Source: Chloroflexota bacterium (lineage in GTDB: Bacteria > Chloroflexota > Anaerolineae > Promineifilales > Promineifilaceae). From it: a stretch of DNA of 63,266 bases. The notes under the pieces were generated by a model. The model worked only from the letters and a program-made list of their open reading frames with translations. It made no database searches and was not told the origin of the DNA. Within the stretch, counting starts at the first letter, position 1; every line of letters starts with the position of its first letter. The stretch is taken from assembly GCA_018004935.1 (NCBI GenBank), contig JAGNBF010000003.1:91230-154495 (forward strand). The letters run 5' to 3'. Of the stretch, positions 1 to 63,266 are shown piece after piece. A program made the position numbers and the translations under genes.

Positions 1-23
1 GCGCACCAAGAGAGATGAAAATT

Positions 24-76
24 TGTAGGACAATTTTGTAAATTGTCCATGGGGCGATTTACCAAATCGCCCTACA
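24..76. repeat. Palindromic repeat D, copy 1
   Basis: Two arms of about 22 bases, TGTAGGACAATTTTGTAAAT and the near-complement ending CCCTACA, form a long imperfect hairpin. The same design recurs at 48293-48345 and 61139-61191. It occupies almost all of the leader of the downstream regulator and ends just before its Shine-Dalgarno, so it may be part of that mRNA's 5' end. Confidence 0.8.
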
Positions 77-97
77 TTTTCGTAGGAGGATGGAAGG

Positions 98-1759
98 ATG
101 AACGAGGGAGCGGGAGGACAAATTAATTTAGGTGATGTATTGCGTTTGGTGTTACCCCTGGAAACGCAGGTAATTGCCAGTGGCCCCGCTACGCGGCGGG
201 TGATCAACTGGATTACGATTATGACTCATTGGCGACGCATTCGGGCGCATACCGGGGCCAATGATATTGTGCTGATGTCGCTTGAAGCACAACGAGAGAT
301 GGTGGATGAGGAGATGATGGCCTGTGTGGATAAGCTGGCTAAGTTGAACGCGGCCGCGCTCGTTATTTTCCAGGATGTAAGTGAAACGGTGAAAGCGGCC
401 GCCAACCGTTCCGACATGCCCCTGATGATTGTGCCGCCCCGCTCTACTTTGCGCGAAATTCATCAAGGCATTGCCGCCTTACTCATTGACCGGCGCGTTC
501 AGGTTACTGACCGAGGGATGCAACTGTATCGCCACCTTTCCGAAATGTCCCGCGAGGAAAAAGGTCTGGGAGCAATGGCCGATGTGATGATGAAACTCAC
601 CGGCAAAATAGTTGTCATCCAGGACAAACGGCTGGAGTTCCAGGCTTTTAGTGAACCGCACAATCATGCCGCAGAGATTCAGGCGGTTAAGGATTGGTTG
701 TTAGATCGGGAATCATTGCCGAAGGTGTTACAAAATCGTAAAGCGGCCGCTAAAGCCAGACAAAACCATTGGCAACACCCCCTCCCCTTTGGCAATCTGA
801 TCCGGCTGGTGGCTCCTATTATTTCTGGTGACCGGGCGCGGGGTTATCTCTCTATTATTGGCCTGACAGAAGAGATAGATTTGTTGGATGCGGTATGTGT
901 GGAGCAGGGCGCGGCCGCGTGTGCTTTGGAAATGGCTAAAGCCAAAGCGATTAGTGAAGCCAAAAAAGCCCTGCGCGGTAACTTCCTGGAAGGCCTCTTG
1001 GCCGGAACCCTCTCTAGCGCAGAAATTGAACGCCTCTCTACCCGGTTGGATCACAACACGGCCAAACCCCATGTGGTGCTCACCTATATCTGGGATGGTC
1101 CTAACCCCCCTTCTTTCCGACGGCTGGAAACGACGCTCAACTGGCTCTCCAATGAGGATCAGCCCCTGTTGGTGCATGTTTATGGCGGAGCCCATATCTG
1201 TGTGTTTCAAACTGTGCGCAAAGATGATTTGGAGTTAGCGGCCGCGTTTGATTTAGATCGCCAATTGCGCGAACAGATCAGAGCAGAAATGCCGGATATG
1301 ACAGCCCGGCTCTTGGGAGGGATGTCTGGCCCAGTAGAAACGCTGGCAGAATGGCCCATAGCCCATCAACGCGCCTTACAAGCAATGCAACTGGGCAAAA
1401 AACTCCGCCTGGATCGGTTAGTTGAATACAATAGCCTGGGTATTTACCGCCTGTTGGCCCAACTGGAAAGCCAACCTGCGGTGATGCAATTCTGCCAACA
1501 GATTATTGGCCCCCTGGTAGAGTATGATCGGAGCCATAATAGCAATCTGGTGCAGACAATTGATGCTTATTTCAATCACCATGGCAACATCAGCCAGACA
1601 GCGGAATCTCTGTTTATTCACCGTAACACCCTGCTTTACCGGTTGGATCGGATTCAAGAATTAACAGGGCAATCATTAGAGCAGTCTGATATGCGTCTGG
1701 CGTTGCATCTTTCGTTGAAACTGTGGCAACTGGGACGACGTGACATGGCAACCGCGTAG
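98..1759 (+). CDS. PucR family transcriptional regulator
   Basis: A 553-residue cytosolic DNA-binding regulator. The N-terminal part (about 10-135) resembles the PucR ligand-sensing domain, the middle is a GGDEF-like/CdaR-type region, and the C-terminus carries the PucR-type helix-turn-helix with NISQTAESLFIHRNTLLYRL at about 497-516, a hallmark of the family. The start is supported by AGGAGG at 84-89, eight bases upstream. Family members control purine, amino-acid or sugar-acid catabolism; the effector cannot be read here. The gene holds five GCGGCCGC octamers. No target operon is evident; the next gene is a class V aminotransferase after a 360-base gap with two hairpins. Confidence 0.9.
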   Translation: MNEGAGGQINLGDVLRLVLPLETQVIASGPATRRVINWITIMTHWRRIRAHTGANDIVLMSLEAQREMVDEEMMACVDKLAKLNAAALVIFQDVSETVKAAANRSDMPLMIVPPRSTLREIHQGIAALLIDRRVQVTDRGMQLYRHLSEMSREEKGLGAMADVMMKLTGKIVVIQDKRLEFQAFSEPHNHAAEIQAVKDWLLDRESLPKVLQNRKAAAKARQNHWQHPLPFGNLIRLVAPIISGDRARGYLSIIGLTEEIDLLDAVCVEQGAAACALEMAKAKAISEAKKALRGNFLEGLLAGTLSSAEIERLSTRLDHNTAKPHVVLTYIWDGPNPPSFRRLETTLNWLSNEDQPLLVHVYGGAHICVFQTVRKDDLELAAAFDLDRQLREQIRAEMPDMTARLLGGMSGPVETLAEWPIAHQRALQAMQLGKKLRLDRLVEYNSLGIYRLLAQLESQPAVMQFCQQIIGPLVEYDRSHNSNLVQTIDAYFNHHGNISQTAESLFIHRNTLLYRLDRIQELTGQSLEQSDMRLALHLSLKLWQLGRRDMATA

Positions 1760-1777
1760 GGTGGGGAGTGGGTTAGG

Positions 1778-1817
1778 GTGTCGTTTTGCGCGGGCCTTCG
1801 CCCGTGCAGAACGACAC
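1778..1817. terminator. Hairpin after pucR-like gene
   Basis: An 18-bp stem with two mismatched or wobble positions (GTGTCGTTTTGCGCGGGC paired with GCCCGTGCAGAACGACAC) closes a CTTC loop 18 bases after the regulator's stop codon. There is no clear T-run, so it may only be a 3'-end stabiliser or another dispersed palindrome. Confidence 0.45.
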
Positions 1818-1992
1818 AAGACACTGTATAACCTGCCAATTCTGGCACCAGCGGGTTGATTTGTACACCTTTCACAATCCAGAGCCGAGAAATATTAAGC
1901 AACTTGACGATAGATTCATCCTCTGGTGTGACTTATACTTCTGTTCAGGATTTGCGCTTAGGTGCGCGGCTCAATGGGAAATAGTGGGATGC

Positions 1993-2030
1993 ACAAAGCG
2001 GATGGTAACCCCATCCGCTTTGTTGCGTTT
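1993..2030 (+). terminator. Probable terminator-like hairpin
   Basis: A perfect 13-bp stem (ACAAAGCGGATGG, loop TAACC, CCATCCGCTTTGT) is followed by TGCGTTTATA. The T-tract is weak. The rest of the 1760-2118 gap holds a copy of the 'gatttacgatt' repeat (about 2042-2071) and no gene that I can see. Confidence 0.5.
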
Positions 2031-2118
2031 ATAGGGAAATTGACGATTAGGGATTTACGATTTACGATTGCAGAGGTTCTCCAATCATCAATCGGTTCAC
2101 TAAAATGGTCAATTGCCT

Positions 2119-3309
2119 ATGTTCTCTCTCACTCGCGCCCGTATGGACACCCCTGGTTGTGAAAATGTTATCCATTTTAATAATGCTGGCGCGGCGCTGA
2201 TGCCTAACCCGGTTGTGGCCGCAACGGTGGGCCACCTGTACCTGGAATCACAAATCGGGGGGTATGAAGCGGCCGCAACCAACCACCACAAAATAGAACG
2301 GACTTATGACGCGGCCGCGGCTCTCATCGGCTGTTCCCGTGATGAAATTGCTCTCACCGAAAATGCCACCCGTGCCTGGGACATGGCTTTTTACAGCATC
2401 CCCTTCCAACCCGGTGACCGCATCCTCACCTGTACCAGCGAATACGCCAGTAACTACCTGGCCTTCCTACAAGTAGCCCACCGCACCGGGGCCACAATTG
2501 ACGTTATTCCCAATGACCCTTCGGGCCAGATTTCCATCTGGCATTTGCAACAAATGATGGATGAGCGGGTCAAACTCATCGCCATTAACCACATCCCCAC
2601 CAATGGGGGCCTCATCAACCCGGCAGAGGAGATCGGCCAGGTAGCGCGGGAGGCTGGGGTGCTTTATCTGCTGGATGCCTGCCAATCGTTGGGGCAGATT
2701 CCCGTATATGTGGAAGAAATCGGTTGCGATTTTCTTTCGGCAACCAGCCGTAAATATTTGCGCGGACCGAGAGGGGTAGGGTTTCTCTATGTTTACCAAG
2801 AACGCATCAGCCAGATGGAGCCGCCGCTGATAGATTTACAGGCCGCAGATTGGATCGCTCCCAATGCCTATCGCTTGCATGAGACGGCCCGCCGTTTTGA
2901 GACCTGGGAAAGTAATGTGGCCGGGCGCATTGGGCTGGGAGTGGCCCTGGATTACCTGCTTGAGTTAGGGATTGAAGAAACCTCGGCCCGCCTGTGTACG
3001 CTGGCCGAAAATGTACGCCAGAAACTGACCGCTATTCCCGGGGTGGTGGTGCATGATCTGGGGGAAAGGCACGGTGGTATTGTAACCTTTACCGTGGCCG
3101 GTCAAGAGGTGGCCCAGGTGAAGCAGAAGCTGGCTGATCAGCGCATAAATGTATCTGTATCTGGCCCTTTCGCGGCCCGATTGGATATGGATGCCCGTCA
3201 GTTACCGGGTTTGGTACGCGCTTCACTCCACTATTACAATAATGAACAGGAAATTGAGACTTTTTGTGCCGCTATAGAAACTATTGCCCAAACAGCATCG
3301 TTCCACTGA
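2119..3309 (+). CDS. Class V aminotransferase / cysteine desulfurase-like
   Basis: A PLP enzyme of about 396 residues. FNNAGAALMP near the N-terminus is the typical class V opening. LLDACQSLGQ carries the Asp that contacts the PLP pyridine nitrogen, and SATSRKYLRGPRG carries the Schiff-base Lys (about residue 212). Family reactions include cysteine desulfuration, selenocysteine lyase and isopenicillin-N epimerase-like chemistry; the substrate is not evident. No strong ribosome site is visible. ATG 2119 is preferred over TTG 2113, and ATG 2143 also fits. The stop is 15 bases before the next gene's start, so the two are probably co-transcribed. Two octamers lie within it. Confidence 0.85.
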   Translation: MFSLTRARMDTPGCENVIHFNNAGAALMPNPVVAATVGHLYLESQIGGYEAAATNHHKIERTYDAAAALIGCSRDEIALTENATRAWDMAFYSIPFQPGDRILTCTSEYASNYLAFLQVAHRTGATIDVIPNDPSGQISIWHLQQMMDERVKLIAINHIPTNGGLINPAEEIGQVAREAGVLYLLDACQSLGQIPVYVEEIGCDFLSATSRKYLRGPRGVGFLYVYQERISQMEPPLIDLQAADWIAPNAYRLHETARRFETWESNVAGRIGLGVALDYLLELGIEETSARLCTLAENVRQKLTAIPGVVVHDLGERHGGIVTFTVAGQEVAQVKQKLADQRINVSVSGPFAARLDMDARQLPGLVRASLHYYNNEQEIETFCAAIETIAQTASFH

Positions 3310-3324
3310 ATCAGGATTACACTC

Positions 3325-4320
3325 ATGCATTACGACAAACCAACAAAAACCTTTTTTATCACCGGGGGAGCCGGGTTTATTGGCTCCCATTTATGCGAGG
3401 CCCTATTGCATCTGGGTTATCGGGTGCTGGCCCTGGATAATTTGTCTACGGGGCGCATGGCCAATATTAATCACCTGTTGGATCATCCACTGTTTCACTT
3501 TGCCCGGGCGGAGATTACCGATGCGATTGTGATGGATCGGTTAGCATCGGAGGCGGATGTGATTATTCACCTCGCGGCCGCGGTTGGGGTTAAACTCATC
3601 GTCGAAAAACCCGTTCAGACCATCGAAACCAATGTTATGGGCACAGAATATGTGCTAAAGGCCGCCCTGCGGTACGGCTGTCGTACCCTGGTTGCCAGTA
3701 CCTCAGAAGTGTATGGCAAAGGTAGCCGTATTCCTTTTAGCGAGGAAGACGATGTTTTGCTGGGTGCAACGAACAAAAGCCGCTGGTCTTATGCCGCCAG
3801 TAAAATGGTAGACGAGTTTTTATCCCTGGCTTATCATCAACAATTTGGTCTGGAAACGATTTTGCTTCGCTTCTTTAACACGGTGGGGCCGCGCCAGGTA
3901 GGTCATTACGGCATGGTCATTCCCCGGTTTGTGGGGCAAGCCCTGGATGACAAACCCCTGGAAGTGTTTGGTGATGGTCAGCAGAGCCGCTGTTTTTGTG
4001 ATGTGCGTGATGTGGTCCAGGCCATTATCCGTCTGGCCCTGCACCCCACCGCCCACGGAAGGGTGTACAATATTGGTGGTACGGAAGAGATCACGATTTT
4101 ACAACTGGCCGAACGGGTCAAAGTTTTGACCGGTAGTAATTCCCCCATTGTCCAGATTCCTTATGACCAGGCATATGCGCCAGGGTTTGAAGATATGCGC
4201 CGCCGTGTACCGAGTCTGCGCCGGATCGAGGAATGGGTAGATTGGCGTCCGCACCGGTCACTTGATGACATTTTGACCAGTGTTATTGCTTTTATGAGAG
4301 AGGAGCGGGAAAAGTCGTAA
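3325..4320 (+). CDS. NAD-dependent epimerase/dehydratase (extended SDR)
   Basis: 331 residues with the extended short-chain dehydrogenase architecture: the NAD-binding TGGAGFIG at 13-20, Ser/Thr at 125-127 (STSEVYG) and the catalytic pair Tyr156/Lys160 (YAASK). The RFFNTVGPRQ and FGDGQQSRCFCDVRD stretches are typical of sugar-nucleotide epimerases and decarboxylases such as UDP-glucose 4-epimerase or UDP-xylose synthase; the exact sugar cannot be assigned. It follows the aminotransferase by 15 bases. AGGA lies nine bases before the ATG. It may feed the surface-polysaccharide locus downstream, but it sits apart from it. Confidence 0.85.
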   Translation: MHYDKPTKTFFITGGAGFIGSHLCEALLHLGYRVLALDNLSTGRMANINHLLDHPLFHFARAEITDAIVMDRLASEADVIIHLAAAVGVKLIVEKPVQTIETNVMGTEYVLKAALRYGCRTLVASTSEVYGKGSRIPFSEEDDVLLGATNKSRWSYAASKMVDEFLSLAYHQQFGLETILLRFFNTVGPRQVGHYGMVIPRFVGQALDDKPLEVFGDGQQSRCFCDVRDVVQAIIRLALHPTAHGRVYNIGGTEEITILQLAERVKVLTGSNSPIVQIPYDQAYAPGFEDMRRRVPSLRRIEEWVDWRPHRSLDDILTSVIAFMREEREKS

Positions 4321-4444
4321 ACAGGGTGGAGCACGTTTGTTATTCAGAGTGCTTCAACTTAGGAATTGTCTAAGAATAGAGTTACCACGGTCATAAATTG
4401 ACATTTTGTTGGCGGCCACAGATTGGGTAAGCCCAGACTGTAGA

Positions 4445-4566
4445 CCCACCCCCTCCGATTCCAGAGGGAAGGGGGGAACCCCAACGGCGCGGTTTGGGGG
4501 CGTCCGCCTCCAAACCGCGCCAAGAAAAGTTCCCCGCCCCTGGGGGCGGGGTTAGGGGTGGGGTGG
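4445..4566. repeat. Variable-hairpin G/C-frame repeat, copy 1
   Basis: Most of the 4321-4603 gap is one copy of the conserved frame: a pyrimidine-rich 'CCCACCCCCTCC...GGGAAGGGGGG' segment, a hairpin core at 4486-4521 (GGCGCGGTTTGG paired with CCAAACCGCGCC, extended inward with one G-T pair), then GTTCCCCGCCCCTGGGGGCG and GGTTAGGGGTGGGG. The element ends about 38 bases before the likely start of the carboxyltransferase gene. The remaining bases show no gene. Confidence 0.85.
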
Positions 4567-4603
4567 CCCCGGATGACCGTTTTTGAGTACCCAACAGGTC
4601 TAT

Positions 4604-6223
4604 ATGAGTCAGCTTCACAGTCAAATTAACCCCAATCAGGCCGAGTATCAAGCTAATTTTGCTCATAATCAGGCATTAGCCCGGCAGTTGCATGATCGCC
4701 AGCATGAGGTACGAGAAACGCGGCCGCAGTCCATTCTGGATCTCCAGGCCAAACGAGGCAAATTACCTGTCCACGAGCGCATTAACCTTATCCTGGATGA
4801 GGGTAGCCCTTTTCTGGAACTATCTACCCTGGCGGCCTGGGATATGTACGAAGGTGAAGCCCCCGGAGCCGGTATTGTCACCGGCATCGGGCGGGTCTCC
4901 GGCGTAGAATGCCTTATCATCGCTAATGATCCGACGGTGAAAGGAGGCACGTATTTCCCGGAAACGGTCAAAAAACACGTCCGCGCCCAAACCATTGCTG
5001 AGGAAAATTACCTGCCCAGTATCTACCTGGTAGATTCCGGCGGAGCCTTTCTTCATCTACAAGCGGATGTTTTTCCCGATAAGGAACATTTTGGCCGCAT
5101 TTTTTATAACATGGCTCGCATGTCCGGCAAAGGCATTACCCAAATCGCCGCTGTGTTAGGTTCTTGCACGGCGGGGGGAGCTTACATTCCGGCGATGGCT
5201 GATGAAACCATCATCGTTAAGGGGAATGGCACGATTTTTTTGGCCGGGCCACCCCTGGTGAAAGCGGCCACCGGGGCCGAAGTTACGGCTGAGGAGTTGG
5301 GCGGGGCCGATGTGCATACCCGCCTGAGTGGGGTGGCTGACCATTTTGCTGAGAATGAGCGCCAGGCATTAGCCTGGATTCGGGAGGTGGCCAGTCACCT
5401 GAACCGACGTAAAGAGATGCCCCTGGTGATGCAGGAACCGGAAGAGCCGTTGTATGATCCCGAGGAGTTGTATGGCGTTATTCCGGCTGACCCACGGGTG
5501 ACGTATGATGTGCGTGAGGTGATTGCCCGGTTGGTAGATGGGTCGCGCCTGAGTGAGTTTAAGACCCGTTATGGCCCAACGGTGGTGTGTGGGTTTGCCC
5601 ATATCATGGGGGTTCCTGTCGGTATTGTGGCGAATAATGGCCTGTTGTTTAGTGAATCGGCTCAGAAGGCCACCCATTTTATCCAGCTCTGTGGGCAACG
5701 GGGTACACCATTGCTTTTTATGCAGAACATTGCCGGGTTTATGGTCGGCAAGCAGTATGAAAATGGGGGTATTGCCAAAGATGGGGCCAAGATGGTGATG
5801 GCGGTAAGTAATGTGAATGTACCTCGGATTACGCTGTTGCATGGGGTGAGTCATGGGGCGGGCAATTATGGCATGTCAGGCCGGGCGTATGATCCCCGTT
5901 TCCTGTTTTCCTGGCCGAATAGCCGTATTAGTGTGATGAGTGGCGACGCGGCCGCAGGCACGCTGTGGACAGTGGGTCAGAAGACGGCTCTACGCCAGAT
6001 GGTTCACCCAACAGCAGAACAGATTGCGGCCGCGGAAACCGAATTTAAGCGCCCCATCCTGGCTCAATATGCCCGCGAATCTGACCCCTATTTTGCCACG
6101 GCTCGCCTATGGGACGATGGCATTTTGGACCCAGCCCAAACCCGTATGGCCCTGGCTCTTGCCTTTTCCGCCTCGGCCAACGCTCCCCTGCCGCAAGATA
6201 GTTACGGGACGTTCAGAATGTAA
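4604..6223 (+). CDS. Acyl-CoA carboxyltransferase, methylcrotonyl-CoA carboxylase beta type
   Basis: 539 residues, the full carboxyltransferase subunit of a biotin-dependent acyl-CoA carboxylase. [51 protein letters not shown] and [15 protein letters not shown] follow the methylcrotonyl-CoA carboxylase beta pattern (leucine degradation) more closely than propionyl- or acetyl-CoA carboxylases. The enzyme moves carboxyl from carboxybiotin to the acyl-CoA. No biotin carboxylase/BCCP subunit lies nearby, so its partner must be elsewhere. The ATG at 4604 follows ACAGG; an in-frame TTG at 4583 would add seven residues next to the repeat. The following gene is a RamB/ScfR-like acyl-CoA-type regulator. 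Confidence 0.88.
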
Positions 6224-6581
6224 CTGATTCCCCCTGGGCGATTGCCTATTCCGCAAAATGAATCCATCCTCTGACCCCCTTTCCCAGGTTGGGGAAGGGA
6301 GACGCCATCTGTGGGCGAAATGGGAGGCAAAGCTTTCTCTTTTGCCCACGTAGCTTCTCGAAATTTCGGGGATAACGAGGCCTGAGCCTGTCGAAGACCA
6401 TTGGTTTTCGACAGGTTCAACCCATCTGGAGTTTAGAGCGAGAGGAGAGAGCCAGAGGAAATTACTCTGGAAAACCCTCTAGCTCTGGCTCTGAACTCTA
6501 AACTCAAGACCCATGGCTAACCTGCATTATTGAGAAGACAGTTGTCCCCTTTAGAAACCCCTCTAAACCTGTCTGGTCTGG
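6224..6581. repeat. Intergenic patchwork of dispersed repeats
   Basis: No gene is seen. From about 6227 there is a degraded relative of the sequence at 13651-13700 (GGGCGATTGCCTATTC then CCATCCTCTGACCCC). At 6388-6420 CCTGTCGAA pairs with TTCGACAGG. At 6433-6503 a block bounded by GAGTTTAGAG and CTCTAAACTC (10-bp inverted ends) matches, in the opposite sense, the block at 49072-49141. Confidence 0.7.
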
Positions 6582-6611
6582 ATGGAACTTATTTTTGGAC
6601 GATTACTAAAT

Positions 6612-8108
6612 ATGAGCACCGAATTAGTCAACATTATCTTTGGCATGAAAGTACGGCAAGCACGTATCGAAGCCGGGTTATCTCTCACCGAGTATGCTGA
6701 GCTGTGTGAGCTTTCGCCTTCCTATGTTACGGAAATCGAAAAAGGGAAAAAATACCCCCGCCCCAACAAAATTCGCAAAATGGCTGAGGTGTTGGGTAAA
6801 GAGTATGACGAGATGGTGTCCATTAAGTTAGACTCATCGTTGACTTACCTGGAGCGGGCGTTGGCTTCCCCGCTGGTGCATCGTTTTCCCTTTGATGAGT
6901 TTGGTCTGGAAGCCAGCGATCTGGTTTCTTTGCTCACACGTGCCCCAGATAAGGCCAGCGCTCTCTTACACACGGCCCTGGAAATTGGGCGGCAATATGA
7001 TTTGAAGCAGGAGCATTTTTTCCGGGCGATGCTACGCTCTTATCAGGAAATTCATGAGAATTATTTTGAGGAGCTAGAGGACGCGGCCGCGAACTTTGCC
7101 CAAGAGCATGGTATAGACCGCCATCAGTTGCTCCATCTGGCAGAATTAGAAGGTATTTTGCATGAAAAATATGGTTACACCCTGGATCGTATTAACCTGG
7201 CTGAGAATCCGGCTCTGGCGGGGTATCGTTCCGTGTATGTAAAAAAGAAGCGGCCGCGGCTTCTCCTAAACCCATCCCTGCATCCCTGGCAATTAAAATT
7301 TTTGCTGGCCCGTGAATTGGGTTACCAATATCTGGGGCTACAAGAACGGAGCACCGTCTCTACCCCGGATGAAGTGGGTTCTTTTGCTCAGGTGTATAAC
7401 GATTTTCAAGCTTCTTACTTTGGTGGGGCGATTCTCATGCCCCCTGGTCCTATCATTGAGAGGCTCCACACCTTTTTCAGCCTGTCTCACTGGTCGCCGG
7501 AAACATTGCGCCATATGCTCACCCAGTTTGAGGTGACGCCGGAGATGCTGTTATACCGTTTTTGTGAACTGATTCCCCAGTTTTTTGGCTTAAAAATACA
7601 TTTTTTGCGTTTTCATAATGTGGGTGGCCGCTACCGACTAACAAAACAGTTGAATCTGAATGAGATTCGCCTGCCGAGTGGTCTGAGTTTGCGGGAACAT
7701 TATTGTCGTCGTTGGCTGACGGTGCGGCTGTTGCGGGAGTTAGAAGGGGATGAGAACGCGGCCGCGTTCTCCGATACCTTCCACATTGATGTACAAATTT
7801 CCGAATACCTGGACTCACACGAAAAATTTATGTGCCTGGGTTTTGCGCGGCCGCTGGTGCTTTCCCCGCATCTAGGCAGTAGTGTCACCCTGGGCTTCCG
7901 CATGGACTCCGATTTGGAGAAAACTATTAAATTCTTGCACGATCCCACCATTCACCACACCATCATCTCAGAAACGTGCGAGCGGTGCCCCCTCACCGAG
8001 GAACAATGCCACCTGCGTGCCGCCGAACCCGTTCTCTATCGCCAGGAAGAACAAAAAAAGGCCCGCCAGCAGGCCGTCTCCCAACTTATTGCCCGCCTGC
8101 AAGCCTGA
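6612..8108 (+). CDS. XRE-family regulator with IrrE-like domain, RamB/ScfR type
   Basis: 498 residues. An XRE helix-turn-helix (about 10-66: RQARIEAGLSLTEYAELCEL, SPSYVTEIEKGKKYPRP) precedes a long segment like the IrrE/ImmA peptidase domain. Where HExxH would be, the sequence is ARELGYQYL (about 233-241), so both zinc-binding His are replaced and proteolysis is unlikely. Cys456, Cys459 and Cys466 near the C-terminus match the Cys cluster of short-chain fatty-acyl regulators such as RamB, PrpC and ScfR. Family knowledge: these sense acyl-CoA or acetate status. Its place after a carboxyltransferase gene fits such a role (inference). ATG 6612 is preferred over 6582, because the 6582 start lies in a repeat tail (TTTTTGGACGATTACTAA) found at several gaps. 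Confidence 0.8.
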   Translation: MSTELVNIIFGMKVRQARIEAGLSLTEYAELCELSPSYVTEIEKGKKYPRPNKIRKMAEVLGKEYDEMVSIKLDSSLTYLERALASPLVHRFPFDEFGLEASDLVSLLTRAPDKASALLHTALEIGRQYDLKQEHFFRAMLRSYQEIHENYFEELEDAAANFAQEHGIDRHQLLHLAELEGILHEKYGYTLDRINLAENPALAGYRSVYVKKKRPRLLLNPSLHPWQLKFLLARELGYQYLGLQERSTVSTPDEVGSFAQVYNDFQASYFGGAILMPPGPIIERLHTFFSLSHWSPETLRHMLTQFEVTPEMLLYRFCELIPQFFGLKIHFLRFHNVGGRYRLTKQLNLNEIRLPSGLSLREHYCRRWLTVRLLRELEGDENAAAFSDTFHIDVQISEYLDSHEKFMCLGFARPLVLSPHLGSSVTLGFRMDSDLEKTIKFLHDPTIHHTIISETCERCPLTEEQCHLRAAEPVLYRQEEQKKARQQAVSQLIARLQA

Positions 8109-8138
8109 ATCTGGCTACAACGCGTAAATCTTATACTA

Positions 8139-8221
8139 ACTCATCGTTCGCAATTAACTGAACAATTTGCTGTGGCCGGTCTCCTGACCACGCCACCCAT
8201 CTTATTTCCAAACGATTACTA
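8139..8221. repeat. Palindromic repeat B copy
   Basis: TCGTTCGCAATTAACT is followed by TGGCCGGTCTCCTGACC and then CTTATTTCCAAACGATTACT. It is closely matched at 51427-51508 and related to 46820-46895 and 48121-48190. It fills the gap between the convergent regulator and hicB genes. Confidence 0.75.
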
Positions 8222-8551
8222 AACAGTTTTCTCAAGCACTTTTGTCACATAGCTGTTGAGGCTATCCCCTTCGCGTAGGGCACGGATTGCCAGCCGTTCA
8301 TGTAATTCGGGGGAGATGCGGAGTTGGAAGCGGCCGCTGTAACTTTTGTCGGCGGTAAAAGCAGGCAGTGGTAAACCCTCTTCCGCATAAATTTGCAACC
8401 ACTCCTCCACCACTTCACTTAACTCACGATAAACTTCTACCTCATCCATACCGTGGACGCCGCCCAGCATCAATCCCGGACAACGTCCCACATAACAACC
8501 ATCTTCCTCGCTCCATTCGACAATTTTTAGATAGCGGTCAGAAAGTTTCAT
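8219..8551 (-). CDS. hicB: HicB family antitoxin
   Basis: 110 residues. The N-terminal part (about 5-65: KIVEWSEEDGCYVGRCPGL) is the partially degraded RNase-H-like HicB fold. The C-terminal QLRISPELHERLAIRALRE segment is a ribbon-helix-helix DNA-binding domain, so this is the RHH class of HicB. It should bind and neutralise the HicA mRNA interferase and repress the operon. Its ATG overlaps the hicA stop by four bases, so the order is toxin first, as is common for hicAB. Confidence 0.9.
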   Translation of the reverse strand: MKLSDRYLKIVEWSEEDGCYVGRCPGLMLGGVHGMDEVEVYRELSEVVEEWLQIYAEEGLPLPAFTADKSYSGRFQLRISPELHERLAIRALREGDSLNSYVTKVLEKTV

Positions 8552-8742
8552 CGTTTTATCTCCACCAATACCCGCTGTACATCTTTTTCCTGATACGGTT
8601 TGGCATCATCACCCAAATGTCCTGAAATCGTAACGGTGGTGCCTTTGGGATGCAGGTAATTGCGATGACTGCCTTTCCCACCCCGATCCACAAAACCGGC
8701 CCGTTCCAGGTCACGAATCAAGTCACGAATTTTTCGAGGCAT
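8548..8742 (-). CDS. hicA: HicA family mRNA interferase toxin
   Basis: 64 residues, normal length for HicA. The dsRBD-like fold carries GGKGSHRNYLHP with the presumed catalytic His26, followed by VTISGHLGDD. It cleaves mRNA in a ribosome-independent way when freed from HicB. No Shine-Dalgarno is visible before the ATG. A perfect palindrome lies 10 bases upstream, so expression is probably autoregulated. It is translationally coupled to hicB. Confidence 0.92.
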   Translation of the reverse strand: MPRKIRDLIRDLERAGFVDRGGKGSHRNYLHPKGTTVTISGHLGDDAKPYQEKDVQRVLVEIKR

Positions 8743-8751
8743 GGAAATATG

Positions 8752-8766
8752 GTATCAAAGTGATAC
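8752..8766 (-). promoter_or_regulatory. Candidate HicB operator and hicAB promoter
   Basis: GTATCA-AAG-TGATAC is a perfect 6-bp inverted repeat immediately upstream of hicA. On the minus strand a possible -35 (TTGATT) and -10 (TACCAT), 17 bases apart, would place this palindrome in the promoter spacer, the usual site for toxin-antitoxin autorepression. The -10 would lie only six bases from the ATG, so the mRNA may be leaderless. The palindrome is seen directly; the promoter is inference. Confidence 0.5.
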
Positions 8767-8782
8767 TACAAAATCAAGCGGA

Positions 8783-10426
8783 TTATAAGGGTAAAGTCAT
8801 GTACAACCCATTGAGGGTGAAGCCGTGCCGGGCGTAATATTCGCGGGTGCCAATGGCGCTGATGACAGCCAGGTGGGCGTAACCCGCCTCATGTGCCATC
8901 TGTTTGGCCTGGACAATGAGGCGTGCTCCCAGGCCAATGTGTTGCGCTTCACCGTCGCTGTTTTCACCCAGCAGAAGGGCGGGGCCATACACATGCACCT
9001 CGCGGATCATGGCATGTCCGGCCAGTTCGGGTAGGGGCAGAGGGATGTCCTGACGGGGGAAGGAAAGGCGCAGGAAACCGGCAATGCGCTCATCGTCGGT
9101 TTCAAAGCTGAGGAAATGTTCGGTGGTGGCGTCGCTGTCGTAGGTGGTGATGACCATGTTCAGGTCTTCGGGAGCTACCGAGTCGCGCCGGATTTCACGG
9201 CAACGGATACATTGGCAACGTAAGCCGCGCTCTTTAAGTTTTTGTTGGGCGACTTCACGCAGGTTGGCTTTTTTGTTCCCTTCCACCACATTGGTGGTGG
9301 GGAAGTCGCGGATGACCCGGTTCAGGCGCACGTAACGGGGAACCTGCGCTTTGCAGGCGACCAACACTTCGGCTACTTCGTCTTCGGTGTAAGGGCGATA
9401 TTCGCCGCGTTGCCAGTAGTCGTATAGTTCGGCCTGTTCCAGCAACATGCAGGGATACAGTTTCAACTCATCGGGGCGAATGGCCGGGTCAGACCAGAGG
9501 CGGCCAAAGTCCTCAATGTCGCTGGCCGGAGTTGCGCCCAGCAGATTGGCCATCCAGTGCCCATGAATTTTGAACCCGGCCAACCGGAGCAGGCGAAAGG
9601 CGTCGCGGGTGCTTTGCACGTCGTGGCCCCGTTTGTTGAGGGCCAATACCTGTTCGTCCAGGCTTTGGATGCCGATCTGGACTTTGGTGACGCCCAGGTA
9701 ACGCATCCAGCGCAGTTCGTCGGCGTCAATATGGTCTTGCCGGGTTTCGACAACCAGACCAACATTACGCCGTTGGGAGGTGGCATTCCGTTCCTGCGCT
9801 TCTACCAATGTGGCCGAATCCACCTCATTCATGGCATCCAGGCAACGCTGAACAAACCACTCCTGGTAATCGCGCCGATAACTGGACCAGGTTCCGCCCA
9901 AAATGAGCAGTTCAATCTTCTCTGCCGGGTGGCCTATTTTTTCCAGGGCGCGGATGCGGACTGAGGTTTGTTCGTAGGGGTCGAAGGCGTGGCGCTCGGC
10001 CCGTTGTGCGCCGGGTTCGTCATGCAGGTAACTTTTGGGCATCCGCACATCGGTGGGGCAGAAAATGCATTGGCCGGGGCAGGGATATGGCTTGGTGAGG
10101 ACGGTGACGACGGTGACACCGGCCTGGGTGCGGGTGGGTTTCACCTGGAGCAACAGGGGTACATCGGGGTCGAAGGTGAGGTAGCCGCTATCGCACAGCA
10201 GGCGATAAATGCGGATGAGTTTATCTTTAGCCAGCCAGGGTAAACCTTGCCGGGAATATTGGCCCATGATGCGGCGATACCGTTTGGTGGTCAGCGGCCG
10301 CACTGCCACCAACTCTTCGATGAGCCGGGCATATGCCGCTTCCTGCCCTTCCAGAGCCGGTAACTCTCGCTGGGCATACCACGCCCTATCATCAATCTCT
10401 ATAACTGGTACAAAGCCTGTTTTCAT
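8783..10426 (-). CDS. elp3: Elp3-like radical SAM / GNAT tRNA-modifying enzyme
   Basis: 547 residues in Elp3 order: a tRNA-binding N-terminus, a radical SAM core with CPGQCIFC (Cys116, Cys120, Cys123), and a C-terminal acetyltransferase domain (about 460-547: IGLGARLIVQAKQMAHEAGY, REYYARHGF). Elp3 makes carboxymethyl-uridine at wobble U34 of tRNA using acetyl-CoA and SAM. The cluster here is CX3CX2C, tighter than the CX9CX2C of archaeal and eukaryotic Elp3. ATG 10426 is preferred: GGTGG/AAGG precede it, while the upstream TTG at 10447 has no such site. It stands alone in bacteria, without other Elongator subunits. Confidence 0.88.
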   Translation of the reverse strand: MKTGFVPVIEIDDRAWYAQRELPALEGQEAAYARLIEELVAVRPLTTKRYRRIMGQYSRQGLPWLAKDKLIRIYRLLCDSGYLTFDPDVPLLLQVKPTRTQAGVTVVTVLTKPYPCPGQCIFCPTDVRMPKSYLHDEPGAQRAERHAFDPYEQTSVRIRALEKIGHPAEKIELLILGGTWSSYRRDYQEWFVQRCLDAMNEVDSATLVEAQERNATSQRRNVGLVVETRQDHIDADELRWMRYLGVTKVQIGIQSLDEQVLALNKRGHDVQSTRDAFRLLRLAGFKIHGHWMANLLGATPASDIEDFGRLWSDPAIRPDELKLYPCMLLEQAELYDYWQRGEYRPYTEDEVAEVLVACKAQVPRYVRLNRVIRDFPTTNVVEGNKKANLREVAQQKLKERGLRCQCIRCREIRRDSVAPEDLNMVITTYDSDATTEHFLSFETDDERIAGFLRLSFPRQDIPLPLPELAGHAMIREVHVYGPALLLGENSDGEAQHIGLGARLIVQAKQMAHEAGYAHLAVISAIGTREYYARHGFTLNGLYMTLPL

Positions 10427-10447
10427 CAACCTTCCACCGATGACCAA

Positions 10448-10882
10448 TCACTCTGTTGCATGGGTTGGCCAGGCAAACGTAACGGCTTCGCCATAAAGGA
10501 ATGAAACTTCAAAGCGATCAAGCCCATCCAATCGTCCCAGAATCGCAGGGGGAATTTCACCGAGGGCAACTCCTACTGGCATTACAAACTCAAACGCTCC
10601 CAGACGAACACGTACAGGATGCACGTAGGCGTCAAACGATTGGCTATGTTTTGCCACGCCGCTTAAGAAAAGGGGCGTACCCGCAAAAACATCAGCAACC
10701 AGAAGCTGCCCTAAAGGCATACTTACCAGAGAAATATCAGCCCCCGTATCAACCTACACATTACCAACTTGAACCCAATCTTGAAATCGTTCACTGAAAA
10801 AGCGCAAAACAGTAACAGGTCGGGTTATTTCTCCATAAACATCATGCGCTTTGGAAAGATAAGGAAAAGTAACAGAACTCAT
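10448..10882 (-). pseudogene. Retropepsin-like aspartyl protease, interrupted by TAG
   Basis: Read from the ATG at 10882-10880, the frame runs 42 codons to a single TAG (10756-10754) and continues in frame for another 101 codons to TGA at 10450. The residues right after the TAG are VDTGADISLVSM, the catalytic Asp-Thr-Gly of clan AA proteases, and later ILGRLDGLDRF resembles the second conserved block. Total length (about 144 codons) suits the family. The stop may be a recent nonsense mutation, a read-through codon or a sequencing error. The ATG overlaps the stop of the upstream 86-residue gene by four bases, so the two formed an operon. Confidence 0.7.
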
Positions 10883-11139
10883 ACGAGGGTCACAGAGGGT
10901 TGTAAACGCCAACTAATCATGACATCAGCATTGGGGTAACGATCCCGAATATCTAGATATGAACCTTCTAGCTCCTGCCCCGACCACGTTTCTTTCCCAT
11001 TTACGAAAATGACGTACTCAATTGTGTGCTCTTCGGATATCTTTTCTGGCACAGGCAGTCGCGTGCTCAAGAGTGCAACTCTTTCTTCCAGAGAGAGGAG
11101 ACGATGGGTTACTTCTTCCAGGGATAATTGGGCAATCAT
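10879..11139 (-). CDS. Hypothetical small protein, partner of retropepsin-like gene
   Basis: 86 residues, family not recognised. The N-terminal third (LSLEEVTHRLLSLEERVALL) is a likely amphipathic helix or coiled coil. The rest (TIEYVIFVNGKETWSGQELE) looks like a small beta-rich domain. GAGG lies seven bases before the ATG. It is translationally coupled (ATGA overlap) to the interrupted aspartyl-protease-like gene, which suggests a shared role. Confidence 0.65.
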   Translation of the reverse strand: MIAQLSLEEVTHRLLSLEERVALLSTRLPVPEKISEEHTIEYVIFVNGKETWSGQELEGSYLDIRDRYPNADVMISWRLQPSVTLV

Positions 11140-11203
11140 CTTTGAACCTCGTAAGGGTGAAAACCGTATTTGTTTAGATTGTAGTGCAAAGATGGTTCTT
11201 GTT

Positions 11204-11656
11204 TCAACCTCGATTTAGGGTGCGGAGCAGGGCGCGGTGTTCGGGGGAGCCGGGGGCGGGGCCTTTCAGGACGGCCTGGATGAATTCGTCGGGGGGGCGG
11301 TAGTTGTGGGCGGTGACATAGTGGTAAATGAGGGTGGGGGCGGCGAAGATGTCGTCATCGCCGAGGACGCGGATTTCGCTGAGGCCGAGCTGGATGGTGT
11401 GTTCGTTGAAGGTGAAGGGAGCCACGCGGCCGCAACCCAACCCACACGCCAGCGGTGTCGCCACAACCTGGAGTGTATGCTCCGGCAGGCAAAAATCCAG
11501 CAACCGGGCACGAAACAGGGCCGGTGTTTGCCCGGTGGGGAACGGGGCATTACGGCGCAGAAAACCCACCGCCAGCGGAGCCAGCCCTAGAATTTCCTCA
11601 TCCGGTGCGCCCGTGTACGGGTCTAAATCTTCGGGTAAACGATTACGTTGTGCCAT
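11204..11656 (-). CDS. Hypothetical protein
   Basis: 150 residues, not recognised. It is soluble-looking, with several His/Cys/Pro (ACGLGCGRVAPF, YHYVTAHNYRPPDEFIQAVL) but no classical zinc motif, signal peptide or membrane segment. AGGTGG lies close before the ATG. An octamer lies inside the gene (11426-11433), read as Cys-Gly-Arg-Val. Coding on the minus strand is favoured because long open frames on the other strand give low-complexity products. Confidence 0.6.
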   Translation of the reverse strand: MAQRNRLPEDLDPYTGAPDEEILGLAPLAVGFLRRNAPFPTGQTPALFRARLLDFCLPEHTLQVVATPLACGLGCGRVAPFTFNEHTIQLGLSEIRVLGDDDIFAAPTLIYHYVTAHNYRPPDEFIQAVLKGPAPGSPEHRALLRTLNRG

Positions 11657-11930
11657 ATACCACCTGACGATTGATGATTGAGTCTACTGCAATAAGTCCG
11701 GTTTTAGACTGATCTAACCGTCGCTTCCAGAGAGAAAGAAACCGGGCTTTTAACAACTTTGACCTTTTTTCAGTGGAGTCATGATTGTTAGCTCATTTGT
11801 AACTATACCGGCAATGGACACAATCTGCGATTTTTTCGCCCTGTTGCCCTGTTGCTTTATCGTATCCGAGGCCACCCCTGACCCCGCCCCCAAACCGCGC
11901 CGGTAGATTTCTCGCCTTGCCTCTTGTTGA
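11657..11930. other. Gap with repeat fragments
   Basis: No gene is seen. Around 11872-11905 there is a truncated piece of the G/C-frame repeat (GGCCACCCCTGACCCCGCCC then CAAACCGCGCC), sharing the CAAACCGCGCC core of the copy at 4486-4521. Confidence 0.5.
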
Positions 11931-12077
11931 TTAAATGATTAATCGGGTAATGAGTGGTTTCACCCATCCCCCTGTGCTTTCCGGCAGAAAGGAGAAAATA
12001 ACCGGCACAGGAAAAAGTTATCCGCCCCTGGGGGTGGGGTTAGGGGTGGGGGAAACCCTATTACCTGACTATTTTTG
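11931..12077. mobile_element. MITE-like element M1 carrying the G/C frame
   Basis: It is bounded by GATTAATCGGGTAATGAGT and, inverted, CCTATTACCTGACTATTTTT. Inside are the CCCATCCCCCTG start, an imperfect hairpin (CTGTGC at 11972-11977 with GCACAG at 12005-12010) and the frame end CGCCCCTGGGGGTGGGGTTA. There is no coding capacity. It shares its ends with the elements at 13708-13893 and 14623-14802. Confidence 0.75.
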
Positions 12078-12193
12078 GCTCTGGGGGAATTCAGGGGGTG
12101 ACACCAGATGTACGGGCTGGCCTTGTGCCTGCCCGGTGTGGGGCAACCACAAGGGTTGCCCGTACCCCACGACATCCCGAAGACCCCCAAATT
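12078..12193. repeat. Dispersed repeat C, copy 1
   Basis: This block includes GGGGGTGACACCAGATGTAC, GGGCTGGCCTTGTGCCTGCC and GGGGCAACCACAAGGGTTGC, and recurs almost unchanged at about 52852-52970, inverted at 56362-56471, and degraded at about 24030-24113. It abuts M1 and runs to the end of the following minus-strand gene. Confidence 0.85.
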
Positions 12194-13348
12194 TCAATGT
12201 TGATAGAAGGGTAGGAGTTTATCTGCCAGGGTGGGCCAATCAAAATGAGTATTGAGATGGTGTCGGGCCGCGGCCGCGAACCGTTGGCGTAGGCTCTCAT
12301 CGCGCAATAAAGAGATCACCCGGGCGGCCAGGCCGTCGGCATCCCCGCTCGCCACCAGATAACCCGTTTCTCCAGGTCGGATATATTCCTCTACCTGACC
12401 CACAGCCTCTCCCACTACCGGTAGACCCACCCGGAGCATATCGGCTAGTTTGACGGGGCATTTTGTCCGGTTTAGGAGAGTATCGGCCATAAGATACAAC
12501 CCCACATCACCGCAAGCTAATACTGGGGGCAACTCGGCTTCAGTTAACCAGCCCGTATCTATTACCCTGTCCTGTAACCCGGCTGAGGTTAATTGTTGCC
12601 GGAAGGTGGCCGTATCTTGGGCATAAAGTCCGGCTCCCACCGCTAATATGCGTAAATCAGGTATCTGCTGGTGTACTTTGTGCAGAATGTTGACCAGGTG
12701 GCCGGTGTCAAATTCAAAAAGGCGGCTGTAGAGGAGAATGGTAGGGTGATGGGTAAGATTTAGGCTGGCCCGGCGTGCGGCCGCGGCGGATATATCATTA
12801 CTGAGGGTTGAGCCATTGGGGAGATACAGCACCTTCTCTGGTGGGACGCCCATAGACCAGGCAATTGTCTCCAGGGCACGGCTGGCAACGGTCAGGCCAT
12901 GATGATGGGTCATGCCCCAGCGTTCTTGCCAGGCGAAGAAATATTTTTGGGCCTGGCTGTAGGGAGCGATTTCATTCCAGCCACCCCATCCTTCCCAATC
13001 GTCACTATCAGTGATAAGGGGGACGTGGCCCAGGTACCAACCCCACCAGGCTACTAATCCGGCATATGCTTTGGGCTTGAAAGTGTGGATGACATCTGGT
13101 TGCCAGGCCCGCACTTCCCGAATGAGCGTTCGCGTAATACCGGGCATTCCCCCCTGCAAAGGGGTGTAACGAATTTCTACGCCATCTTCTATCCAGGTTT
13201 TATTGGCTTCGGCGGGTGTTTGCCAGGGGGGCATAAACAGGCGGACGGTGTGCCCTTGGGCCACCAGGGCACGGGCTAACCCTAGCGCCCGGATGCGCAT
13301 AGTTTTATTGGGATGAAAGCCAAAAGGGCCAACATAAGCAATTTTCAT
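12194..13348 (-). CDS. Glycosyltransferase family 4
   Basis: 384 residues with the GT-B two-Rossmann layout. MKIAYVGPFGFHPNKTMRIR opens the acceptor domain. The donor domain has ILLYSRLFEFDTGHL, LACGDVGLYLMADTLLNRTK and VGLPVVGEAVGQVEEYIRPGETG, giving the GT4 nucleotide-sugar E(X7)E-like region. It probably acts at the inner face of the membrane in surface glycan or glycolipid assembly. ATG 13348 fits the family N-terminus; an upstream in-frame start at 13402 would add 18 atypical residues that run into repeat sequence. It is separated from the main glycan locus and on the opposite strand. Confidence 0.85.
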   Translation of the reverse strand: MKIAYVGPFGFHPNKTMRIRALGLARALVAQGHTVRLFMPPWQTPAEANKTWIEDGVEIRYTPLQGGMPGITRTLIREVRAWQPDVIHTFKPKAYAGLVAWWGWYLGHVPLITDSDDWEGWGGWNEIAPYSQAQKYFFAWQERWGMTHHHGLTVASRALETIAWSMGVPPEKVLYLPNGSTLSNDISAAAARRASLNLTHHPTILLYSRLFEFDTGHLVNILHKVHQQIPDLRILAVGAGLYAQDTATFRQQLTSAGLQDRVIDTGWLTEAELPPVLACGDVGLYLMADTLLNRTKCPVKLADMLRVGLPVVGEAVGQVEEYIRPGETGYLVASGDADGLAARVISLLRDESLRQRFAAAARHHLNTHFDWPTLADKLLPFYQH

Positions 13349-13386
13349 AAGTGGCAGGGGGAAGTGACTTTGCCAAGGGCCTAAGT

Positions 13387-13645
13387 GGCTCGGTGAGGAC
13401 ACCGGCCACAGCGCGTAAGTCCTAAGTTATTTGCGAGCGAACCCTAAGGGTCTGTAAAAGATTAAGTCCGGCGAAACCTGACAGGTTTTCGGAAACCTGT
13501 CAGGTCTAAACCGGAAAGTTATATTTTTGCGAACCCTAAGGGTTCACTCGAAATTAAGTTGGGTGGCTCGGTCGGGAGACCGGCCACAACAAACTCAAAA
13601 GTTATTTGCGAGCGAACCCTAAGGGTCTGTAAAAGATTAAGCGTA
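13387..13645. repeat. Repeat B copies with 43-bp direct repeats and hairpin
   Basis: Two repeat-B cores (GTGGCTCGGTGAGGACACCG near 13387, GTGGCTCGGTCGGGAGACCG near 13563) are each followed by the same 43 bases (13424-13466 and 13599-13641, starting AAGTTATTTGCGAGCGAACC). Between them a perfect 13-bp hairpin (ACCTGACAGGTTT, loop TCGG) lies at 13476-13505. A tandem duplication of one repeat unit is the simple explanation. Confidence 0.8.
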
Positions 13646-13707
13646 ACCGTTCAGGGCAATTGCCTACTCACCCAAATGAACCCATCCCCTGACGCCTTCC
13701 CAATTGT

Positions 13708-13893
13708 CGTTTAAAAAATTAATCAGGTAATGGAATCCCCCCCACCCTAACCCCGCCCCCAGGGGCGGGGAACTTTTCTAAGGGGCATTTTTCGGGGCAT
13801 TCGCCCCGAAAAATGCCCCATGGGAATTCCCCCCTTCCCGAGGGAATCGGCAGGGGGGATGGGGTCAATGAAGGCGTTACCCGATTAAAAATT
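13708..13893. mobile_element. MITE-like element M2 carrying the G/C frame (inverted)
   Basis: The ends AAAAAATTAATCAGGTAATG and CGTTACCCGATTAAAAATTT are good inverted repeats with few mismatches. The interior is the G/C frame in reverse orientation around a perfect 17-bp stem (GGGGCATTTTTCGGGGC at 13782-13798, loop ATTC, complement to 13819). No coding capacity is seen. Confidence 0.8.
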
Positions 13894-13894
13894 T

Positions 13895-13970
13895 AATGAA
13901 CAAAAGGGAAGAGGGAAAACCGCACCAGAAATTGTTCTCCGCCTCTGGGGCGGGGTTAGGGGTGGGGGTT
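13895..13970. repeat. Partial G/C-frame repeat overlapping the Nudix 3' end
   Basis: AAGGGAAGAGGGAAAACCGC is followed by a shortened core and then CTGGGGCGGGGTTAGGGGTG. The last codons and TAA stop of the Nudix gene (minus strand, reading ...CCC CAC CCC TAA) are supplied by this element. Confidence 0.7.
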
Positions 13971-14540
13971 TCCGGGTTTCAGGGCCAGGGCGCGGCGTTT
14001 TTGTAGACTTGCCCGCAGGTAAAAATGTTCGCCCGGCGTCAGGTGAAAATCTGTCAGGTCGGACAGGTGCCGCATTGTCGAACCTAACTCAAATCCATTT
14101 ACCTCTTTAGCCGCTGGTCTAAATTCCACGGCCAGACCGGAATAAACCACCTGGATAAAGTCAGGGTACAAAAAGGGGTAACCTTTGGGTTTTGGCTCAC
14201 GGTGATGAAAATGGCGAAAACCTACCAGTTGTAACTGTTCAACCAGCCAACCGGTTTCTTCCAAGACTTCACGGCAGGCTGTTTCCTCTAAGGATTCGCC
14301 GGGTTCGCGGCGACCACCGGGTAAAATGTGGTAATGGTGGGGATCTTGGACGACCAGGACGCGGCCGCGCCATAACACTACACAACGTACAGATGTTACC
14401 CAGGCAACCGGGGGTGGCTCATCACTTAGATGATCCGTGAGGCGCATCAGCAGATCATGCCCATGCCAACGCCATACGACCTGTGATTCCATCTGCGCTG
14501 GGTGCATGTGTAAAAAGGGAGTTAGCTCTTGCGCCTGCAT
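13956..14540 (-). CDS. Nudix hydrolase
   Basis: 194 residues. The Nudix box is intact at about 76-98 (GRREPGESLEETACREVLEE then TGW), giving the Mg-binding REVLEE helix. The domain starts near residue 45 (VAWVTSVRCVVLWRGRVLVV). The N-terminal 45 residues are not recognised. Such enzymes hydrolyse nucleoside diphosphates linked to another group; the substrate is unknown. The gene is flanked by MITE-like elements on both sides and its stop codon lies inside one, so its C-terminus may be a variant of the ancestral form. Confidence 0.85.
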   Translation of the reverse strand: MQAQELTPFLHMHPAQMESQVVWRWHGHDLLMRLTDHLSDEPPPVAWVTSVRCVVLWRGRVLVVQDPHHYHILPGGRREPGESLEETACREVLEETGWLVEQLQLVGFRHFHHREPKPKGYPFLYPDFIQVVYSGLAVEFRPAAKEVNGFELGSTMRHLSDLTDFHLTPGEHFYLRASLQKRRALALKPGNPHP

Positions 14541-14622
14541 ACCCTAAGTGTGACCTGTTCCGGAAAAAATGACAAGACAAAGAGGCCAGATACTACGGCA
14601 TTGATTGGGCCATTTTCCGCCC

Positions 14623-14802
14623 AAATTATTAATCGGGTAATGAGTTAATTCGCCCTCCTGCGATTTCCGGTGGGAGGGGGAAACACCAGGCGTGCCGGAT
14701 ATTGAGCGCGGCCGCGCTCAATATCCGGCACATGAGAAAGTTCCCCACCCCTGGGGGCGGGGTTAGGGGTGGGAGAAACCCTATTACCTGACTGTTTTTT
14801 TA
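14623..14802. mobile_element. MITE-like element M3 with 40-bp perfect palindrome
   Basis: The ends AAATTATTAATCGGGTAATG and CCTATTACCTGACTGTTTTT match M1 closely. The core at 14692-14731 is a perfect 40-bp palindrome (GTGCCGGATATTGAGCGCGG joined to its exact complement) with GCGGCCGC at its centre, followed by the frame end GTTCCCCACCCCTGGGGGCG. The rest of the 14541-14907 gap shows no gene. Confidence 0.85.
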
Positions 14803-14907
14803 AACAACAAAAGGCGGGGAAATCCGGGTTGCCCTTACCCGGCAGTTCTTCATTGCGGTGGAACCAGGGAGAGCGATTGTGGTAGAATCCCCCACGGAGT
14901 TTGTGAA

Positions 14908-15426
14908 ATGTCCATTTATTGGTATGCACTTCGGGTAAAACCACATAAAGAAGGGTTTGTCGAAGAGATATTACACACACAAAAGGTTACCTTTTTTTGT
15001 CCCCGGGTGCGGGTACAGCCGAAAAATCCCCGAGCGGCAAAAGAGCGGCCCTATTTTCCCGGGTATGGTTTTATCCGGGCCAATCTGGCAGATTTGGGCG
15101 AGAATTTTTTCCAATGGATTCCAGGCACGGTAGGATTGGTGACCTTTGGGGGGGAACCGGCTATTGTGCCCGATCATCTGATACATGAGCTTCGTGACCG
15201 GGTAAATCAGATTGAAGCCAGTGGGGGCCTCATCTTTGCCGATTTGCATAAAGGGGATCGGGTACGGATAACCGGTGGCCCTTTTGCCGGGTATGAGGCG
15301 ATTTTTGATATGAGTCTGCCGGGCAAAGAGCGGGTGCAAGTACTATTGGCCTTTTTGAGTAAGGCTTTGCAACCCGTACAATTACATGTGGCTGATGTGG
15401 TAAAGGTCAAGAAAGGCAATGTGTAA
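14908..15426 (+). CDS. NusG-family specialised elongation factor (RfaH/UpxY/LoaP-like)
   Basis: 172 residues. The NGN domain (about 3-100) opens with YWYALRVKPHKEGFVEEIL and contains RPYFPGYGFIRANL. A KOW domain follows (about 112-145: KGDRVRITGGPFAGYEAIF). Housekeeping NusG is normally in the secE-nusG-rplK cluster, whereas paralogues at the head of polysaccharide operons act as operon-specific antiterminators. This position suggests that role (inference). GGAG lies about nine bases before the ATG. Confidence 0.85.
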   Translation: MSIYWYALRVKPHKEGFVEEILHTQKVTFFCPRVRVQPKNPRAAKERPYFPGYGFIRANLADLGENFFQWIPGTVGLVTFGGEPAIVPDHLIHELRDRVNQIEASGGLIFADLHKGDRVRITGGPFAGYEAIFDMSLPGKERVQVLLAFLSKALQPVQLHVADVVKVKKGNV

Positions 15427-15624
15427 TAACCGGCGGCTATGGTAGTAGTAAACTGGGTATAAGGTGAGGATGCGGCCGCGATGCCTACAAGTGGTTGACC
15501 GGCAGTAAACGCATCCTTTTTTGTGTATAGTGATCGTATGCTCCCATGTCGGAAGGGCGGAGCATAGGTGATTTACGATTTACGATTTACGATTTACGAT
15601 TTGTGATTGGCGAGGGTTTTCCTC
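15427..15624. other. Gap with short tandem repeat
   Basis: No gene is seen. There is an intergenic GCGGCCGC at 15472-15479. A run of GATTTAC units (9-bp period, about 15570-15606) matches the sequences at about 2042-2071 and 48408-48440. A promoter for the downstream locus would be expected here, but I could not find a convincing -35/-10 pair. Confidence 0.5.
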
Positions 15625-16623
15625 ATGGTGAAGGTGGCTGTTAAACAACCGTATTGGTTTTGGGCGGGTTGGGTGGTGGTGGTGGCCTGGGTGGGCTGGC
15701 GGGTCTGGCCCGTATTGCAAGTCAATGTTAATCACCTGGGGTTGGTCGCGGCCGCGATGAATGACGAAACGATAGTCCAGCCTGAGACGGTCACAGCCTT
15801 GACCGGTTTGCAGGCCCGTGCCCTGGCCCGATTGTTCCCCGCAAAAGCCGAAACCTGGCTCCAAGCGGGTGTTACCGATTCCAGCCGGATGTTGACGTAT
15901 CTGGATTTGTGTTTGTGGTATTGGGATCAGGGACGGAAGGAAGCGGCGGTAACGGCTTGCCGGGAAGGGCAGGGGACAGCTATTTATTGGATGCGTGAGG
16001 GCATTACGGCGCAGATTGCCGGTGATCACACCCAGGCGATTGCCCTTTTGGAGATGGCGACCCAGGTAGAACCAGAATCGGCCGAAGCGTGGTTTCGCTT
16101 AGGCGTTTTGTTGCAACTGGAACAGCGGTATGAGGAAGCTCTGGTAGCTTTCCAGGCGGCGGTCACTCATGGCTATTCGGCACATAGTTCCCTGGGGGGT
16201 ATTTATTTACAGTTAAAGCGGTATCCTGAAGCGAGAGAGGTACTGCTAAACGGGGTTACTCTTTATCCCGAAGATCGTTACACATACCTTAATCTGGCTT
16301 TGGTGGCGGAAGCGGAAGAGAAGTGGACGGAAGCGGATGATTGGTACAGACAATTGGCCCAACTGTTTCCAGATTACGGGCCAGCATATTCTGGCCGCGG
16401 CCGCATGGCTCTCCATTCAGGTCAATATGCCCAGGCTGTCATCTATTTCCAGCAAGCAACCCAGGTGGAGCCAGGTAGATTAGGTTTTTGGTTGGAGCTA
16501 GGGGGCGCGGCCGCGCAATCTGGCGATATTACAATCGCAATCGAGGCGTACCAACAGGCTTTGATCATGCAACCGGGCAATGCCCAAGCCCAGACCGGCC
16601 TGGAAGCATTGGCGCAGAAATAA
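15625..16623 (+). CDS. Membrane-anchored TPR protein
   Basis: 332 residues. A single N-terminal membrane segment (about 9-30: FWAGWVVVVAWVGWRVWPVL) is followed by several tetratricopeptide repeats (for example AWFRLGVLLQLEQRYEEALV, YSGRGRMALHSGQYAQAVIY, AIEAYQQALIMQPGNAQAQT). Such proteins scaffold envelope assembly; partners are unknown. It sits between the NusG paralogue and the ABC exporter. ATG 15625 after GCGAGGG is preferred to a TTG at 15607. Three octamers fall in this gene. Confidence 0.8.
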   Translation: MVKVAVKQPYWFWAGWVVVVAWVGWRVWPVLQVNVNHLGLVAAAMNDETIVQPETVTALTGLQARALARLFPAKAETWLQAGVTDSSRMLTYLDLCLWYWDQGRKEAAVTACREGQGTAIYWMREGITAQIAGDHTQAIALLEMATQVEPESAEAWFRLGVLLQLEQRYEEALVAFQAAVTHGYSAHSSLGGIYLQLKRYPEAREVLLNGVTLYPEDRYTYLNLALVAEAEEKWTEADDWYRQLAQLFPDYGPAYSGRGRMALHSGQYAQAVIYFQQATQVEPGRLGFWLELGGAAAQSGDITIAIEAYQQALIMQPGNAQAQTGLEALAQK

Positions 16624-16730
16624 ATACCGAAGGCACTGGTTTTACAACAACTAACCAGCAAGCCTAGAGTCGTCTAATAGAACCGTCACCTTAATAGCTT
16701 TTGAATTAAAATCTGCACCAACGAAAAAGT

Positions 16731-17621
16731 ATGTCTACAATAGAAAATTTGCCACTTGAGCAACCAAAGCCCATTGCTGACAATCAGTCGTGGGATTTGA
16801 TCATTCAGCCACAACGTCGATTGTTTGATCTACGGCTGGCAGAACTTTGGCGTTACCGTGATCTGGTGATCCTTTTTGTCCGCCGGGACTTTGTCTCTGT
16901 CTATAAACAGACGATTCTGGGTCCGCTCTGGTATCTTATTCAGCCCCTGTTGACAACGATCATTTTTACGATTGTTTTTGGGAATATTGCTGGGTTGCCT
17001 ACTGATGGTCTACCCGAGTTTCTCTTTTATATGTCGGGCACGGTCATCTGGAGCTATTTTGCCGAATGTCTGAACAAAACCTCTGTTACCTTTGTGCAAA
17101 ATGCGAATTTATTTGGCAAGGTCTATTTTCCACGCCTGGCGGTACCGGTTTCCATTCTGCTCTCCAACCTCATCACCTTTACCATTCAGTTTGCTCTCTT
17201 CTTGCTCTTTATGGGTTACTTTGCCCTGCGTGGTGCGGCGATACACCCCAATGTCTGGATACTATTTACACCGGTTTTGCTTCTGATGATGGCCGGATTG
17301 GGCTTGGGTTTCGGGATTATTATCTCTTCTCTAACCACTAAATATCGTGATCTGCGTTTCCTGGTCAGCTTTGGGGTGCAACTCCTTATGTATGCCACAC
17401 CGGTTATTTATCCCGTTTCGGCTATTTCTGGACAGTTCCGCCTGCTTATTTTGGCCAACCCCATGACACCCATTGTGGAAACATTTCGTTATGCCTTTCT
17501 GGGAGCGGGTATCGTAGATGTATACCACTTGCTATATAGTTTTGGATTTATGGTGATGGTAGTGTTTATTGGGGTTGTGATATTTAATCGCGTGGAGCAG
17601 ACGTTTATGGATACGGTATGA
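16731..17621 (+). CDS. ABC-2 type polysaccharide export permease (Wzm/TagG-like)
   Basis: 296 residues with about six hydrophobic segments. An N-terminal LAELWRYRDLVILFVRRDFV and YKQTILGPLWYLIQPLLTTI are signatures of polysaccharide/polyol-phosphate exporters, and LANPMTPIVETFRYAFLG is in the C-terminal half. It forms the membrane channel for lipid-linked glycan with the next gene's ATPase, whose ATG overlaps its stop by four bases. Confidence 0.92.
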   Translation: MSTIENLPLEQPKPIADNQSWDLIIQPQRRLFDLRLAELWRYRDLVILFVRRDFVSVYKQTILGPLWYLIQPLLTTIIFTIVFGNIAGLPTDGLPEFLFYMSGTVIWSYFAECLNKTSVTFVQNANLFGKVYFPRLAVPVSILLSNLITFTIQFALFLLFMGYFALRGAAIHPNVWILFTPVLLLMMAGLGLGFGIIISSLTTKYRDLRFLVSFGVQLLMYATPVIYPVSAISGQFRLLILANPMTPIVETFRYAFLGAGIVDVYHLLYSFGFMVMVVFIGVVIFNRVEQTFMDTV

Positions 17622-18889
17622 CGATGGTTATCTCTGTAGAGAATCTAAGTAAAAGTTACCGCCTGGGCCAGATTGGAACGGGCACGTTAACCAATGACCT
17701 GAAGGTTTGGTGGGCTAGACGCCGCGGCCGCACCAACCCTCTTCTAAAGATTGGCCAAAACGATCAGTCTCGACAGAATGACGAAACGGTGTGGGCATTG
17801 CAAGACGTAAGTTTTACGGTTCAACAAGGTGAAGTGCTGGGTATTATTGGTAAGAATGGAGCGGGCAAAAGTACCCTACTTAAAATACTTTCTCGTATTA
17901 CGGCTCCGACGAGTGGACAGATAAAAGTGAAAGGGCGTATCGCCAGCCTGCTTGAGGTAGGGACGGGTTTTCATCCCGAATTGACCGGACGCGAAAATAT
18001 TTATCTCAATGGTGCAATCTTGGGCATGAGCCGTCGGGAAATTGACCGCAAGTTTGGTGAGATTGTGGATTTTGCCGAAATAGAGAAATTTATTGACACA
18101 CCCGTCAAACGTTATTCTAGTGGTATGTATGTAAGATTGGCTTTTGCTGTGGCCGCACATTTGGATCCTGAAATTTTGGTGGTGGATGAAGTGCTGGCGG
18201 TTGGTGATGCGACTTTCCAAAAAAAATGTTTGGGTAAAATGGGAGAGGTGGCGAAAGAGGGGAGGACGGTATTGTTTGTAAGCCACAATATGACAGCGGT
18301 AAAAAGTTTGTGTCATAATGGGATGCTGTTGCACAACGGAAACGTTTTCTATCTAGGGGAAATCAGTAGAACTGTCAACGCCTATCTTTCTATTAATAGA
18401 CGTGAGATTATTGAACAAAATTGGGACTCAATAGAGTCTGCACCAGGAAATAGTTTGGTAAGAGTGAGACGCGTAAAACTGGTGCCAATAGCGGGAACTG
18501 AAAACAGCTTTTTAACTGTTAATACACAAATCCAAGTATCTTTTGAGCTATGGATTCTGCAACCCGCTACCCTAAATATCAGCATGCATCTGAGTTTGAT
18601 AAGTGGTGATGTCATCTTTGCATCACCTTCGCCAAGTATTGATTGTAAATCAGGGTTAGTTCAATTTACTTGTAATATTCCAGGTGAACTATTGAATGAT
18701 GGTATTTATTCGTTGCTGATGATGGTCGTTAAGGATTCTTCTAAAGTTATTTATAAGATGGACAATGCTGTAGTATTTGAAATACACGACAGTGAGCGCA
18801 TAGGGCATTGGTTAGGAAAATGGCCGGGTGCAGTTCGGCCAAAATTAGAATGGTTAACATGTAATATGGATGATAATAAGGACAGTTAG
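17618..18889 (+). CDS. Polysaccharide ABC transporter ATP-binding protein (Wzt/TagH-like)
   Basis: 423 residues. Nucleotide-binding domain: Walker A GKNGAGKS at 78-85, signature YSSGMYVRLAFA (about 165-176), Walker B ILVVDEVLAVGD (about 186-197) and the switch His in LFVSHNMTAV. Beyond residue 260 a beta-rich C-terminal region (about 270-415) is in the place of the Wzt carbohydrate-binding domain that recognises the modified chain end. An octamer lies near its 5' end. The 3' third is visibly more AT-rich, as is the next 6 kb. This suggests that the tail domain was exchanged with the island downstream. Confidence 0.9.
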   Translation: MTMVISVENLSKSYRLGQIGTGTLTNDLKVWWARRRGRTNPLLKIGQNDQSRQNDETVWALQDVSFTVQQGEVLGIIGKNGAGKSTLLKILSRITAPTSGQIKVKGRIASLLEVGTGFHPELTGRENIYLNGAILGMSRREIDRKFGEIVDFAEIEKFIDTPVKRYSSGMYVRLAFAVAAHLDPEILVVDEVLAVGDATFQKKCLGKMGEVAKEGRTVLFVSHNMTAVKSLCHNGMLLHNGNVFYLGEISRTVNAYLSINRREIIEQNWDSIESAPGNSLVRVRRVKLVPIAGTENSFLTVNTQIQVSFELWILQPATLNISMHLSLISGDVIFASPSPSIDCKSGLVQFTCNIPGELLNDGIYSLLMMVVKDSSKVIYKMDNAVVFEIHDSERIGHWLGKWPGAVRPKLEWLTCNMDDNKDS

Positions 18890-19051
18890 TGCATATGGTA
18901 AGCAAGAATAATTCTTCATTTCTTTGATCTAAAAACCTGATAGAAAATTCGCTTTAAATAAGGCTCTTTTCCCATCAGATTTTTTAGGCTATTGTATTCG
19001 TTCAAATTCAGGTGGAATATAACAAATCCTCAATAACTGAGAACGTGAAAA
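18890..19051. other. AT-rich gap
   Basis: I see no gene, repeat or convincing promoter in this spacer between the exporter ATPase and the aminotransferase-like gene. Confidence 0.4.
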
Positions 19052-20092
19052 ATGTACACCGACAAAATTATAGGTGGTCTCTTTGGTTGGGAATTCAATA
19101 TTAGACCCCATGACCCAGTAGTACCACTATGGTTGCAGGGTAGCGAATGTATGCAACTGGTAAATGCACGTAGTGGGCTTTGCTTACTTGCTGCGTATTT
19201 GAAGCCAGCGAATATTTGGTTGCCCACATATCTTTGTGAATCGATAGTTACGAGTTTTGTAACTTTTGAGGGAGAAATTAATTATTATCCCGTGGACATC
19301 GCCTTAAATTCAGTTAACCGCAATTGGTTGGATAATGTCAAAGAAAAGGATCTCGTTGTTGTAATTGATTACTTTGGCTGGCGCGCAGACAATGACCTGT
19401 TAGAGCAAATACGAGTAACGGGAGCATATATTTTAGAAGATGCTTCACAAGCGATTCTGACTGCCGATGTTGGAGTAGGAGTAGATTATTGTCTCTACAG
19501 TCCGCGTAAATTTTTCCCCGTACCCGATGGTGGTGTACTGTGCGCGAAGGGCAGGGCTTCTTTGCCAAGAGTAACATTGCAACAAAGTCCAAATGCATGG
19601 TGGTTTCAAGCCTTTCATGCAGTTATGTTACGCGGTGAATTCGATAAATATGGTGGTGATCGTAAGTGGTTTGAATTATTCCAATCGTCAGAAGCTCACT
19701 CACCTATTGGGATGTATCAGATGAGTGAGTTTTCCAATCGTGCTTTGTCTACCCTGTTTGATTATGAAGCGATTGCATCTGTACGAATACGCAACTATCA
19801 ATTTCTAGCAAACAATTTGGGGGAATTGGCATTCCGTCCGAATTTGCCTCTAGGAGTTGTGCCTTTAGGGTTTCCTGTTTCTATTCCTGAGCGAGATAGA
19901 GTGCGTCAATATATGTTTGCTAACAAAATCTATCCAGCATTTCACTGGCCCGTGCCGACATGTGTTCCTTCAAGTTTCACTGACAGCCGAAGGACTGCGA
20001 AGAAACTCATGACTCTACCATGTGACCAACGATATGAAATTGCAGATATGGAACGAATGGCTACTATTATTAAGGATGCAATTTTTTCATGA
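19052..20092 (+). CDS. DegT-like PLP-dependent aminotransferase, divergent
   Basis: 346 residues with an aminotransferase fold type I outline. NARSGLCLLAAYL is the cofactor phosphate region, YILEDASQAI carries the PLP-contacting Asp, and YSPRKFFPVPDGG carries the probable Schiff-base Lys153. It is distant from classical DegT/ArnB proteins (which read SFHxTK). It probably makes an amino sugar for the surface glycan. The gene is AT-rich and free of the octamer. Its stop overlaps the next ATG by four bases. Confidence 0.7.
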   Translation: MYTDKIIGGLFGWEFNIRPHDPVVPLWLQGSECMQLVNARSGLCLLAAYLKPANIWLPTYLCESIVTSFVTFEGEINYYPVDIALNSVNRNWLDNVKEKDLVVVIDYFGWRADNDLLEQIRVTGAYILEDASQAILTADVGVGVDYCLYSPRKFFPVPDGGVLCAKGRASLPRVTLQQSPNAWWFQAFHAVMLRGEFDKYGGDRKWFELFQSSEAHSPIGMYQMSEFSNRALSTLFDYEAIASVRIRNYQFLANNLGELAFRPNLPLGVVPLGFPVSIPERDRVRQYMFANKIYPAFHWPVPTCVPSSFTDSRRTAKKLMTLPCDQRYEIADMERMATIIKDAIFS

Positions 20093-20994
20093 ATGGTTAT
20101 GCAAGTGAGGGATATGCGATTTCTCTGTCTGAATTTGGTCAGCCTAGGTTTTTGCCAATGAGCGAGGGCTGGATACAGGAGAGGCTAATACAAAATAGCT
20201 CACAGAAAGATGCGAGGGCTATGTATCCACTGTTCTCTTGCAATAAATGGACGCATCTGCCACAAGATCTTGATGTACTGCAACAAGACTCGGGTCTGGT
20301 GAGTCTTGTGATAGTAACAGATCCATTTGGTGACTACGATGAAGGTTTGTTGCATTACTGTTTTCCGGATCTTGTACGTCCGTTTAAACGACATTATTTG
20401 GTAGATATGATTAGCCCATTTCAAGTTTCTAAACATCATCGTTATTACACACGTAAATCTTTGGAGAAGGTACGTGTTGAGACTTGTACTAATCCCATCG
20501 ATCTACTTGATGAATGGATGGCGTTATATGGAGTACTTGTCAGTCGCCATAAAATCACAGGAATTCAAACTTTTTCTCAACGAGCATTTGAACAACAACT
20601 AGCCTTACCAAATGTAACTGCTTTCTGTTCATTACTAGGTGACCGAATTATCGGTATGCATTTGTGGATTCGAGGTAACGATATTGCTTACAGTCATCTA
20701 ACAGCATTTCATGAAGAAGGGTATCAACTTAATGCATCATATGCTTTGTATAGTTATGCTATTGATTATTTTGCGGGGCAAGTTCGATGGCTCGATCTCG
20801 GTAGTGGGGCTGGATTTGAAGATAATGCGAACGATGGGTTAAGTAAATTTAAACGTGGTTGGAGTAATGCGGAGCGTAATGTTTACCTTTGTGGTCGTAT
20901 TTTTGACCGCACAGCATACGATCTTTTAATTCAACAGCACGGTATCAAACCAACAACCTTTTTCCCGGCTTATAGGTCGGGGGATTTCCAATAG
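20089..20994 (+). CDS. GNAT/FemAB-like acyltransferase
   Basis: 301 residues. The middle and C-terminal parts (about 125-285) look like a GNAT/FemX domain: RYYTRKSLEKVRVE, MALYGVLVSRHKITGIQTFS, GDRIIGMHLWIRGNDIAYSH and LNASYALYSYAIDYF. Related proteins in glycan loci acylate amino sugars or add amino acids to them. Translational coupling to the preceding aminotransferase suggests amination then acylation of one sugar (inference). It is AT-rich and lacks the octamer. Confidence 0.6.
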   Translation: MNGYASEGYAISLSEFGQPRFLPMSEGWIQERLIQNSSQKDARAMYPLFSCNKWTHLPQDLDVLQQDSGLVSLVIVTDPFGDYDEGLLHYCFPDLVRPFKRHYLVDMISPFQVSKHHRYYTRKSLEKVRVETCTNPIDLLDEWMALYGVLVSRHKITGIQTFSQRAFEQQLALPNVTAFCSLLGDRIIGMHLWIRGNDIAYSHLTAFHEEGYQLNASYALYSYAIDYFAGQVRWLDLGSGAGFEDNANDGLSKFKRGWSNAERNVYLCGRIFDRTAYDLLIQQHGIKPTTFFPAYRSGDFQ

Positions 20995-21132
20995 TATTGC
21001 TGGTCAAAACCAACAATATTGATTTCTGTATTAGTCACTTATACTTCTTATGAATTCTCCGAAGGGAGAATGAAAAAATAACATAAAAGCATAATATAGA
21101 GTTCAGAGTTCAGGGGAGAAGTCACCGAAATC

Positions 21133-21693
21133 ATGAATATTCTTGGCAAAAAAGTGGTACTACGTGCGATTGAAGAAGATGATTTACCGCAACTCCATGT
21201 GTGGGCTAATGATCCGGAAATTTGGTATATGCTAGGTGGATGGCACTTCCCCAGTTCTATGGAATACCAGAAGAAGTGGCTTTCTTCACTTCAACATGAC
21301 TCTTTGAATCAGCGTTTTGCTATTGCTGTACCGAATATGGGCCTGATTGGAACTGCAAATCTTGTGGAAATTGATTGGAAAAATAACCACGCCTTTCATG
21401 GAATGATGCTTGGTAATGTAGATGTGAGAGGGAAGGGCTACGGAACTGACACAATCCTGGCTGTAATGCGTTATGCTTTTGAGGAATTACATTTTGAACG
21501 GTTAGATAGTTCAATAATTGAATACAACTCGATTTCCTTGAATGTTTACTGTAAAAAATGTGCGTGGAAGGTCGAAGGAAGATTGCGAAGATGGTATTTT
21601 AGGAAAAATAGTTATTGGGACAAAATCCTGATTGGGGTCACGCGTGATGATTATTTTGATCTGATCGAGAAGAATGGGTATTGGGAAAAGTGA
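21133..21693 (+). CDS. GNAT N-acetyltransferase (RimJ/RimL type)
   Basis: 186 residues. KVVLRAIEEDDLPQLHVWAN is the typical opening of the RimJ/L-like family. GNVDVRGKGYGTDTILAVMR is the acetyl-CoA pyrophosphate-binding loop, and LNVYCKKCAWKVEGRLRRWY is the C-terminal half. In glycan loci this class acetylates 4-amino sugars, as in legionaminic or viosamine pathways. The upstream gap (20995-21132) has only a short hairpin (ATTCTCC-GAAG-GGAGAAT at 21054-21071). Confidence 0.8.
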   Translation: MNILGKKVVLRAIEEDDLPQLHVWANDPEIWYMLGGWHFPSSMEYQKKWLSSLQHDSLNQRFAIAVPNMGLIGTANLVEIDWKNNHAFHGMMLGNVDVRGKGYGTDTILAVMRYAFEELHFERLDSSIIEYNSISLNVYCKKCAWKVEGRLRRWYFRKNSYWDKILIGVTRDDYFDLIEKNGYWEK

Positions 21694-21753
21694 TGATATA
21701 TGAAGATTGGACTTTTGAACAGAATTTTTTAGCTATAAAAGGATGTGTGCAGA

Positions 21754-22962
21754 ATGAAACAAAAGATCGATCAACTTGCGATTTTTTCTAAGAAACCTGT
21801 TTTTCACGAAAAGCAGCATGTAGGACGACCTAACATTGGTGATCGTGCGGTACTATTCGGTCGGATAAATGATATGCTTGACCGTCGCTGGCTCTCCAAT
21901 AATGGCCCCTATGTACAGGAATTTGAGCAAAAAATTGCTGAATTTGTAGGAGTTAAGCATTGCATTGCCGTGTGTAATGCAACGATAGGTTTAGAGATAG
22001 TCGTCCGTGCATTAGATCTTAAAGGCGAGGTACTTGTCCCATCTTTTACGTTCATTGCTACTGCTCATGCCTTGCAATGGCAAGAAATCACACCTGTTTT
22101 TTGCGATGTTGATCCCTTTACCCATAATATTGATCCAACTAAAGTTGAGCGGATGATTACCCCCAAGACTAGCGGTATTTTGGGAGTCCATGTTTGGGGT
22201 CGTGCATGTGATATTGAAGCCCTAGACGAGATTGCGAGTAGACATAAACTTAAACTCCTGTTTGATGCGGCTCATGCAATTGGGTGCTCGTACCAAGGCA
22301 AAATGATTGGGAATTTCGGTCAAGCTGAGGTGTTTAGTTTTCATGCCACCAAATTTTTGAACAGTTTTGAGGGGGGAGCAATTGTCACAAATAACGATGA
22401 TCTGGCACAAAAAATCCGCTTAATGACAAATTTCGGTTTTGATGGCTTCTATGACAATGTGGTTTATTTAGGAACAAATGGGAAGATGACTGAAGTTTGT
22501 GCCGCCATGGGGTTAACCAGCTTAGAAAGCATCAATGGTTCGATAGAGGCAAATTACCGTAACTACCAAGTTTATATGCAAGAATTGAATGGACTTCCAG
22601 GCTTACGTATATTGACGTATGACGAAGCAGAGTGCAACAATTTTCAATACATCATTTTAGAAATTGATGAGCAATTGGCAGGGATAAGTCGCGATGTGAT
22701 GGTGAAAATATTGCATGCAGAAAATATTCTGGCACGCCGCTATTTTTATCCTGGTTGCCATCAGATGGAGCCTTATCGCTCTTTATTTCCACACGCTAGA
22801 TTGTTGTTGCCCATAACAGAAAGTTTGGTTAAACGTGTAGTGTCTTTGCCAACTGGTACATCTATAACGACTAATGGTGTAAAAAAAATATGTCAGATTA
22901 TCCGTTTTGTAGTAGAGAACAAAGAATTGGTTCTGAATGGATTAAATGAGTACTGTGAATAA
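21754..22962 (+). CDS. DegT/DnrJ/EryC1/StrS aminotransferase
   Basis: 402 residues. RRWLSNNGPYVQEFEQKIAE, CIAVCNATIGLEI and VPSFTFIATAHALQW are family landmarks. LLFDAAHAIGC carries the PLP-contacting Asp and FSFHATKFLNSFEGG the internal-aldimine Lys200. These enzymes aminate keto-sugar nucleotides with glutamate as donor. ATG 21754 is chosen over GTG 21745. The next gene starts 17 bases before this one ends. It is AT-rich and lacks the octamer. Confidence 0.88.
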   Translation: MKQKIDQLAIFSKKPVFHEKQHVGRPNIGDRAVLFGRINDMLDRRWLSNNGPYVQEFEQKIAEFVGVKHCIAVCNATIGLEIVVRALDLKGEVLVPSFTFIATAHALQWQEITPVFCDVDPFTHNIDPTKVERMITPKTSGILGVHVWGRACDIEALDEIASRHKLKLLFDAAHAIGCSYQGKMIGNFGQAEVFSFHATKFLNSFEGGAIVTNNDDLAQKIRLMTNFGFDGFYDNVVYLGTNGKMTEVCAAMGLTSLESINGSIEANYRNYQVYMQELNGLPGLRILTYDEAECNNFQYIILEIDEQLAGISRDVMVKILHAENILARRYFYPGCHQMEPYRSLFPHARLLLPITESLVKRVVSLPTGTSITTNGVKKICQIIRFVVENKELVLNGLNEYCE

Positions 22963-23905
22963 CCAAGAATTGCCTCTGGTTAGCGTATGTTTAATCACGT
23001 ATAACCATGAAAAGTATATAGCACATGCCATTGAAAGCGCACTTATGCAACGAACTTTCTTCAAATACGAGATTGTTATTGGGGAAGATTGTTCAACTGA
23101 TAATACGCGTGCTATCGTACGCTACTATGCAGATCGGTACCCAGAGCGAATTTTCATGTTGCTACCAAAGCAGAATCTAGGGGCTCACATTAATTTTATT
23201 ACAACTTTAAATGCATGTAAGGGAAAATACATTGCTATCTTGGAAGGTGATGATTATTGGACAGATCCCTACAAATTACAAACTCAAATATCCTTTCTCG
23301 AAGAAAACCCCGATTTTAACGTTTGTTATCATCGGGTCGATTCAGAAGCTGATCTGCTTAATCAGAGCGGAATTGGTAATCATGTATTTTTCTTTGCTGA
23401 TTCATTAAAAGGCAAAAACGGCGCAACACTTTCGATGGTATTTCGCAATTCAAGAGAATTACAGGAATTGTATGAAAAGACTGCTTTGAAATTGCCCATG
23501 GGGGATTGGCCGTTGGAGTGCCTATTAACCCTTAATGGAAAGGGATATTTTATTGATCGTTCAATGGGTTTCTATAGTCAATTATCTACAGGGGTGAGTG
23601 TCACTAAATTGCAACGAAAAGAGAGCTACTTCGAAAGCAGAATAATTTTCTTTGAGTCATTACTTAAATATGTGTCGCTATCACCCGATCAGCATACGCT
23701 CATTCACTGTATTTTGATTTTCCATAAAATAGCAAACCAAAACAGTAAACTTAATAAGTCATTTACTATCTGGTCTTTTTTAACGCAGGTAGTGAACTTC
23801 GTAAGGTATTGGTCATTCTACAAATATGATCCAGATTATCAGTACTCATATAAGAAACAGTTACACAAGACATTTCGCATTATCAATTCGAGATTCATAA
23901 CTTGA
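22946..23905 (+). CDS. Glycosyltransferase family 2
   Basis: 319 residues. The GT-A nucleotide-sugar domain has VSVCLITYNHEKYIAHAIES, EIVIGEDCSTDNT and the metal-binding LEGDDYWTDP. A C-terminal extension is basic and not recognised. It transfers one sugar to the growing surface glycan at the cytosolic side. It overlaps the aminotransferase gene, so it is translationally linked. It is AT-rich. Confidence 0.88.
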   Translation: MSTVNNQELPLVSVCLITYNHEKYIAHAIESALMQRTFFKYEIVIGEDCSTDNTRAIVRYYADRYPERIFMLLPKQNLGAHINFITTLNACKGKYIAILEGDDYWTDPYKLQTQISFLEENPDFNVCYHRVDSEADLLNQSGIGNHVFFFADSLKGKNGATLSMVFRNSRELQELYEKTALKLPMGDWPLECLLTLNGKGYFIDRSMGFYSQLSTGVSVTKLQRKESYFESRIIFFESLLKYVSLSPDQHTLIHCILIFHKIANQNSKLNKSFTIWSFLTQVVNFVRYWSFYKYDPDYQYSYKKQLHKTFRIINSRFIT

Positions 23906-24029
23906 AAAAGAGACATGCCTAAAATTTATTTCCACGCGTTGGGCATCTTTGCTGTGGATTTTATCAGCAGATCGAGCTATATCGTTTGCTGAACTCTATG
24001 TTACGGGGTTGTATTTTTGGATCAATGGG

Positions 24030-24113
24030 ATTGGGGGGGTGATCAGTGCTGTAAGGGTTAGCCCGTTTTGGGCAACTACAAGGGTTTACCGCCACCCCAC
24101 GGAATCCTAAAGA
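24030..24113. repeat. Degraded repeat C copy
   Basis: GGGGGGTGATCAGTGCTGTA, GGGTTAGCCCGTTTTGGGCA and ACTACAAGGGTTTACCGCC are recognisable but diverged relatives of the repeat at 12078-12193. It lies at the junction where octamer-bearing, GC-richer sequence resumes after the AT-rich block. Confidence 0.65.
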
Positions 24114-24126
24114 AAATGGGAAGGCT

Positions 24127-25137
24127 ATGTTCGAAAATAGAATATTGATTATTGGAGAGGTGGCTCAGGCGCATGATGGAAGTCTGGGAATGGCTCATGC
24201 GTTTATTGATACGATTGCTAAGGCTGGAGCAGATGCTGTTAAGTTTCAGACACATATTGCCCAGGCAGAAAGTACGCCCGCAGAACCCTGGCGGGTCAAG
24301 TTTAGTCGTCAAGACGCATCCCGTTATGCGTACTGGCAACGCATGGAGTTTACGGAAGAACAGTGGCATGGTTTGAAGCAACATGCCTCGGATCGAGGTT
24401 TAATTTTTTTGAGTTCACCGTTTTCGGTGGAAGCGGTGGAGTTACTAAAACGGGTGGGTGTGGCGGCCTGGAAGGTGGCTTCAGGTGAAGTAACTACGGC
24501 CCCTATCTTTGAGCGGATGGCGGAAACCGGTTTGCCTTTGTTGTTGTCAACTGGGATGAGTTCTTTAACGGAGATTGACGAGGCGGTAGCACGTATTCAG
24601 GCCAGGAACCTGCCTTTTGCTGTCCTGCAATGCACATCGGCTTATCCTTGCCCGCCGGAAAAAGTTGGTTTAAATTTGATCCCTGTTTTTCGGGAGCGCT
24701 ATCAATCAGCCGTGGGGCTATCGGATCATTCGGGGACAATCTACCCAGGTTTAGCGGCCGCGACACTGGGCATTGAAGTCTTGGAAGTTCATGTAGCTTT
24801 TAGTCGGGAAATGTTTGGCCCGGATGTTCCGGCATCGTTAATTCCGACTGAATTACGTCAGTTGGTAGATGGGGTGCGATTTATTGAGGCGATGAAAGCG
24901 AATCCGGTAGATAAGAATCGTATGGCTCAAGAAATGGCGCCTTTGCGGGATTTGTTTACCAAAAGTGTGGTGGCTCGTCAGCCTTTGGTAGCCGGAACCA
25001 TTTTAGAAGAGGAACATTTAACCGTAAAAAAACCAGGGACGGGGTTTCCCGCTTCTCGTTTGACTGAGTTAATCGGCAAACAATTACTGCGTGATGTACA
25101 AACGGATGAGCAGTTGCAAATTGCGGATGTGATGTAA
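24127..25137 (+). CDS. neuB: N-acetylneuraminate/nonulosonate synthase (NeuB family)
   Basis: 336 residues. The TIM-barrel part has IIGEVAQAHDGSLGMAHAFI, GADAVKFQTH, WKVASGEVTTAPIF, LLLSTGMSSLTEID, LQCTSAYPCPPEKVGL and VGLSDHSGTIYPGLAAATLG. A SAF (antifreeze-like) domain closes the protein (about 275-336: RDLFTKSVVARQPLVAGTIL). It condenses PEP with an N-acetylated hexosamine to give a nine-carbon ulosonic acid. Sialic, legionaminic and pseudaminic synthases share these motifs, so the exact product is open. Confidence 0.92.
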   Translation: MFENRILIIGEVAQAHDGSLGMAHAFIDTIAKAGADAVKFQTHIAQAESTPAEPWRVKFSRQDASRYAYWQRMEFTEEQWHGLKQHASDRGLIFLSSPFSVEAVELLKRVGVAAWKVASGEVTTAPIFERMAETGLPLLLSTGMSSLTEIDEAVARIQARNLPFAVLQCTSAYPCPPEKVGLNLIPVFRERYQSAVGLSDHSGTIYPGLAAATLGIEVLEVHVAFSREMFGPDVPASLIPTELRQLVDGVRFIEAMKANPVDKNRMAQEMAPLRDLFTKSVVARQPLVAGTILEEEHLTVKKPGTGFPASRLTELIGKQLLRDVQTDEQLQIADVM

Positions 25138-25164
25138 ACACAAAAGCTTTGGTAGAAGGTAACA

Positions 25165-26316
25165 ATGCGTAAAGTGTGTGTGGTAGTAACAGCACGACCC
25201 AGCTATAGCCGGGTCAAAACAGCCCTACAGGCTATTCAGAATCATCCCGATTTGGAATTGCAATTGGTTGTGGCGGCATCGGCGTTGTTGGATCGGTACG
25301 GTTCAGCTGTCAACTATATTGAAAATGATGGCTTTAAGATTGCTGCACGGGTGTTGATGGTGCTTGAAGGTGAAAATCTCACCACGATGGCTAAAACAAC
25401 CGGGCTTGGTTTGCTCGAACTGGCCACGGTTTTTGATAACCTCAAACCAGATGTGGTGGTAACGATTGCTGACCGCTATGAGACAATCGCTACCACAATT
25501 GCGGCCGCGTACATGAATATCCCCGTAGCCCACCTTCAGGGGGGGGAAGTGACCGGTTCCATTGACGAAAAAGTGCGCCATGCCAACACAAAACTAGCCG
25601 ATCTTCACTTGGTGTCTACCATTGAAGCGGCCACTAGAGTCAATCGCATGGGGGAAGCCAAACATACTATCCATGTTACCGGTTGTCCTTCTATTGATAT
25701 TGCGGCCGCGATATTAGCTTTACCCCAGTTAGATTTCGACCCTTTTGTAAAATATGGCGGGGTAGGCAAAAAAGCCGATTTATCCCAGGGATATCTGGTT
25801 GCCATGCAACACCCTGTTACAACCGAATACAAACTGGCCCGTCAGCACGCCTATGAAACATTGTATGCTGTTAGAGAGATAGACTTACCAACCCTTTGGT
25901 TCTGGCCCAATGTAGATGCTGGTTCTGATGGCACATCTAATGCCATTCGGGCCTTTCGGGAACTAGAAAAGCCAGCTAACATTCATTTCTTTAAAAATAT
26001 GGCCCCTGATGATTTTTTGCGTTTGATCTACAACTCTCGATGCCTCATTGGTAATTCCAGCGTGGGAATACGCGAAAGCTCATTTCTGGGTATTCCCGTT
26101 GTTAATATTGGTTCTCGGCAAGCCGGACGAGAGAGAGGTCATAATGTCTTGGACGTGGACTACGATCGGCAGGAGATTGTTCAGGCTATTAACCAGCAGT
26201 TAGCCAATGGCCGTTACCAACAAGATTTTCTTTATGGTCAGGGAGACGCAGGAACACGAGTGGCAGAGTTGTTAGCCACCGTTCCGCTTACGATAGAAAA
26301 AAGGTTGACTTATTGA
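25165..26316 (+). CDS. neuC: Hydrolysing UDP-sugar 2-epimerase (NeuC/LegG family)
   Basis: 383 residues in a GT-B-like fold. Diagnostic segments: VVVTARPSYSRVKTALQAI, VVTIADRYETIATTIAAAYM, VAHLQGGEVTGSIDEKVRHA and LIGNSSVGIRESSFLGIPVV. It converts UDP-GlcNAc (or its 2,4-diacetamido-6-deoxy analogue) to the free manno-configured sugar used by NeuB. It is 27 bases after neuB and overlaps neuA. Two octamers are present. Confidence 0.9.
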   Translation: MRKVCVVVTARPSYSRVKTALQAIQNHPDLELQLVVAASALLDRYGSAVNYIENDGFKIAARVLMVLEGENLTTMAKTTGLGLLELATVFDNLKPDVVVTIADRYETIATTIAAAYMNIPVAHLQGGEVTGSIDEKVRHANTKLADLHLVSTIEAATRVNRMGEAKHTIHVTGCPSIDIAAAILALPQLDFDPFVKYGGVGKKADLSQGYLVAMQHPVTTEYKLARQHAYETLYAVREIDLPTLWFWPNVDAGSDGTSNAIRAFRELEKPANIHFFKNMAPDDFLRLIYNSRCLIGNSSVGIRESSFLGIPVVNIGSRQAGRERGHNVLDVDYDRQEIVQAINQQLANGRYQQDFLYGQGDAGTRVAELLATVPLTIEKRLTY

Positions 26317-27005
26317 TGCGTGTCTTAGGACTGATACCGGCCCGGGGTGGGTCCAAAGGGATTCCACACAAAAACATCCGCTTATTAAATGGGAAACCGT
26401 TACTGCAATATACGGCTGAAGCCGCCCTACAAGCACGCAGTTTAAGTAACGTTATCTTGACCACAGATGATGAACAAATTGCTACTGTAGGCCGTGAATG
26501 TGGCTTGATGGTTCCGTTTATGCGGCCCTCACACCTGGCTCAAGATAACACACCTACCCTGCCTGTGATTCAACATGCAATCCACTGGTGCGAAAGTGTG
26601 GGTGATTATTATGATGCAATTTGTCTACTGCAACCTACAAGCCCTTTTCGCCAGACGAAAGATATTGATGCCTGTATCCAACTATTGTGGGATAACGATG
26701 CGGATGCGGTTGTGACAGTTCTGCCTGTTCCCCCCAAATACAACCCCCACTGGGTTTATTTTCAAACCGTTGATGGATCCTTACACCTGAGCACCGGCGA
26801 ACTGATCCCTTTACCCCGCCGCCAAGAATTGCCGCCTGCTTTTCACCGTGAAGGCAGTATCTATGTAACCCGGCGCGATATTATTGTGGAACAGAATTCT
26901 CTTTATGGTCAAAAATTATTGGGCTATTTAATTGAACCGGAGCGCAGTGTGAATATAGACACAGTTGAAGATTGGCACCAAGCAGAACGGATAATGCAAA
27001 CTTAG
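26316..27005 (+). CDS. neuA: CMP-nonulosonate cytidylyltransferase (NeuA family)
   Basis: 229 residues. LIPARGGSKGIPHKNIRLLN is the nucleotide-binding signature, with LLQPTSPFRQTKDIDACIQL, AFHREGSIYVTRRDI and ERSVNIDTVEDWHQAE further on. It activates the nonulosonic acid with CTP. ATG 26316 overlaps the neuC stop (TGATG). With neuB and neuC this makes a three-gene cassette in the order synthase, epimerase, cytidylyltransferase. The 70-base spacer after it shows nothing clear. Confidence 0.92.
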   Translation: MRVLGLIPARGGSKGIPHKNIRLLNGKPLLQYTAEAALQARSLSNVILTTDDEQIATVGRECGLMVPFMRPSHLAQDNTPTLPVIQHAIHWCESVGDYYDAICLLQPTSPFRQTKDIDACIQLLWDNDADAVVTVLPVPPKYNPHWVYFQTVDGSLHLSTGELIPLPRRQELPPAFHREGSIYVTRRDIIVEQNSLYGQKLLGYLIEPERSVNIDTVEDWHQAERIMQT

Positions 27006-27073
27006 TTTCTTGTATTTACCCCCTTCCTTTATCTAGTTCATAAGGCTTCTATTTTTATTGAGGGAATTCTGTT

Positions 27074-28807
27074 ATGTGTGGCATAGCTGGTATTTTGGGT
27101 CATGGGCCGAAAGAACAATTACTCAAGAAAATGGTATTAGCTCAAGAGCACCGAGGTCCAGATGCGAATGGCATTTATCTTGATCCAACCGGTATAGCGG
27201 GTTTAGGGCATAACCGTTTAAGCATTATCGATCTTTCTCCATTGAGTAATCAGCCCATGTGCGCGGCATCAGGCCGGTATTGGGTTGTTTTTAATGGAGA
27301 GATATATAACTATTTAGAATTGCGACGTGAACTAGAGGACACCTTTCCCTTTACCACTAATTCGGATACGGAAGTGTTGTTGGCGGCTTATCAGAAATGG
27401 GGAACGAATTGTTTGGGACACCTCATGGGCATGTTTGCTTTTTTGCTCTGGGATGAACAAGAAAATCGGCTTTTTGCCGCCCGGGATCGTTTTGGTGTTA
27501 AACCACTTTATTATGCTTATCATGAAACCGGGCAATTGTTTTTCGCCAGTGAGATAAAGACATTACACGCCGCAGGAATTCCGCGTCAGATGAAGGCAAA
27601 GACATGGTCAACATATCTGACTTATGGTCTTTATGATCATAGCGAAGAAACGTTTTGGGAAGATGTCTATAGTTTGGCCGCTGGTCATACCTTAACCTGG
27701 GAAGCTGGTCAGCTAAAATCTTGGTGCTGGTATGATTTAGCAAAAACGGTGGCAGAAGAGGAAACCTCTCAATCGTTGTTTGAGGCGGAAGAGGAATATC
27801 TGGCTTTGCTCAAAGACAGCATACAGCTCCGCTTTCGGGCTGATGTCCCTGTCGCAATAAATTTGAGTGGGGGGGTTGATTCCTCAGCCTTGTTGGCGTT
27901 AGTGCAGGCTGTACAGGGATCCGATAGCCGGGTGAAAGCATTTACTTTTACTACCGGAGACAATACTTATGATGAACTTCCGTGGGTACAACAAATGTTA
28001 GCCCATACGGAACACCCATTTATTGAATGTCGTCTAAACCCCCAAGATGTGCCCTTATTAGCCCAATCAGTTCAATTTCATCAAGATGAACCATTTGGTG
28101 GGCTACCGACGCTTGCTTACGCCCATCTTTTTGCGCGAGCCAGACAAGAAGGAATTGTGGTCTTGTTAGATGGGCAAGGTATGGATGAACAGTGGGCTGG
28201 GTATGATTATTACCAGACAGTTGGTGAAGCGCATGTTAGTAGAATACAAGGGACAAGGGATCGCCCAATACGGCCCGAATGTTTAACCCCGGCGTTTCGT
28301 GAACTGGCCCAATCATTACACTTGCCGACTCTCTTTGCCGATCCGGTCCGTCAGTTGCAGTATCGTGATACCCGTTACACAAAAATACCGCGCGCTTTGC
28401 GCTTTAATGATCGCGTTTCGATGCGTTCGTCTACTGAATTGCGGGAGCCGTTTCTAGATCACCGGTTATTTGAGTTTGCTTTTCGCCAACCCACCAGCCG
28501 TAAAATTCAGAATGGCAAGGGAAAATGGTTTTTGCGCCAGATTTTACAGATATTACTGCCTGAGGGCGTGGTTCAAGCTCCTAAACGCCCCGTACAAACG
28601 CCACAACGGGAATGGTTACGTGGGTCTTTGCGCCATTGGGCGGAGGAACTAATTGAGGAGTCTTTGACATCTTTTAAGGGGATATGGTTTGACGCGGCCG
28701 CGGTTCGGCTTGCCTGGCATCAATACATATCAGGCCAAGGCGACAATAGTTTTTATATCTGGCAATGGTTAAACTTGGGTCTGATGATTCAACAACAGTT
28801 TTTATGA
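27074..28807 (+). CDS. Asparagine synthase-like glutamine amidotransferase (first)
   Basis: 577 residues. MCGIAGILG gives the N-terminal nucleophile Cys2 of the class II glutaminase domain, with QEHRGPDANGIY and GLGHNRLSIIDLSPLSNQPM. The synthase domain has the PP-loop NLSGGVDSSALLAL and LLDGQGMDEQWAGYDYY. In glycan loci such enzymes often amidate uronic-acid sugars instead of aspartate; the location suggests that here (inference). The next gene's ATG overlaps this stop by four bases. One octamer lies near the 3' end. Confidence 0.9.
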   Translation: MCGIAGILGHGPKEQLLKKMVLAQEHRGPDANGIYLDPTGIAGLGHNRLSIIDLSPLSNQPMCAASGRYWVVFNGEIYNYLELRRELEDTFPFTTNSDTEVLLAAYQKWGTNCLGHLMGMFAFLLWDEQENRLFAARDRFGVKPLYYAYHETGQLFFASEIKTLHAAGIPRQMKAKTWSTYLTYGLYDHSEETFWEDVYSLAAGHTLTWEAGQLKSWCWYDLAKTVAEEETSQSLFEAEEEYLALLKDSIQLRFRADVPVAINLSGGVDSSALLALVQAVQGSDSRVKAFTFTTGDNTYDELPWVQQMLAHTEHPFIECRLNPQDVPLLAQSVQFHQDEPFGGLPTLAYAHLFARARQEGIVVLLDGQGMDEQWAGYDYYQTVGEAHVSRIQGTRDRPIRPECLTPAFRELAQSLHLPTLFADPVRQLQYRDTRYTKIPRALRFNDRVSMRSSTELREPFLDHRLFEFAFRQPTSRKIQNGKGKWFLRQILQILLPEGVVQAPKRPVQTPQREWLRGSLRHWAEELIEESLTSFKGIWFDAAAVRLAWHQYISGQGDNSFYIWQWLNLGLMIQQQFL

Positions 28808-30228
28808 GTAAACCACGACTCTTTATCCCCATTACTTATCATTTTAGTGTTCGTTATATTATCCGAACCGGTTTATTAAAGGCTATCCTGCCGTTTTCTC
28901 AGCCGGTCATCGGGTTGGGGTGGGCCGATGAGGATTTGAGCCGTGAACTCCAAGATATGGGTGTTGAAGTTGTTCGTCTGCCATTATCACAGTTTGGGGC
29001 AGACTATTCCCGTTTACGTCGGCAAATTGATACCTGGTATTATGATTACCGCTTACGTACAGTATCTACGGCGATTAATGAGCGACGAAAAAACATTGGT
29101 TTACCTCTCTCGGCTTTGTTAATCAAACATACCCGCAGATTGATGCATCATCTTAAATTGCAGGTGCCTGGTGCGGTATCGCGAATGCTGGCGAGGGAAG
29201 AACGTCTTGTTTGGGAAGATACGAATTTGCCTGAAAACGATGCCTTTATCGAAAAACTAAATATACAGGGTGTTTTTAGTGTGACCCCTTATCACCGAGA
29301 GGAAGAGCTGGTTCTACGTGCGGCCGCGTTCCGTCATATCCCTGTTTGCACATCCATTATTTCTTTTGACAACCTCACATCCCGAGCCTGGATGCCAATA
29401 TTGTTTGATCATTATATGGTGTGGAATAAGTATAACCGGGCAGAACTGCATCGGGCTTACCCTGAAACAGTCAACCGAGCGGTAGATATAGTTGGCCCAG
29501 TGCAATTTGATTTCTACTGGAAGCCAGAATATATCTGGACTGAAGCTGATTGGCGCAAAGAACTCTCTTTGCCTGAAAATCGCCCGGTTATTCTGTATGG
29601 GGGAGGCCCGGCGGCACAAATTCCACAAGAACCGATATTTCTTCAACAGATTGACCAGGCTATCAGTTCGGGAGAAATACCGGGTCACCCTCTAATCCTT
29701 TTTCGCCGACACCCGGTTGATAGTTTAGAACGCTGGCAACCTGTCTTACAACAATGTCAGCATGTGTTTTCCGATGAGCCATGGTCTTTAGGTCTCCTTG
29801 CACCTGGAAATATTTATAAATTTAGTAATATTACTGATGGAGATATAGCACGATTGGTTTCTACATTGCGCCATAGTGATGTTCACGTTAGCGTTTGTTC
29901 TACGATGGCTCTGGATGGGGCTGTTTTTGATAAACCCCAAATAGGACCTGCTTATGATGACACACCTGCTCGCCGTTATGATAAAAGTACTCGGGAGCTT
30001 TATCAGAAAGAACATTATTTACCAATCGTGCATTCAGGAGGCATCTCGATTGCTTATAGCCGTGACGAAATGATTAAGTGCATTGCTATAAGCATGAAAG
30101 AACCTCAAGAAAAGCAACATCAACGCCAGGTTATGTTGAATGAGATTTGCACTTTCATAGATGGGCACTGTACAGAGCGAGTTGTACAAAGTATGAAGAG
30201 TTTTTTGACTGCAACTTCCAAAAATTAA
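28804..30228 (+). CDS. Unassigned GT-B-like surface glycan protein
   Basis: 474 residues, family not firmly recognised. VILYGGGPAAQIPQEPIFLQ, HPLILFRRHPVDSLERWQPV and VHVSVCSTMALDGAVFDKPQ resemble the donor-binding half of GT-B proteins, as in CDP-glycerol glycerophosphotransferases or capsule-type transferases. No signal peptide or membrane segment is clear. It is coupled (ATGA) to the upstream amidotransferase, so both may act on the same residue. One octamer. Confident as a gene, weak on function. Confidence 0.6.
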   Translation: MSKPRLFIPITYHFSVRYIIRTGLLKAILPFSQPVIGLGWADEDLSRELQDMGVEVVRLPLSQFGADYSRLRRQIDTWYYDYRLRTVSTAINERRKNIGLPLSALLIKHTRRLMHHLKLQVPGAVSRMLAREERLVWEDTNLPENDAFIEKLNIQGVFSVTPYHREEELVLRAAAFRHIPVCTSIISFDNLTSRAWMPILFDHYMVWNKYNRAELHRAYPETVNRAVDIVGPVQFDFYWKPEYIWTEADWRKELSLPENRPVILYGGGPAAQIPQEPIFLQQIDQAISSGEIPGHPLILFRRHPVDSLERWQPVLQQCQHVFSDEPWSLGLLAPGNIYKFSNITDGDIARLVSTLRHSDVHVSVCSTMALDGAVFDKPQIGPAYDDTPARRYDKSTRELYQKEHYLPIVHSGGISIAYSRDEMIKCIAISMKEPQEKQHQRQVMLNEICTFIDGHCTERVVQSMKSFLTATSKN

Positions 30229-30250
30229 GGATAGCAATCATTTCTTCTAT

Positions 30251-31459
30251 ATGAAAATAGTGCATCTGACGCCAAACTACTTCCCCTCAATCGGTGGCAT
30301 ACAAACTATTTTTAAGAACGTTTCTGAAAGACTTGTGGCTCAATATAACGATGAGGTGATAGTTCTTACAACCAATGCGATTGATAGTGTTCATGGAACC
30401 AGCGTAAAGTACCTGTCCGTTACTGAAGATTCTATTAATGGGGTTGCTGTAAGAAGGTTCTCTTTTTCGCGCCGCTGGGTGCCTATTTTGAAACGCCTTA
30501 TTTTATTGGGTCGTTATCTGCCTATCCCTGGTTTACCTTATATGCAGTTGTGGCGAACAGGTCCTGTTTCTTCATCTATGAAAGGAGCAATACGCAATAT
30601 ACAAGCAGATGTTATTCTAGCGGCCCCTTTTAATTATCTGCATATGTATTATCCTCAACGCGGCCGCACCCCCCTCGTCTATATGGGTGCATTGCATCTG
30701 ACGGAAGCTGAGTTTGTTCACCCCATGATCATCCGGGCCATTAATCAGGCCAATGCCTATATCGCCTTTACCTCGTATGAACGAGATGTCCTACTCCGCC
30801 GAGGTGTAAAACCGGAAAAACTCCATGTTATTGGGTTAGGTATAGATTTAGAGCAATTCCAACGAGCGAATGGCCAAATCATACGCCAGGAATTAGGGTT
30901 AGGTGATGAGCCTGTTGTGGCTTATCTGGGGCGGTTAGCCAGTTACAAAGGAGTTGATACGCTGATTCTGGCGATGCAAAAAATATGGCTGACAATGCCA
31001 CAAACTCGTCTGCTTATTGCCGGGGCACAAACCGATTTTGTTTTGAGCCTACAAACGATGATAAATAACTTGCCCGTTGCATGGCAAGAACGAATCATTT
31101 TTAAGCGCCAACCATTTACTCCAGAGGATGCGCCCCATCTTTTTGCCGCCAGTGATGTTTTTGTTACGGTTTCTAGTGCCGAATCATTTGGTATTGTCTA
31201 CCTGGAAGCGTGGGCCTGTCGTAAACCCGTCATTGGTGGTCGGATTAAAGCAGTCGCTTCGGTTATTGCCGAGGGAGAAGATGGTTTATTGGTGGAATGT
31301 GGCAATGTTGATCAGCTTTCAGATGCACTTTTACAACTATTACAGAACCCGGAGTTACGCGTTGCTATGGGGGAGAAAGGATACAAAAAGGTAACAGGGG
31401 AGTATACCTGGGACATTGTTACTCAAAAGATTCGCCAGGTTTATCAGGCAGTTGTGTAA
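30251..31459 (+). CDS. Glycosyltransferase family 4
   Basis: 402 residues. MKIVHLTPNYFPSIGGIQTI is a typical GT4 acceptor-domain opening with the glycine-rich loop. The donor domain has VVAYLGRLASYKGVDTLILA, LFAASDVFVTVSSAESFGIV and YLEAWACRKPVIGG, with the E(X7)E region AESFGIVYLEAWA intact. A retaining sugar transferase of surface glycan assembly; the donor sugar is unknown. One octamer, read as Arg-Gly-Arg. Confidence 0.88.
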   Translation: MKIVHLTPNYFPSIGGIQTIFKNVSERLVAQYNDEVIVLTTNAIDSVHGTSVKYLSVTEDSINGVAVRRFSFSRRWVPILKRLILLGRYLPIPGLPYMQLWRTGPVSSSMKGAIRNIQADVILAAPFNYLHMYYPQRGRTPLVYMGALHLTEAEFVHPMIIRAINQANAYIAFTSYERDVLLRRGVKPEKLHVIGLGIDLEQFQRANGQIIRQELGLGDEPVVAYLGRLASYKGVDTLILAMQKIWLTMPQTRLLIAGAQTDFVLSLQTMINNLPVAWQERIIFKRQPFTPEDAPHLFAASDVFVTVSSAESFGIVYLEAWACRKPVIGGRIKAVASVIAEGEDGLLVECGNVDQLSDALLQLLQNPELRVAMGEKGYKKVTGEYTWDIVTQKIRQVYQAVV

Positions 31460-31462
31460 CCG

Positions 31463-32209
31463 ATGTTTGTTCAAGTAGATAAATCGCAACAGTACCTGGT
31501 TCTCGATGAGAAATATGTATCTTCTACATCGATCTTTTCAACTCGTTGGTTGTTATATTGCCTGACTCAGACAAAACCATTTACTCGCGGCCGCATCCTT
31601 GATGTAGGGTGTGGTCGTAAACCTTACCAGACGTTTTTTCCTCACACAGAGTACATAGGCATTGATTGGCCCCGCAATTTACACGATAGCCGCCCGGAAG
31701 CTTATGCAGATGCTCAATATATTCCGTTTGCGGCCGCGACCTTCGACACCATCATCTGCACAGAAGTTATTGAGCATCTACCTGACCCATCTCTCGCCAT
31801 TCAAAATATGGCTCGTGTTTTACGTCCGGGAGGCCATCTCATTCTTTCGGCTCCTTTTGTGCATGTTCTCCATGAAGAGCCGTTTGATTTTTTCCGCTTT
31901 ACCCCAATAGGGTTACAGCATATTGTCCAGATCGCTGGTTTTGAGGTCGTTAATGCCTGGGAGCGTGGTGGGGTCTTATCAGTTTTGATCAATCTGTGGG
32001 GGCGTTATTTGATGGGATTCCTGCGCCGTTTTTTGAACCGCTTACCCCGCCGCTTTGAACCACTCCTCGTTACTCCCCTTATCCGCTGGCCCCAACGCCT
32101 GGCCGCTTACTGGCTTATCAATCATCGCAAATGGGGTGGGGCATTTTTCGATCCAGTATACTCGTTAAGTTTAGGTTATGTATTGGTTGCGCGACGCACA
32201 ACCGATTAA
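31463..32209 (+). CDS. Class I SAM-dependent methyltransferase
   Basis: 248 residues. Motif I ILDVGCGRKPYQTFF, motif II YIGIDWPRN, FDTIICTEVIEHLPDP and VLRPGGHLILSAPF are the Methyltransf_11 pattern. The acceptor is likely a sugar or chain end of the surface glycan (inference). It starts three bases after the previous stop. Two octamers (31587-31594 as Arg-Gly-Arg, 31730-31737 as Ala-Ala-Ala). Confidence 0.88.
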   Translation: MFVQVDKSQQYLVLDEKYVSSTSIFSTRWLLYCLTQTKPFTRGRILDVGCGRKPYQTFFPHTEYIGIDWPRNLHDSRPEAYADAQYIPFAAATFDTIICTEVIEHLPDPSLAIQNMARVLRPGGHLILSAPFVHVLHEEPFDFFRFTPIGLQHIVQIAGFEVVNAWERGGVLSVLINLWGRYLMGFLRRFLNRLPRRFEPLLVTPLIRWPQRLAAYWLINHRKWGGAFFDPVYSLSLGYVLVARRTTD

Positions 32210-32224
32210 CAAGGACTCATTACC

Positions 32225-34081
32225 GTGTGTGGGATTTGTGGTGCATATACACTAACAAGTTCTGAAATCGAGACGCTTGATCATGCTGTCAAAGGGATGA
32301 CTGACCTTATGGCTCGGCGCGGCCCAGATGATGAAGGGTTTTGGTCAGACAGTCACTGTGCGTTGGGCTTTCGCCGTCTGGCGATTTTGGACCTGGCTCC
32401 AACCGGTCATCAGCCCATGATTACAGCCGATGGGCGGTATGTGTTGATTTTTAATGGCGAGGTGTATAACTTTCAGGAACTGCGGCCGCGACTTGAACAG
32501 CGCGGAATTCAATTTCGGTCAACTGGGGATGCCGAAGTCATACTCTACGCTTTGGCAGAGTGGGGTGTAAAAGCCCTCGAACAGTTTAATGGTATGTTTG
32601 CACTGGCTTTTTATGATCGCCACACCAAACAACTGCTTCTGGCCCGCGATCACGCGGGCATTAAACCACTCTTTTATCTTCGTACAGAGCAAGGAGTCGT
32701 TTTTGCCTCGCAGTATAATCAGCTACTGCAACACCCCTGGGGAAGCCGACAGGATATTTCTTCAGAGGGGCTGGCTCTTTATCTCCGTTTTGGCTATATG
32801 CCCGCCCCTTATACCCTTCATAACCATACATTCGCTCTGGATGCAGGGTGTTGGGTACGCTTTTCCTCTGATGGTCAGGTCGAACAAGGGCAATTTTATA
32901 CTTTTCCGGTGTTTCAGGAGCCAACTTTGCAGGGTGCGGCCGCGGTTGACGCACTCGATCATGCCTTGAGCCAGGCTGTAGCCCGTCATCTCATCAGTGA
33001 TGTGCCGGTAGGCGTTTTCCTCTCTGGGGGCATAGATTCCCCGTTGGTTGCCGCTGAAGCACGTCGTCATACACAAACCTCGATCAAGGCCTTTTCTATT
33101 GGCGTTACCGATCCGAATATGGATGAATCGGCTGACGCGCAGCAATATGCTCAGGAATTAGGGCTGGAGCACATATTGTGGCAAATAGACGAGGCCACCG
33201 CCTTTGGCATGTTAGATGATGTGATACAAGCCAGTACCGAACCCAATGCCGATTTCTCCATTTTCCCAACCCTGCTGGTCAGCCAGTTGGCCCATGAACA
33301 TGTGAAAGTGGCTCTTTCAGGTGATGGGGGAGATGAGTTATTTTGGGGTTATCCCCAACGCTTTGGGGCGGTTTTGGAACAGGCTCCCTACTACCGTTAT
33401 CCACCGTTCATGCGTTATGGCTTTATTGCCGCCCGCCGTTATCTGCGCCAGGGACATGCGACCCGTGATGTATTATGGCAAGACATTGGTCGTCTTTACC
33501 AGAAGAAACACACCATCCTGTTAGAAGATGATTTGGTGGCTACCTTTCCCGGCTTGAGTGAACCCTCGCCTACCTGGGATATGTTTCAGTTTCATGATAC
33601 GGAACTCCAACCTACAGCCCAATGGTTACGTTGGAATGAGTTTCGTCTCCATCTGGCCCGTATCCTACAGAAAGTAGATCGGGCCAGTATGCATCATTCC
33701 CTCGAGGTGCGTGTGCCTTTGTTAGACAAAGAAGTCATTGCCGTGGCACTGGCGACCGATTGGCGCAGTTGCCTGAATATTAGTCAGAGGATAGGCAAAC
33801 TGCCGTTGCGAGAGGTATTACGCCGGAGAGTAAAGCATCAAACGACGGCCAAAAAAGGGTTTACTGTCCCTATGGATCGCTGGTTAGCCGGACCACTTCA
33901 GAGTTTGTTGCAAGAGAAAGTGCTTTCACAAACTGATCTTCTGGGTCAACCGGTTAACCGGGCACATATACGGGTGATGAATAAAGCGTTGTTGGCTGGT
34001 GATAGTAGCCGTGCCTGGGGACTGTGGTTGCTCCTTAGTTTAATCCTGTGGAAAGAAAAGCACTTACTGAACGTGTCCTAA
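32225..34081 (+). CDS. Asparagine synthase-like glutamine amidotransferase (second)
   Basis: 618 residues, starting at GTG so that Cys2 is exposed after Met removal (MCGICGAYTL). Glutaminase landmarks: MARRGPDDEGF and FRRLAILDLAPTGHQPM. Synthase landmarks: VFLSGGIDSPLVAAEA and VALSGDGGDELFWGYPQR. It is a separate paralogue from the one at 27074 (different length and spacing), so two distinct amidations are possible. Two octamers are near its 5' half; from its 3' part onwards there are none for over 9 kb. Confidence 0.9.
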   Translation: MCGICGAYTLTSSEIETLDHAVKGMTDLMARRGPDDEGFWSDSHCALGFRRLAILDLAPTGHQPMITADGRYVLIFNGEVYNFQELRPRLEQRGIQFRSTGDAEVILYALAEWGVKALEQFNGMFALAFYDRHTKQLLLARDHAGIKPLFYLRTEQGVVFASQYNQLLQHPWGSRQDISSEGLALYLRFGYMPAPYTLHNHTFALDAGCWVRFSSDGQVEQGQFYTFPVFQEPTLQGAAAVDALDHALSQAVARHLISDVPVGVFLSGGIDSPLVAAEARRHTQTSIKAFSIGVTDPNMDESADAQQYAQELGLEHILWQIDEATAFGMLDDVIQASTEPNADFSIFPTLLVSQLAHEHVKVALSGDGGDELFWGYPQRFGAVLEQAPYYRYPPFMRYGFIAARRYLRQGHATRDVLWQDIGRLYQKKHTILLEDDLVATFPGLSEPSPTWDMFQFHDTELQPTAQWLRWNEFRLHLARILQKVDRASMHHSLEVRVPLLDKEVIAVALATDWRSCLNISQRIGKLPLREVLRRRVKHQTTAKKGFTVPMDRWLAGPLQSLLQEKVLSQTDLLGQPVNRAHIRVMNKALLAGDSSRAWGLWLLLSLILWKEKHLLNVS

Positions 34082-34091
34082 TTTTATAGAT

Positions 34092-34946
34092 ATGATGAAA
34101 TATAGATCCATGCCAGCCAGTAAATACTTTGAAAAAATAGCTCGGCGGATAGGGTTATTCAAATTTATCAACTTCATATGGTTTATTAAGATCGGTGGAA
34201 CACGATTCAAGATCCCTGTTATACAGGAGATGGGGTTAGGCAATTTTACGGTTACTGAACCGTGGATGATGGATTTGATCCAGGATTTATATAAAAAGAA
34301 GACAGGCGCTTTTATAGACATTGGAGCTAATATTGGACAAACTCTTTTAAAGCTCAAGAGTGTTGCTCCAGAGGTGGATTACGTAGGTTTTGAACCTAAT
34401 CCAGCTTGTGTTTATTATTTGCGAGAATTATTTAAAGCTAACCACTTCAAGCGTAGTATAGTTATTCCAACCGGATTGTTTAATGCTGATAGGCTAATGG
34501 AATTACTTTTTTTTGGATTGAGTGAAGTTAACAGCGGTGCATCGATAATTATGGATTTTCGCCCAACGAACAAAGTATATGAACGACAACATGTTCCAGT
34601 ATTTCGTTTTGATGAAGTCCATAAGACTCTTCCAATAGAACAAATTGCGATTATTAAGATTGATGTTGAGGGTGCCGAAATGGAAGTGCTTCAAGGGTTA
34701 CAAAAGACTTTAATGGAACAACGCCCATTTCTAATAATGGAAATATTGCCTGCATATAACGATCAAAATTTCCAACGACTTGAACGGCAGCGGCAAATAG
34801 AGCAGTTTGCCAAAGAAGCAAATTACTCTATTTTTCGGATCCTTAAAACAGATAAAGAGCGTCTGTTAGGGCTAGAAGACTTGGAAATAATAGGTATTCA
34901 TTCTGATTTGAGAAAATGCGACTATGTTTTCATCCCTCGCATCTAA
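34092..34946 (+). CDS. FkbM family methyltransferase
   Basis: 284 residues. IDIGANIGQTLLKLKS (about residue 74) is motif I, VGFEPNPACVYYL motif II, and IIKIDVEGAEMEVLQGLQ the FkbM hallmark. It O-methylates a sugar hydroxyl or similar group. It starts the AT-rich, octamer-free half of the locus. Confidence 0.88.
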   Translation: MMKYRSMPASKYFEKIARRIGLFKFINFIWFIKIGGTRFKIPVIQEMGLGNFTVTEPWMMDLIQDLYKKKTGAFIDIGANIGQTLLKLKSVAPEVDYVGFEPNPACVYYLRELFKANHFKRSIVIPTGLFNADRLMELLFFGLSEVNSGASIIMDFRPTNKVYERQHVPVFRFDEVHKTLPIEQIAIIKIDVEGAEMEVLQGLQKTLMEQRPFLIMEILPAYNDQNFQRLERQRQIEQFAKEANYSIFRILKTDKERLLGLEDLEIIGIHSDLRKCDYVFIPRI

Positions 34947-34963
34947 TCTACTTATAAGCTCAA

Positions 34964-36187
34964 ATGCGTTTAGCAATTGTCGTTAATCGGTTTCCTACGC
35001 TTTCTGAAACGTTCATATTTAACAAGGTCGTTGGCCTACGACGACTAGGAATTGATGTTACTGTTCATACTCATGAACGGCAAAATCATCTTTCCTATTA
35101 TCGGAAACAGCTAGAGAACAAAGAAACGGAGTTTGTTGTAACTGCTCTCATGGCCTGGGGGTCAATTCTTTTTGCGCCAAGGTTACTTTTTTTCGTTATT
35201 CGGTATCCAAACGCAAGTGTAAAACTTCTATGGCAAGCTATTCATCTCTATGGATTTAATAGTAGAGCATTTAAGGCGTGGCAGAAGTCATTACCCTTAG
35301 CAGTTAGGAATTATGACCTAATACATTTTGAACTTTCTGGTTTAGCGGTTCAATATCTTGATGCTTTACCACTCCTGGCGTCTGCAAAACTCCTGACAAG
35401 CTGTAGAGGGGCCGCTGAGCAAATCGTTCCTCTTGTAAATCGGAAAAGGGCTGACGAATTAACTCAGGTTTTTTCAAGCATTGATCGTGTGCATTGCGTT
35501 TCCGTAGATATGGTTTGTACAGCAATGCGTTACGGTCTTCAATCCGAGAAATCGTTTGTTAATCACCCCTCTATTGATGTTGATCAGTTTCAGCGGAACA
35601 AAAAGTATATACCTAAATCAACACCCCCTTATCGAATTGTATCTGTAGGACGTTTACATTGGAAGAAAGGCTATCAAGATGCTTTGGTCGCTCTGAAAAA
35701 ACTATTGTTGGATGGCTATCAGGTATCGTATGAAATTGTTGGCGGTGGCCCTGTAGAGGATGAATTGCGCTATATAATTGATGACTTAGAATTGAATGAT
35801 CATGTTTTTCTTAAAGGCCCTCAGTCTGCACAATTTATTCGAGATTTACTAGAGGAAGCGGATATATTTTGGTTGCCAAGTTTAAGTGAGGGATTAGCTA
35901 ATTCAGCTTTAGAAGCAATGTCTATGGAGTTACCTGTCGTATCTACGACTGCTGGTGGCATGAACGAAGCAATAATTGATGGGCAAGAGGGATTTCTTGT
36001 CCCACCGTACACTCCAGATGCAATTGTTGAAAAAACGAAAATGTTGTTACAAAATCCTGATTTACGCTGTGCTATGGGCAAGGCCGCACGCCATCGAGTA
36101 AAGCAGGATTTCAATCTACAAAGACAGGTTGAGCGTTTTGTAGAGGAATATGAAAAACTTCTCAATGTAACATCGGAACCTTTATGA
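34964..36187 (+). CDS. Glycosyltransferase family 4
   Basis: 407 residues. The acceptor half opens with VNRFPTLSETFIFNKVVGLR, the pattern of 'colanic-acid type' GT4 proteins. The donor half has IVSVGRLHWKKGYQDALVAL, LEEADIFWLPSLSEGLANSA, LEAMSMELPVVSTTAGGMNE and a C-terminal helix. The last four bases overlap the next gene. AT-rich, no octamer. Confidence 0.88.
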   Translation: MRLAIVVNRFPTLSETFIFNKVVGLRRLGIDVTVHTHERQNHLSYYRKQLENKETEFVVTALMAWGSILFAPRLLFFVIRYPNASVKLLWQAIHLYGFNSRAFKAWQKSLPLAVRNYDLIHFELSGLAVQYLDALPLLASAKLLTSCRGAAEQIVPLVNRKRADELTQVFSSIDRVHCVSVDMVCTAMRYGLQSEKSFVNHPSIDVDQFQRNKKYIPKSTPPYRIVSVGRLHWKKGYQDALVALKKLLLDGYQVSYEIVGGGPVEDELRYIIDDLELNDHVFLKGPQSAQFIRDLLEEADIFWLPSLSEGLANSALEAMSMELPVVSTTAGGMNEAIIDGQEGFLVPPYTPDAIVEKTKMLLQNPDLRCAMGKAARHRVKQDFNLQRQVERFVEEYEKLLNVTSEPL

Positions 36188-37347
36188 CACCTCTTAATAT
36201 TGTTCACTTTTCACAAGATTTCCGCGAAGGTAAAAGTCAACTAGGTGCTTTCTCGCGGATTTATAACCTGACAAATGATGGCAATCATCATATCATCTTC
36301 ACTATTCATTTTGAAGAATCCGATCTGGTTACTTCAACACTTGATCATCTTACTATCGTCAGAGTTGGGATCGGAAAACTTCGGATCCATGTTCGAAACG
36401 AGTGGCAAATGGCTCGTATTATTAGCAAAAAGATACTATCTTATCTTTATGACAATCCTACTCCTATCGATATTTTGTTTGGTCACTCCCAACTCGTTAA
36501 TTTCTATGTTCTTGATAATGTTCGTAGACAACTAAGAGTTCCCTACATCTGGGAACTTAATGTGTTTACCGGTCTTCCGTTGCGTCACGGGCGTTTCTCT
36601 TTGATTAACGTTTATCGCTACTTTGGAGAATGGATTGCATATCATAGAGCAGATCATCTCGTGGCTCAAACAGCCCGAAGCAAACAAACTATTCAGACAG
36701 ATTATCACATTTCATCTCAAAAGATTTCGGTGATTACGAACAGTGTAAATCTTGAAGAGTATAGCACCAGGAAGGTATACCAACAGAAAGGTGAGAAAAG
36801 AAGACTTAGAGTGTACTTTATAGGGCGGTTTGACACATTGAACGGACTTAATTTTATTATTGACAACATTGCTACCCTAAACTCTGCCGGTATTGATCTT
36901 TATCTGTTAGGTGATGGCTCTAATGTTGAGACTGTAAAAAGGTTACATCAACAGGGTAAGTTAACATACTTAGGGACTGTACCTCGCAATCAAATGTTAG
37001 AGGAGTACTTACAGGCTGATATCCTACTAATACCCCGTGTCCGATGTTTTCTTTCCGATCACTATATTCCAACTAAATTATTAGAAGCTATGGCCGTTGG
37101 ACTCATCGTGCTTGGTTCTGATGTTGCTGGTATTACTGAGGTGCTACGTGATGGTGAGAATGGCTTCATATTTAAGGCTGAAGATCCAGTCGCAATGGTT
37201 AAGCAATTACAAGCTATCGAGATACTTGACGACAGTTATAAGCAACAGATTAGCAATACCGCAATTGAAGTTATTCGGGCTAAGTTTACTATGACAAAAA
37301 ACAATCAACAACTTGATGATATTTATCGTAAAGTTTTGCAAAGTTAA
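36184..37347 (+). CDS. Glycosyltransferase family 4
   Basis: 387 residues. LRVYFIGRFDTLNGLNFIID, LYLLGDGSNVETVKRL, LLIPRVRCFLSDHYIPTKLL and EAMAVGLIVLGSDVAGITEV give the GT4 donor domain. The acceptor half (FSQDFREGKSQLGAFSRIYN) is divergent. It is coupled to the upstream GT4 by ATGA. AT-rich, no octamer. Confidence 0.85.
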   Translation: MTPLNIVHFSQDFREGKSQLGAFSRIYNLTNDGNHHIIFTIHFEESDLVTSTLDHLTIVRVGIGKLRIHVRNEWQMARIISKKILSYLYDNPTPIDILFGHSQLVNFYVLDNVRRQLRVPYIWELNVFTGLPLRHGRFSLINVYRYFGEWIAYHRADHLVAQTARSKQTIQTDYHISSQKISVITNSVNLEEYSTRKVYQQKGEKRRLRVYFIGRFDTLNGLNFIIDNIATLNSAGIDLYLLGDGSNVETVKRLHQQGKLTYLGTVPRNQMLEEYLQADILLIPRVRCFLSDHYIPTKLLEAMAVGLIVLGSDVAGITEVLRDGENGFIFKAEDPVAMVKQLQAIEILDDSYKQQISNTAIEVIRAKFTMTKNNQQLDDIYRKVLQS

Positions 37348-37358
37348 CAATTAACCCT

Positions 37359-38510
37359 ATGTCAGAAGCAATCACTGTTAAACCTAAGGTGGTTCATATC
37401 ATTGACACACTACGTCCTGGTGGAGCTGAGAGAGTTCTTGTGGAACTGGTAAACGGCCTTTCTCGCAAAAACTTTGATGCTGAGATATGTATTACGCGCA
37501 ACGGTACGGAATTGCTTAGCATGTTACGGTCTGATATCCATACTATCGTATTAAATCGCCTACGCACTTGGGATACGAAAGCTATTAGACAATTCGCAGA
37601 TTATTGCCGTCAGCAAGAAATAAAGATATTACATGCGCACGGTCGTTCAAGCACATTGTTTGCAGCTCTAATAAAAGGCCTTCTTGGTAACAAGTTGCGT
37701 TTAATATTTCATGATCATTACGGTGCCATACAAGTCAACACCTATGTGCCGCCCCTGTTAAAACTCGTTACTAAACTATGGGTTGATTACTATATTGGCG
37801 TAGACCCGTTTCTCCAATCCTGGGCGATTAATTATCTTGGTCTGCCACCCCATAGAACATCTGTTTTGGAGAATGCTATTGACTTAAAAACCTACCTTTT
37901 GACTCAAAACTCCCCACGGATCTCTTTTGAACATATTAAGCAACCCTTTGTTGCGGTGATGGTTGCTAATATCCATCGCATAAAGAATCACCCACTGTTG
38001 ATTAAGGCACTCGCAAAAACACAGTGGGCACGAATAAATCTACATGTTTTGTTAGTTGGAGCTTATAAAAATGATGACTACTTTAATGACTGTCAAGCAC
38101 TCATTGCTCAACATGAGTTAACATCCAATTTCACCTTTCTAGGCAGTCGTCTTGATATTCCTGCTATTCTTCATTCTGTAGATTTTGGTGTACTGAGTTC
38201 TATCTCCGAATCTGGACCAGTAGTTTTATTAGAATATATGGCTTCGGGTTTGCCATTTGTAGTAACAGAAACAGGGCAAATTTCTTCGCAAGTAGCTCAA
38301 ACGGGTCTAGATTTTTTTACTCCGCCAGGTGATGTTGACGCGTTTGCTAATGCCCTTGATAAAATGGTATGTTCTTCGAAAACACATTTAGAAATCCTAT
38401 CCCAAAAAGGGCGAGAACTTGTTTCTGAGATGTACTCAATTGATAGACAGGTCGATCGCCTTCTAGAAATTTATGCTACGCTAATGCAGTCTGGCAAAGT
38501 AAAGAATTAA
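37359..38510 (+). CDS. Glycosyltransferase family 4
   Basis: 383 residues. VVHIIDTLRPGGAERVLVEL is the glycine-rich acceptor-domain opening, ILHAHGRSSTLFAALI follows, and FAVMVANIHRIKNHPLLIKA is replaced here by the close form VAVMVANIHRIKNHPLL. The donor half has FGVLSSISESGPVVLLEYMA. It is 11 bases after the previous gene. AT-rich, no octamer. Confidence 0.86.
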   Translation: MSEAITVKPKVVHIIDTLRPGGAERVLVELVNGLSRKNFDAEICITRNGTELLSMLRSDIHTIVLNRLRTWDTKAIRQFADYCRQQEIKILHAHGRSSTLFAALIKGLLGNKLRLIFHDHYGAIQVNTYVPPLLKLVTKLWVDYYIGVDPFLQSWAINYLGLPPHRTSVLENAIDLKTYLLTQNSPRISFEHIKQPFVAVMVANIHRIKNHPLLIKALAKTQWARINLHVLLVGAYKNDDYFNDCQALIAQHELTSNFTFLGSRLDIPAILHSVDFGVLSSISESGPVVLLEYMASGLPFVVTETGQISSQVAQTGLDFFTPPGDVDAFANALDKMVCSSKTHLEILSQKGRELVSEMYSIDRQVDRLLEIYATLMQSGKVKN

Positions 38511-38515
38511 TTGAG

Positions 38516-39691
38516 ATGAAACTTGGCATAATTTCAGATGCACATCACTACTTTGATGCACAGGGGCGTTTATGTACATTGACTCCTCTGGCGAAACAGT
38601 TTGAACAATGGACCACCTTGTTTAAGGAAGTTATTGTTTGTGCCCCATTGCGTTCAGGTGATCCTCCGCCCATGTGTAGCGCGTACAATGCATCTAATCT
38701 TACTTTGCTTCCTATAACAAATGCAGGTGGGGATTCGTGGCAGGCTAAACTGCATTTGGTCCAACAGTTGCCAGGTTGGGTACAAACGTTACGTCAATTG
38801 CTAAAACAAGTAGATGCAATCCATATCCGCTGTCCTAACAATATAAGCATTCTTGGTTTGTTACTCTTATGGAGATCTTCTCATCTATGCCAAGCCGTAT
38901 ATACAGGACCATGGGTTGGTTATGCTAATGAGCCTGTAACTTATTGGTGGCAACGTTTTATGCTCAAGCATTTCTTCCGCGGTCCTGTCGCAGTGTATGG
39001 TGCATGGCCGCAACAACCTTCTCATATTGTGCCTAGTTTTAGCCCTTCATATCGCTTGAGCGATTGGGAAAAAGAGAGTTCTAATGTTGAGGCAAAAATC
39101 ACTAGATTGGAATCTCTGCCGCGTTTAGGTGAACCTATTAGACTTTTGTCTGTTGGATCACTGGACTGGAGAAAGAATCAGCAGTTAGTTATTCGAAGTC
39201 TTAAAGTCATTCAGAATCATGGTTTGGTGGCACATCTTACTTTGTTAGGTGATGGACCTCTACGCTCCACTTTGGAACAGTTGACAGATGAATTAGATCT
39301 AAGATCACAGGTACATTTCAATGGGTATACATCTTATGAAGATGTGCGTCAGTTTTATAGGCAAACAGATTTTGTTGTGCAGGCTACGCGCTCGGAAGCA
39401 TTTGGCAAAGTACCCATAGAAGCGTTTTTCCATGGAGCAATTCCTATATTAAGTGATGTTGATCTCAGTTCTCAATTTATTGGCAATTCTGAACGGGGTC
39501 GTTGCTTTCCTCTTGAGGATATTTCCAGTATAGCAAATCATGTCAATGAGCTTTCTCAGAACCCACAAGAAATGATCCGGCTCATTCGAAATGGGCGTTT
39601 GTATGCTCATGAGCTAACTTTAGAAGCTTGGCGTGACCACATCCGTGTTATGTTAGAATCCTTTTGGGGCATAAGCCTGAGTACTAGCTGA
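38516..39691 (+). CDS. Glycosyltransferase family 4
   Basis: 391 residues. The donor half is clear (IRLLSVGSLDWRKNQQLVIR, LTLLGDGPLRSTLEQLTDEL, YRQTDFVVQATRSEAFGKVP, IEAFFHGAIPILSDV). The N-terminal half diverges from neighbours (LGIISDAHHYFDAQGRLCTL). It is five bases after the previous stop, so part of one operon. AT-rich, no octamer. Confidence 0.85.
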   Translation: MKLGIISDAHHYFDAQGRLCTLTPLAKQFEQWTTLFKEVIVCAPLRSGDPPPMCSAYNASNLTLLPITNAGGDSWQAKLHLVQQLPGWVQTLRQLLKQVDAIHIRCPNNISILGLLLLWRSSHLCQAVYTGPWVGYANEPVTYWWQRFMLKHFFRGPVAVYGAWPQQPSHIVPSFSPSYRLSDWEKESSNVEAKITRLESLPRLGEPIRLLSVGSLDWRKNQQLVIRSLKVIQNHGLVAHLTLLGDGPLRSTLEQLTDELDLRSQVHFNGYTSYEDVRQFYRQTDFVVQATRSEAFGKVPIEAFFHGAIPILSDVDLSSQFIGNSERGRCFPLEDISSIANHVNELSQNPQEMIRLIRNGRLYAHELTLEAWRDHIRVMLESFWGISLSTS

Positions 39692-39693
39692 TT

Positions 39694-41229
39694 ATGTCTT
39701 ATAAACTATCAAGTTCTACAAAAGCGCAAATTATGGCAACAACCCAAGCCAATTCTTTGGAAAACCCATCCAATTCAGTTAATCGCCGCACAACCCGTCA
39801 TCGCTCCAAGAAACTTGAACCAAAGGTCCAACAGAACTCTCAAAAACATTTCCTCTTGCTACTCCTACCCACTTGTTTGGTTTGGTTTCTTATAGCTACT
39901 GTTTTTGGAATAGGGAACATAATAACAATTTTTATAATTGGAATAATGGTTGTGGTTCTGCCGCTGTATTTCTTAGGGCGCAACAAAATTAATAATGCAT
40001 TGAGTGTTATCGCTTATCTGGCTCCGTTAGAACCAGCAATTCGATTATATGCACCAGAGTTTCGCTATAATATCTTGCAGTACTTAGTACCATTATGGGT
40101 TTTTCTCATCTTATGGCGTAGTCGGGGTCGAGTAGAATTAACAACCCCTGTTTTTGCATATGGAAGTTATCTCGCTATAGAGTTGGCGGGTTTGCTTTTG
40201 GCTGAATCATTAACTTTAGCTCGTGCAGTTTTTGTCCCTAGTCTAGCTACCTTCTTTTTTATACTTATGACACCCCACCTTAAGCTAAAAGCAATAGACA
40301 TTGAGCACATCTGGCATAGCTTTTTGTTAGGTGCTTGTTCCTTGGCAACTCTGACGGGCCGTATTGTTTTCTCTGGACAAACTATTACATGGACAACTCA
40401 GTCCAACTTCCAAGCAAGTGGTGGAATGGGGCCTAACCAAGTTTCATTCATGTTATGTGTTGCAGTTTTTGTTTGCCTTCTAATGAGTAGTCGTGTTTTA
40501 TTGCGGTGGCGATGGTTATATTTTATGTTGGCTGGGCTACAGGCTTACTTAATGATCCTCACATTTTCTCGAGGTGGATTATATATTTTAACTGGCGTTG
40601 TCCTTGTTTATTTCTTATTGGCACAACGTCTTTCCGCACGTTCGATTTTGGCAATCATTTTCACGACCATCTTATTATGGTCAGTATTTTCTTTTTCAAC
40701 TCGTACTACAGAAGGGGTAGTTCTTAAACGTTATAACGATTTGGAAACAAGCAATCGTGTTACTCTTATAGAACTTGGTTGGCAAGTTTTTTTAGAGAAT
40801 CCTCTGTTTGGTGTAGGTACAGGCAGTTACTTTACGACGGTAGGCCAAGACGATCTTCTAGGGACGGTTTCAGGTGCTCACAATGAATGGACACGGGCTG
40901 CTGCTGAACATGGGATATTTGGCGTACTCTTCTGGTCCCTGTTTGTTGTTTCCGTATTTGTTCAAGCAATGCGTGGTTTTCAAGGTGAAAACCGTGCATT
41001 ACGCCTGGCCCTTACTGCATTAGCCTTTGCTTCTATGTTTTACAACGGACTGAAACTCATTATTCAGCCCTATCTTATTTTACTGGCACTGACAGCTTTT
41101 AGCGCTGAAACAACCACTCCCTTCCTGCGCCGTCGTCACTTAGCAGGGGTACCCATGCGTCGCTCTATTAAGCAATCAAGCTATCAACCAGATGTTTTAA
41201 CTTCAGAACGTTATGAAGAAAAACTTTGA
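39694..41229 (+). CDS. O-antigen polymerase/ligase family membrane protein (Wzy/WaaL-like)
   Basis: 511 residues with a basic, cytosolic N-terminus (about 1-50) and about ten to twelve hydrophobic segments. Landmarks are LTFSRGGLYILTGVVLVYF and the large periplasmic-loop region NPLFGVGTGSYF...GAHNEWTRAAAEHG, as in the O-antigen ligase domain. It polymerises or ligates lipid-linked repeat units at the outer face. A second, unrelated-in-sequence member is at 53053. AT-rich, no octamer. Confidence 0.85.
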   Translation: MSYKLSSSTKAQIMATTQANSLENPSNSVNRRTTRHRSKKLEPKVQQNSQKHFLLLLLPTCLVWFLIATVFGIGNIITIFIIGIMVVVLPLYFLGRNKINNALSVIAYLAPLEPAIRLYAPEFRYNILQYLVPLWVFLILWRSRGRVELTTPVFAYGSYLAIELAGLLLAESLTLARAVFVPSLATFFFILMTPHLKLKAIDIEHIWHSFLLGACSLATLTGRIVFSGQTITWTTQSNFQASGGMGPNQVSFMLCVAVFVCLLMSSRVLLRWRWLYFMLAGLQAYLMILTFSRGGLYILTGVVLVYFLLAQRLSARSILAIIFTTILLWSVFSFSTRTTEGVVLKRYNDLETSNRVTLIELGWQVFLENPLFGVGTGSYFTTVGQDDLLGTVSGAHNEWTRAAAEHGIFGVLFWSLFVVSVFVQAMRGFQGENRALRLALTALAFASMFYNGLKLIIQPYLILLALTAFSAETTTPFLRRRHLAGVPMRRSIKQSSYQPDVLTSERYEEKL

Positions 41230-41854
41230 ATTTGTAGTAGATCATATTACTATTGATCGGATTCCAACCCTGGAAGCCATCCATTTGGTTACTTTTCCAG
41301 AGAGTGCTATTACTCGCCTCGGTCAAGAGAGTATTCGCCGTTATTATCATTGGTTATTAACCGGGCCATTTGATGCCTTTCAATTAGGTGCTTGGATTAA
41401 TAATGAACTGGTCGGGTTCTGTTTTTGTGGTCAGTATAGTGGTGTTCTGAGAGGTTTCGTAACGAATAATCGCGCTTTTTTTATCCGCCGCTTGGTTACG
41501 CATCCTTGGTTGGTTTTTAATCCTGTATTCCGTCAACGGCTATACTTGGCGTGGGGTCTGTTGACTCGTTCCAGAAAGCGGGGTCCCCTTACTTCTGTAG
41601 ATATCAAAAATTTATTTAAGCCTTCGTTTGGAATCTTAGCCATTGCAACACACCCTAGTTGGCAGGGGCGAGGGATAGGTCGTATATTAATGACTGAAGC
41701 AGAAAACAAAGCAAATCAGGGTGGTTATAGCCAGATGCATTTGACAGTCCATCCTGACAACCAGCAGGCAATACAATTTTATGAAAGTCTGGGGTGGCAC
41801 AAACGAATGGAATCTGCTGTTTGGAAGGGTCAAATGGTTAAGGAGTTATCCTGA
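41213..41854 (+). CDS. GNAT family N-acetyltransferase
   Basis: 213 residues. ILAIATHPSWQGRGIGRILM is the acetyl-CoA-binding motif A, followed by MHLTVHPDNQQAIQFYESLG. It overlaps the polymerase gene by 17 bases, so translation is probably coupled. A role in acetylating an amino sugar is inferred from position only. Confidence 0.86.
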   Translation: MKKNFEFVVDHITIDRIPTLEAIHLVTFPESAITRLGQESIRRYYHWLLTGPFDAFQLGAWINNELVGFCFCGQYSGVLRGFVTNNRAFFIRRLVTHPWLVFNPVFRQRLYLAWGLLTRSRKRGPLTSVDIKNLFKPSFGILAIATHPSWQGRGIGRILMTEAENKANQGGYSQMHLTVHPDNQQAIQFYESLGWHKRMESAVWKGQMVKELS

Positions 41855-41856
41855 TA

Positions 41857-42888
41857 ATGTCGGGTGTATTGTTAGTTGGTAATTTTTTATCGGGATCGAG
41901 GATGTCACGAGGGGTATGTGAAGATTTAGCCGAACACCTTGCAGTAGCAGGCTGGCAAGTTCTAACCACATCATCAAAATTGGGGCGCGTTACTCGTTTG
42001 TTTGATATGACAAAAACCACCTGGCAACAGCGCCATTCGTATGAGGTGGCCCAAGTGGATGTTTTCAGTGGGCCATCTTTTTTATGGGCTGAGGTTGTTA
42101 CTTGGGTACTGCGTCAGGCAAAAAAGCCTTTCATATTGACACTCCATGGGGGTAATCTACCTGTCTTTGCTCGTAATAGACCAAAACGTGTAGCTCGGCT
42201 TTTAGAATCTGCCGTTGCAGTTACCGTTCCCTCTGTTTATCTACTGGAGCAAATGAAATTTTATCGGCGCGAATTGATATTATTGCCCAACCCTATTGAT
42301 GTATCACGATATAGCTTTCGCTTAAGAACGCGGCCGCAGCCACACCTAGTCTGGTTGCGAGCGTTTCACCAAATCTATAACCCAATGTTGGTACCTGAAA
42401 CAGTGGTACAACTGGTTGACGAGTTTCCTGATATAAAAGTCATTATGGCCGGTTCAGATAAAGGAGACGGTAGTTTGCAGGCAACTCAACGGGCTGCCCA
42501 CACACATGGCATTTTTGAGCGTATTGAATTTCCAGGACAGGTAAAGAAATTTGATGTGCCAATATGGCTTAACAAAGGGGATATTTTTATTAATACAGCT
42601 AATGTGGATAACACACCTATTAGTGTTATGGAAGCGATGGCTTGTGGTTTATGTGTTATCTCAACTAATGTTGGCGGTATTCCTTATATGTTGAAAAATG
42701 AGCAGGATGCGCTCCTTGTCAAACCCAATGATCCAACAGCAATGGCTCAAGCTGTGAAACGAGTGTTACAAATTGATAATTTAAGCCAGCAATTATCAAC
42801 AACAGCACGTCGAAAAGTTGAAGCGATGGACTGGGCATGTATACTCCCTCAATGGGAAATACTTCTGCATAAATATTCTCGGAATTAA
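41857..42888 (+). CDS. Glycosyltransferase family 4
   Basis: 343 residues, short for GT4. ILTLHGGNLPVFARNRPKRV, VTVPSVYLLEQMKFYRRELI, IFINTANVDNTPISVMEAMA and CGLCVISTNVGGIPYML are present. It contains the only octamer (42330-42337, Arg-Pro) in a stretch of about 14 kb, and starts two bases after the previous stop. Confidence 0.86.
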   Translation: MSGVLLVGNFLSGSRMSRGVCEDLAEHLAVAGWQVLTTSSKLGRVTRLFDMTKTTWQQRHSYEVAQVDVFSGPSFLWAEVVTWVLRQAKKPFILTLHGGNLPVFARNRPKRVARLLESAVAVTVPSVYLLEQMKFYRRELILLPNPIDVSRYSFRLRTRPQPHLVWLRAFHQIYNPMLVPETVVQLVDEFPDIKVIMAGSDKGDGSLQATQRAAHTHGIFERIEFPGQVKKFDVPIWLNKGDIFINTANVDNTPISVMEAMACGLCVISTNVGGIPYMLKNEQDALLVKPNDPTAMAQAVKRVLQIDNLSQQLSTTARRKVEAMDWACILPQWEILLHKYSRN

Positions 42889-42903
42889 GGGAGATAATAA
42901 TCG

Positions 42904-44313
42904 ATGCCTAGCATCTATGATCGTATTTATGCCCATTCACCAGTTTGGATTCAGAATATTGGCATTAGTGCCTATGGCTTTATCTGGCGACACAGACGTT
43001 TTGGTCATCCCTTTGCTAAATACGTAGATGATTTTGTTGCCCGCGAACGATTTACGTATGCTGAATGGCACAAATATCAAGAAGAGCAGGTTCGTCGTTT
43101 GCTGAAATATGCTATCATCCATGTGCCACACTACCGTCACGCTTACAAACACCTCTTTAAGTCATCTGATGAAATAAATGATTGGACGTTCAAAGACTTA
43201 ACAAAACTACCCGTTATAGAAAAACAGCTTATTCGTAGTGCGCCAGATGCATTTGTTAGTGAATTGAGTCATACGGAACGCTTGTATACTTATGAAACAA
43301 GCGGCACGACAGGTACACCCCTTTATGTGAAGTTCAATAACCATATGGAAAAGGCCGCCGCAGCAGCCTATGAAGCTCGGGTTCGTCGTTGGGCGGGAGT
43401 TAACTATACCATGAGTCGAGCGATGATTGGTGGTCGTATCATCATTCCAAAATCGGTTAATCAACCCCCTTTCTGGCGCTATAACATTGCTGAACACCAA
43501 CTTTATATGTCAGCGTTTCATATTTCTCCTGCCAATGCCAAACACTATGTGACTGCACTCAACCATTACAAGCCAGATTATTTAGTAGGCTATGCCTCAA
43601 GCCATTTTTTCTTAGCACGTATGATCTGTGAACAAAAGTTATCTGTTTACCAACCTAAGGCCATTTTGACGAGTAGTGAAAAACTAACACAGGAAATGCG
43701 AGAAACGATACAAAGTGCCTACCATTGCCGTACATATGATGGATATAGTGGGTTAGAAGCTTGTTGCCAGGCTTCCGAATGTGAATACGGTAAGATGCAT
43801 ATAAGCCCAGATGTGGGAGTTGTGGAGCTATTAGATGAACAGGATAATCCAGTTCCAGATGGCGAGATTGGTCAAATTGTAGCTACAGGACTTTTGAATG
43901 ATGCTCAACCTCTAATCCGATACAAAACAGGTGATTTGGGTATTCTTTCGTATGAAAAATGCGCCTGCGGTCGGGAAATGCCTGTTTTAGTTGAGTTAGT
44001 TGGACGACTTGAAGACACAGTTGTTGCTCCAGATGGTAGCGAAACTGTGCGCTTTCATGGCATTTTTGTAGGCTTGCCGCATATACGTGAGGGTCAGATC
44101 GTTCAAGAGAGTCTAACCCTTATTCGCCTGCGCTTAGCTGTCACGTCAGAATTTAATGAGGGAGATAAAGCAGTCATATTGAAGCGTTTTGCAGATCGAT
44201 TAGGCAAAGAGGCTCAAATTACTCTGGAATTTGTTGATCACATTGAACGAACGGAAAGGGGAAAATTTCGTGCTGTTATTTCTAAAGTAGAACGACAGCC
44301 CTCACGTCCATGA
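42904..44313 (+). CDS. PaaK/CapK-like adenylate-forming enzyme
   Basis: 469 residues. ERLYTYETSGTTGTPLYVKF is the ATP/AMP-binding P-loop of the phenylacetate-CoA ligase family, TYDGYSGLEACCQASECEYG the adenine-side segment, and LIRYKTGDLGILSYEKCACG the Asp-containing hinge region with the CxCG pair. CapK-like members in polysaccharide loci are of uncertain substrate, probably activating an acid for attachment to the glycan or lipid. The next gene overlaps its end by four bases. Confidence 0.85.
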   Translation: MPSIYDRIYAHSPVWIQNIGISAYGFIWRHRRFGHPFAKYVDDFVARERFTYAEWHKYQEEQVRRLLKYAIIHVPHYRHAYKHLFKSSDEINDWTFKDLTKLPVIEKQLIRSAPDAFVSELSHTERLYTYETSGTTGTPLYVKFNNHMEKAAAAAYEARVRRWAGVNYTMSRAMIGGRIIIPKSVNQPPFWRYNIAEHQLYMSAFHISPANAKHYVTALNHYKPDYLVGYASSHFFLARMICEQKLSVYQPKAILTSSEKLTQEMRETIQSAYHCRTYDGYSGLEACCQASECEYGKMHISPDVGVVELLDEQDNPVPDGEIGQIVATGLLNDAQPLIRYKTGDLGILSYEKCACGREMPVLVELVGRLEDTVVAPDGSETVRFHGIFVGLPHIREGQIVQESLTLIRLRLAVTSEFNEGDKAVILKRFADRLGKEAQITLEFVDHIERTERGKFRAVISKVERQPSRP

Positions 44314-45548
44314 AGTTTGTCATTCTTACCCAATATTACCCTCCTGAAACAGGAGCCCCGCAAAATAGGCTTTCGGACTTAGCTCGTCGCTTCCAAAATA
44401 TGGGGCATGACGTGACGGTCATTACTGCCATGCCTAACTATCCCAAGGGGCAGATTTTCCCCGGTTATCGATATCGTATTTGCTTAAAAGAAAAGATAGA
44501 TGGTATAGAAATAATTCGTTGTTGGTTGTTTGCATCTAAGAGTCGTTTCATTCCTTTGCGTCTTGCTAGTTTTTTTTCTTTTGCCATTACTTCTGCGATC
44601 ATAGGTACATTGGTTTTATCTAAAGTTGACGCGCTAATGGTAGAATCCCCGCCTATTTTTTTGGGTATTACAGCACGATGGTTAGCGCGAATTAAGCAAG
44701 CAATTTTGCTCTTTAACGTTTCCGATCTTTATCCAGAGTCTGCAATTGCCTTAGGCTATTTGTCTGATCGCAAACTGCAACAACTTTTCTTCAAATTCGA
44801 AGCATGGTGCTACAAATCATCCGATCTCATTATTGGTCAAACTAAAGGTATCGTTGAGAATATTAAGAGCCGATTTCCTGATTTTAAAGTTTATCTGCTA
44901 ACAAATGGTATAGATATTTCCAAATTCGAGTCAGACGGGAGCGAGTTAGACACTATAGAAAGTGGGTCTACAAACAATAAACCATTTATTGTAGGTTATG
45001 CAGGTGTTTTAGGTTATGCTCAGAAACTGGAGCATCTTTTACAAGCAGCAGAAATTTTACAACAATATGAATATATACAATTTCATCTTTACGGAGATGG
45101 CCCTTTAAGAGAGTCTCTGATAGCCTGGGCAACGGCACATAATCTTGTTAATGTGGAGTTTAAGGGAAATCTGCCTCATCAAGAAGTCCTACAGAAAATG
45201 TACCAGTGGAAATTGGGGGTTGTTCCCCTTGCTAACACCCCGTTAATGGCAGGTGCCTTACCTTCAAAAATTTTTGAAGTGATGGCAATTGGATTGCCTG
45301 TTCTCTTATCTGCGCCGTATGGTGAGGCTGCACAGCTACTGGAAAATGCAGAAGCCGGGATGACCGTTTTACCAGAAGACCCACAAGCTATTGCTGATGC
45401 TATTGTTTATTTAGCCAAATACCCTGACCTTTGTAATAGTTTGGGGAAACAAGGACGCCAGTATGTCATGACCCATTATGATCGATCAATGATTGCTCAA
45501 AATTTTGCTACTATGATTGAACAATTGATTGCTAAACAAAAAAAATAA
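44310..45548 (+). CDS. Glycosyltransferase family 4 (WbuB/WcaI-like)
   Basis: 412 residues. FVILTQYYPPETGAPQNRLS, VITAMPNYPKGQIFPGY and LLFNVSDLYPESAIALGYL are typical of the WbuB subgroup, which often transfers N-acetylated amino-deoxy sugars such as FucNAc. The donor domain has FIVGYAGVLGYAQKLEHLLQ and GVVPLANTPLMAGALPSKIF. It is coupled to the CapK-like gene. The WecB gene follows, giving a plausible ManNAc-type donor supply. Confidence 0.87.
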   Translation: MKFVILTQYYPPETGAPQNRLSDLARRFQNMGHDVTVITAMPNYPKGQIFPGYRYRICLKEKIDGIEIIRCWLFASKSRFIPLRLASFFSFAITSAIIGTLVLSKVDALMVESPPIFLGITARWLARIKQAILLFNVSDLYPESAIALGYLSDRKLQQLFFKFEAWCYKSSDLIIGQTKGIVENIKSRFPDFKVYLLTNGIDISKFESDGSELDTIESGSTNNKPFIVGYAGVLGYAQKLEHLLQAAEILQQYEYIQFHLYGDGPLRESLIAWATAHNLVNVEFKGNLPHQEVLQKMYQWKLGVVPLANTPLMAGALPSKIFEVMAIGLPVLLSAPYGEAAQLLENAEAGMTVLPEDPQAIADAIVYLAKYPDLCNSLGKQGRQYVMTHYDRSMIAQNFATMIEQLIAKQKK

Positions 45549-45605
45549 GGTGAGCCATTATTTGTTCCATCATAGTCTTCAATGAACACAGGAGGTTTAC
45601 GTCTC

Positions 45606-46685
45606 ATGCTTGTTTGCAATGTTGTAGGTGCTCGTCCAAATTTTATGAAGATAGCGCCGATTGTTCATGAGTTTAAGCAGAGAAATATTCGGCAAATGTT
45701 GGTGCATACTGGCCAGCACTACGATGCTAATATGTCCCATGTTTTCTTTGATGAGCTAAATTTACCCTCACCTGATCTCTACCTCGGTGTAGGGTCAGAT
45801 TCCCATGCCAAACAAACTGCCAAGGTTATGACGGCTTTTGAACAATTATGTCAAGAACATCGCCCGAACTTGGTTATGGTTAGTGGAGATGTTAACTCAA
45901 CGCTAGCAGTAGCTTTAGTTGCCTCAAAGTTAGGTATTCTAGTAGCTCATGTAGAATCAGGTTTACGCTCTTTTGATCGAACAATGCCAGAAGAGATCAA
46001 CAGAGTAGTAACCGACCACTTGTCTGAGTTTTTGTTTACAACCGAAGAAAGCGCAAACCAGAATCTAAAACGTGAAGGGATTGGGGACCATGCGATCTAT
46101 TTTGTAGGTAATTGCATGGTTGATACTCTATTAGAACATGTAGATGTTGCTACAGGCCGGTCGCCCTGGCAAACATTTCGTCTAGAAGCGTATAGCTATG
46201 CTTTGCTCACTATGCATAGACCTGCCAATGTTGATGAAATTAATACTCTGACTATTGTAGTTGATATTCTCAATGAAACTGCTGAGCGACTACCCGTTAT
46301 TTTCCCTATACATCCTCGAACACAAGAACGATTAAAACAAGGGAAGTTTCGGCTAAATTCAAATATTATTGTCTGTGAGCCTTTACCTTATCTTACATTT
46401 CTAGGGCTAATGGCAAGAGCAAAGTGCATACTCACAGATTCTGGAGGCATTCAGGAAGAGTCAACTGCCTTGAATATTCCATGCTTAACGATGCGTTCTA
46501 ATACAGAACGCCCTATCACCATCACACAGGGTACAAACAAATTAGTGGGACTCGATAAAAATAAAATACAAGAAAGTCTAACAATGATTTTAGCAAACAA
46601 TTGGCCTATGGGAATAAGGCCACCGTTGTGGGATGGTAAAGCAAGCCAACGTATTGTAGATGTGATACAAACTTGGCATGGCTAA
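45606..46685 (+). CDS. wecB: UDP-N-acetylglucosamine 2-epimerase, non-hydrolysing
   Basis: 359 residues. VGARPNFMKIAPIVHEF, MLVHTGQHYDANMSHVFFDE, VMVSGDVNSTLAVALVA, VAHVESGLRSFDRTMPEEIN and LTDSGGIQEESTALNIPCL are signature segments. It interconverts UDP-GlcNAc and UDP-ManNAc. AGGAGG at 45590-45595, ten bases upstream, favours ATG 45606; an ATG at 45582 would add eight residues. It is the last gene of the AT-rich block and differs from the hydrolysing NeuC-type epimerase at 25165. Confidence 0.92.
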   Translation: MLVCNVVGARPNFMKIAPIVHEFKQRNIRQMLVHTGQHYDANMSHVFFDELNLPSPDLYLGVGSDSHAKQTAKVMTAFEQLCQEHRPNLVMVSGDVNSTLAVALVASKLGILVAHVESGLRSFDRTMPEEINRVVTDHLSEFLFTTEESANQNLKREGIGDHAIYFVGNCMVDTLLEHVDVATGRSPWQTFRLEAYSYALLTMHRPANVDEINTLTIVVDILNETAERLPVIFPIHPRTQERLKQGKFRLNSNIIVCEPLPYLTFLGLMARAKCILTDSGGIQEESTALNIPCLTMRSNTERPITITQGTNKLVGLDKNKIQESLTMILANNWPMGIRPPLWDGKASQRIVDVIQTWHG

Positions 46686-46919
46686 AATGGTTGTTGCGAT
46701 GGTATTTTAGAGGTTCCCATTAATTTGCTAAAGTAAGGTATCCGTTGGCGTTTATCCTTGGGAACAAACAGATAGATTTTGGCTCAGTGTTGTACTGTTA
46801 CCTTACCCTAAGTGAGCGTCTAAAAATAACTTGGGTGGCGCGGTCAGGAGACGGGCCACAGCAAAACGGGAAGTTATTCTTGGACAATTACTAAGTTTAG
46901 CAAGACACAATTGCTGATA
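46686..46919. repeat. Gap with repeat B copy
   Basis: No gene is seen. Positions 46820-46895 carry repeat B in inverse sense (GTGGCGCGGTCAGGAGACGG, then GAAGTTATTCTTGGACAATT). It marks the switch from AT-rich genes to the strongly GC-biased next gene. Confidence 0.65.
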
Positions 46920-48074
46920 ATGACACAAGACACCTTTCTCCCCTTTGCCCTCCCCGATATAGACGAAACCGAACTGGCCGAAGTCCGTGAGGCCCTGCTC
47001 TCCGGCTGGGTCACAACTGGCCCTAAGACCAGACAGTTTGAAGCGGAATTCGCGGCCGCAGTCAACGCCAAACACGCCATCGCCGTCAACTCCTGCACCG
47101 CCGCCATGCACCTGGCCCTGGAAGCCATCGGCCTGGAGCGAGGGGATGAAGTCATCACCACCCCCTACACCTTCGCCGCCACCGCCGAGGTCATCCGCTA
47201 CTTCGATGCCCGCCCGGTGCTGGTAGACATCTGCCGCGACGATTTTAACCTCAACCCGGAACTGCTAGAGGCGGCCATTACCCCCCGCACCAAAGCGATC
47301 ATCCCCATCCACATTGCCGGTCTGCCCGCCGACCTGGATGCCATCCAGGCGGTGGCCCAGAAACATGGTCTGGCGGTGATTGAAGATGCGGCCCATGCCT
47401 TCCCCACGATGTACAAAGGGCGGATGATCGGGCAGATCAGCGACTTTACCTGCTTCAGCTTCTATGCCACCAAGACGATCACCACCGGGGAAGGGGGAAT
47501 GATCTGCACCGACAACGACGCCTGGGCGGAGCGTTGCCGGATTATGGCCCTGCATGGTATCAGCAAGGATGCCTGGAAACGGTATACCGCCGAAGGGTCC
47601 TGGTATTATGAGATTATCGCGCCGGGGTATAAGTACAACATGACCGATGTCGCGGCCGCGATGGGGCTGGCCCAACTGCGTAAAGCCCACACCATGTGGC
47701 AACGCCGCCGCGAAATCGCCCAGGTCTACAACCAGGCCTTCGCCAACCACCCCGCCCTACAAATCCCCACCGACCGCCCCGACAGTCAGCACGCCTGGCA
47801 TCTCTACATGCTCCGCTTGCGCCCCGATCAACTCCCCCTGGATCGTGCCCAATTCATTACCAAACTCAAAGAGAAAAATATTGGTACGAGCGTCCATTTT
47901 ATCCCCCTCCATCTCCACCCGTACTACCGGGAAACCTATGGTTATCAACCGGACGATTTTCCTATGGCCTACCAGGAGTACCAAAAAGAAATTTCTCTCC
48001 CCATTTACAGTAAAATGAGCCTGAGCGATGTAGAATACGTCATTGAGAGCGTTCTCTCTCTCGCCGGGCAGTAA
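46920..48074 (+). CDS. DegT/DnrJ/EryC1/StrS aminotransferase
   Basis: 384 residues. LSGWVTTGPKTRQFEAEFAA, AVNSCTAAMHLALEAIG, VITTPYTFAATAEVIRYFDA, VIEDAAHAFPTMYKGRMIG and FSFYATKTITTGEGG with Lys185 identify the family; the sequence is close to UDP-4-amino-4-deoxy-sugar synthases (ArnB/WecE/PglE-like). It is GC-rich with long shadow frames, unlike the AT-rich genes just upstream, and carries two octamers. ATG 46920 is preferred over TTG 46911. Confidence 0.9.
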   Translation: MTQDTFLPFALPDIDETELAEVREALLSGWVTTGPKTRQFEAEFAAAVNAKHAIAVNSCTAAMHLALEAIGLERGDEVITTPYTFAATAEVIRYFDARPVLVDICRDDFNLNPELLEAAITPRTKAIIPIHIAGLPADLDAIQAVAQKHGLAVIEDAAHAFPTMYKGRMIGQISDFTCFSFYATKTITTGEGGMICTDNDAWAERCRIMALHGISKDAWKRYTAEGSWYYEIIAPGYKYNMTDVAAAMGLAQLRKAHTMWQRRREIAQVYNQAFANHPALQIPTDRPDSQHAWHLYMLRLRPDQLPLDRAQFITKLKEKNIGTSVHFIPLHLHPYYRETYGYQPDDFPMAYQEYQKEISLPIYSKMSLSDVEYVIESVLSLAGQ

Positions 48075-48120
48075 TCAAAACCGTAATCTGCCGGTTTGAT
48101 AATGTCTCTTGGCGTAAGAA

Positions 48121-48190
48121 GTAACTTCTCAATATTTCGGGGCTGTGGCCGGTCTCCTGACCGAGCCACCCCCAGTTATTGAGAAGTTAC
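48121..48190. mobile_element. Repeat B element with perfect 14-bp terminal inverted repeats
   Basis: GTAACTTCTCAATA at 48121-48134 is matched exactly by its complement TATTGAGAAGTTAC at 48177-48190. The interior is the imperfect palindrome GTGGCCGGTCTCCTGACCGA-GCCAC. At 70 bp it is the cleanest unit of the family. Half copies are seen near 61031 and 6353. Confidence 0.8.
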
Positions 48191-48292
48191 CGGAAGAAGA
48201 AGAAATGAGGGGAACTCCCTCGGCTCGCGGTCCTCAACACGTTTTAGGTGGTTTGATCTATAGCTTTCAAGATTTTGGGACGTAGTTTGCAT

Positions 48293-48345
48293 TGTAGGCC
48301 GATTTTGTAAATCGCCCAGTGGACGATTTACAAAATCGTTCTACA
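48293..48345. repeat. Palindromic repeat D, copy 2
   Basis: TGTAGGCCGATTTTGTAAAT and the matching arm ending TTCTACA. The arms differ from copy 1 at several positions. The 48075-48478 gap also has a GATTTAC-type fragment at about 48408-48440, and no gene. Confidence 0.75.
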
Positions 48346-48478
48346 GATTTGTAAACCTGAACCAGGCCGATTTTGGCTTTTACGAGACGTAATCCGGAGT
48401 GTTCCTAATCGTAAATCTAAAATCGTCAATCGTAAATGGATCGGATCAACCACAAGCAGTAACGTAATCAGGTCACGG

Positions 48479-49072
48479 ATGTTAACGATGATGCGTCTGG
48501 TAGATATTGTTGCCGGATTGGTCGGTCTGGTGGTTCTTAGCCCGGTGTTATGGGTTTTGACCCTGTGGGTCAAACTGAGTTCGCCGGGGCCGGTGTTTTA
48601 CCGGGCCAAACGGGTGGGACGGGGGGGGCAATCGTTCTATCTGTACAAATTTCGCACGATGGTGGTAGATGCGGATCGGCGGGGGCCAGGCATCACTACG
48701 GCGGGTGATAATCGCATTACCTCAGCCGGGAAATTCCTGCGTCGCACCAAATTGGATGAGTTACCGCAACTGCTCAATGTTCTGAAGGGGGAGATGAGCC
48801 TGGTGGGGCCACGCCCGGAAGACCCCCGTTATGTGGCCTTATATACCCCGGAGCAGAGGCTGGTTTTGCAGGAACGGCCCGGTATTACCAGTGTGGCCTC
48901 TTTGCATTATCGTAATGAGTCAGAATTGCTGTGCGGCCGCGACTGGGAAACGGTGTATACTCAAGAGATTCTGCCGCATAAACTGGCTCTGGAACTCAAT
49001 TATTTGCAACGGCGCACCTTTTGGCGTGATCTGGGTCTGATCTGGCAGACGGTTTTATCTATATGGCGATAG
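48479..49072 (+). CDS. Initiating phosphoglycosyltransferase (PglC/bacterial sugar transferase)
   Basis: 197 residues, the minimal monotopic PGT. One N-terminal re-entrant hydrophobic helix (about 9-30) ends in the conserved [25 protein letters not shown] follows, then [20 protein letters not shown] with the catalytic Asp93-Glu94 dyad, then PRPE. It transfers phospho-sugar from a UDP-sugar to polyprenyl phosphate, starting the chain. One octamer (Cys-Gly-Arg). Confidence 0.93.
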
Positions 49073-49141
49073 CTAGAGCTAGAGCTAGAGGGTTTTCCAG
49101 AGTGATTAGCTCTTGCTTTTTTCTATGGCTCTAAACTCCAG
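49073..49141. repeat. Dispersed repeat F, copy 2
   Basis: GCTAGAGCTAGAGGGTTTTC and GGCTCTAAACTCC match, in inverse order, the block at 6433-6503. It shows no coding potential. Confidence 0.6.
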
Positions 49142-49179
49142 CGGTAAACATTCTGTGATGGTTTGTGAGTGGAAGTACC

Positions 49180-51156
49180 ATGGAATACCTCATTTCTGGT
49201 TGGCTTAAGTTACGCAACCGACATCTCCTTTTCCTCGACCTATTTTTCCTCTCCTTCACCCCTGCGATTGCCCTTCTGCTCAGGGTTGATACCCCGTTTA
49301 TCTGGACACACCTTTTTTATAATCTGTTTTTTTATACGCTGATAGCGATGTTTCTACGCGTCTTGATCCATACATTTTTTGGGTTGTATGGACGTTATTG
49401 GCGTTATGCCAGTGCTGAGGATGTCACCCAAATTACCCTGGCTGTAACTGTTTCTTCGATGTTGGTGATTGCCTTCTTTTTTTTGACCAATGTATTGGTG
49501 GGAGGCGAGGAGGCTATTTTGCCCCGCTCGGTTCCGTTTATTGACAGCCTATTGGTGCTGATCGTTGTGGGCGGAACCCGGTTTAGTGTACGGCTGGCGA
49601 ATAACTGGTGGAAACAGGCGCGGCCGCATTCGGCCAGCACTCGGGTTCTTGTTGTTGGGGCTGGAGAGTCGGGCATTATGATTGTGCGCGAGATGCAAAA
49701 TCATGCCGCTATTGCCATGGAACCGGTGGGGTTTGTGGATGACGACCCCGAAAAACGCTCTGTGCGCATTCGTGGCTTACGTGTTTTGGGTAAACGGCAT
49801 GATATCCCTGAACTGGTGCGGGAATATCACATCAACCAGGTTGTTATTGCCATGCCTACCGCCTCTGGTCAGGTTATTCGTGAGATCAAAGGGATGTGCG
49901 AGAAGATGAAGATTAAGACCCGTATCATCCCTGGCATTTATGAATTGCTCGATGGCAAAGTCAGTATCAACCAGATTCGAGACGTAGAAATTGAGGACTT
50001 ACTCCGGCGCGATCCGGTGCAGACTGATTTGCAGGCGGTGCGCACGTTGCTGGTGGGCAAACGGGTCATGATTACCGGTGGCGGTGGATCCATCGGTAGT
50101 GAGTTGTGCCGTCAGGTACTGCGCTGTGAACCGGCACAACTGATCGTACTGGGACATGGCGAAAACTCCGTGTTTGCCGTCCAGCATGAGTTGTTGGCTT
50201 TTGTCCGCCGGGAGAAGTTGAACACCGAAATTGAGTCGGTTATCGCTGATGTCCGTTTTGCCCGGCGTATCAACGAAATTATGCATTGTTTTCAACCGGA
50301 GATTGTGTTCCACGCGGCCGCGCACAAACATGTCCCTCTCATGGAGCTAAACCCGGGTGAAGCCATTACCAATAACGTTCTGGGCACGCAAAACATCTTG
50401 CGGGCCGCCCTCAGTGCGGGTGTCAAACGATTTGTTATGGTCTCTACTGATAAAGCCGTCAACCCAACTAGTATCATGGGAGCCAGCAAACGTGCCGCCG
50501 AACTTCTGGTGCATCAGGCCGCCGCCCAGAGTCGCAAACCGTATGTGGCCGTTCGATTTGGCAATGTGTTAGGCAGTCGCGGCAGTGTTGTTCTCACCTT
50601 CAAACAGCAAATTGCCGCCGGTGGTCCTGTTACCGTCACTGACCCGGAGATGACCCGCTTTTTTATGACTATTCCGGAAGCGGTGCAATTACTATTGCAA
50701 GCGGCAGTTGTGGGCACTGGGGGTGAGGTATTTGTATTGGATATGGGCCAGCCGGTGAAAATTATGGATCTGGCCCGTGATCTGATCGAGCTATCCGGTC
50801 TGCGGCTGGGGCAAGATATTGATATTGCCTTTACCGGAATGCGACCGGGGGAAAAGTTGTATGAAGAGCTATTTGTGCCCGGTGAAAATTATGAACGCAC
50901 CCAGCACCAGAAAATCTTTATTGCCGCCAATGCCAGCCATTTCTTGCCGCATGACCTGGATGAGCAGATTAAAAAGCTGGGGGACGCGGCCGCAAATGAT
51001 GATCCACTCCTCATCAAACATGCCCTGCGTGATCTCATCCCCGAATATCAGGGGATAGATAAACTCTACAAGAAACGACTTCAGGATCCCGCTATCACCG
51101 CACGCCCTCCCTACCCTGAACCACGGTCTCGCATCATCCCCACCCCACAAACGTGA
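49180..51156 (+). CDS. Membrane-bound nucleoside-diphosphate sugar 4,6-dehydratase (WbpM/CapD/PglF-like)
   Basis: 658 residues. There are four N-terminal membrane helices (about 15-135), then a CoA-binding-like Rossmann region (VLVVGAGESGIMIVREMQNH) and the SDR domain from about 290 (VMITGGGGSIGSEL). STDKAVNPTSIMGASKRAAE holds the family's variant catalytic Met/Lys motif in place of Tyr. The C-terminal MRPGEKLYEELFVPGE is also diagnostic. It makes UDP-4-keto-6-deoxy-GlcNAc, the precursor of bacillosamine- and legionaminate-type sugars. GGAAG before ATG 49180 supports that start over GTG 49165. Three octamers. Confidence 0.92.
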   Translation: MEYLISGWLKLRNRHLLFLDLFFLSFTPAIALLLRVDTPFIWTHLFYNLFFYTLIAMFLRVLIHTFFGLYGRYWRYASAEDVTQITLAVTVSSMLVIAFFFLTNVLVGGEEAILPRSVPFIDSLLVLIVVGGTRFSVRLANNWWKQARPHSASTRVLVVGAGESGIMIVREMQNHAAIAMEPVGFVDDDPEKRSVRIRGLRVLGKRHDIPELVREYHINQVVIAMPTASGQVIREIKGMCEKMKIKTRIIPGIYELLDGKVSINQIRDVEIEDLLRRDPVQTDLQAVRTLLVGKRVMITGGGGSIGSELCRQVLRCEPAQLIVLGHGENSVFAVQHELLAFVRREKLNTEIESVIADVRFARRINEIMHCFQPEIVFHAAAHKHVPLMELNPGEAITNNVLGTQNILRAALSAGVKRFVMVSTDKAVNPTSIMGASKRAAELLVHQAAAQSRKPYVAVRFGNVLGSRGSVVLTFKQQIAAGGPVTVTDPEMTRFFMTIPEAVQLLLQAAVVGTGGEVFVLDMGQPVKIMDLARDLIELSGLRLGQDIDIAFTGMRPGEKLYEELFVPGENYERTQHQKIFIAANASHFLPHDLDEQIKKLGDAAANDDPLLIKHALRDLIPEYQGIDKLYKKRLQDPAITARPPYPEPRSRIIPTPQT

Positions 51157-51605
51157 TGAGGACGGAGTGTTGGGGACTGTTTATACCCGACATGGCGACA
51201 AAACGAGGGACGATAGGGCGAAAAAACCTCAGATTATGCCAGTTGTCAGTATACGTGTAAACGTTCAGTCATATAAATTTATCCGTCAGACCCGCCCGGA
51301 CGTAAAACGACCAGGCTATTTTTACAAAGTCCGCTGGCCTGGGGTTTTAGCCCGCAGGGCTTTGTATGTTTAGCCCGGCGGTTTGACCACTAGACGGGAT
51401 AACTGAACGCTTACGTATACTTTAATCGTTCGCAATTAACTCAGCGGTTTGCTGTCGCCGGTCTCCTGACCGAGCCACTCATCTTATTTCCACACAATTA
51501 CTTAGAACTTACGCGTTGGGGCCGGTGTTTTTACCGAAGTCAATGAGCAGGGTCAGGAGACCCTCTGGAGCAATCGCGTAGACCCTATACTCACATCACT
51601 GCCCG
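51157..51605. repeat. Gap with repeats H and B
   Basis: No gene is seen. Positions 51296-51396 (CGTAAAACGACCAGGCTATT, GTTTTAGCCCGCAGGGC, TTTAGCCCGGCGGTT) match 62398-62495 along about 95 bases. Positions 51427-51508 are repeat B, nearly the same as 8139-8221. Confidence 0.75.
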
Positions 51606-52787
51606 ATGCCCTTATCTCTTCCGCCGCTCAATTACGCTCCCTGGCCTGACCGGGCTACGGCGCAACGGTTTGTTGCCGGGCTGGCCGGACCGGTGCCAGT
51701 AGAAGTAGCGGCCGAAGCCGTAATAGAGCATGCGGCCGCGATTACTGATTGGCTCCATCAACATGGTCTGGCCCCTCTAGCTTACCAATGGTGCCGTACC
51801 CGTCCCCCCTGGCAATCCCTCACCCGTCTCCTCACCCCGGCGCATTACGACAACCAAACCGCCACGCTGTTGCGTCACAACTCCCTACACCAGATTCTCA
51901 CCCACCTGTCTGCCCAATCCATCCCCGCCGTTTTGCTCAAAGGGGGAGCGTTAAGCCTGATAGTCTATTCTGACCCGGCTCTGCGGCCCATGGGGGATGT
52001 GGATTTTTGGATTGACCGGGCGCAGTTGCCCCAGGCGTGGCAGGTAGCCGAGGCATCCGGCTATGCGGTGAAGGCGTTATGGCGCGGCCCAGAAAGCCTG
52101 CCCGACAGGTTGACCCAGGTGGATTTTTACACCACGGCCCCAGAATTGTGTCTGGAATGGCATTGGGATTTGGTGTCGCGGCCGCAACTCATCGGCCAAC
52201 TCCCCTTATCTACCTGGCGCACCCGGCTCCGCTCTTTTCCCTGGCAGGGAGCAACCATTTATCTCCTGGACCCGGCGGCCATGTTGCTCCATCTGGCTCT
52301 GCATCAGATGTACCAGCATTGGGGGGATATCCGCCTCATCTGGCTATACGACCTGGATCGGCTTATCCGGGGGACACCAGATTATCATCTGACGGAAGCG
52401 GATTGGGTGCTGGTGCGGGCTGAGGCCCACCAGGCGGGCGTGTTACCGGGGGTGCAAGTGGCTCTGCGTGCGGCCGCGTATTGGTTCAATACCCCTCTTC
52501 CGCCCCCGGCTCAGTCCCTCCTGGCCGAAAAACCGCCTGCTGACCAACAGCATCGCTTCGATACCCTGGTCATCACCGGGGCCAGCTCCGCCGTCAAAAG
52601 CTGGCACGAACTAAGGGAACAACCCGGCTGGTCTGATCGCCTGACAATCATGGCAACCAAACTGTTTCCCCCCCCCGCCTACATGCGCCAACGCTACCAC
52701 ATCCGCCACCACTGGCTGGTTCCTTTTTATTATCCCTGGCGCTGGCTTAAAATGGTACGCATCATTGTTACTGGCAGAAGAGAGTGA
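51606..52787 (+). CDS. Nucleotidyltransferase family protein (NTP_transf_5-like)
   Basis: 393 residues. VLLKGGALSLIVYSDPALRP followed by MGDVDFWIDR is the nucleotidyltransferase core of the uncharacterised PF14907-type family, with the metal-binding DVDFW. LEWHWDLVSRP and LLHLALHQMYQHWGDIRLIW are the usual downstream segments. The function is unknown; members are common in polysaccharide and lasso-peptide-like loci. Three octamers. Confidence 0.82.
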   Translation: MPLSLPPLNYAPWPDRATAQRFVAGLAGPVPVEVAAEAVIEHAAAITDWLHQHGLAPLAYQWCRTRPPWQSLTRLLTPAHYDNQTATLLRHNSLHQILTHLSAQSIPAVLLKGGALSLIVYSDPALRPMGDVDFWIDRAQLPQAWQVAEASGYAVKALWRGPESLPDRLTQVDFYTTAPELCLEWHWDLVSRPQLIGQLPLSTWRTRLRSFPWQGATIYLLDPAAMLLHLALHQMYQHWGDIRLIWLYDLDRLIRGTPDYHLTEADWVLVRAEAHQAGVLPGVQVALRAAAYWFNTPLPPPAQSLLAEKPPADQQHRFDTLVITGASSAVKSWHELREQPGWSDRLTIMATKLFPPPAYMRQRYHIRHHWLVPFYYPWRWLKMVRIIVTGRRE

Positions 52788-52826
52788 GCAGTGAAGAGTG
52801 GGATTACTGAAAGAAGGGGAGTTTTC

Positions 52827-53004
52827 ACCGCAAAGACGCAAAGAACGCAAGGGTGGCTCTTTGGGAATTCAGGGGGTTGACACCAGATGTACGGGCTGGC
52901 CTTGTGCCTGCCCAGTGTGGGGCAACCACAAGGGTTGCCCGTACCCCACGAAATCCTGAAGACTCGACATCTTTTCTTCTTGGCGCTCTTGGCGTCTTAG
53001 CGGT
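52827..53004. mobile_element. Nested repeat: repeat C inside an inverted-repeat pair
   Basis: Outer arms ACCGCAAAGACGCAAAGAAC (52827-52851) and, inverted, CTTGGCGCTCTTGGCGTCTT (52979-53004) are diverged inverted copies. Between them lies a near-perfect repeat C copy (about 52852-52970: GGGGGTTGACACCAGATGTA, GGGGCAACCACAAGGGTTGC). This suggests insertion of one element into another. Confidence 0.65.
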
Positions 53005-53052
53005 TCCTTTCTTCAGTGGACTCAAGAGTGAACAGTGACCAATTCATCCGCC

Positions 53053-54378
53053 ATGTCCCATTCTCGTCCATCGTGGTTGATGCAACTTCTTAACCTGGAA
53101 GGGCCGGTTTATCTGGCTTTATTGCCGTTGGTGATGTTTGCCACGCCAACGCGTGCCCTGGTTTTGTTGCTGGTGCCGATCTTTTGGCTGGTACGTAAAC
53201 TGGCAACAGGGCGCTGGACGCTAACAACGCCGTTGGATGGGCCGGTGCGCTTACTGGCGGTCATGGTGATCGTCAGTCTATGGGTGAGCTTTGATTTTGC
53301 CTTCAGTTTTCCTCGGGTAGTGGCGGTGCTATATGGGTTGGCTCTGGTTTACGCCCTGGCGTGGTTCAGTAGCCGTTCCCGGTGGCATCTGGCGGGCAGT
53401 GTGTTTTTGTTTGGGCTGATGGGGCTGGGAATTGCCACCCTGAGTCTGTTTGGGACGTTGTGGAGCACCAAGTTTGGCTTCCTGGCCCCCATCGTCAAAC
53501 GTCTGCCCCACCTGATTTCTTTGCCCGGAGCCGCTGATGGGTTTCAGGCGAATCAGGTGGCGGGGGTGTTGCTGTGGGTGACGCCGGTAGCGGTGGCTCT
53601 CTGTTACACGGCCATTTTGGGACGAAAAGGAGTGCCGGGTAATTTTTTGCAACGGCATACGCTTCGTCTGGCCCTGTTGGGTATGACCGGGGTGATGGGG
53701 TTGGTCTTGTTGCTGGCACAATCACGGGGGGGATGGATTGGCTTTGCGGCCGCGATCGTTCTTCTTCTCATGTTGGCTTTGCACCGTCGCCCCTGGCTGG
53801 CCTGGGCCGTGCCGCTGGTAACTGTTTTGTTGATCGTCCTGACAATCAATATTGTTGGGTGGGAACGGATTGAAAGCCTGCTTTTTGATTTTCGTAGTGA
53901 GAGCAGTGAGGCGGCCCTGGAATCTCTGGCAATTCGGCAAGAAGTATGGGTGCGGGGATGGTATGCGGTACAGGATTTCCCCCTTACCGGGATGGGGATG
54001 AACACGTTTCGCCGGGTTGTGCCGGTGTTATACCCGTTTTTGGCCCTGTCGGGAGTTGAGGATATTGCCCATGCCCATAACCAGTTTTTGCAAACAGCCC
54101 TGGATGTAGGGATACCCGGGCTGATCGCTTACGTGGGTTTGTGGCTGGCCGCGGCCGCGATGCTGTGGCAATCGTGGCGGCATAGTGAAGATGTATGGAT
54201 CAGGACATTGGTGGCTGGTTTCGCGGCCGCGCTTCTCAGCTACTTCATCTATGGCCTCACCGATACCGTAGCCTTCGGGGCCAAACCCGGTTTCCTCTTC
54301 TGGTACCTCTTTGGCCTCATCGCGGGCATTCATGAATGGGTCGTTAATCGCCAGAGCCGCTTACCGATTGACGCTTGA
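53053..54378 (+). CDS. O-antigen ligase family membrane protein
   Basis: 441 residues, about ten to twelve membrane segments. LLLAQSRGGWIGFAAAIVLL and FPLTGMGMNTFRRVVPVLYP, with AHAHNQFLQTALDVGIPGLI, match the O-antigen ligase/Wzy-C domain. It may ligate the finished glycan to its anchor, with the 39694 protein as polymerase, or the reverse. ATG 53053 is preferred to GTG 53035. Three octamers, two near the 3' end. Confidence 0.85.
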   Translation: MSHSRPSWLMQLLNLEGPVYLALLPLVMFATPTRALVLLLVPIFWLVRKLATGRWTLTTPLDGPVRLLAVMVIVSLWVSFDFAFSFPRVVAVLYGLALVYALAWFSSRSRWHLAGSVFLFGLMGLGIATLSLFGTLWSTKFGFLAPIVKRLPHLISLPGAADGFQANQVAGVLLWVTPVAVALCYTAILGRKGVPGNFLQRHTLRLALLGMTGVMGLVLLLAQSRGGWIGFAAAIVLLLMLALHRRPWLAWAVPLVTVLLIVLTINIVGWERIESLLFDFRSESSEAALESLAIRQEVWVRGWYAVQDFPLTGMGMNTFRRVVPVLYPFLALSGVEDIAHAHNQFLQTALDVGIPGLIAYVGLWLAAAAMLWQSWRHSEDVWIRTLVAGFAAALLSYFIYGLTDTVAFGAKPGFLFWYLFGLIAGIHEWVVNRQSRLPIDA

Positions 54379-54437
54379 TAAAATATCTGGCAGTACAAGC
54401 CACACTCAGCCTCTCTGCCCATCCTCTCCCCTTCCCC

Positions 54438-54923
54438 TCAATTAAGCCGCCCCAATAGCTGATACTTCGCCACCGAGGCAGGACGATAAAATGGGTCAAT
54501 TGCCAGCGCTTGCTCAAAATAGCGCAAAGCCGTGCGATATTGACCCAGGTGTTCATACACTCGCCCCAGGTTCAAATGGGGAAATTGGGGCACCTCATAA
54601 CGGGGGGCTTTGGTCGCCTTGACCAACCAGGGAATAGCCTCCTCCCACTGATTTAACTCAATCAAATACGCGCCGATGTCGTTATACGGATTGCCGAAGG
54701 TGGGATCTAGCTCAATCGCTTTCTGGCAAACAGCAATGGCTTCCGCATAACGTTCCATCATGCTATATGTCCAACCAAGGAAGGTCCAGGCTTCGGCTGT
54801 CGGGAACAGATCCAGAGATCGTTTATAAAGAACGATGGCATCGGCAAATTGGCCCTGCATCTGTAAGCGTTGGGCACGTTCTATCAGGACAATGGCCTGT
54901 TCGCGGGCAATATTTTCGGTCAT
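54438..54923 (-). CDS. TPR repeat protein
   Basis: 161 residues made mostly of tetratricopeptide repeats (AIVLYKRSLDLFPTAEAWTF, AIAVCQKAIELDPTFGNPYN, ALRYFEQALAIDPFYRPASV). It has no signal peptide or membrane segment, so it is probably a cytosolic protein-interaction scaffold. ATG 54923 is preferred to 54947. It is convergent with the O-antigen ligase gene. Confidence 0.82.
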   Translation of the reverse strand: MTENIAREQAIVLIERAQRLQMQGQFADAIVLYKRSLDLFPTAEAWTFLGWTYSMMERYAEAIAVCQKAIELDPTFGNPYNDIGAYLIELNQWEEAIPWLVKATKAPRYEVPQFPHLNLGRVYEHLGQYRTALRYFEQALAIDPFYRPASVAKYQLLGRLN

Positions 54924-54961
54924 CGGTTTATCACAATAGGTGGGCACCTCAAGTCAGGCAT

Positions 54962-55050
54962 TTCTTGGGTTAGCAGGTTGTCGAAACCAACGGCCTTCGA
55001 CAAGCTCAGGTCACGTTTTCCCCGAAATAACAAGTGGTATGAACCTTTGG
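54962..55050. repeat. Gap with FKQ-type inverted segment
   Basis: AGGTTGTCGAAACCAACGGC and CTTCGACAAGCTCAGGTCAC resemble the TCGA-centred hairpin at 6388-6420. No gene is seen. Confidence 0.4.
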
Positions 55051-55072
55051 CAGGCTGAATGGTTATAACCAC

Positions 55073-55480
55073 TCATTCTTCCGGCACGGCGGGTTGGTCT
55101 AAACGAAGAATTTCGCCGTGATAATTGATAATGATGCGGAACCCCATCATCCCCAACATATCCCGTGCCTGTTGAGGAATGCCATGAGTCACGATTTGGT
55201 CCGTATTAACCTCATCAATGGAGGCATCCAAAGCCGCTTTGGTGAATAAATCATCGTGTCCCATAAATTTAAGGGCTTCTGTTATGGCGAGGTCACGGTT
55301 CTCCTGTAATTGCTGTACAAAAACGGCAACGACTTGCCGATCTATCGTTTCGGCATCAATATGTCGGAAAAAACCGTTGTCATCAATCACATATACTGCT
55401 TCCTCACCAATGTAGGTTGTCCGCACCAATTGATCATCCTCATCATATACTAAGCCACTGAAAAGCGCGTGTTTTGCCAT
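55073..55480 (-). CDS. Hypothetical protein
   Basis: 135 residues, family not recognised. It is acidic and soluble-looking. FSGLVYDEDDQLVRTTYIGE and YVIDDNGFFRHIDAETIDRQ suggest a small beta-rich N-terminal part followed by helices. AAAGGA eight bases upstream supports ATG 55480 over 55507. It is upstream of the TrmH-type gene on the opposite side of a short gap; no shared function is evident. Confidence 0.7.
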   Translation of the reverse strand: MAKHALFSGLVYDEDDQLVRTTYIGEEAVYVIDDNGFFRHIDAETIDRQVVAVFVQQLQENRDLAITEALKFMGHDDLFTKAALDASIDEVNTDQIVTHGIPQQARDMLGMMGFRIIINYHGEILRLDQPAVPEE

Positions 55481-55521
55481 GTGATCATCCTTTTCGTGAA
55501 TAATCACATTATAGCAAACTG

Positions 55522-56340
55522 CTAGAGCGTTGGGGGAATTTGGCCTGGTACATTCAGACGGCGGCGCAGTTCGTAGAGGAGCAGACTGGTGGCGACACCC
55601 AGGTTAAGGGAACTGGCCTGGCCGAACATGGGGATGGTGATACGACTCGCGGCCGCGTCCTGCACCATCTGGCTTAACCCTTCCTGCTCATTTCCCATTA
55701 ACAACAGGACGGGAAATTGGTAGGGTGATTTCCAATACTCCTGGCTGGCTTTGGCGGAGGTGGCAATGGTATGAATCTGGTGGGTTTGCGCCCAGACCCA
55801 CACCGGTTCTATGCCAGGCAATTGCACCAGAGGAAGGGTGAATAATGTGCCCATGCTGGCTTTCACCGCTGTGGGGTGATATGGATCCGTGCTTTCACCA
55901 GTGAGAATTAACCCGTTGGCCCCCACGGCATCTAAACTACGTAATACCGTGCCCAAATTGCCCGGATCGGCAACCCGATCCAGCAGGACAAAAATAGACT
56001 GTGAGCTAATTGGTAGCTGATCAAGGGTATGGGGTTGAATGTGGATGATGGCCCCCAAACCGGTGGCGTTGTCCCGGTCAGAGAAGGATTGAAAGACCGC
56101 GGCCGCGACCGGCACCACCGATCCCCCCGCCTGCTCGCGTGCCCGGATCATCTGCCAGGCCGCTTCACTTTTTAACAACTCTGGGGCATAAACAACACTT
56201 TCAACCGGGGCCTGGGCTTCCAGCGCCGACATCACCACCCGTAACCCTTCGGCAAAAAAGCGGCCTGTCATTTGCCGCTCCTTCTTATGGCGCAACTGTT
56301 TGATCTGTTTAATAAGCGGATTGCTGAAACTGGTGATCAT
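55522..56340 (-). CDS. TrmH/SpoU-family RNA 2'-O-methyltransferase
   Basis: 272 residues. The N-terminal substrate-binding domain (NPLIKQIKQLRHKKERQMTG, RFFAEGLRVV) is followed by the SPOUT domain with motif 1 LLDRVADPGNLGTVLRSLDA, motif 2 LLLMGNEQEGLS and motif 3 IPMFGQASSLNLGVATSLLL. It methylates a ribose 2'-OH in rRNA or tRNA using SAM bound in the knot. The frame stays open upstream to 56547 only because it crosses dispersed repeat C, so ATG 56340 is taken as the start. Two octamers. Confidence 0.9.
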   Translation of the reverse strand: MITSFSNPLIKQIKQLRHKKERQMTGRFFAEGLRVVMSALEAQAPVESVVYAPELLKSEAAWQMIRAREQAGGSVVPVAAAVFQSFSDRDNATGLGAIIHIQPHTLDQLPISSQSIFVLLDRVADPGNLGTVLRSLDAVGANGLILTGESTDPYHPTAVKASMGTLFTLPLVQLPGIEPVWVWAQTHQIHTIATSAKASQEYWKSPYQFPVLLLMGNEQEGLSQMVQDAAASRITIPMFGQASSLNLGVATSLLLYELRRRLNVPGQIPPTL

Positions 56341-56361
56341 AGCGTTCGTTCGTAAATAACT

Positions 56362-56471
56362 TGGTTCTTTGAGGTTTCGTAGGGTACGGGCAACCCTTGT
56401 GCTTGCCCCACACAGGGCAACAAGGCCAGCCCCTACATCTGGTGTCAACCCCCTGAATTGCCAAAGAACCA
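56362..56471. mobile_element. Repeat C copy with terminal inverted repeats
   Basis: TGGTTCTTTG at 56362-56371 and CAAAGAACCA at 56462-56471 form perfect 10-bp ends around an inverted copy of the 12078-12193 block. It lies between divergent genes and could separate or carry their promoters. Confidence 0.75.
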
Positions 56472-56538
56472 ATAACTTTTGCCCTAAATGATACCTCAAA
56501 ACCTGCCTTATCCGGGACAATGACGTTAAAATGGAGCC

Positions 56539-57486
56539 ATGAATCATTTCCGACCTGATCTGACAAAACGGCCAAACGTTATTTTGGCCCTCCTACTCTG
56601 GCTCTTTCTCACTGCCTGTACAAGTGCTCCCGAATCAGTGGCCCAGGCAACGCTAACAAAAGCAGTGGTATCTACGGGAACCGCGGCCGCGATGCCCACC
56701 CTCAGCCCCTCTTTTACCCCTTCCCCCTTGTCCACCCTGCCGCCTCCTGCCACCCCTACCCCCTTGCCCACCAGCACGGCCACCGCCACACCCCTGGCGA
56801 CATTGACACCCACCTGGACACCCACCCCCTCTCTCTCGCCCACGCCAACCGGCTGTGAACGGCGCATCTTCACCGACGATCTTCTCACCATTGTTACCCG
56901 CACCTACGGTCTGAGCCGAGATTATGCTCCCAGAGATTTGGTCAGCCTGAGTGATTATTTCCCTGTCGCGGTGACCCTGGGTTATCCTAGTCAGGTACGC
57001 CAGATTATGGTGGAGCCATTAGTACAAATGGTAACGGCCATGCAAGCCGCCGGGTTAGAGCCATTCATCATCTCCGGTTATCGTAGTTACTCCGCTCAGT
57101 CCATTGCCTACAACAAATGGCAGACAACCTACCCAGAGAGTGCCGACATTGTTTCGGCCCCGCCGGGTCATAGTGAACATCAATTGGGCACAACCATTGA
57201 TTTTGGCTCGCCGGAACTGCCGGAACTGGTAGGGCAGGCGGATATTGAGTTTCACACCTATTTTTACCAGACCAGCGAGGGGCAATGGCTTCTTGAACAT
57301 GCGCATGAATATGGTTTTACGCTCAGTTTTCCTCGTGAAGCATTTGAATTGACTGGGTTTTATTATGAACCCTGGCATTATCGTTATGTGGGGGTGGAGA
57401 TGGCTTCTATGTTGCAGGCAATTGGTATGTCGCTTACGGAGTATCAATTAATCAACTCGCCACCACCCTGCATTCCCTCACCGTAA
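56539..57486 (+). CDS. VanY-like D-Ala-D-Ala carboxypeptidase lipoprotein
   Basis: 315 residues. A signal peptide ends in a lipobox (WLFLTAC, Cys27). A Thr/Pro/Ser-rich linker (about 45-115) leads to an M15B peptidase domain: IISGYRSYSAQSIAYNKW, GHSEHQLGTTIDFG (the zinc-binding SxHxxGxxxD pattern) and EPWHYRYVG (third ligand). It trims peptidoglycan stem peptides outside the membrane. One octamer lies in the linker start. Confidence 0.9.
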   Translation: MNHFRPDLTKRPNVILALLLWLFLTACTSAPESVAQATLTKAVVSTGTAAAMPTLSPSFTPSPLSTLPPPATPTPLPTSTATATPLATLTPTWTPTPSLSPTPTGCERRIFTDDLLTIVTRTYGLSRDYAPRDLVSLSDYFPVAVTLGYPSQVRQIMVEPLVQMVTAMQAAGLEPFIISGYRSYSAQSIAYNKWQTTYPESADIVSAPPGHSEHQLGTTIDFGSPELPELVGQADIEFHTYFYQTSEGQWLLEHAHEYGFTLSFPREAFELTGFYYEPWHYRYVGVEMASMLQAIGMSLTEYQLINSPPPCIPSP

Positions 57487-57584
57487 CGATACTCAGCACG
57501 GGTATAAAGAGACATTTCGTTGGGTGACGAGAGACGAGTATGTTCAAGCGGTAGTTTTGGATAGATTTAGTCGAAAGACCCATC

Positions 57585-58545
57585 CCCCTCCCCCCTTCCC
57601 CAAGGGAAGGGGGAAACCCCACAGCGCCGTTTTTCGGGGCGAAGGCCCCGAAAAACGGCGCTCAAAAAAGTTCCCCGCCCCTGGGGGCGGGGTTAGGGGT
57701 GGGGGCTGTGCCCCCTAAACCACAGTGTGGGGCAGATTGTGCCTGAAGGCCCACCCCCTTGCGCTCCCCGAGGGAAGGGGGAAACCCCACAGCGCCGTTT
57801 TTCGGGGCGAAGGCCCCGAAAAACGGCGCTCAAAAAGTTCCCCGCCCCTGGGGCGGGGTTAGGGGTGGGGGCTGTGCCCCCTAAACCACAGTGTGGGGCA
57901 GATTGTGCCTGAAGGCCCACCCCCTTGCGCTCCCCGAGGGAAGGGGGAAACCCCCACAGCGCCGTTTTTCGGGGCGAAGGCCCCGAAAAACGGCGCTCAA
58001 AAAAGTTCCCCGCCCCTGGGGGCGGGGTTAGGGGTGGGGGCTGTGCCCCCTAAACCACAGTGTGGGGCAGATTGTGCCTGAAGGCCCACCCCCTTGCGCT
58101 CCCCGAGGGAAGGGGGAAACCCCACAGCGCCGTTTTTCGGGGCGAAGGCCCCGAAAAACGGCGCTCAAAAAGTTCCCCGCCCCTGGGGCGGGGTTAGGGG
58201 TGGGGGCTGTGCCCCCTAAACCACAGTGTGGGGCAGATTGTGCCTGAAGGCCCACCCCCTTGCGCTCCCCGAGGGAAGGGGGAAACCCCCACAGCGCCGT
58301 TTTTCGGGGCGAAGGCCCCGAAAAACGGCGCTCAAAAAAGTTCCCCGCCCCTGGGGGCGGGGTTAGGGGTGGGGGCTGTGCCCCCTAAACCACAGTGTGG
58401 GGCGATTATGTCTGAAGGCCCATCCCCTTGCACTCCCCAAGGGAAGGGGGAAACCCCCACAGCGCCGTTTTTCGGGGCGAAGGCCCCGAAAAACGGCGCT
58501 CAAAAAGTTCCCCGCCCCTGGGGGCGGGGTTAGGGGTGGGGGGAA
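57585..58545. repeat. Tandem array of the G/C-frame hairpin element (about six units)
   Basis: Unit phase markers (GCTGTGCCCCCTAAACCACA) begin at 57705, 57871, 58040, 58206 and 58375, giving spacings of 166, 169, 166 and 169 bases. So there is a 335-bp dimer repeated twice. Each unit has a perfect 18-bp hairpin (AGCGCCGTTTTTCGGGGC, loop GAAG; first at 57623-57662) followed by GTTCCCCGCCCCTGGGGGCG and GTTAGGGGTGGGG. Open frames across it read only repeat sequence and are not taken as genes. Confidence 0.95.
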
Positions 58546-58614
58546 ATCCCATAGGCATTCGCCCCGGATACCAGTTACAAAATTTATCCCAAGTTCAAAG
58601 AGGCAAGGAAACAA

Positions 58615-60258
58615 ATGATGACGTTGTTAAAACAATTGCTGTGGGGTGGTTATTGGGGGGCGGCCTTACTTCTCCTCCTGGCAGGATGTGGAATTAAGAG
58701 GTCAATCGCGGCCGCGAACCCCTCCCCCTCCCCCATTACCATTACCCTTGCTCCTACCACCACCTTCACCCCCTTGCCGCCAACAGTTACCCTGGCCCCC
58801 ATTGCCACCTTCACCCCCATCCCAACAGCCACCGCGACGGCCACCGCCACCGCCACCCCAACCCCCGTACCCCTTGTACAGATAGCCTTGCCAGCCACCT
58901 GGGCCAATCTTGAACCACTCATTTTGGCGGATAACACTACCAATACGGCCTGGCAATGGGCAGTTACCTTCACCGAGGCCCCAGAAACGATCGCCGCCCC
59001 CTTGACTCTGGTTCCTGGAGAAACCACCCTGCCCGTAGGGACAATACCCCTGGCATTGGTTGTGCCCTTTACCCATCGTTGGGAAGATGTTGATGGAGTA
59101 ATGGCTCAATACATCCTGGCTAACGGGCATGAACTGGCGGTAGTAAGACCCTGGCGGGAGATAACACCCCAATTTAAGGCGTTGCGGGTGGATGGTTTGC
59201 GGCCGCCGGATGAAGGGTACCCCCTGCAACAGCCCTGGGGGATCAGCGCAATGGCCGGATATGAGGCGGCCGGAGAAGCGTTAGCGGCATTATTGCGGCC
59301 GCACTTTCCCGCCGATACAGTGGTTCATTTAGGTGCTGTGGGTGACCTCATGTTGTCGCGCACATTAGGCAACTACATCGCCGCTGGCGATCTGGCCTAT
59401 CCCTTCCAATACCTGCCCGAATACCTCACCTCCCCCGACTACACCATCGGCAACCTGGAAACCTCGTTGGGTGACATCGGCGAGCCAGCCCCCAAAGCCT
59501 ATCCCTTCCAATCTCCTCTCGGTTCGGCCGAGGCCCTGGCCTTGGGCGGCTTTGATCTGGTCTCTCTGGCCAATAACCATGCCATGGATTATGGCCCGGA
59601 AGCGTTGTTGCAAGGATTGGATTTGCTGGCGCAGGCTGGTGTGGCGGTGGTAGGTGCTGGAGTCAACGACGCGGCCGCACACACCCCTTACATCACTGAG
59701 GTCAACGGGCTTAAACTGGCCTTTTTGGGGTATGTCCATGTTCCGCGTGAGGCCAGTAGTGGCTTCGATGTGGAAACATGGAATGCTACGACGGCGGCTC
59801 CGGGACTGGCCTGGGGTTATCCCGAACGTATCCGCGCTGATGTTGCGGCCGCGGTTCCCCTGGCCGATCATGTCATTGTCATCTTGCATAGTGGGTTTGA
59901 GTACATTGAAGAACCCAGCGAACCCCAGATTGCGGCCGCGCATGCCGCCATCGAAGCCGGAGCGACATTAGTCATTGGCCACCACGCCCATATTTTACAA
60001 GGCATTGAATATTATCAGAATGGCGTCATCGTTTACGGGTTAGCAAACTTCGCCTTCAACATTGACGGCCCCCCGGAAACCGCCATCGCCAATATCTGGC
60101 TGGATGCCGCCGGTGTGCGCCAGATCGAAATTATTCCCGCCATGGTCAAAGAGACAGGGCAACCCCGTCCAGCTCTCCCTCACGAAGCTACGCCTATTTT
60201 GGAACGGGTTTATTTTCTGACAACGATTCTAAACCCGGTTAAACCCACTACTCAATGA
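58615..60258 (+). CDS. CapA family (poly-gamma-glutamate-type) lipoprotein
   Basis: 547 residues. A lipoprotein signal (LLLLLAGCG, Cys25) and a Thr/Pro/Ala-rich linker (about 30-80) precede a less conserved domain (80-235). The CapA metallophosphatase-like domain starts near 240: VGDLMLSRTLGNYIAAGDLA, GNLETSLGDIG, SLANNHAMDYGPEALLQG, VIVILHSGFEYIEEPSEPQ and VIGHHAHILQGIEYYQNGVI. It probably acts at the outer face in capsule or wall-polymer metabolism. AAGGA precedes the ATG. Six octamers, the most in any gene here. Confidence 0.87.
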   Translation: MMTLLKQLLWGGYWGAALLLLLAGCGIKRSIAAANPSPSPITITLAPTTTFTPLPPTVTLAPIATFTPIPTATATATATATPTPVPLVQIALPATWANLEPLILADNTTNTAWQWAVTFTEAPETIAAPLTLVPGETTLPVGTIPLALVVPFTHRWEDVDGVMAQYILANGHELAVVRPWREITPQFKALRVDGLRPPDEGYPLQQPWGISAMAGYEAAGEALAALLRPHFPADTVVHLGAVGDLMLSRTLGNYIAAGDLAYPFQYLPEYLTSPDYTIGNLETSLGDIGEPAPKAYPFQSPLGSAEALALGGFDLVSLANNHAMDYGPEALLQGLDLLAQAGVAVVGAGVNDAAAHTPYITEVNGLKLAFLGYVHVPREASSGFDVETWNATTAAPGLAWGYPERIRADVAAAVPLADHVIVILHSGFEYIEEPSEPQIAAAHAAIEAGATLVIGHHAHILQGIEYYQNGVIVYGLANFAFNIDGPPETAIANIWLDAAGVRQIEIIPAMVKETGQPRPALPHEATPILERVYFLTTILNPVKPTTQ

Positions 60259-60450
60259 GTGACGAATAACACGAGTCTAGCTTTACGAAAGTAGGACGTA
60301 TGTTTTGATGAAAGTAGACAATCTTGCCCCAAAACCTGTCTGAATACCCCCCCCTTTTTCGGACGCTTTTCGGACGCCTGGCTTGTATGCTCTGACCCAT
60401 GTTTGGTTTTGCTTATTAAGAGCAACACATCAACAAGGAGAAATGAAGAC

Positions 60451-60951
60451 ATGAAGAAGCAAAAAGCCTGGTTAATGATGTTCATTATTGTCCTGACAAT
60501 GGCCATTCTGGCCTGTACCTGTACCAACAGTCTCCCTGGCGGGAATGATGAAAACAGCGGTAACAGCGGTAATAGTGGCAATAGCGGTGATACTGGTGAT
60601 AGCGGCGATACTGGCAACAGTGGTAACACCGGTGACAGTGGCGACAGCGGCAGTAGCTCTGCCGATATGGTTCAAGGTTTCCCGGTAACTTCTGATGCCT
60701 ACGAAGTTGTGGACGCCTCTTTCTCTGGCACAATCAGCGTCGTCTACAAATCCAAAATGTCTTTTGATGACATTGTCGCCTTCTACAAATCCGAAATTCC
60801 TAACCTGGGTTATAGCCTGGATCAGGATGTGACCGCGGCCGGTAATGCCGTCCTCACCTTCACGGGTGACTCCATGCTCACCGTTACCGTCTCCACGGAT
60901 CCCTTAGATTCCAGTGCGCAAGTTGTTTCTGTTAGTTCCTTACCCAATTAA
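60451..60951 (+). CDS. Small lipoprotein with SGN/SGD repeats
   Basis: 166 residues. The signal peptide ends in a lipobox (TMAILAC, Cys22). Residues about 36-70 are about eleven S/T-G-N/D triplets encoded by 9-base DNA repeats, probably a flexible spacer. The C-terminal domain (about 75-166: GFPVTSDAYEVVDASFSGTI, MSFDDIVAFYKSEIPNLGYS) is an unassigned compact domain. AAGGAG at 60435-60440 supports this ATG. A strong terminator follows. Confidence 0.82.
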   Translation: MKKQKAWLMMFIIVLTMAILACTCTNSLPGGNDENSGNSGNSGNSGDTGDSGDTGNSGNTGDSGDSGSSSADMVQGFPVTSDAYEVVDASFSGTISVVYKSKMSFDDIVAFYKSEIPNLGYSLDQDVTAAGNAVLTFTGDSMLTVTVSTDPLDSSAQVVSVSSLPN

Positions 60952-60982
60952 CTTAGCCAATAAAACAGCCGCGCACTGATGA

Positions 60983-61020
60983 AACGGCGATCATCCTGGT
61001 GGATGGTCGCCGTTTTTTTT
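60983..61020 (+). terminator. Rho-independent terminator
   Basis: AACGGCGATCATCC pairs with GGATGGTCGCCGTT (one G-T pair) around a TGGT loop and runs into eight or nine T residues. It ends the lipoprotein transcript. Confidence 0.9.
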
Positions 61021-61306
61021 GTTACTCTAGAACGTAACCTCTCAATATTTCGGGGATAACGAGGGTAGAGATGCAAAATTTTGCGTCTCTACAACATCCA
61101 AAGGCGTGCGGACAAATTCGCGGAAATGGATGAAAATCTGTAGGACGATCTGGTAAATCGTCCACCGGGCGATTTACCAGATCGCCCTACATTTTCGCAA
61201 GAGTTCCCCATGGACGGGGCGCACACCCAGATAGATGAAAATAACACCACCATTTTCATCCTCATCTGTGTTTCTTCAATCAGTAGCTATTCTCAGAGGA
61301 GTTAAT
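61021..61306. repeat. Gap with repeat D copy 3 and half repeat B
   Basis: GTAACCTCTCAATATTTCGG at about 61034 is half of the 48121 element. At 61139-61191 TGTAGGACGATCTGGTAAAT and its complement arm (one mismatch in 22) form repeat D, 115 bases before the aldo-keto reductase start. No gene is seen. Confidence 0.75.
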
Positions 61307-62338
61307 ATGCGTTACAAACTGTTAGGTAAAAGTGGTTTGCGAGTGTCTGAATTAGTTTTGGGCACAATGACCTTTGGCGAAGATTGGGGGTGGGGGGCTT
61401 CTCAGGAGGTGAGCCGCCAGATGTTTGATGCCTACGCCAATGCCGGGGGTAACTTTATTGATACGGCCAACCGCTACACCAATGGCACTAGCGAACGTTT
61501 CGTTGGTGATTTCATCGCCGCCGACCGGGAACATTTTGTTGTGGCTACCAAATACACCCTGATGACCCGTTCCGGTGACCCTAATGCCGCCGGTAATCAG
61601 CGTAAAAATATGGTTCAGGCTTTAGAAGCCAGCCTGAAACGGCTAAGAACCGATTATGTGGATCTGTTTTGGGTTCATGCCTGGGATTTTTTGACCCCTG
61701 TGGAAGAAGTGATGCGGGGGTTGGATGATCTGGTACGTGCGGGGAAGGTGTTGTATGTGGGCATTTCTGACACACCTGCCTGGGTCGTGGCCCAGGCGAA
61801 TACCCTGGCGGATTTACGAGGCTGGTCCCGGTTTGTGGGATTACAGTTACGGTACAGTCTGGCTGACCGGGCGGCTGAGCGGGATTTGTTGCCGATGGCG
61901 CGGGCGTTAGATATTGGGGTGACGGCCTGGAGTGTATTGGGGGCGGGTATACTAACGGGGAAGTACCGGCAAAAAGAAGGGGAAGTGGCCCGCGGCCGCG
62001 CGGCCAATTGGTCTATCTCCGATCATTATCACACCCTGGCCAATGAAGTCGTGAAAGTAGCTGGGGAACGGGGCTGTTCCCCGTCGCAGGTGGCCTTGAG
62101 TTGGGTACGGCAACAACCTGGTGTGATTCTGCCTTTGTTGGGAGCTTCGAAGCTGGCCCAATTGGAAGATAACCTGGCCTGCCTGAATGTTACGTTGGAT
62201 GAGTCCCAGATGCGCCACTTGAATGAAGTAAGTCGTATTGAGTTGGGTTTTCCCCATGATTTTCTGGCCTCTGACGAGATTCAACAGATTGTTTATGGTG
62301 GTACGCGGCCGCAAATAGATAATCATCGCAGAAGCTAG
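61307..62338 (+). CDS. Aldo/keto reductase
   Basis: 343 residues. The catalytic tetrad is visible: Asp52 and Tyr57 (FIDTANRYTNG), Lys82 (VVATKYTL) and His124 (DLFWVHAWD). ITAWSVLGAGILTGKY appears here as VTAWSVLGAGILTGKYRQ, and LPLLGASKLAQLEDNL gives the NADP-binding end. It reduces aldehydes or ketones with NADPH; the substrate is unknown. AGAGGAG seven bases upstream fixes ATG 61307 over an earlier frame start at 61235. Two octamers. Confidence 0.9.
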   Translation: MRYKLLGKSGLRVSELVLGTMTFGEDWGWGASQEVSRQMFDAYANAGGNFIDTANRYTNGTSERFVGDFIAADREHFVVATKYTLMTRSGDPNAAGNQRKNMVQALEASLKRLRTDYVDLFWVHAWDFLTPVEEVMRGLDDLVRAGKVLYVGISDTPAWVVAQANTLADLRGWSRFVGLQLRYSLADRAAERDLLPMARALDIGVTAWSVLGAGILTGKYRQKEGEVARGRAANWSISDHYHTLANEVVKVAGERGCSPSQVALSWVRQQPGVILPLLGASKLAQLEDNLACLNVTLDESQMRHLNEVSRIELGFPHDFLASDEIQQIVYGGTRPQIDNHRRS

Positions 62339-62397
62339 CCGTTTGTCGGAGAACGGCAATTCTCAATTTGGCCTGAACGTCTAAAAATGGTGCGGCC

Positions 62398-62623
62398 GCC
62401 CGGCTGTAAAACGGGCCGGGTTATGGTTACGCAGGCCGTTGGCCTGCTGTTTTAGCCCGTAGGGCCTGGTATTGATAGCCCGACGGTCAACTAGGTGTTG
62501 TAGCACAGCCTTTCCAGGCTGTGCGCTCTCTATGCAGGCGGAGCCGGGCTTCGGCAAAGCTCAGCCTCAGCCCTCGAGGATGTGTAGGGCGAACAGCCTG
62601 AAAGGCTGTTTTACGGGTTGGGC
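62398..62623. repeat. Repeat H copy 2 and two related hairpins
   Basis: Positions 62398-62495 match 51296-51396 (GTTTTAGCCCGTAGGGC, TAGCCCGACGGT). CACAGCCT-TTCC-AGGCTGTG at 62504-62523 and AACAGCCT-GAA-AGGCTGTT at 62592-62610 are two hairpins with the same stem core. An intergenic octamer lies at 62392-62399. No gene is seen between 62339 and the window end. Confidence 0.65.
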
Positions 62624-62749
62624 CATTTTTCGAGCGTGCTTTTGGCGGGTAACGGTTTTAACCATTGGTTAAATTGGGAATTACTGTCGGAGAAGGTCAA
62701 ACTGGCCTTTTTCTGGCCTGAGGCTAAAGCCTTTTTTAGAGGGTTGCGG

Positions 62750-62833
62750 GGAACCCCCACCCCTAACCCCGCCCCCAGGGGCGGGGAATGATTTCTGGCG
62801 CGGTTTGGCGGGCAGACGCCCGCCAAACCGCGC
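62750..62833. repeat. G/C-frame repeat copy with 16-bp hairpin
   Basis: The frame (CCCCACCCCTAACCCCGCCC in inverse sense) leads to a perfect 16-bp stem at 62798-62833 (GCGCGGTTTGGCGGGC, loop AGAC). The stem shares GCGCGGTTTGG with the copy at 4486. Confidence 0.85.
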
Positions 62834-63266
62834 TGTTGGATTTCCCCTTTCCCTCGGGGATCGCGGGGGGCGGGGTCTTCTACCCAAACTGGCCCTTTTC
62901 TGGCCTCGTTTCAGATGCAGAGGGTTGCAGGGAATGATTTCTGGCGCTGTTGGATTTCCCCTTTCCCTCGGGGATCGCGGGGGGCGGGGTCTTTTGCCCA
63001 AACTGGCCCTTTTCTGGCCTCGTTTCAGATGCAGAGGGTTGCAGGGAATGATTTCTGGCGCTGTTGGATTTCCCCTTTCCCTCGGGGATCGCGGGGGGCG
63101 GGGTCTTCTACCCAAACTGGCCCTTTTCTGGCCTCGTTTCAGAGGCGGAAGGTTGCGGGGAATGTATTCTGGCGCTGTTGGATTTCCCCTTTCCCTCGGG
63201 GATCGCGGGGGGCGGGGTCTTTTGCCCAAACTGGCCCTTTTCTGGCCTCGTTTCAGATGCAGAGGG
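62832..63266. repeat. 114-bp tandem array, runs off the window
   Basis: GCTGTTGGATTTCCCCTTTC begins at 62832, 62946, 63060 and 63174, exactly 114 bases apart. The variant position alternates (GTCTTCTACC, GTCTTTTGCC, GTCTTCTACC, GTCTTTTGCC), so the true period is a 228-bp dimer. Because 114 is divisible by three, a long minus-strand frame stays open through it, but it has no recognisable protein content. Confidence 0.92.

Follow-up and report, generated by a model that had tools for sequence, protein, structure and literature searches.

Why does a bacterial genome carry a long palindrome without a spacer, and why is an octamer that recurs throughout the same genome placed exactly at its dyad? 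The question is raised by a stretch of 63,266 nucleotides of a Chloroflexota genome (the window), in which positions 14692-14731 read GTGCCGGATATTGAGCGCGGCCGCGCTCAATATCCGGCAC. This is an exact palindrome of 40 bp with arms of 20 bp each and no spacer, and its dyad is the octamer GCGGCCGC at 14708-14715. The sequence-only reading had described it as perfect, loop-less and octamer-centred, and on re-reading the letters we found this description to be exact. The 40-bp palindrome is the core of a hairpin-forming repeat with about a hundred copies in the genome. The window copy is located between two divergent genes, one encoding a NUDIX protein (13956-14540, minus strand) and the other a NusG-like protein (14908-15426, plus strand).

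14692-14731, no strand assigned: 40-bp perfect loop-less palindrome, the central stem of the element (from the sequence and an alignment of 53 copies)
14708-14715, no strand assigned: GCGGCCGC octamer at the dyad (62 copies in the window, 12,040 in the genome)

A perfect palindrome at the core of a genomic repeat

Comparison of the surrounding 231 bp with its own genome gave at least 81 match rows at no fewer than about 40 main places (40 of the 778 first-look candidates). The 16-bp core GAGCGCGGCCGCGCTC is found with at most one mismatch at 113 places, against 12,040 octamers. The earlier remark that the two most unusual signals of the window coincide here is therefore true of the letters, but only ~1% of the octamers are in such cores. 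Much of the comparison below uses a non-random sample of 663,266 bp in 31 stretches, consisting of the window and 30 stretches of 20 kb from contigs in earlier match lists. This sample contains 30 loop-less palindromes of at least 16 bp, 13 of which are octamer-centred, and the three longest, with lengths of 40, 40 and 38 bp, belong without exception to the repeat superfamily described below; two replicates of a Markov order-1 control contained no loop-less palindrome longer than 20 bp.

Further octamer-centred palindromes, whose existence the sequence-only reading had left to be seen, are present on varied contigs and in varied flanks. Of the 54 copies, 30 form perfect palindromes of 40 bp and comprise 15 different sequences; a single mismatch is seen in 17 copies and two mismatches in 4, and the remaining three contain 4, 5 and 13 mismatches. 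Palindromes are a known source of assembly and amplification artefacts, and the genome is in 229 contigs, so that a fold-back chimera had to be considered. However, many copies lie inside contigs with differing arms and flanks, and a shared module with symmetric variants is not what an artefact is expected to leave. The spread of the octamer-centred copies over different contigs and flanks makes an assembly error very unlikely, and we regard an artefact of either kind as hardly credible. The instability that had been expected of such a palindrome is partly borne out, in that two copies show loss: in one, in the window, the left arm and dyad are gone, and in the other (L130) the palindrome is wholly lost. 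On the other hand, the full 44-base spacing is retained in 48 of the 70 flank pairs found. A length of 40 bp is well under that at which palindromes are inviable in E. coli.

11924-12076, plus strand: sister copy in which the left arm and dyad of the palindrome are lost and ATAACCGGCAC alone is left

Among the 59 genomes searched (first 13 or fewer candidates per genome), the element was matched in its own genome only and in no one of the 58 relatives. Likewise, a module of a second subfamily matched its own genome only among 52 genomes of the family (first 13 or 16 candidates per genome). A search of a genome contig database, from which the own record was possibly left out, gave no match to the right arm plus core, and Rfam gave none within the window at the gathering score. 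We found no literature report of these repeats in a search that covered few subscription papers. The abundant modular hairpin repeat is real and so far known from this genome only. As for the phylogenetic surroundings, a 554-aa protein of the window (8783-10447, minus strand) has its best matches in Anaerolineae, Promineifilum and Ardenticatenia MAGs, with up to 74% identity, which places the host among the uncultured Chloroflexota.

Anatomy of the element

In both the RNA and the DNA fold of the strand, the palindrome stands between hairpin 1 (14649-14682) and a G-rich hairpin 3 (14741-14777), and the RNA fold adds an outer stem formed by 14633-14642 and 14782-14791. The element folds better than all 200 of its dinucleotide shuffles (z -6.1 as RNA and -5.6 as DNA). 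We aligned 53 octamer-centred copies, leaving the copy at L040, which has lost its left arm, out of the alignment, the covariation and the helix counts. With few exceptions, the 53 copies have in common AAACACCAGG, the 40-bp stem and AGAAAGTTCCCC, and the outer parts are variable or absent in many of them. The fuller copies are mostly ~200 bp long and run from TTGTTGATTAAA..TTAATCGGGTAA to TTACCTGACT...TTTAAACAACAA, with ends of the form TTGTT...AACAA. In the window copy the right end is present (14784-14810) and the left end, better preserved in other copies, is damaged. The bounds found here, 14614-14810, are near the 14623-14802 proposed before.

14649-14682, plus strand: hairpin 1, with arms C-rich and GGGAGGGGG, left of the palindrome (RNA and DNA folds; helices 3-6 are 39-75% paired)
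14741-14777, plus strand: hairpin 3 or G-rich arm, TTCCCCACCCCTGGGGGCGGGGTTAGGGGTGGG... (folds; helix 9, with 85% of cells paired)
14784-14810, minus strand: right terminal inverted repeat with the end TTTAAACAACAA (comparison among copies)
14614-14640, plus strand: left terminal repeat, degenerate, with TTAATCGGGTAA retained and TTGTTGATTAAA lost (6 mismatches to the family end)

One superfamily, many stems

The G-rich hairpin 3 recurs beside other stems of the same genome. Using AAAGTTCCCCGCCCC as an anchor with up to 3 mismatches, we obtained 117 matches in the sample; 59 have a stem just upstream, and the other 58, whose stem score was below 11, were dropped. The stems of this superfamily are of widely different sequence, mostly with 14-20 bp per arm and spacers of 0-8 bases in the sample, and a sequence-specific operator was rejected because the arms differ so widely between subfamilies. 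Over all sequence examined there are 132 distinct modules with arms of 12-22 bp, of which 99 are perfectly paired as trimmed by score. This count differs from 59 because the one comes from the non-random sample and the other from all examined sequence, which is enriched in octamer-centred copies. A module has a central stem, with arms of 12-22 bp and a spacer of 0-8 bases, between hairpin 1 on one side and the G-rich hairpin 3 on the other. Extrapolating from the 59 modules in the non-random 663-kb sample, the superfamily amounts very roughly to 700 modules per genome. Three further loci of the window belong to it.

13704-13903, minus strand: element of a sister subfamily with terminal repeats and another central stem, GGGGCATTTTTCGGGGC gaat GCCCCGAAAAATGCCCC
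57595-58564, plus strand: tandem array of six modules with a period of about 168 bp and the stem AGCGCCGTTTTTCGGGGC gaag GCCCCGAAAAACGGCGCT (5.6 units of 168 bp when delimited as a tandem repeat, at 57597-58542)
4449-4570, plus strand: further module with the stem GGCGCGGTTTGGGGGCG tc CGCCTCCAAACCGCGCC

A tandem array of a 114-bp unit (3.8 copies, 62830-63266) is also present and runs past the window end.

Of 54 sample modules placed on a crude ORF map, 40 lie outside ORFs. For the 35 modules with a gene on each side, the orientations are ++ 12, -+ 9, -- 8 and +- 6, and the fractions at random intergenic places are 0.27, 0.23, 0.39 and 0.11, respectively. These strong, G+C-rich and mostly intergenic hairpins could be intrinsic transcription terminators that are repeated by happenstance, and the 6 of 35 modules between convergent genes amount to a slight, not a marked, excess over the random 0.11. 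However, the palindrome is followed by A..AGAAAGTTCCCC and not by a T run, and 9 of 35 modules, a fraction close to the random 0.23, are between divergent genes, as is the window copy. We therefore consider terminators to be very improbable.

The same short hairpin repeats, being mostly outside ORFs and both single and in tandem, also resemble REP or REPIN elements, which would be mobilised by a RAYT-type HUH transposase. The genome has a single Y1_Tnp match, in the C-terminal part of a fusion protein of 388 aa (L224 2561-3727), whose gene has three tandem modules ~0.3-0.6 kb upstream, and single modules ~2.5 kb upstream and 5 kb downstream. The putative HUH motif of the protein reads HVQ, and a 938-aa ORF downstream of the gene is presumably DNA polymerase I. 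Against this explanation, the match of the fusion protein is weak (E 1.4e-6; solved transposase relatives at E 4.8e-5), the module density (59 in 663 kb) is enough for a chance neighbour, and in the consensus of the 53 copies the stem is not flanked by GTAG or CGTC. In PMC3733652, REP, REPIN and BIME sequences with RAYTs, of the GTAG and CGTC super-families, are small palindromic repeats of high copy number that are mostly intergenic, single or in arrays, and in many cases have very short spacers, all of which they share with the element. The stems of the GTAG families treated there have 6-13 bp, in contrast to mostly 14-20 bp per arm here. Unlike REPs and REPINs, the element is without the GTAG/CGTC tag and has extra hairpins, terminal repeats and no convincing RAYT, and we judge an origin as a REP or REPIN improbable.

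Two-sided changes and inverted spacers

The central stem varies between the copies and stays paired. Among the stem substitutions in the 53 copies, 51 cells carry a two-sided Watson-Crick change and 34 are unpaired (one-sided), where cells are copies counted and not events, as changes are inherited among related copies. Over 16-bp arms, 30 of 53 copies are perfect; when the partner arms were shuffled 2,000 times, the number averaged 5.2 and never exceeded 12. The left arm is off the consensus in 38 copies, and half of these (19) are perfect nonetheless. On the alignment, 98.5% of the cells of the palindrome stem are paired, with two-sided changes at 11 of 18 pairs, whereas the other helices of the element are far below this (39-88% of cells). 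In helix 1 of the outer stem, whose end is absent in many copies, all 8 pairs have two-sided changes and 63% of cells are paired, and hairpin 3 has such changes at 6 of 13 pairs. The whole drawn structure has 100 two-sided cells, above all 500 shuffles (mean 44) and every slid control (45-65).

Covariation of this kind is normally strong evidence for a selected RNA fold. The stem could accordingly be kept by selection, whether it acts as a folded RNA or single-stranded DNA or is recognised through its structure by a mobilising enzyme, and the changes would then be ordinary compensatory mutations. The fold that surpasses every dinucleotide shuffle is in line with this, as are the many stems near 17-20 bp per arm across subfamilies, and the covariation, though strongest in the central stem, places the whole drawn structure above all shuffles. 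In contrast, the other helices are much less paired, and wobble intermediates are not clearly favoured. G.T mismatches number 15 against 8 for A.C (p 0.21); without a clear excess, no strand-specific signal of RNA selection is resolved. One observation speaks against the template switching proposed below: transversions make up 34 of the 51 two-sided cells and 23 of the 34 one-sided mismatches are of the transition type (Fisher p 0.004), so that the present mismatches do not resemble the raw material of past two-sided changes.

The spacers provide a further feature of the stems. When loop-bearing copies were grouped by the inner 12 arm bases, the same spacer was found in both orientations in 6 of the 10 groups with at least two such copies. 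With stricter grouping, in which copies had to share the inner 15 bases, pair perfectly along both arms and have a spacer of at least 2, both orientations occur in 5 of 9 groups, with counts of cttc 5 and gaag 2, attc 4 and gaat 3, ga 3 and tc 1, ga 2 and tc 1, and ttc 2 and gaa 1. Copies of a tandem array are not independent in these counts. The other 4 of 9 groups under the stricter rule, and 4 of the 10 groups with loops under the first, have no spacer inversion. The GGGGCATTTTTCGGGGC arms enclose gaat (3) or attc (4) with flanks that are similar on both sides and in the same orientation, and the CGGCGCGGTTTGGCGAGCG arms enclose ga or tc in nearly identical surroundings. At L116, three tandem copies have gaag, cttc and gaag. 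An unrelated host hairpin is likewise found with the spacers TTG and CAA and with TT and AA. The presence of both orientations is difficult to reconcile with recognition of the loop by a partner, and we find selection as the keeper of the stem rather unlikely. As GGCC is self-complementary, the window copy would show no trace of an inversion. A second, unrelated hairpin repeat, GCCCGGTCGT..ACGACCGGGC (L013, L014, L024, L032, L046, L047 and L131), has its spacer in both orientations, and it is a recurrent insertion site of the element.

Template switching by DNA polymerase at inverted repeats yields both arm homogenisation and spacer inversion, according to PMC8604942, and it is described for stems in PMC8794818. 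As the homogenised arms and inverted spacers of 2-5 bases observed here have the published signature, we infer that template switching has acted on the repeat. The cases described there are in yeast coding genes or in RNA genes, whereas the present one is a single bacterial repeat superfamily. Template switching during replication would keep the arms identical by copying a mutation of one arm into its partner, and would now and then invert the spacer. The octamer subfamily would look loop-less because GGCC is unchanged when inverted.

Termini and insertion into hairpins

Terminal inverted repeats, TTGTTNATTAAA..TTAATCGGGTAA (up to 5 mismatches in the search) and TTTTTTAAACNACAA (up to 3), bound 20 distinct copies of 179-257 bp, most of them ~200 bp; many other copies are without one or both ends. 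The flanks of the two-ended copies tend to be mutually inverted, with a mean local score of 8.5 compared with 6.1 after permutation, and none of 10,000 permutations scored as high. This test covered two-ended copies only, in 22 rows that represent the 20 copies with two entered twice for alternative ends. The own partner flank was strictly best in only 3 of the 22 rows, because many copies share the same host hairpin families. For example, the host hairpin GCCCGGT[C/G]GT..AC[C/G]ACCGGGC is empty at several loci, whereas at L035, L107 and L119 its apex is occupied by an element, the empty and occupied hairpins being paralogous loci and not alleles of one locus. Copies are also nested in hairpins of their own superfamily. 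The window copy was not among the rows of the flank test, and a host hairpin is presumed for it from its own flanks.

14612-14621, plus strand: left arm of the presumed host hairpin, ATTTTCCGCC
14813-14823, minus strand: right arm of the presumed host hairpin, GGCGGGGAAAT

Given their terminal inverted repeats and their tendency to lie in hairpin apices, the fuller copies (~20) look like non-autonomous mobile elements. The flanks of the two-ended copies defined no target-site duplication; as the host flanks are themselves inverted repeats, a duplication of a few bases would be indistinguishable. In the sequence examined, end pairs that face inward at distances of 300-4,000 bp (ten rows, some of them duplicates) have no recognisable transposase between them. 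The longer pairs enclose NUDIX, glycosyltransferase, HI0933-like, DUF4013 and MerR genes, and others no long ORF. The element thus resembles bacterial MITEs such as MITEAba12 in its ~200 bp length, terminal inverted repeats, dispersal and lack of a transposase gene. It differs from them in that neither a target-site duplication nor a parent transposon was found in the sequence examined, and in its three internal hairpins, the central stem of which differs between subfamilies. Certain insertion sequences reportedly target REPs, which is insertion into a palindromic repeat. The element has such a target in common with them, but what is inserted here is hairpin-rich and non-coding and also nests in its own superfamily.

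The explanation that we favour, at a probability of roughly 0.6, joins three parts: template switching maintains the arms, the form with terminal repeats is MITE-like and moved in trans, and the octamer is an incidental passenger. The form with terminal repeats would spread as a non-autonomous element mobilised by a putative transposase with a preference for hairpin apices. The dyad GCGGCCGC would be an ordinary member of a HIP-like octamer set of the genome that was carried along when its subfamily was amplified. A bolder version, which we advance tentatively and hold at somewhat less than even odds, is that the stems are palindromic mainly through mutation, by arm copying and spacer flipping in template switching, and not through selection. 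New stems could then arise freely and each hairpin apex could become the next insertion site, giving a self-feeding nest. Here replication itself may yield the pattern that is otherwise credited to selection, and this large natural set in one genome makes the origin of covariation, by selection or by replication, measurable. It also advises caution before stems of this kind are interpreted as functional RNAs or operators.

The octamer as a HIP-like word

GCGGCCGC occurs 62 times in the window against 1.07 expected, and 12,040 times in the 7.98-Mb genome (1,509 per Mb) against 2 for a reversed control word. The sample contains 876 copies, with 13 expected from base composition, and its single-base variants occur 2-54 times each against about 24. 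The next highest counts are 2,136 among 301 genomes of the phylum and 1,959 among 52 genomes of the family. Some relatives in the family are also far over the control, namely G315 (1,462 vs 2) and five genomes of genus g183 (742-1,959 vs 5-248). GCGGCCGC is therefore as dense as a HIP, that is, a palindromic word at ~1,000 per Mb or more and tens-fold over expectation. HIP1 (GCGATCGC) and the alternate HIPs of cyanobacteria are likewise GC-rich palindromic words at 1,000-2,000 per Mb in PMC4390886, whereas the word here is GCGGCCGC and the phylum Chloroflexota. The main text of that paper contains no match for Chloroflex or GCGGCCGC, and our literature search, with subscription papers mostly outside it, found no report of GCGGCCGC as an iterated palindrome. 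It appears that this genome holds a HIP1-like octamer outside cyanobacteria, which would allow the methylation-based model of these words to be tested independently. Within the sample, the octamer reaches 1,486 per Mb in crude ORFs but 542 per Mb outside them, and 549 of 813 are in one phase.

The octamer could be suspected of causing the palindrome, but stems with other centres are at least as perfect, and this idea is not supported. Perfect stems number 32 of 56 with the octamer at the centre and 48 of 76 with other centres (Fisher p 0.59), and mismatches per base are slightly more frequent in the octamer-centred stems (39 of 896 vs 34 of 1,216). As the octamer-centred stems are no more perfect than the others, the coincidence of octamer and palindrome is probably incidental. 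Moreover, stem apices of the form GCG-ga-CGC or GCG-tc-CGC are common in the sample, and one change in such an apex gives GCGGCCGC, so that the coincidence needs no special cause.

Several C5, D12 and N6/N4 methylase genes of the genome are candidates for methylation of the octamer. At L073 393-2604, the gene for a C5 DNA methylase (375 aa) overlaps a 421-aa nuclease-like ORF, and a search of 399 other genomes of the phylum gave relatives of this ORF in just 2. In PADLOC the ORF has a single weak match, to REase_II; Pfam (up to E 10) and NCBIfam gave none, and there is no solved relative (the best, at E 0.99, is an unrelated enzyme). A NotI-like enzyme, suspected at first, received no support from the sequence searches. 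A link between the octamer and this pair was also looked for, but the genomes of the relatives do not have an excess like that of the own genome (G070, 708 vs 530 for the control; G221, 519 vs 824).

The long octamer-free gaps of the window, 17732-24753 and 32944-42329, are largely of low G+C content (mostly 0.39-0.43) and may be recently acquired DNA. In the sample, GAGCTC is found 0 times, GTCGAC once, CTGCAG twice and GCCGGC 3 times, compared with 167-192 expected from base composition, a near absence such as restriction avoidance would give.

Follow-up and report, generated by a model that had tools for sequence, protein, structure and literature searches.

Purine-motif intrastrand triplex (PIT/TM) motifs, known in Escherichia coli as TM_ECO, include a type A that is found paired with another type placed in the inverted orientation; they are always intergenic, show no strand bias, and are linked to rearrangements (Holder et al. 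2015, PMC4666352). In Streptococcus pneumoniae, BOX elements combine end modules with tandem inner modules whose number varies (PMC3049150). In addition, insertion sequences that target REPs have been described (Tobes & Pareja 2006, PMC1525189; ISPpu9, PMC8450116). Here we analyzed a stretch of 63,266 nucleotides (the window) at the end of contig C190 of a fragmented metagenome bin (7.98 Mb, 229 contigs, 96.6% complete) from an uncultured Chloroflexota lineage, in which a tandem array lies between vanY- and capA-like genes. Most probably, the array arose when an intergenic repeat, non-autonomous and mobile-looking, was amplified locally in tandem, and it is tolerated by the genome rather than serving as a dedicated regulator. 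The repeat belongs to a very abundant and apparently undescribed family; the literature on Ardenticatenales repeats yielded nothing relevant.

Array of hairpin units between vanY and capA

The sequence-only reading had reported six perfect hairpins in tandem, with spacings of 166/169/166/169, between VanY-like and CapA-like genes on the plus strand. Both the repeats and their spacing were reproduced. Tandem Repeats Finder returned 57597-58542 of the window with a period of 168 (5.6 copies, 97% matches) and also with a period of 335 (2.8 copies, 98% matches), and a repeat search of the window gave start-to-start distances of 166/169/166/169. The same search found six perfect inverted repeats, each AGCGCCGTTTTTCGGGGC-GAAG-GCCCCGAAAAACGGCGCT (18-bp stem, 4-nt loop), at hairpin-to-hairpin distances of 168/167/168/167/168. 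The linker type between units 1 and 2 was found again in later units. The fold z-score of one unit against dinucleotide shuffles was -5.2 on the plus strand and -6.2 on the minus strand. The identities of the flanking genes were likewise upheld by Pfam matches (Table 1), and their lipobox-like N-termini were read from the sequence. Further downstream, a small lipoprotein-like ORF (60403-60951) contains a GNSGDTGDSG repeat stretch; its collagen-type match is weak and does not reach the Pfam cut-off.

The unit alignment showed that the sole differences among units 1-4 are three homopolymers varying by one base (C4/C5, A5/A6, G4/G5), that units 2 and 4 are identical, and that true substitutions (n = 5) are confined to the last linker. 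This near-identity suggests recent amplification. It had also been proposed that a two-unit block was itself duplicated. The 335-bp period is real in the assembly; since units 1-4 differ solely in homopolymer lengths, however, the block duplication hinges on homopolymer counts, that is, on three one-base differences in a metagenome assembly.

Table 1 Features of the array, its surroundings, and related copies in the window.
Feature	Position	Strand	Remarks
Single core copy	4449..4563	+	Elsewhere in the window
Complete family-A copy with core	13704..13907	-	Situated at the tip of a further TTCCC..GGGAA hairpin
Single core copy	14656..14773	+	Elsewhere in the window; different hp2 sequence
VanY-like D-Ala-D-Ala carboxypeptidase gene	56539..57486	+	Upstream neighbor; PF02557, E 2.5e-35; lipobox-like N-terminus
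Left end of family-B shell	57489..57588	+	ATACTcAgCACGG..ATAAAGaGACATTT..; runs into CCCATCCCCC of the first core
Tandem array	57579..58542	+	Six cores joined by five linkers; period ~168, with 335 for pairs
hp2, unit 1	57623..57662		Perfect 18-bp stem, 4-nt loop
hp2, unit 2	57791..57830		Perfect 18-bp stem, 4-nt loop
hp2, unit 3	57958..57997		Perfect 18-bp stem, 4-nt loop
hp2, unit 4	58126..58165		Perfect 18-bp stem, 4-nt loop
hp2, unit 5	58293..58332		Perfect 18-bp stem, 4-nt loop
hp2, unit 6	58461..58500		Perfect 18-bp stem, 4-nt loop
Type-A triplex motif (predicted), unit 1	57673..57704	+	CCCCGCCCC-TG-GGGGCGGGG-TTA-GGGGTGGGG; hp3 and third strand
Type-A motif (predicted), units 2-6	57840, 58008, 58175, 58343, 58510		
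Linker, units 1/2	57705..57747	+	Right-shell-like fragment joined to left-shell-like one (CAGATTG..CTGAAGgCCCA), by eye
Right flank of array	58543..58614	+	B right end not recognizable
CapA-like (PGA_cap) gene	58615..60258	+	Downstream neighbor; PF09587, E 4.5e-68; lipobox-like N-terminus
Core copy, then second tandem array	62755..63266	-	Period 114, ~3.8 units; ends at contig end

Structure of the core

From left to right, the core comprises CCCAYCCCCC and a TTCCC..GGGAA hairpin (hp1), a long hairpin (hp2), CCCCGCCCCTGGGGGCGGGG (hp3), and then TTAGGGGTGGGG; that is, two inverted G/C-rich motifs of the PIT/TM type flank a long hairpin. We searched for the PIT/TM pattern as a pyrimidine block, a short loop, a purine block, a short loop, and a further purine block in mirror register, with stems of 6-15 and one mismatch permitted. 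The pattern was found in all six units, in which hp3 and its tail match the PIT/TM geometry, down to the TTA that type A has as its second loop. In an 839-kb sample of the assembly (described below), 62 of the 71 PIT/TM-type sites lay in core copies, and an order-3 simulation gave none. The strict TM_ECO consensus, CCCTCNCCC N3-6 GGGNGAGGG N3 GGGNGAGGG, had no match in the same 839 kb. The looser GGGN3GGGTTAGGGN3GGG occurred 487 times in this genome; motifs of this kind are widespread in the bacterial class, with 46 of the 150 genomes containing them. No exact match to the type-A motif was found in viral contigs. By sequence geometry, the core motifs are of the PIT/TM type, with the triplex itself being predicted, and the core copies are also intergenic and free of strand bias, as PIT/TM motifs are.

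The sequence of hp2 is highly variable between copies, yet its pairing is kept. Both sides had changed in 17 of 19 pairs, 94% of the cells were paired, and the covariation score was 0.372, compared with 0.111 for shuffles and no more than 0.088 for slid controls, the cells being non-independent events because copies within one family are related. This covariation bears out the earlier suggestion of a structured RNA as far as structure goes, the hairpin being structured as RNA or as DNA. The pairing of hp2 is maintained, and selection on RNA, selection on DNA structure, and templated palindrome correction all fit as causes. Hairpin-templated correction of imperfect palindromes during replication can keep pairing without selection.

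We consider it possible, though rather doubtful, that the core is a functional RNA or DNA element whose hp2 is kept paired by selection. The strong covariation of hp2 could mean a selected function and to that extent counts against a tolerated repeat. However, palindrome correction may produce the same pairing, the scored copies share descent, and Rfam gave no family match anywhere in the window.

Distribution of the core in the genome

A search of the own assembly placed copies of the array unit on dozens of contigs. With a core profile, we found 125 non-overlapping copies of the ~125-bp core in 839 kb from seven contigs, which were picked partly because of hits (the listed places of A elements suggest slight enrichment only). 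Extrapolation from these counts gives roughly 1,000 copies genome-wide. Plasmid records gave no match. None of the 125 copies lay inside genes predicted with our simple, home-made codon-model gene finder, and the copies occupied 92 of 526 intergenic gaps. Nineteen gaps held two or more copies, some of them three or four, and several of these were tandem arrays with other linkers; array formation is thus recurrent in this genome. The period-114 array at 62754-63266 probably broke the assembly at the contig end.

Relative to the genes, 37 copies had the same and 36 the opposite orientation. Convergent gaps held 20 copies against 13.0 expected, which was not significant (overall p 0.11). In gaps between tandem genes, the core lay closer to the upstream stop, at 108 bp, than to the downstream start, at 234 bp (p 4e-5).

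The hairpins might instead act as a terminator, an attenuator, or a stabilizer of the vanY mRNA and thereby tune capA. The very stable folds of the units and the position between genes that are tightly paired in relatives speak for such a device, and closeness to upstream stops is what transcript-end elements would show; however, this closeness also fits simple avoidance of promoters. An intrinsic terminator would need a GC-rich stem with a T-run immediately behind it, on the strand that codes for the upstream gene. None was found at the array: the plus-strand hairpins have no T-run, and terminator-like sites occurred on the minus strand only, without excess over shuffles (6 vs 4.2 ± 2.2). With these sites and the balanced orientation of the copies, the earlier proposal of a transcription barrier finds no support. 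Since about a thousand copies are dispersed among intergenic regions beside unrelated genes, the array unit is not a device dedicated to vanY and capA, and a role of the array as a dedicated regulator is unlikely.

An assembly artefact, in which the unit number or the entire array would be wrong, is quite improbable: it would suit a metagenome-type assembly of 229 contigs, units differing almost only in homopolymers, and a second array that stops exactly at the contig end, but the left and right boundary units are distinct, the last linker carries five substitutions, and similar arrays with other linkers occur at other loci. Because the assembly is fragmented, the number of units is uncertain, and the homopolymer counts may be wrong.

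Inverted-repeat shells

The cores sit within at least two different inverted-repeat shells. Shell A is a 200-bp non-coding sequence with the ends TTGTTCATT..ACGACAA; it has ~155 left ends, and at least 40 copies share at least 93% identity. Shell B has a modal length of 273 bp, the ends TATACT..AGTATA, and 261 left ends in the genome. Both resemble MITEs in being short and non-coding, with terminal inverted repeats, many copies, and sharp ends. The ends of shell B are compatible with a TA target duplication, but this is ambiguous. Among the ends listed, left and right ends of shell A pair at ~100-310 bp, and no autonomous copy was found. No transposase matching shell A or B was identified in the genome; two DDE_3 genes were considered as the parent transposase and rejected, as their ends do not match.

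Of 31 shell A insertions (13704-13907 of the window and 30 further places), 25 lay at the tip of a hairpin that predates them, where a stem score of at least 8 across the join was taken as a hairpin tip and shuffled partners gave ~10%; because several targets share hairpin families, the 31 insertions are only partly independent. Unrelated hairpin sequences were among the targets, which comprised hp1 and hp3 from other cores as well as one canonical TM motif, and target duplication at the insertions was slight or absent. Among 20 shell B insertions, none was of this kind. We tentatively propose, as a possibility well short of an even chance, that shell A recognizes the shape of hairpin tips rather than their sequence and inserts there, and that its core supplies new hairpins, both as targets and as substrates for tandem amplification of the kind seen between vanY and capA, which would make a self-feeding system of nested palindromes.

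The vanY-capA gap in relatives and the proposed origin of the array

Adjacent vanY (PF02557) and capA (PF09587) genes were found at 18 loci in relatives, of which 15 were distinct because three were present twice, in two collections. The genome sets searched contained no member of the same genus and no empty site from the same species; by DNA similarity, three of 59 genomes gave matches, including the own genome, and the other two matches were weak and partial. Comparison with the same gap had been proposed as a check. In 12 of the 15 distinct loci, the capA start (an in-frame candidate, unproven in each relative) overlaps the vanY stop or lies within ~20 bp of it, and these 12 gaps contain no core copy, versus a gap of 1,128 bp in the window. 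The remaining three relatives (L078, L079, and L097) have a wider gap with other, unrelated short palindromes, suggesting that the vanY-capA junction repeatedly receives palindromic insertions.

At the array, a left end of shell B begins 3 nt past the VanY stop and aligns to the B consensus with a local alignment score of 60 (best of 300 shuffles, 33). The right flank reached an alignment score of 21 with the B right end, not above shuffles (max 33). Given the tight vanY-capA pair at 12 of 15 distinct loci in relatives, the simplest history behind the 1,128-bp gap is an insertion that was then amplified in tandem. In such a course of events, a B element would have inserted just after vanY in this lineage, and its right end would have been lost or have diverged. 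Slippage during replication, or unequal exchange, at the hairpins would then have multiplied the core and shell fragments in head-to-tail order, followed by a further duplication as a two-unit block. The repeat may thus have separated two genes that are joined or nearly so in most relatives, and it would persist as tolerated selfish DNA. Its local effect would likely be that vanY is uncoupled from capA and that the gap length is unstable. An unstable gap length, or a recombination hot spot at the array as anticipated from the sequence, is plausible; it would fit the recurrent arrays in this genome and the published instability near such motifs (PMC4666352).

Comparison with known systems

Like RUP and other IS630-type MITEs (PMC3049150), shell B has ends (TATACT..AGTATA) compatible with TA duplication; in contrast to them, no matching transposase was found for it in the genome, and the TA duplication is inferred. 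The core also resembles REP/BIME sequences (PMC2817692, PMC3733652) in being an abundant intergenic palindrome that is sometimes arrayed. A REP/BIME-RAYT identity was rejected because the genome, which is 96.6% complete, has no RAYT. Its only Y1_Tnp match lies towards the C-terminus of a 388-aa regulator-like protein (646-1812 of L031) that has no RAYT context; this part is possibly a domesticated transposase domain. As with REP-targeting insertion sequences, shell A enters intergenic palindromes, but it hits many unrelated hairpin tips and is a 200-bp non-coding sequence with inverted ends. If confirmed, its preference for hairpin tips would be a clear case of structure-guided insertion.

The core shares with PIT/TM (PMC4666352) a G/C-rich Y-R-R motif whose type-A second loop is exactly TTA, an inverted pairing with a second motif type, intergenic positions without strand bias, and many copies. 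The middle bases of the core motifs differ from those of TM_ECO (no strict match in the 839 kb sampled), and the core differs further from PIT/TM in the long covarying hairpin between the motifs, the inverted-repeat shells, the copy number of ~1,000, and the tandem arrays. The family ties triplex motifs, which have been reported at unstable loci with no known route of spreading, to mobile shells with inverted repeats, and it makes many natural copies available for asking whether triplex motifs drive tandem amplification.

The pneumococcal BOX element (PMC3049150) appears, by analogy, to be the closest architectural precedent for the array. In both, structured inner modules are intergenic, clustered, nested, and mobile-like; in contrast, the array is unrelated in sequence, and its unit is larger and GC-rich. 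Read in BOX-like modules, the array has a left end and six inner modules, with the right end not recognized, and other loci have one to four cores. What seemed one odd array is thereby an example of an abundant, apparently undescribed repeat family.
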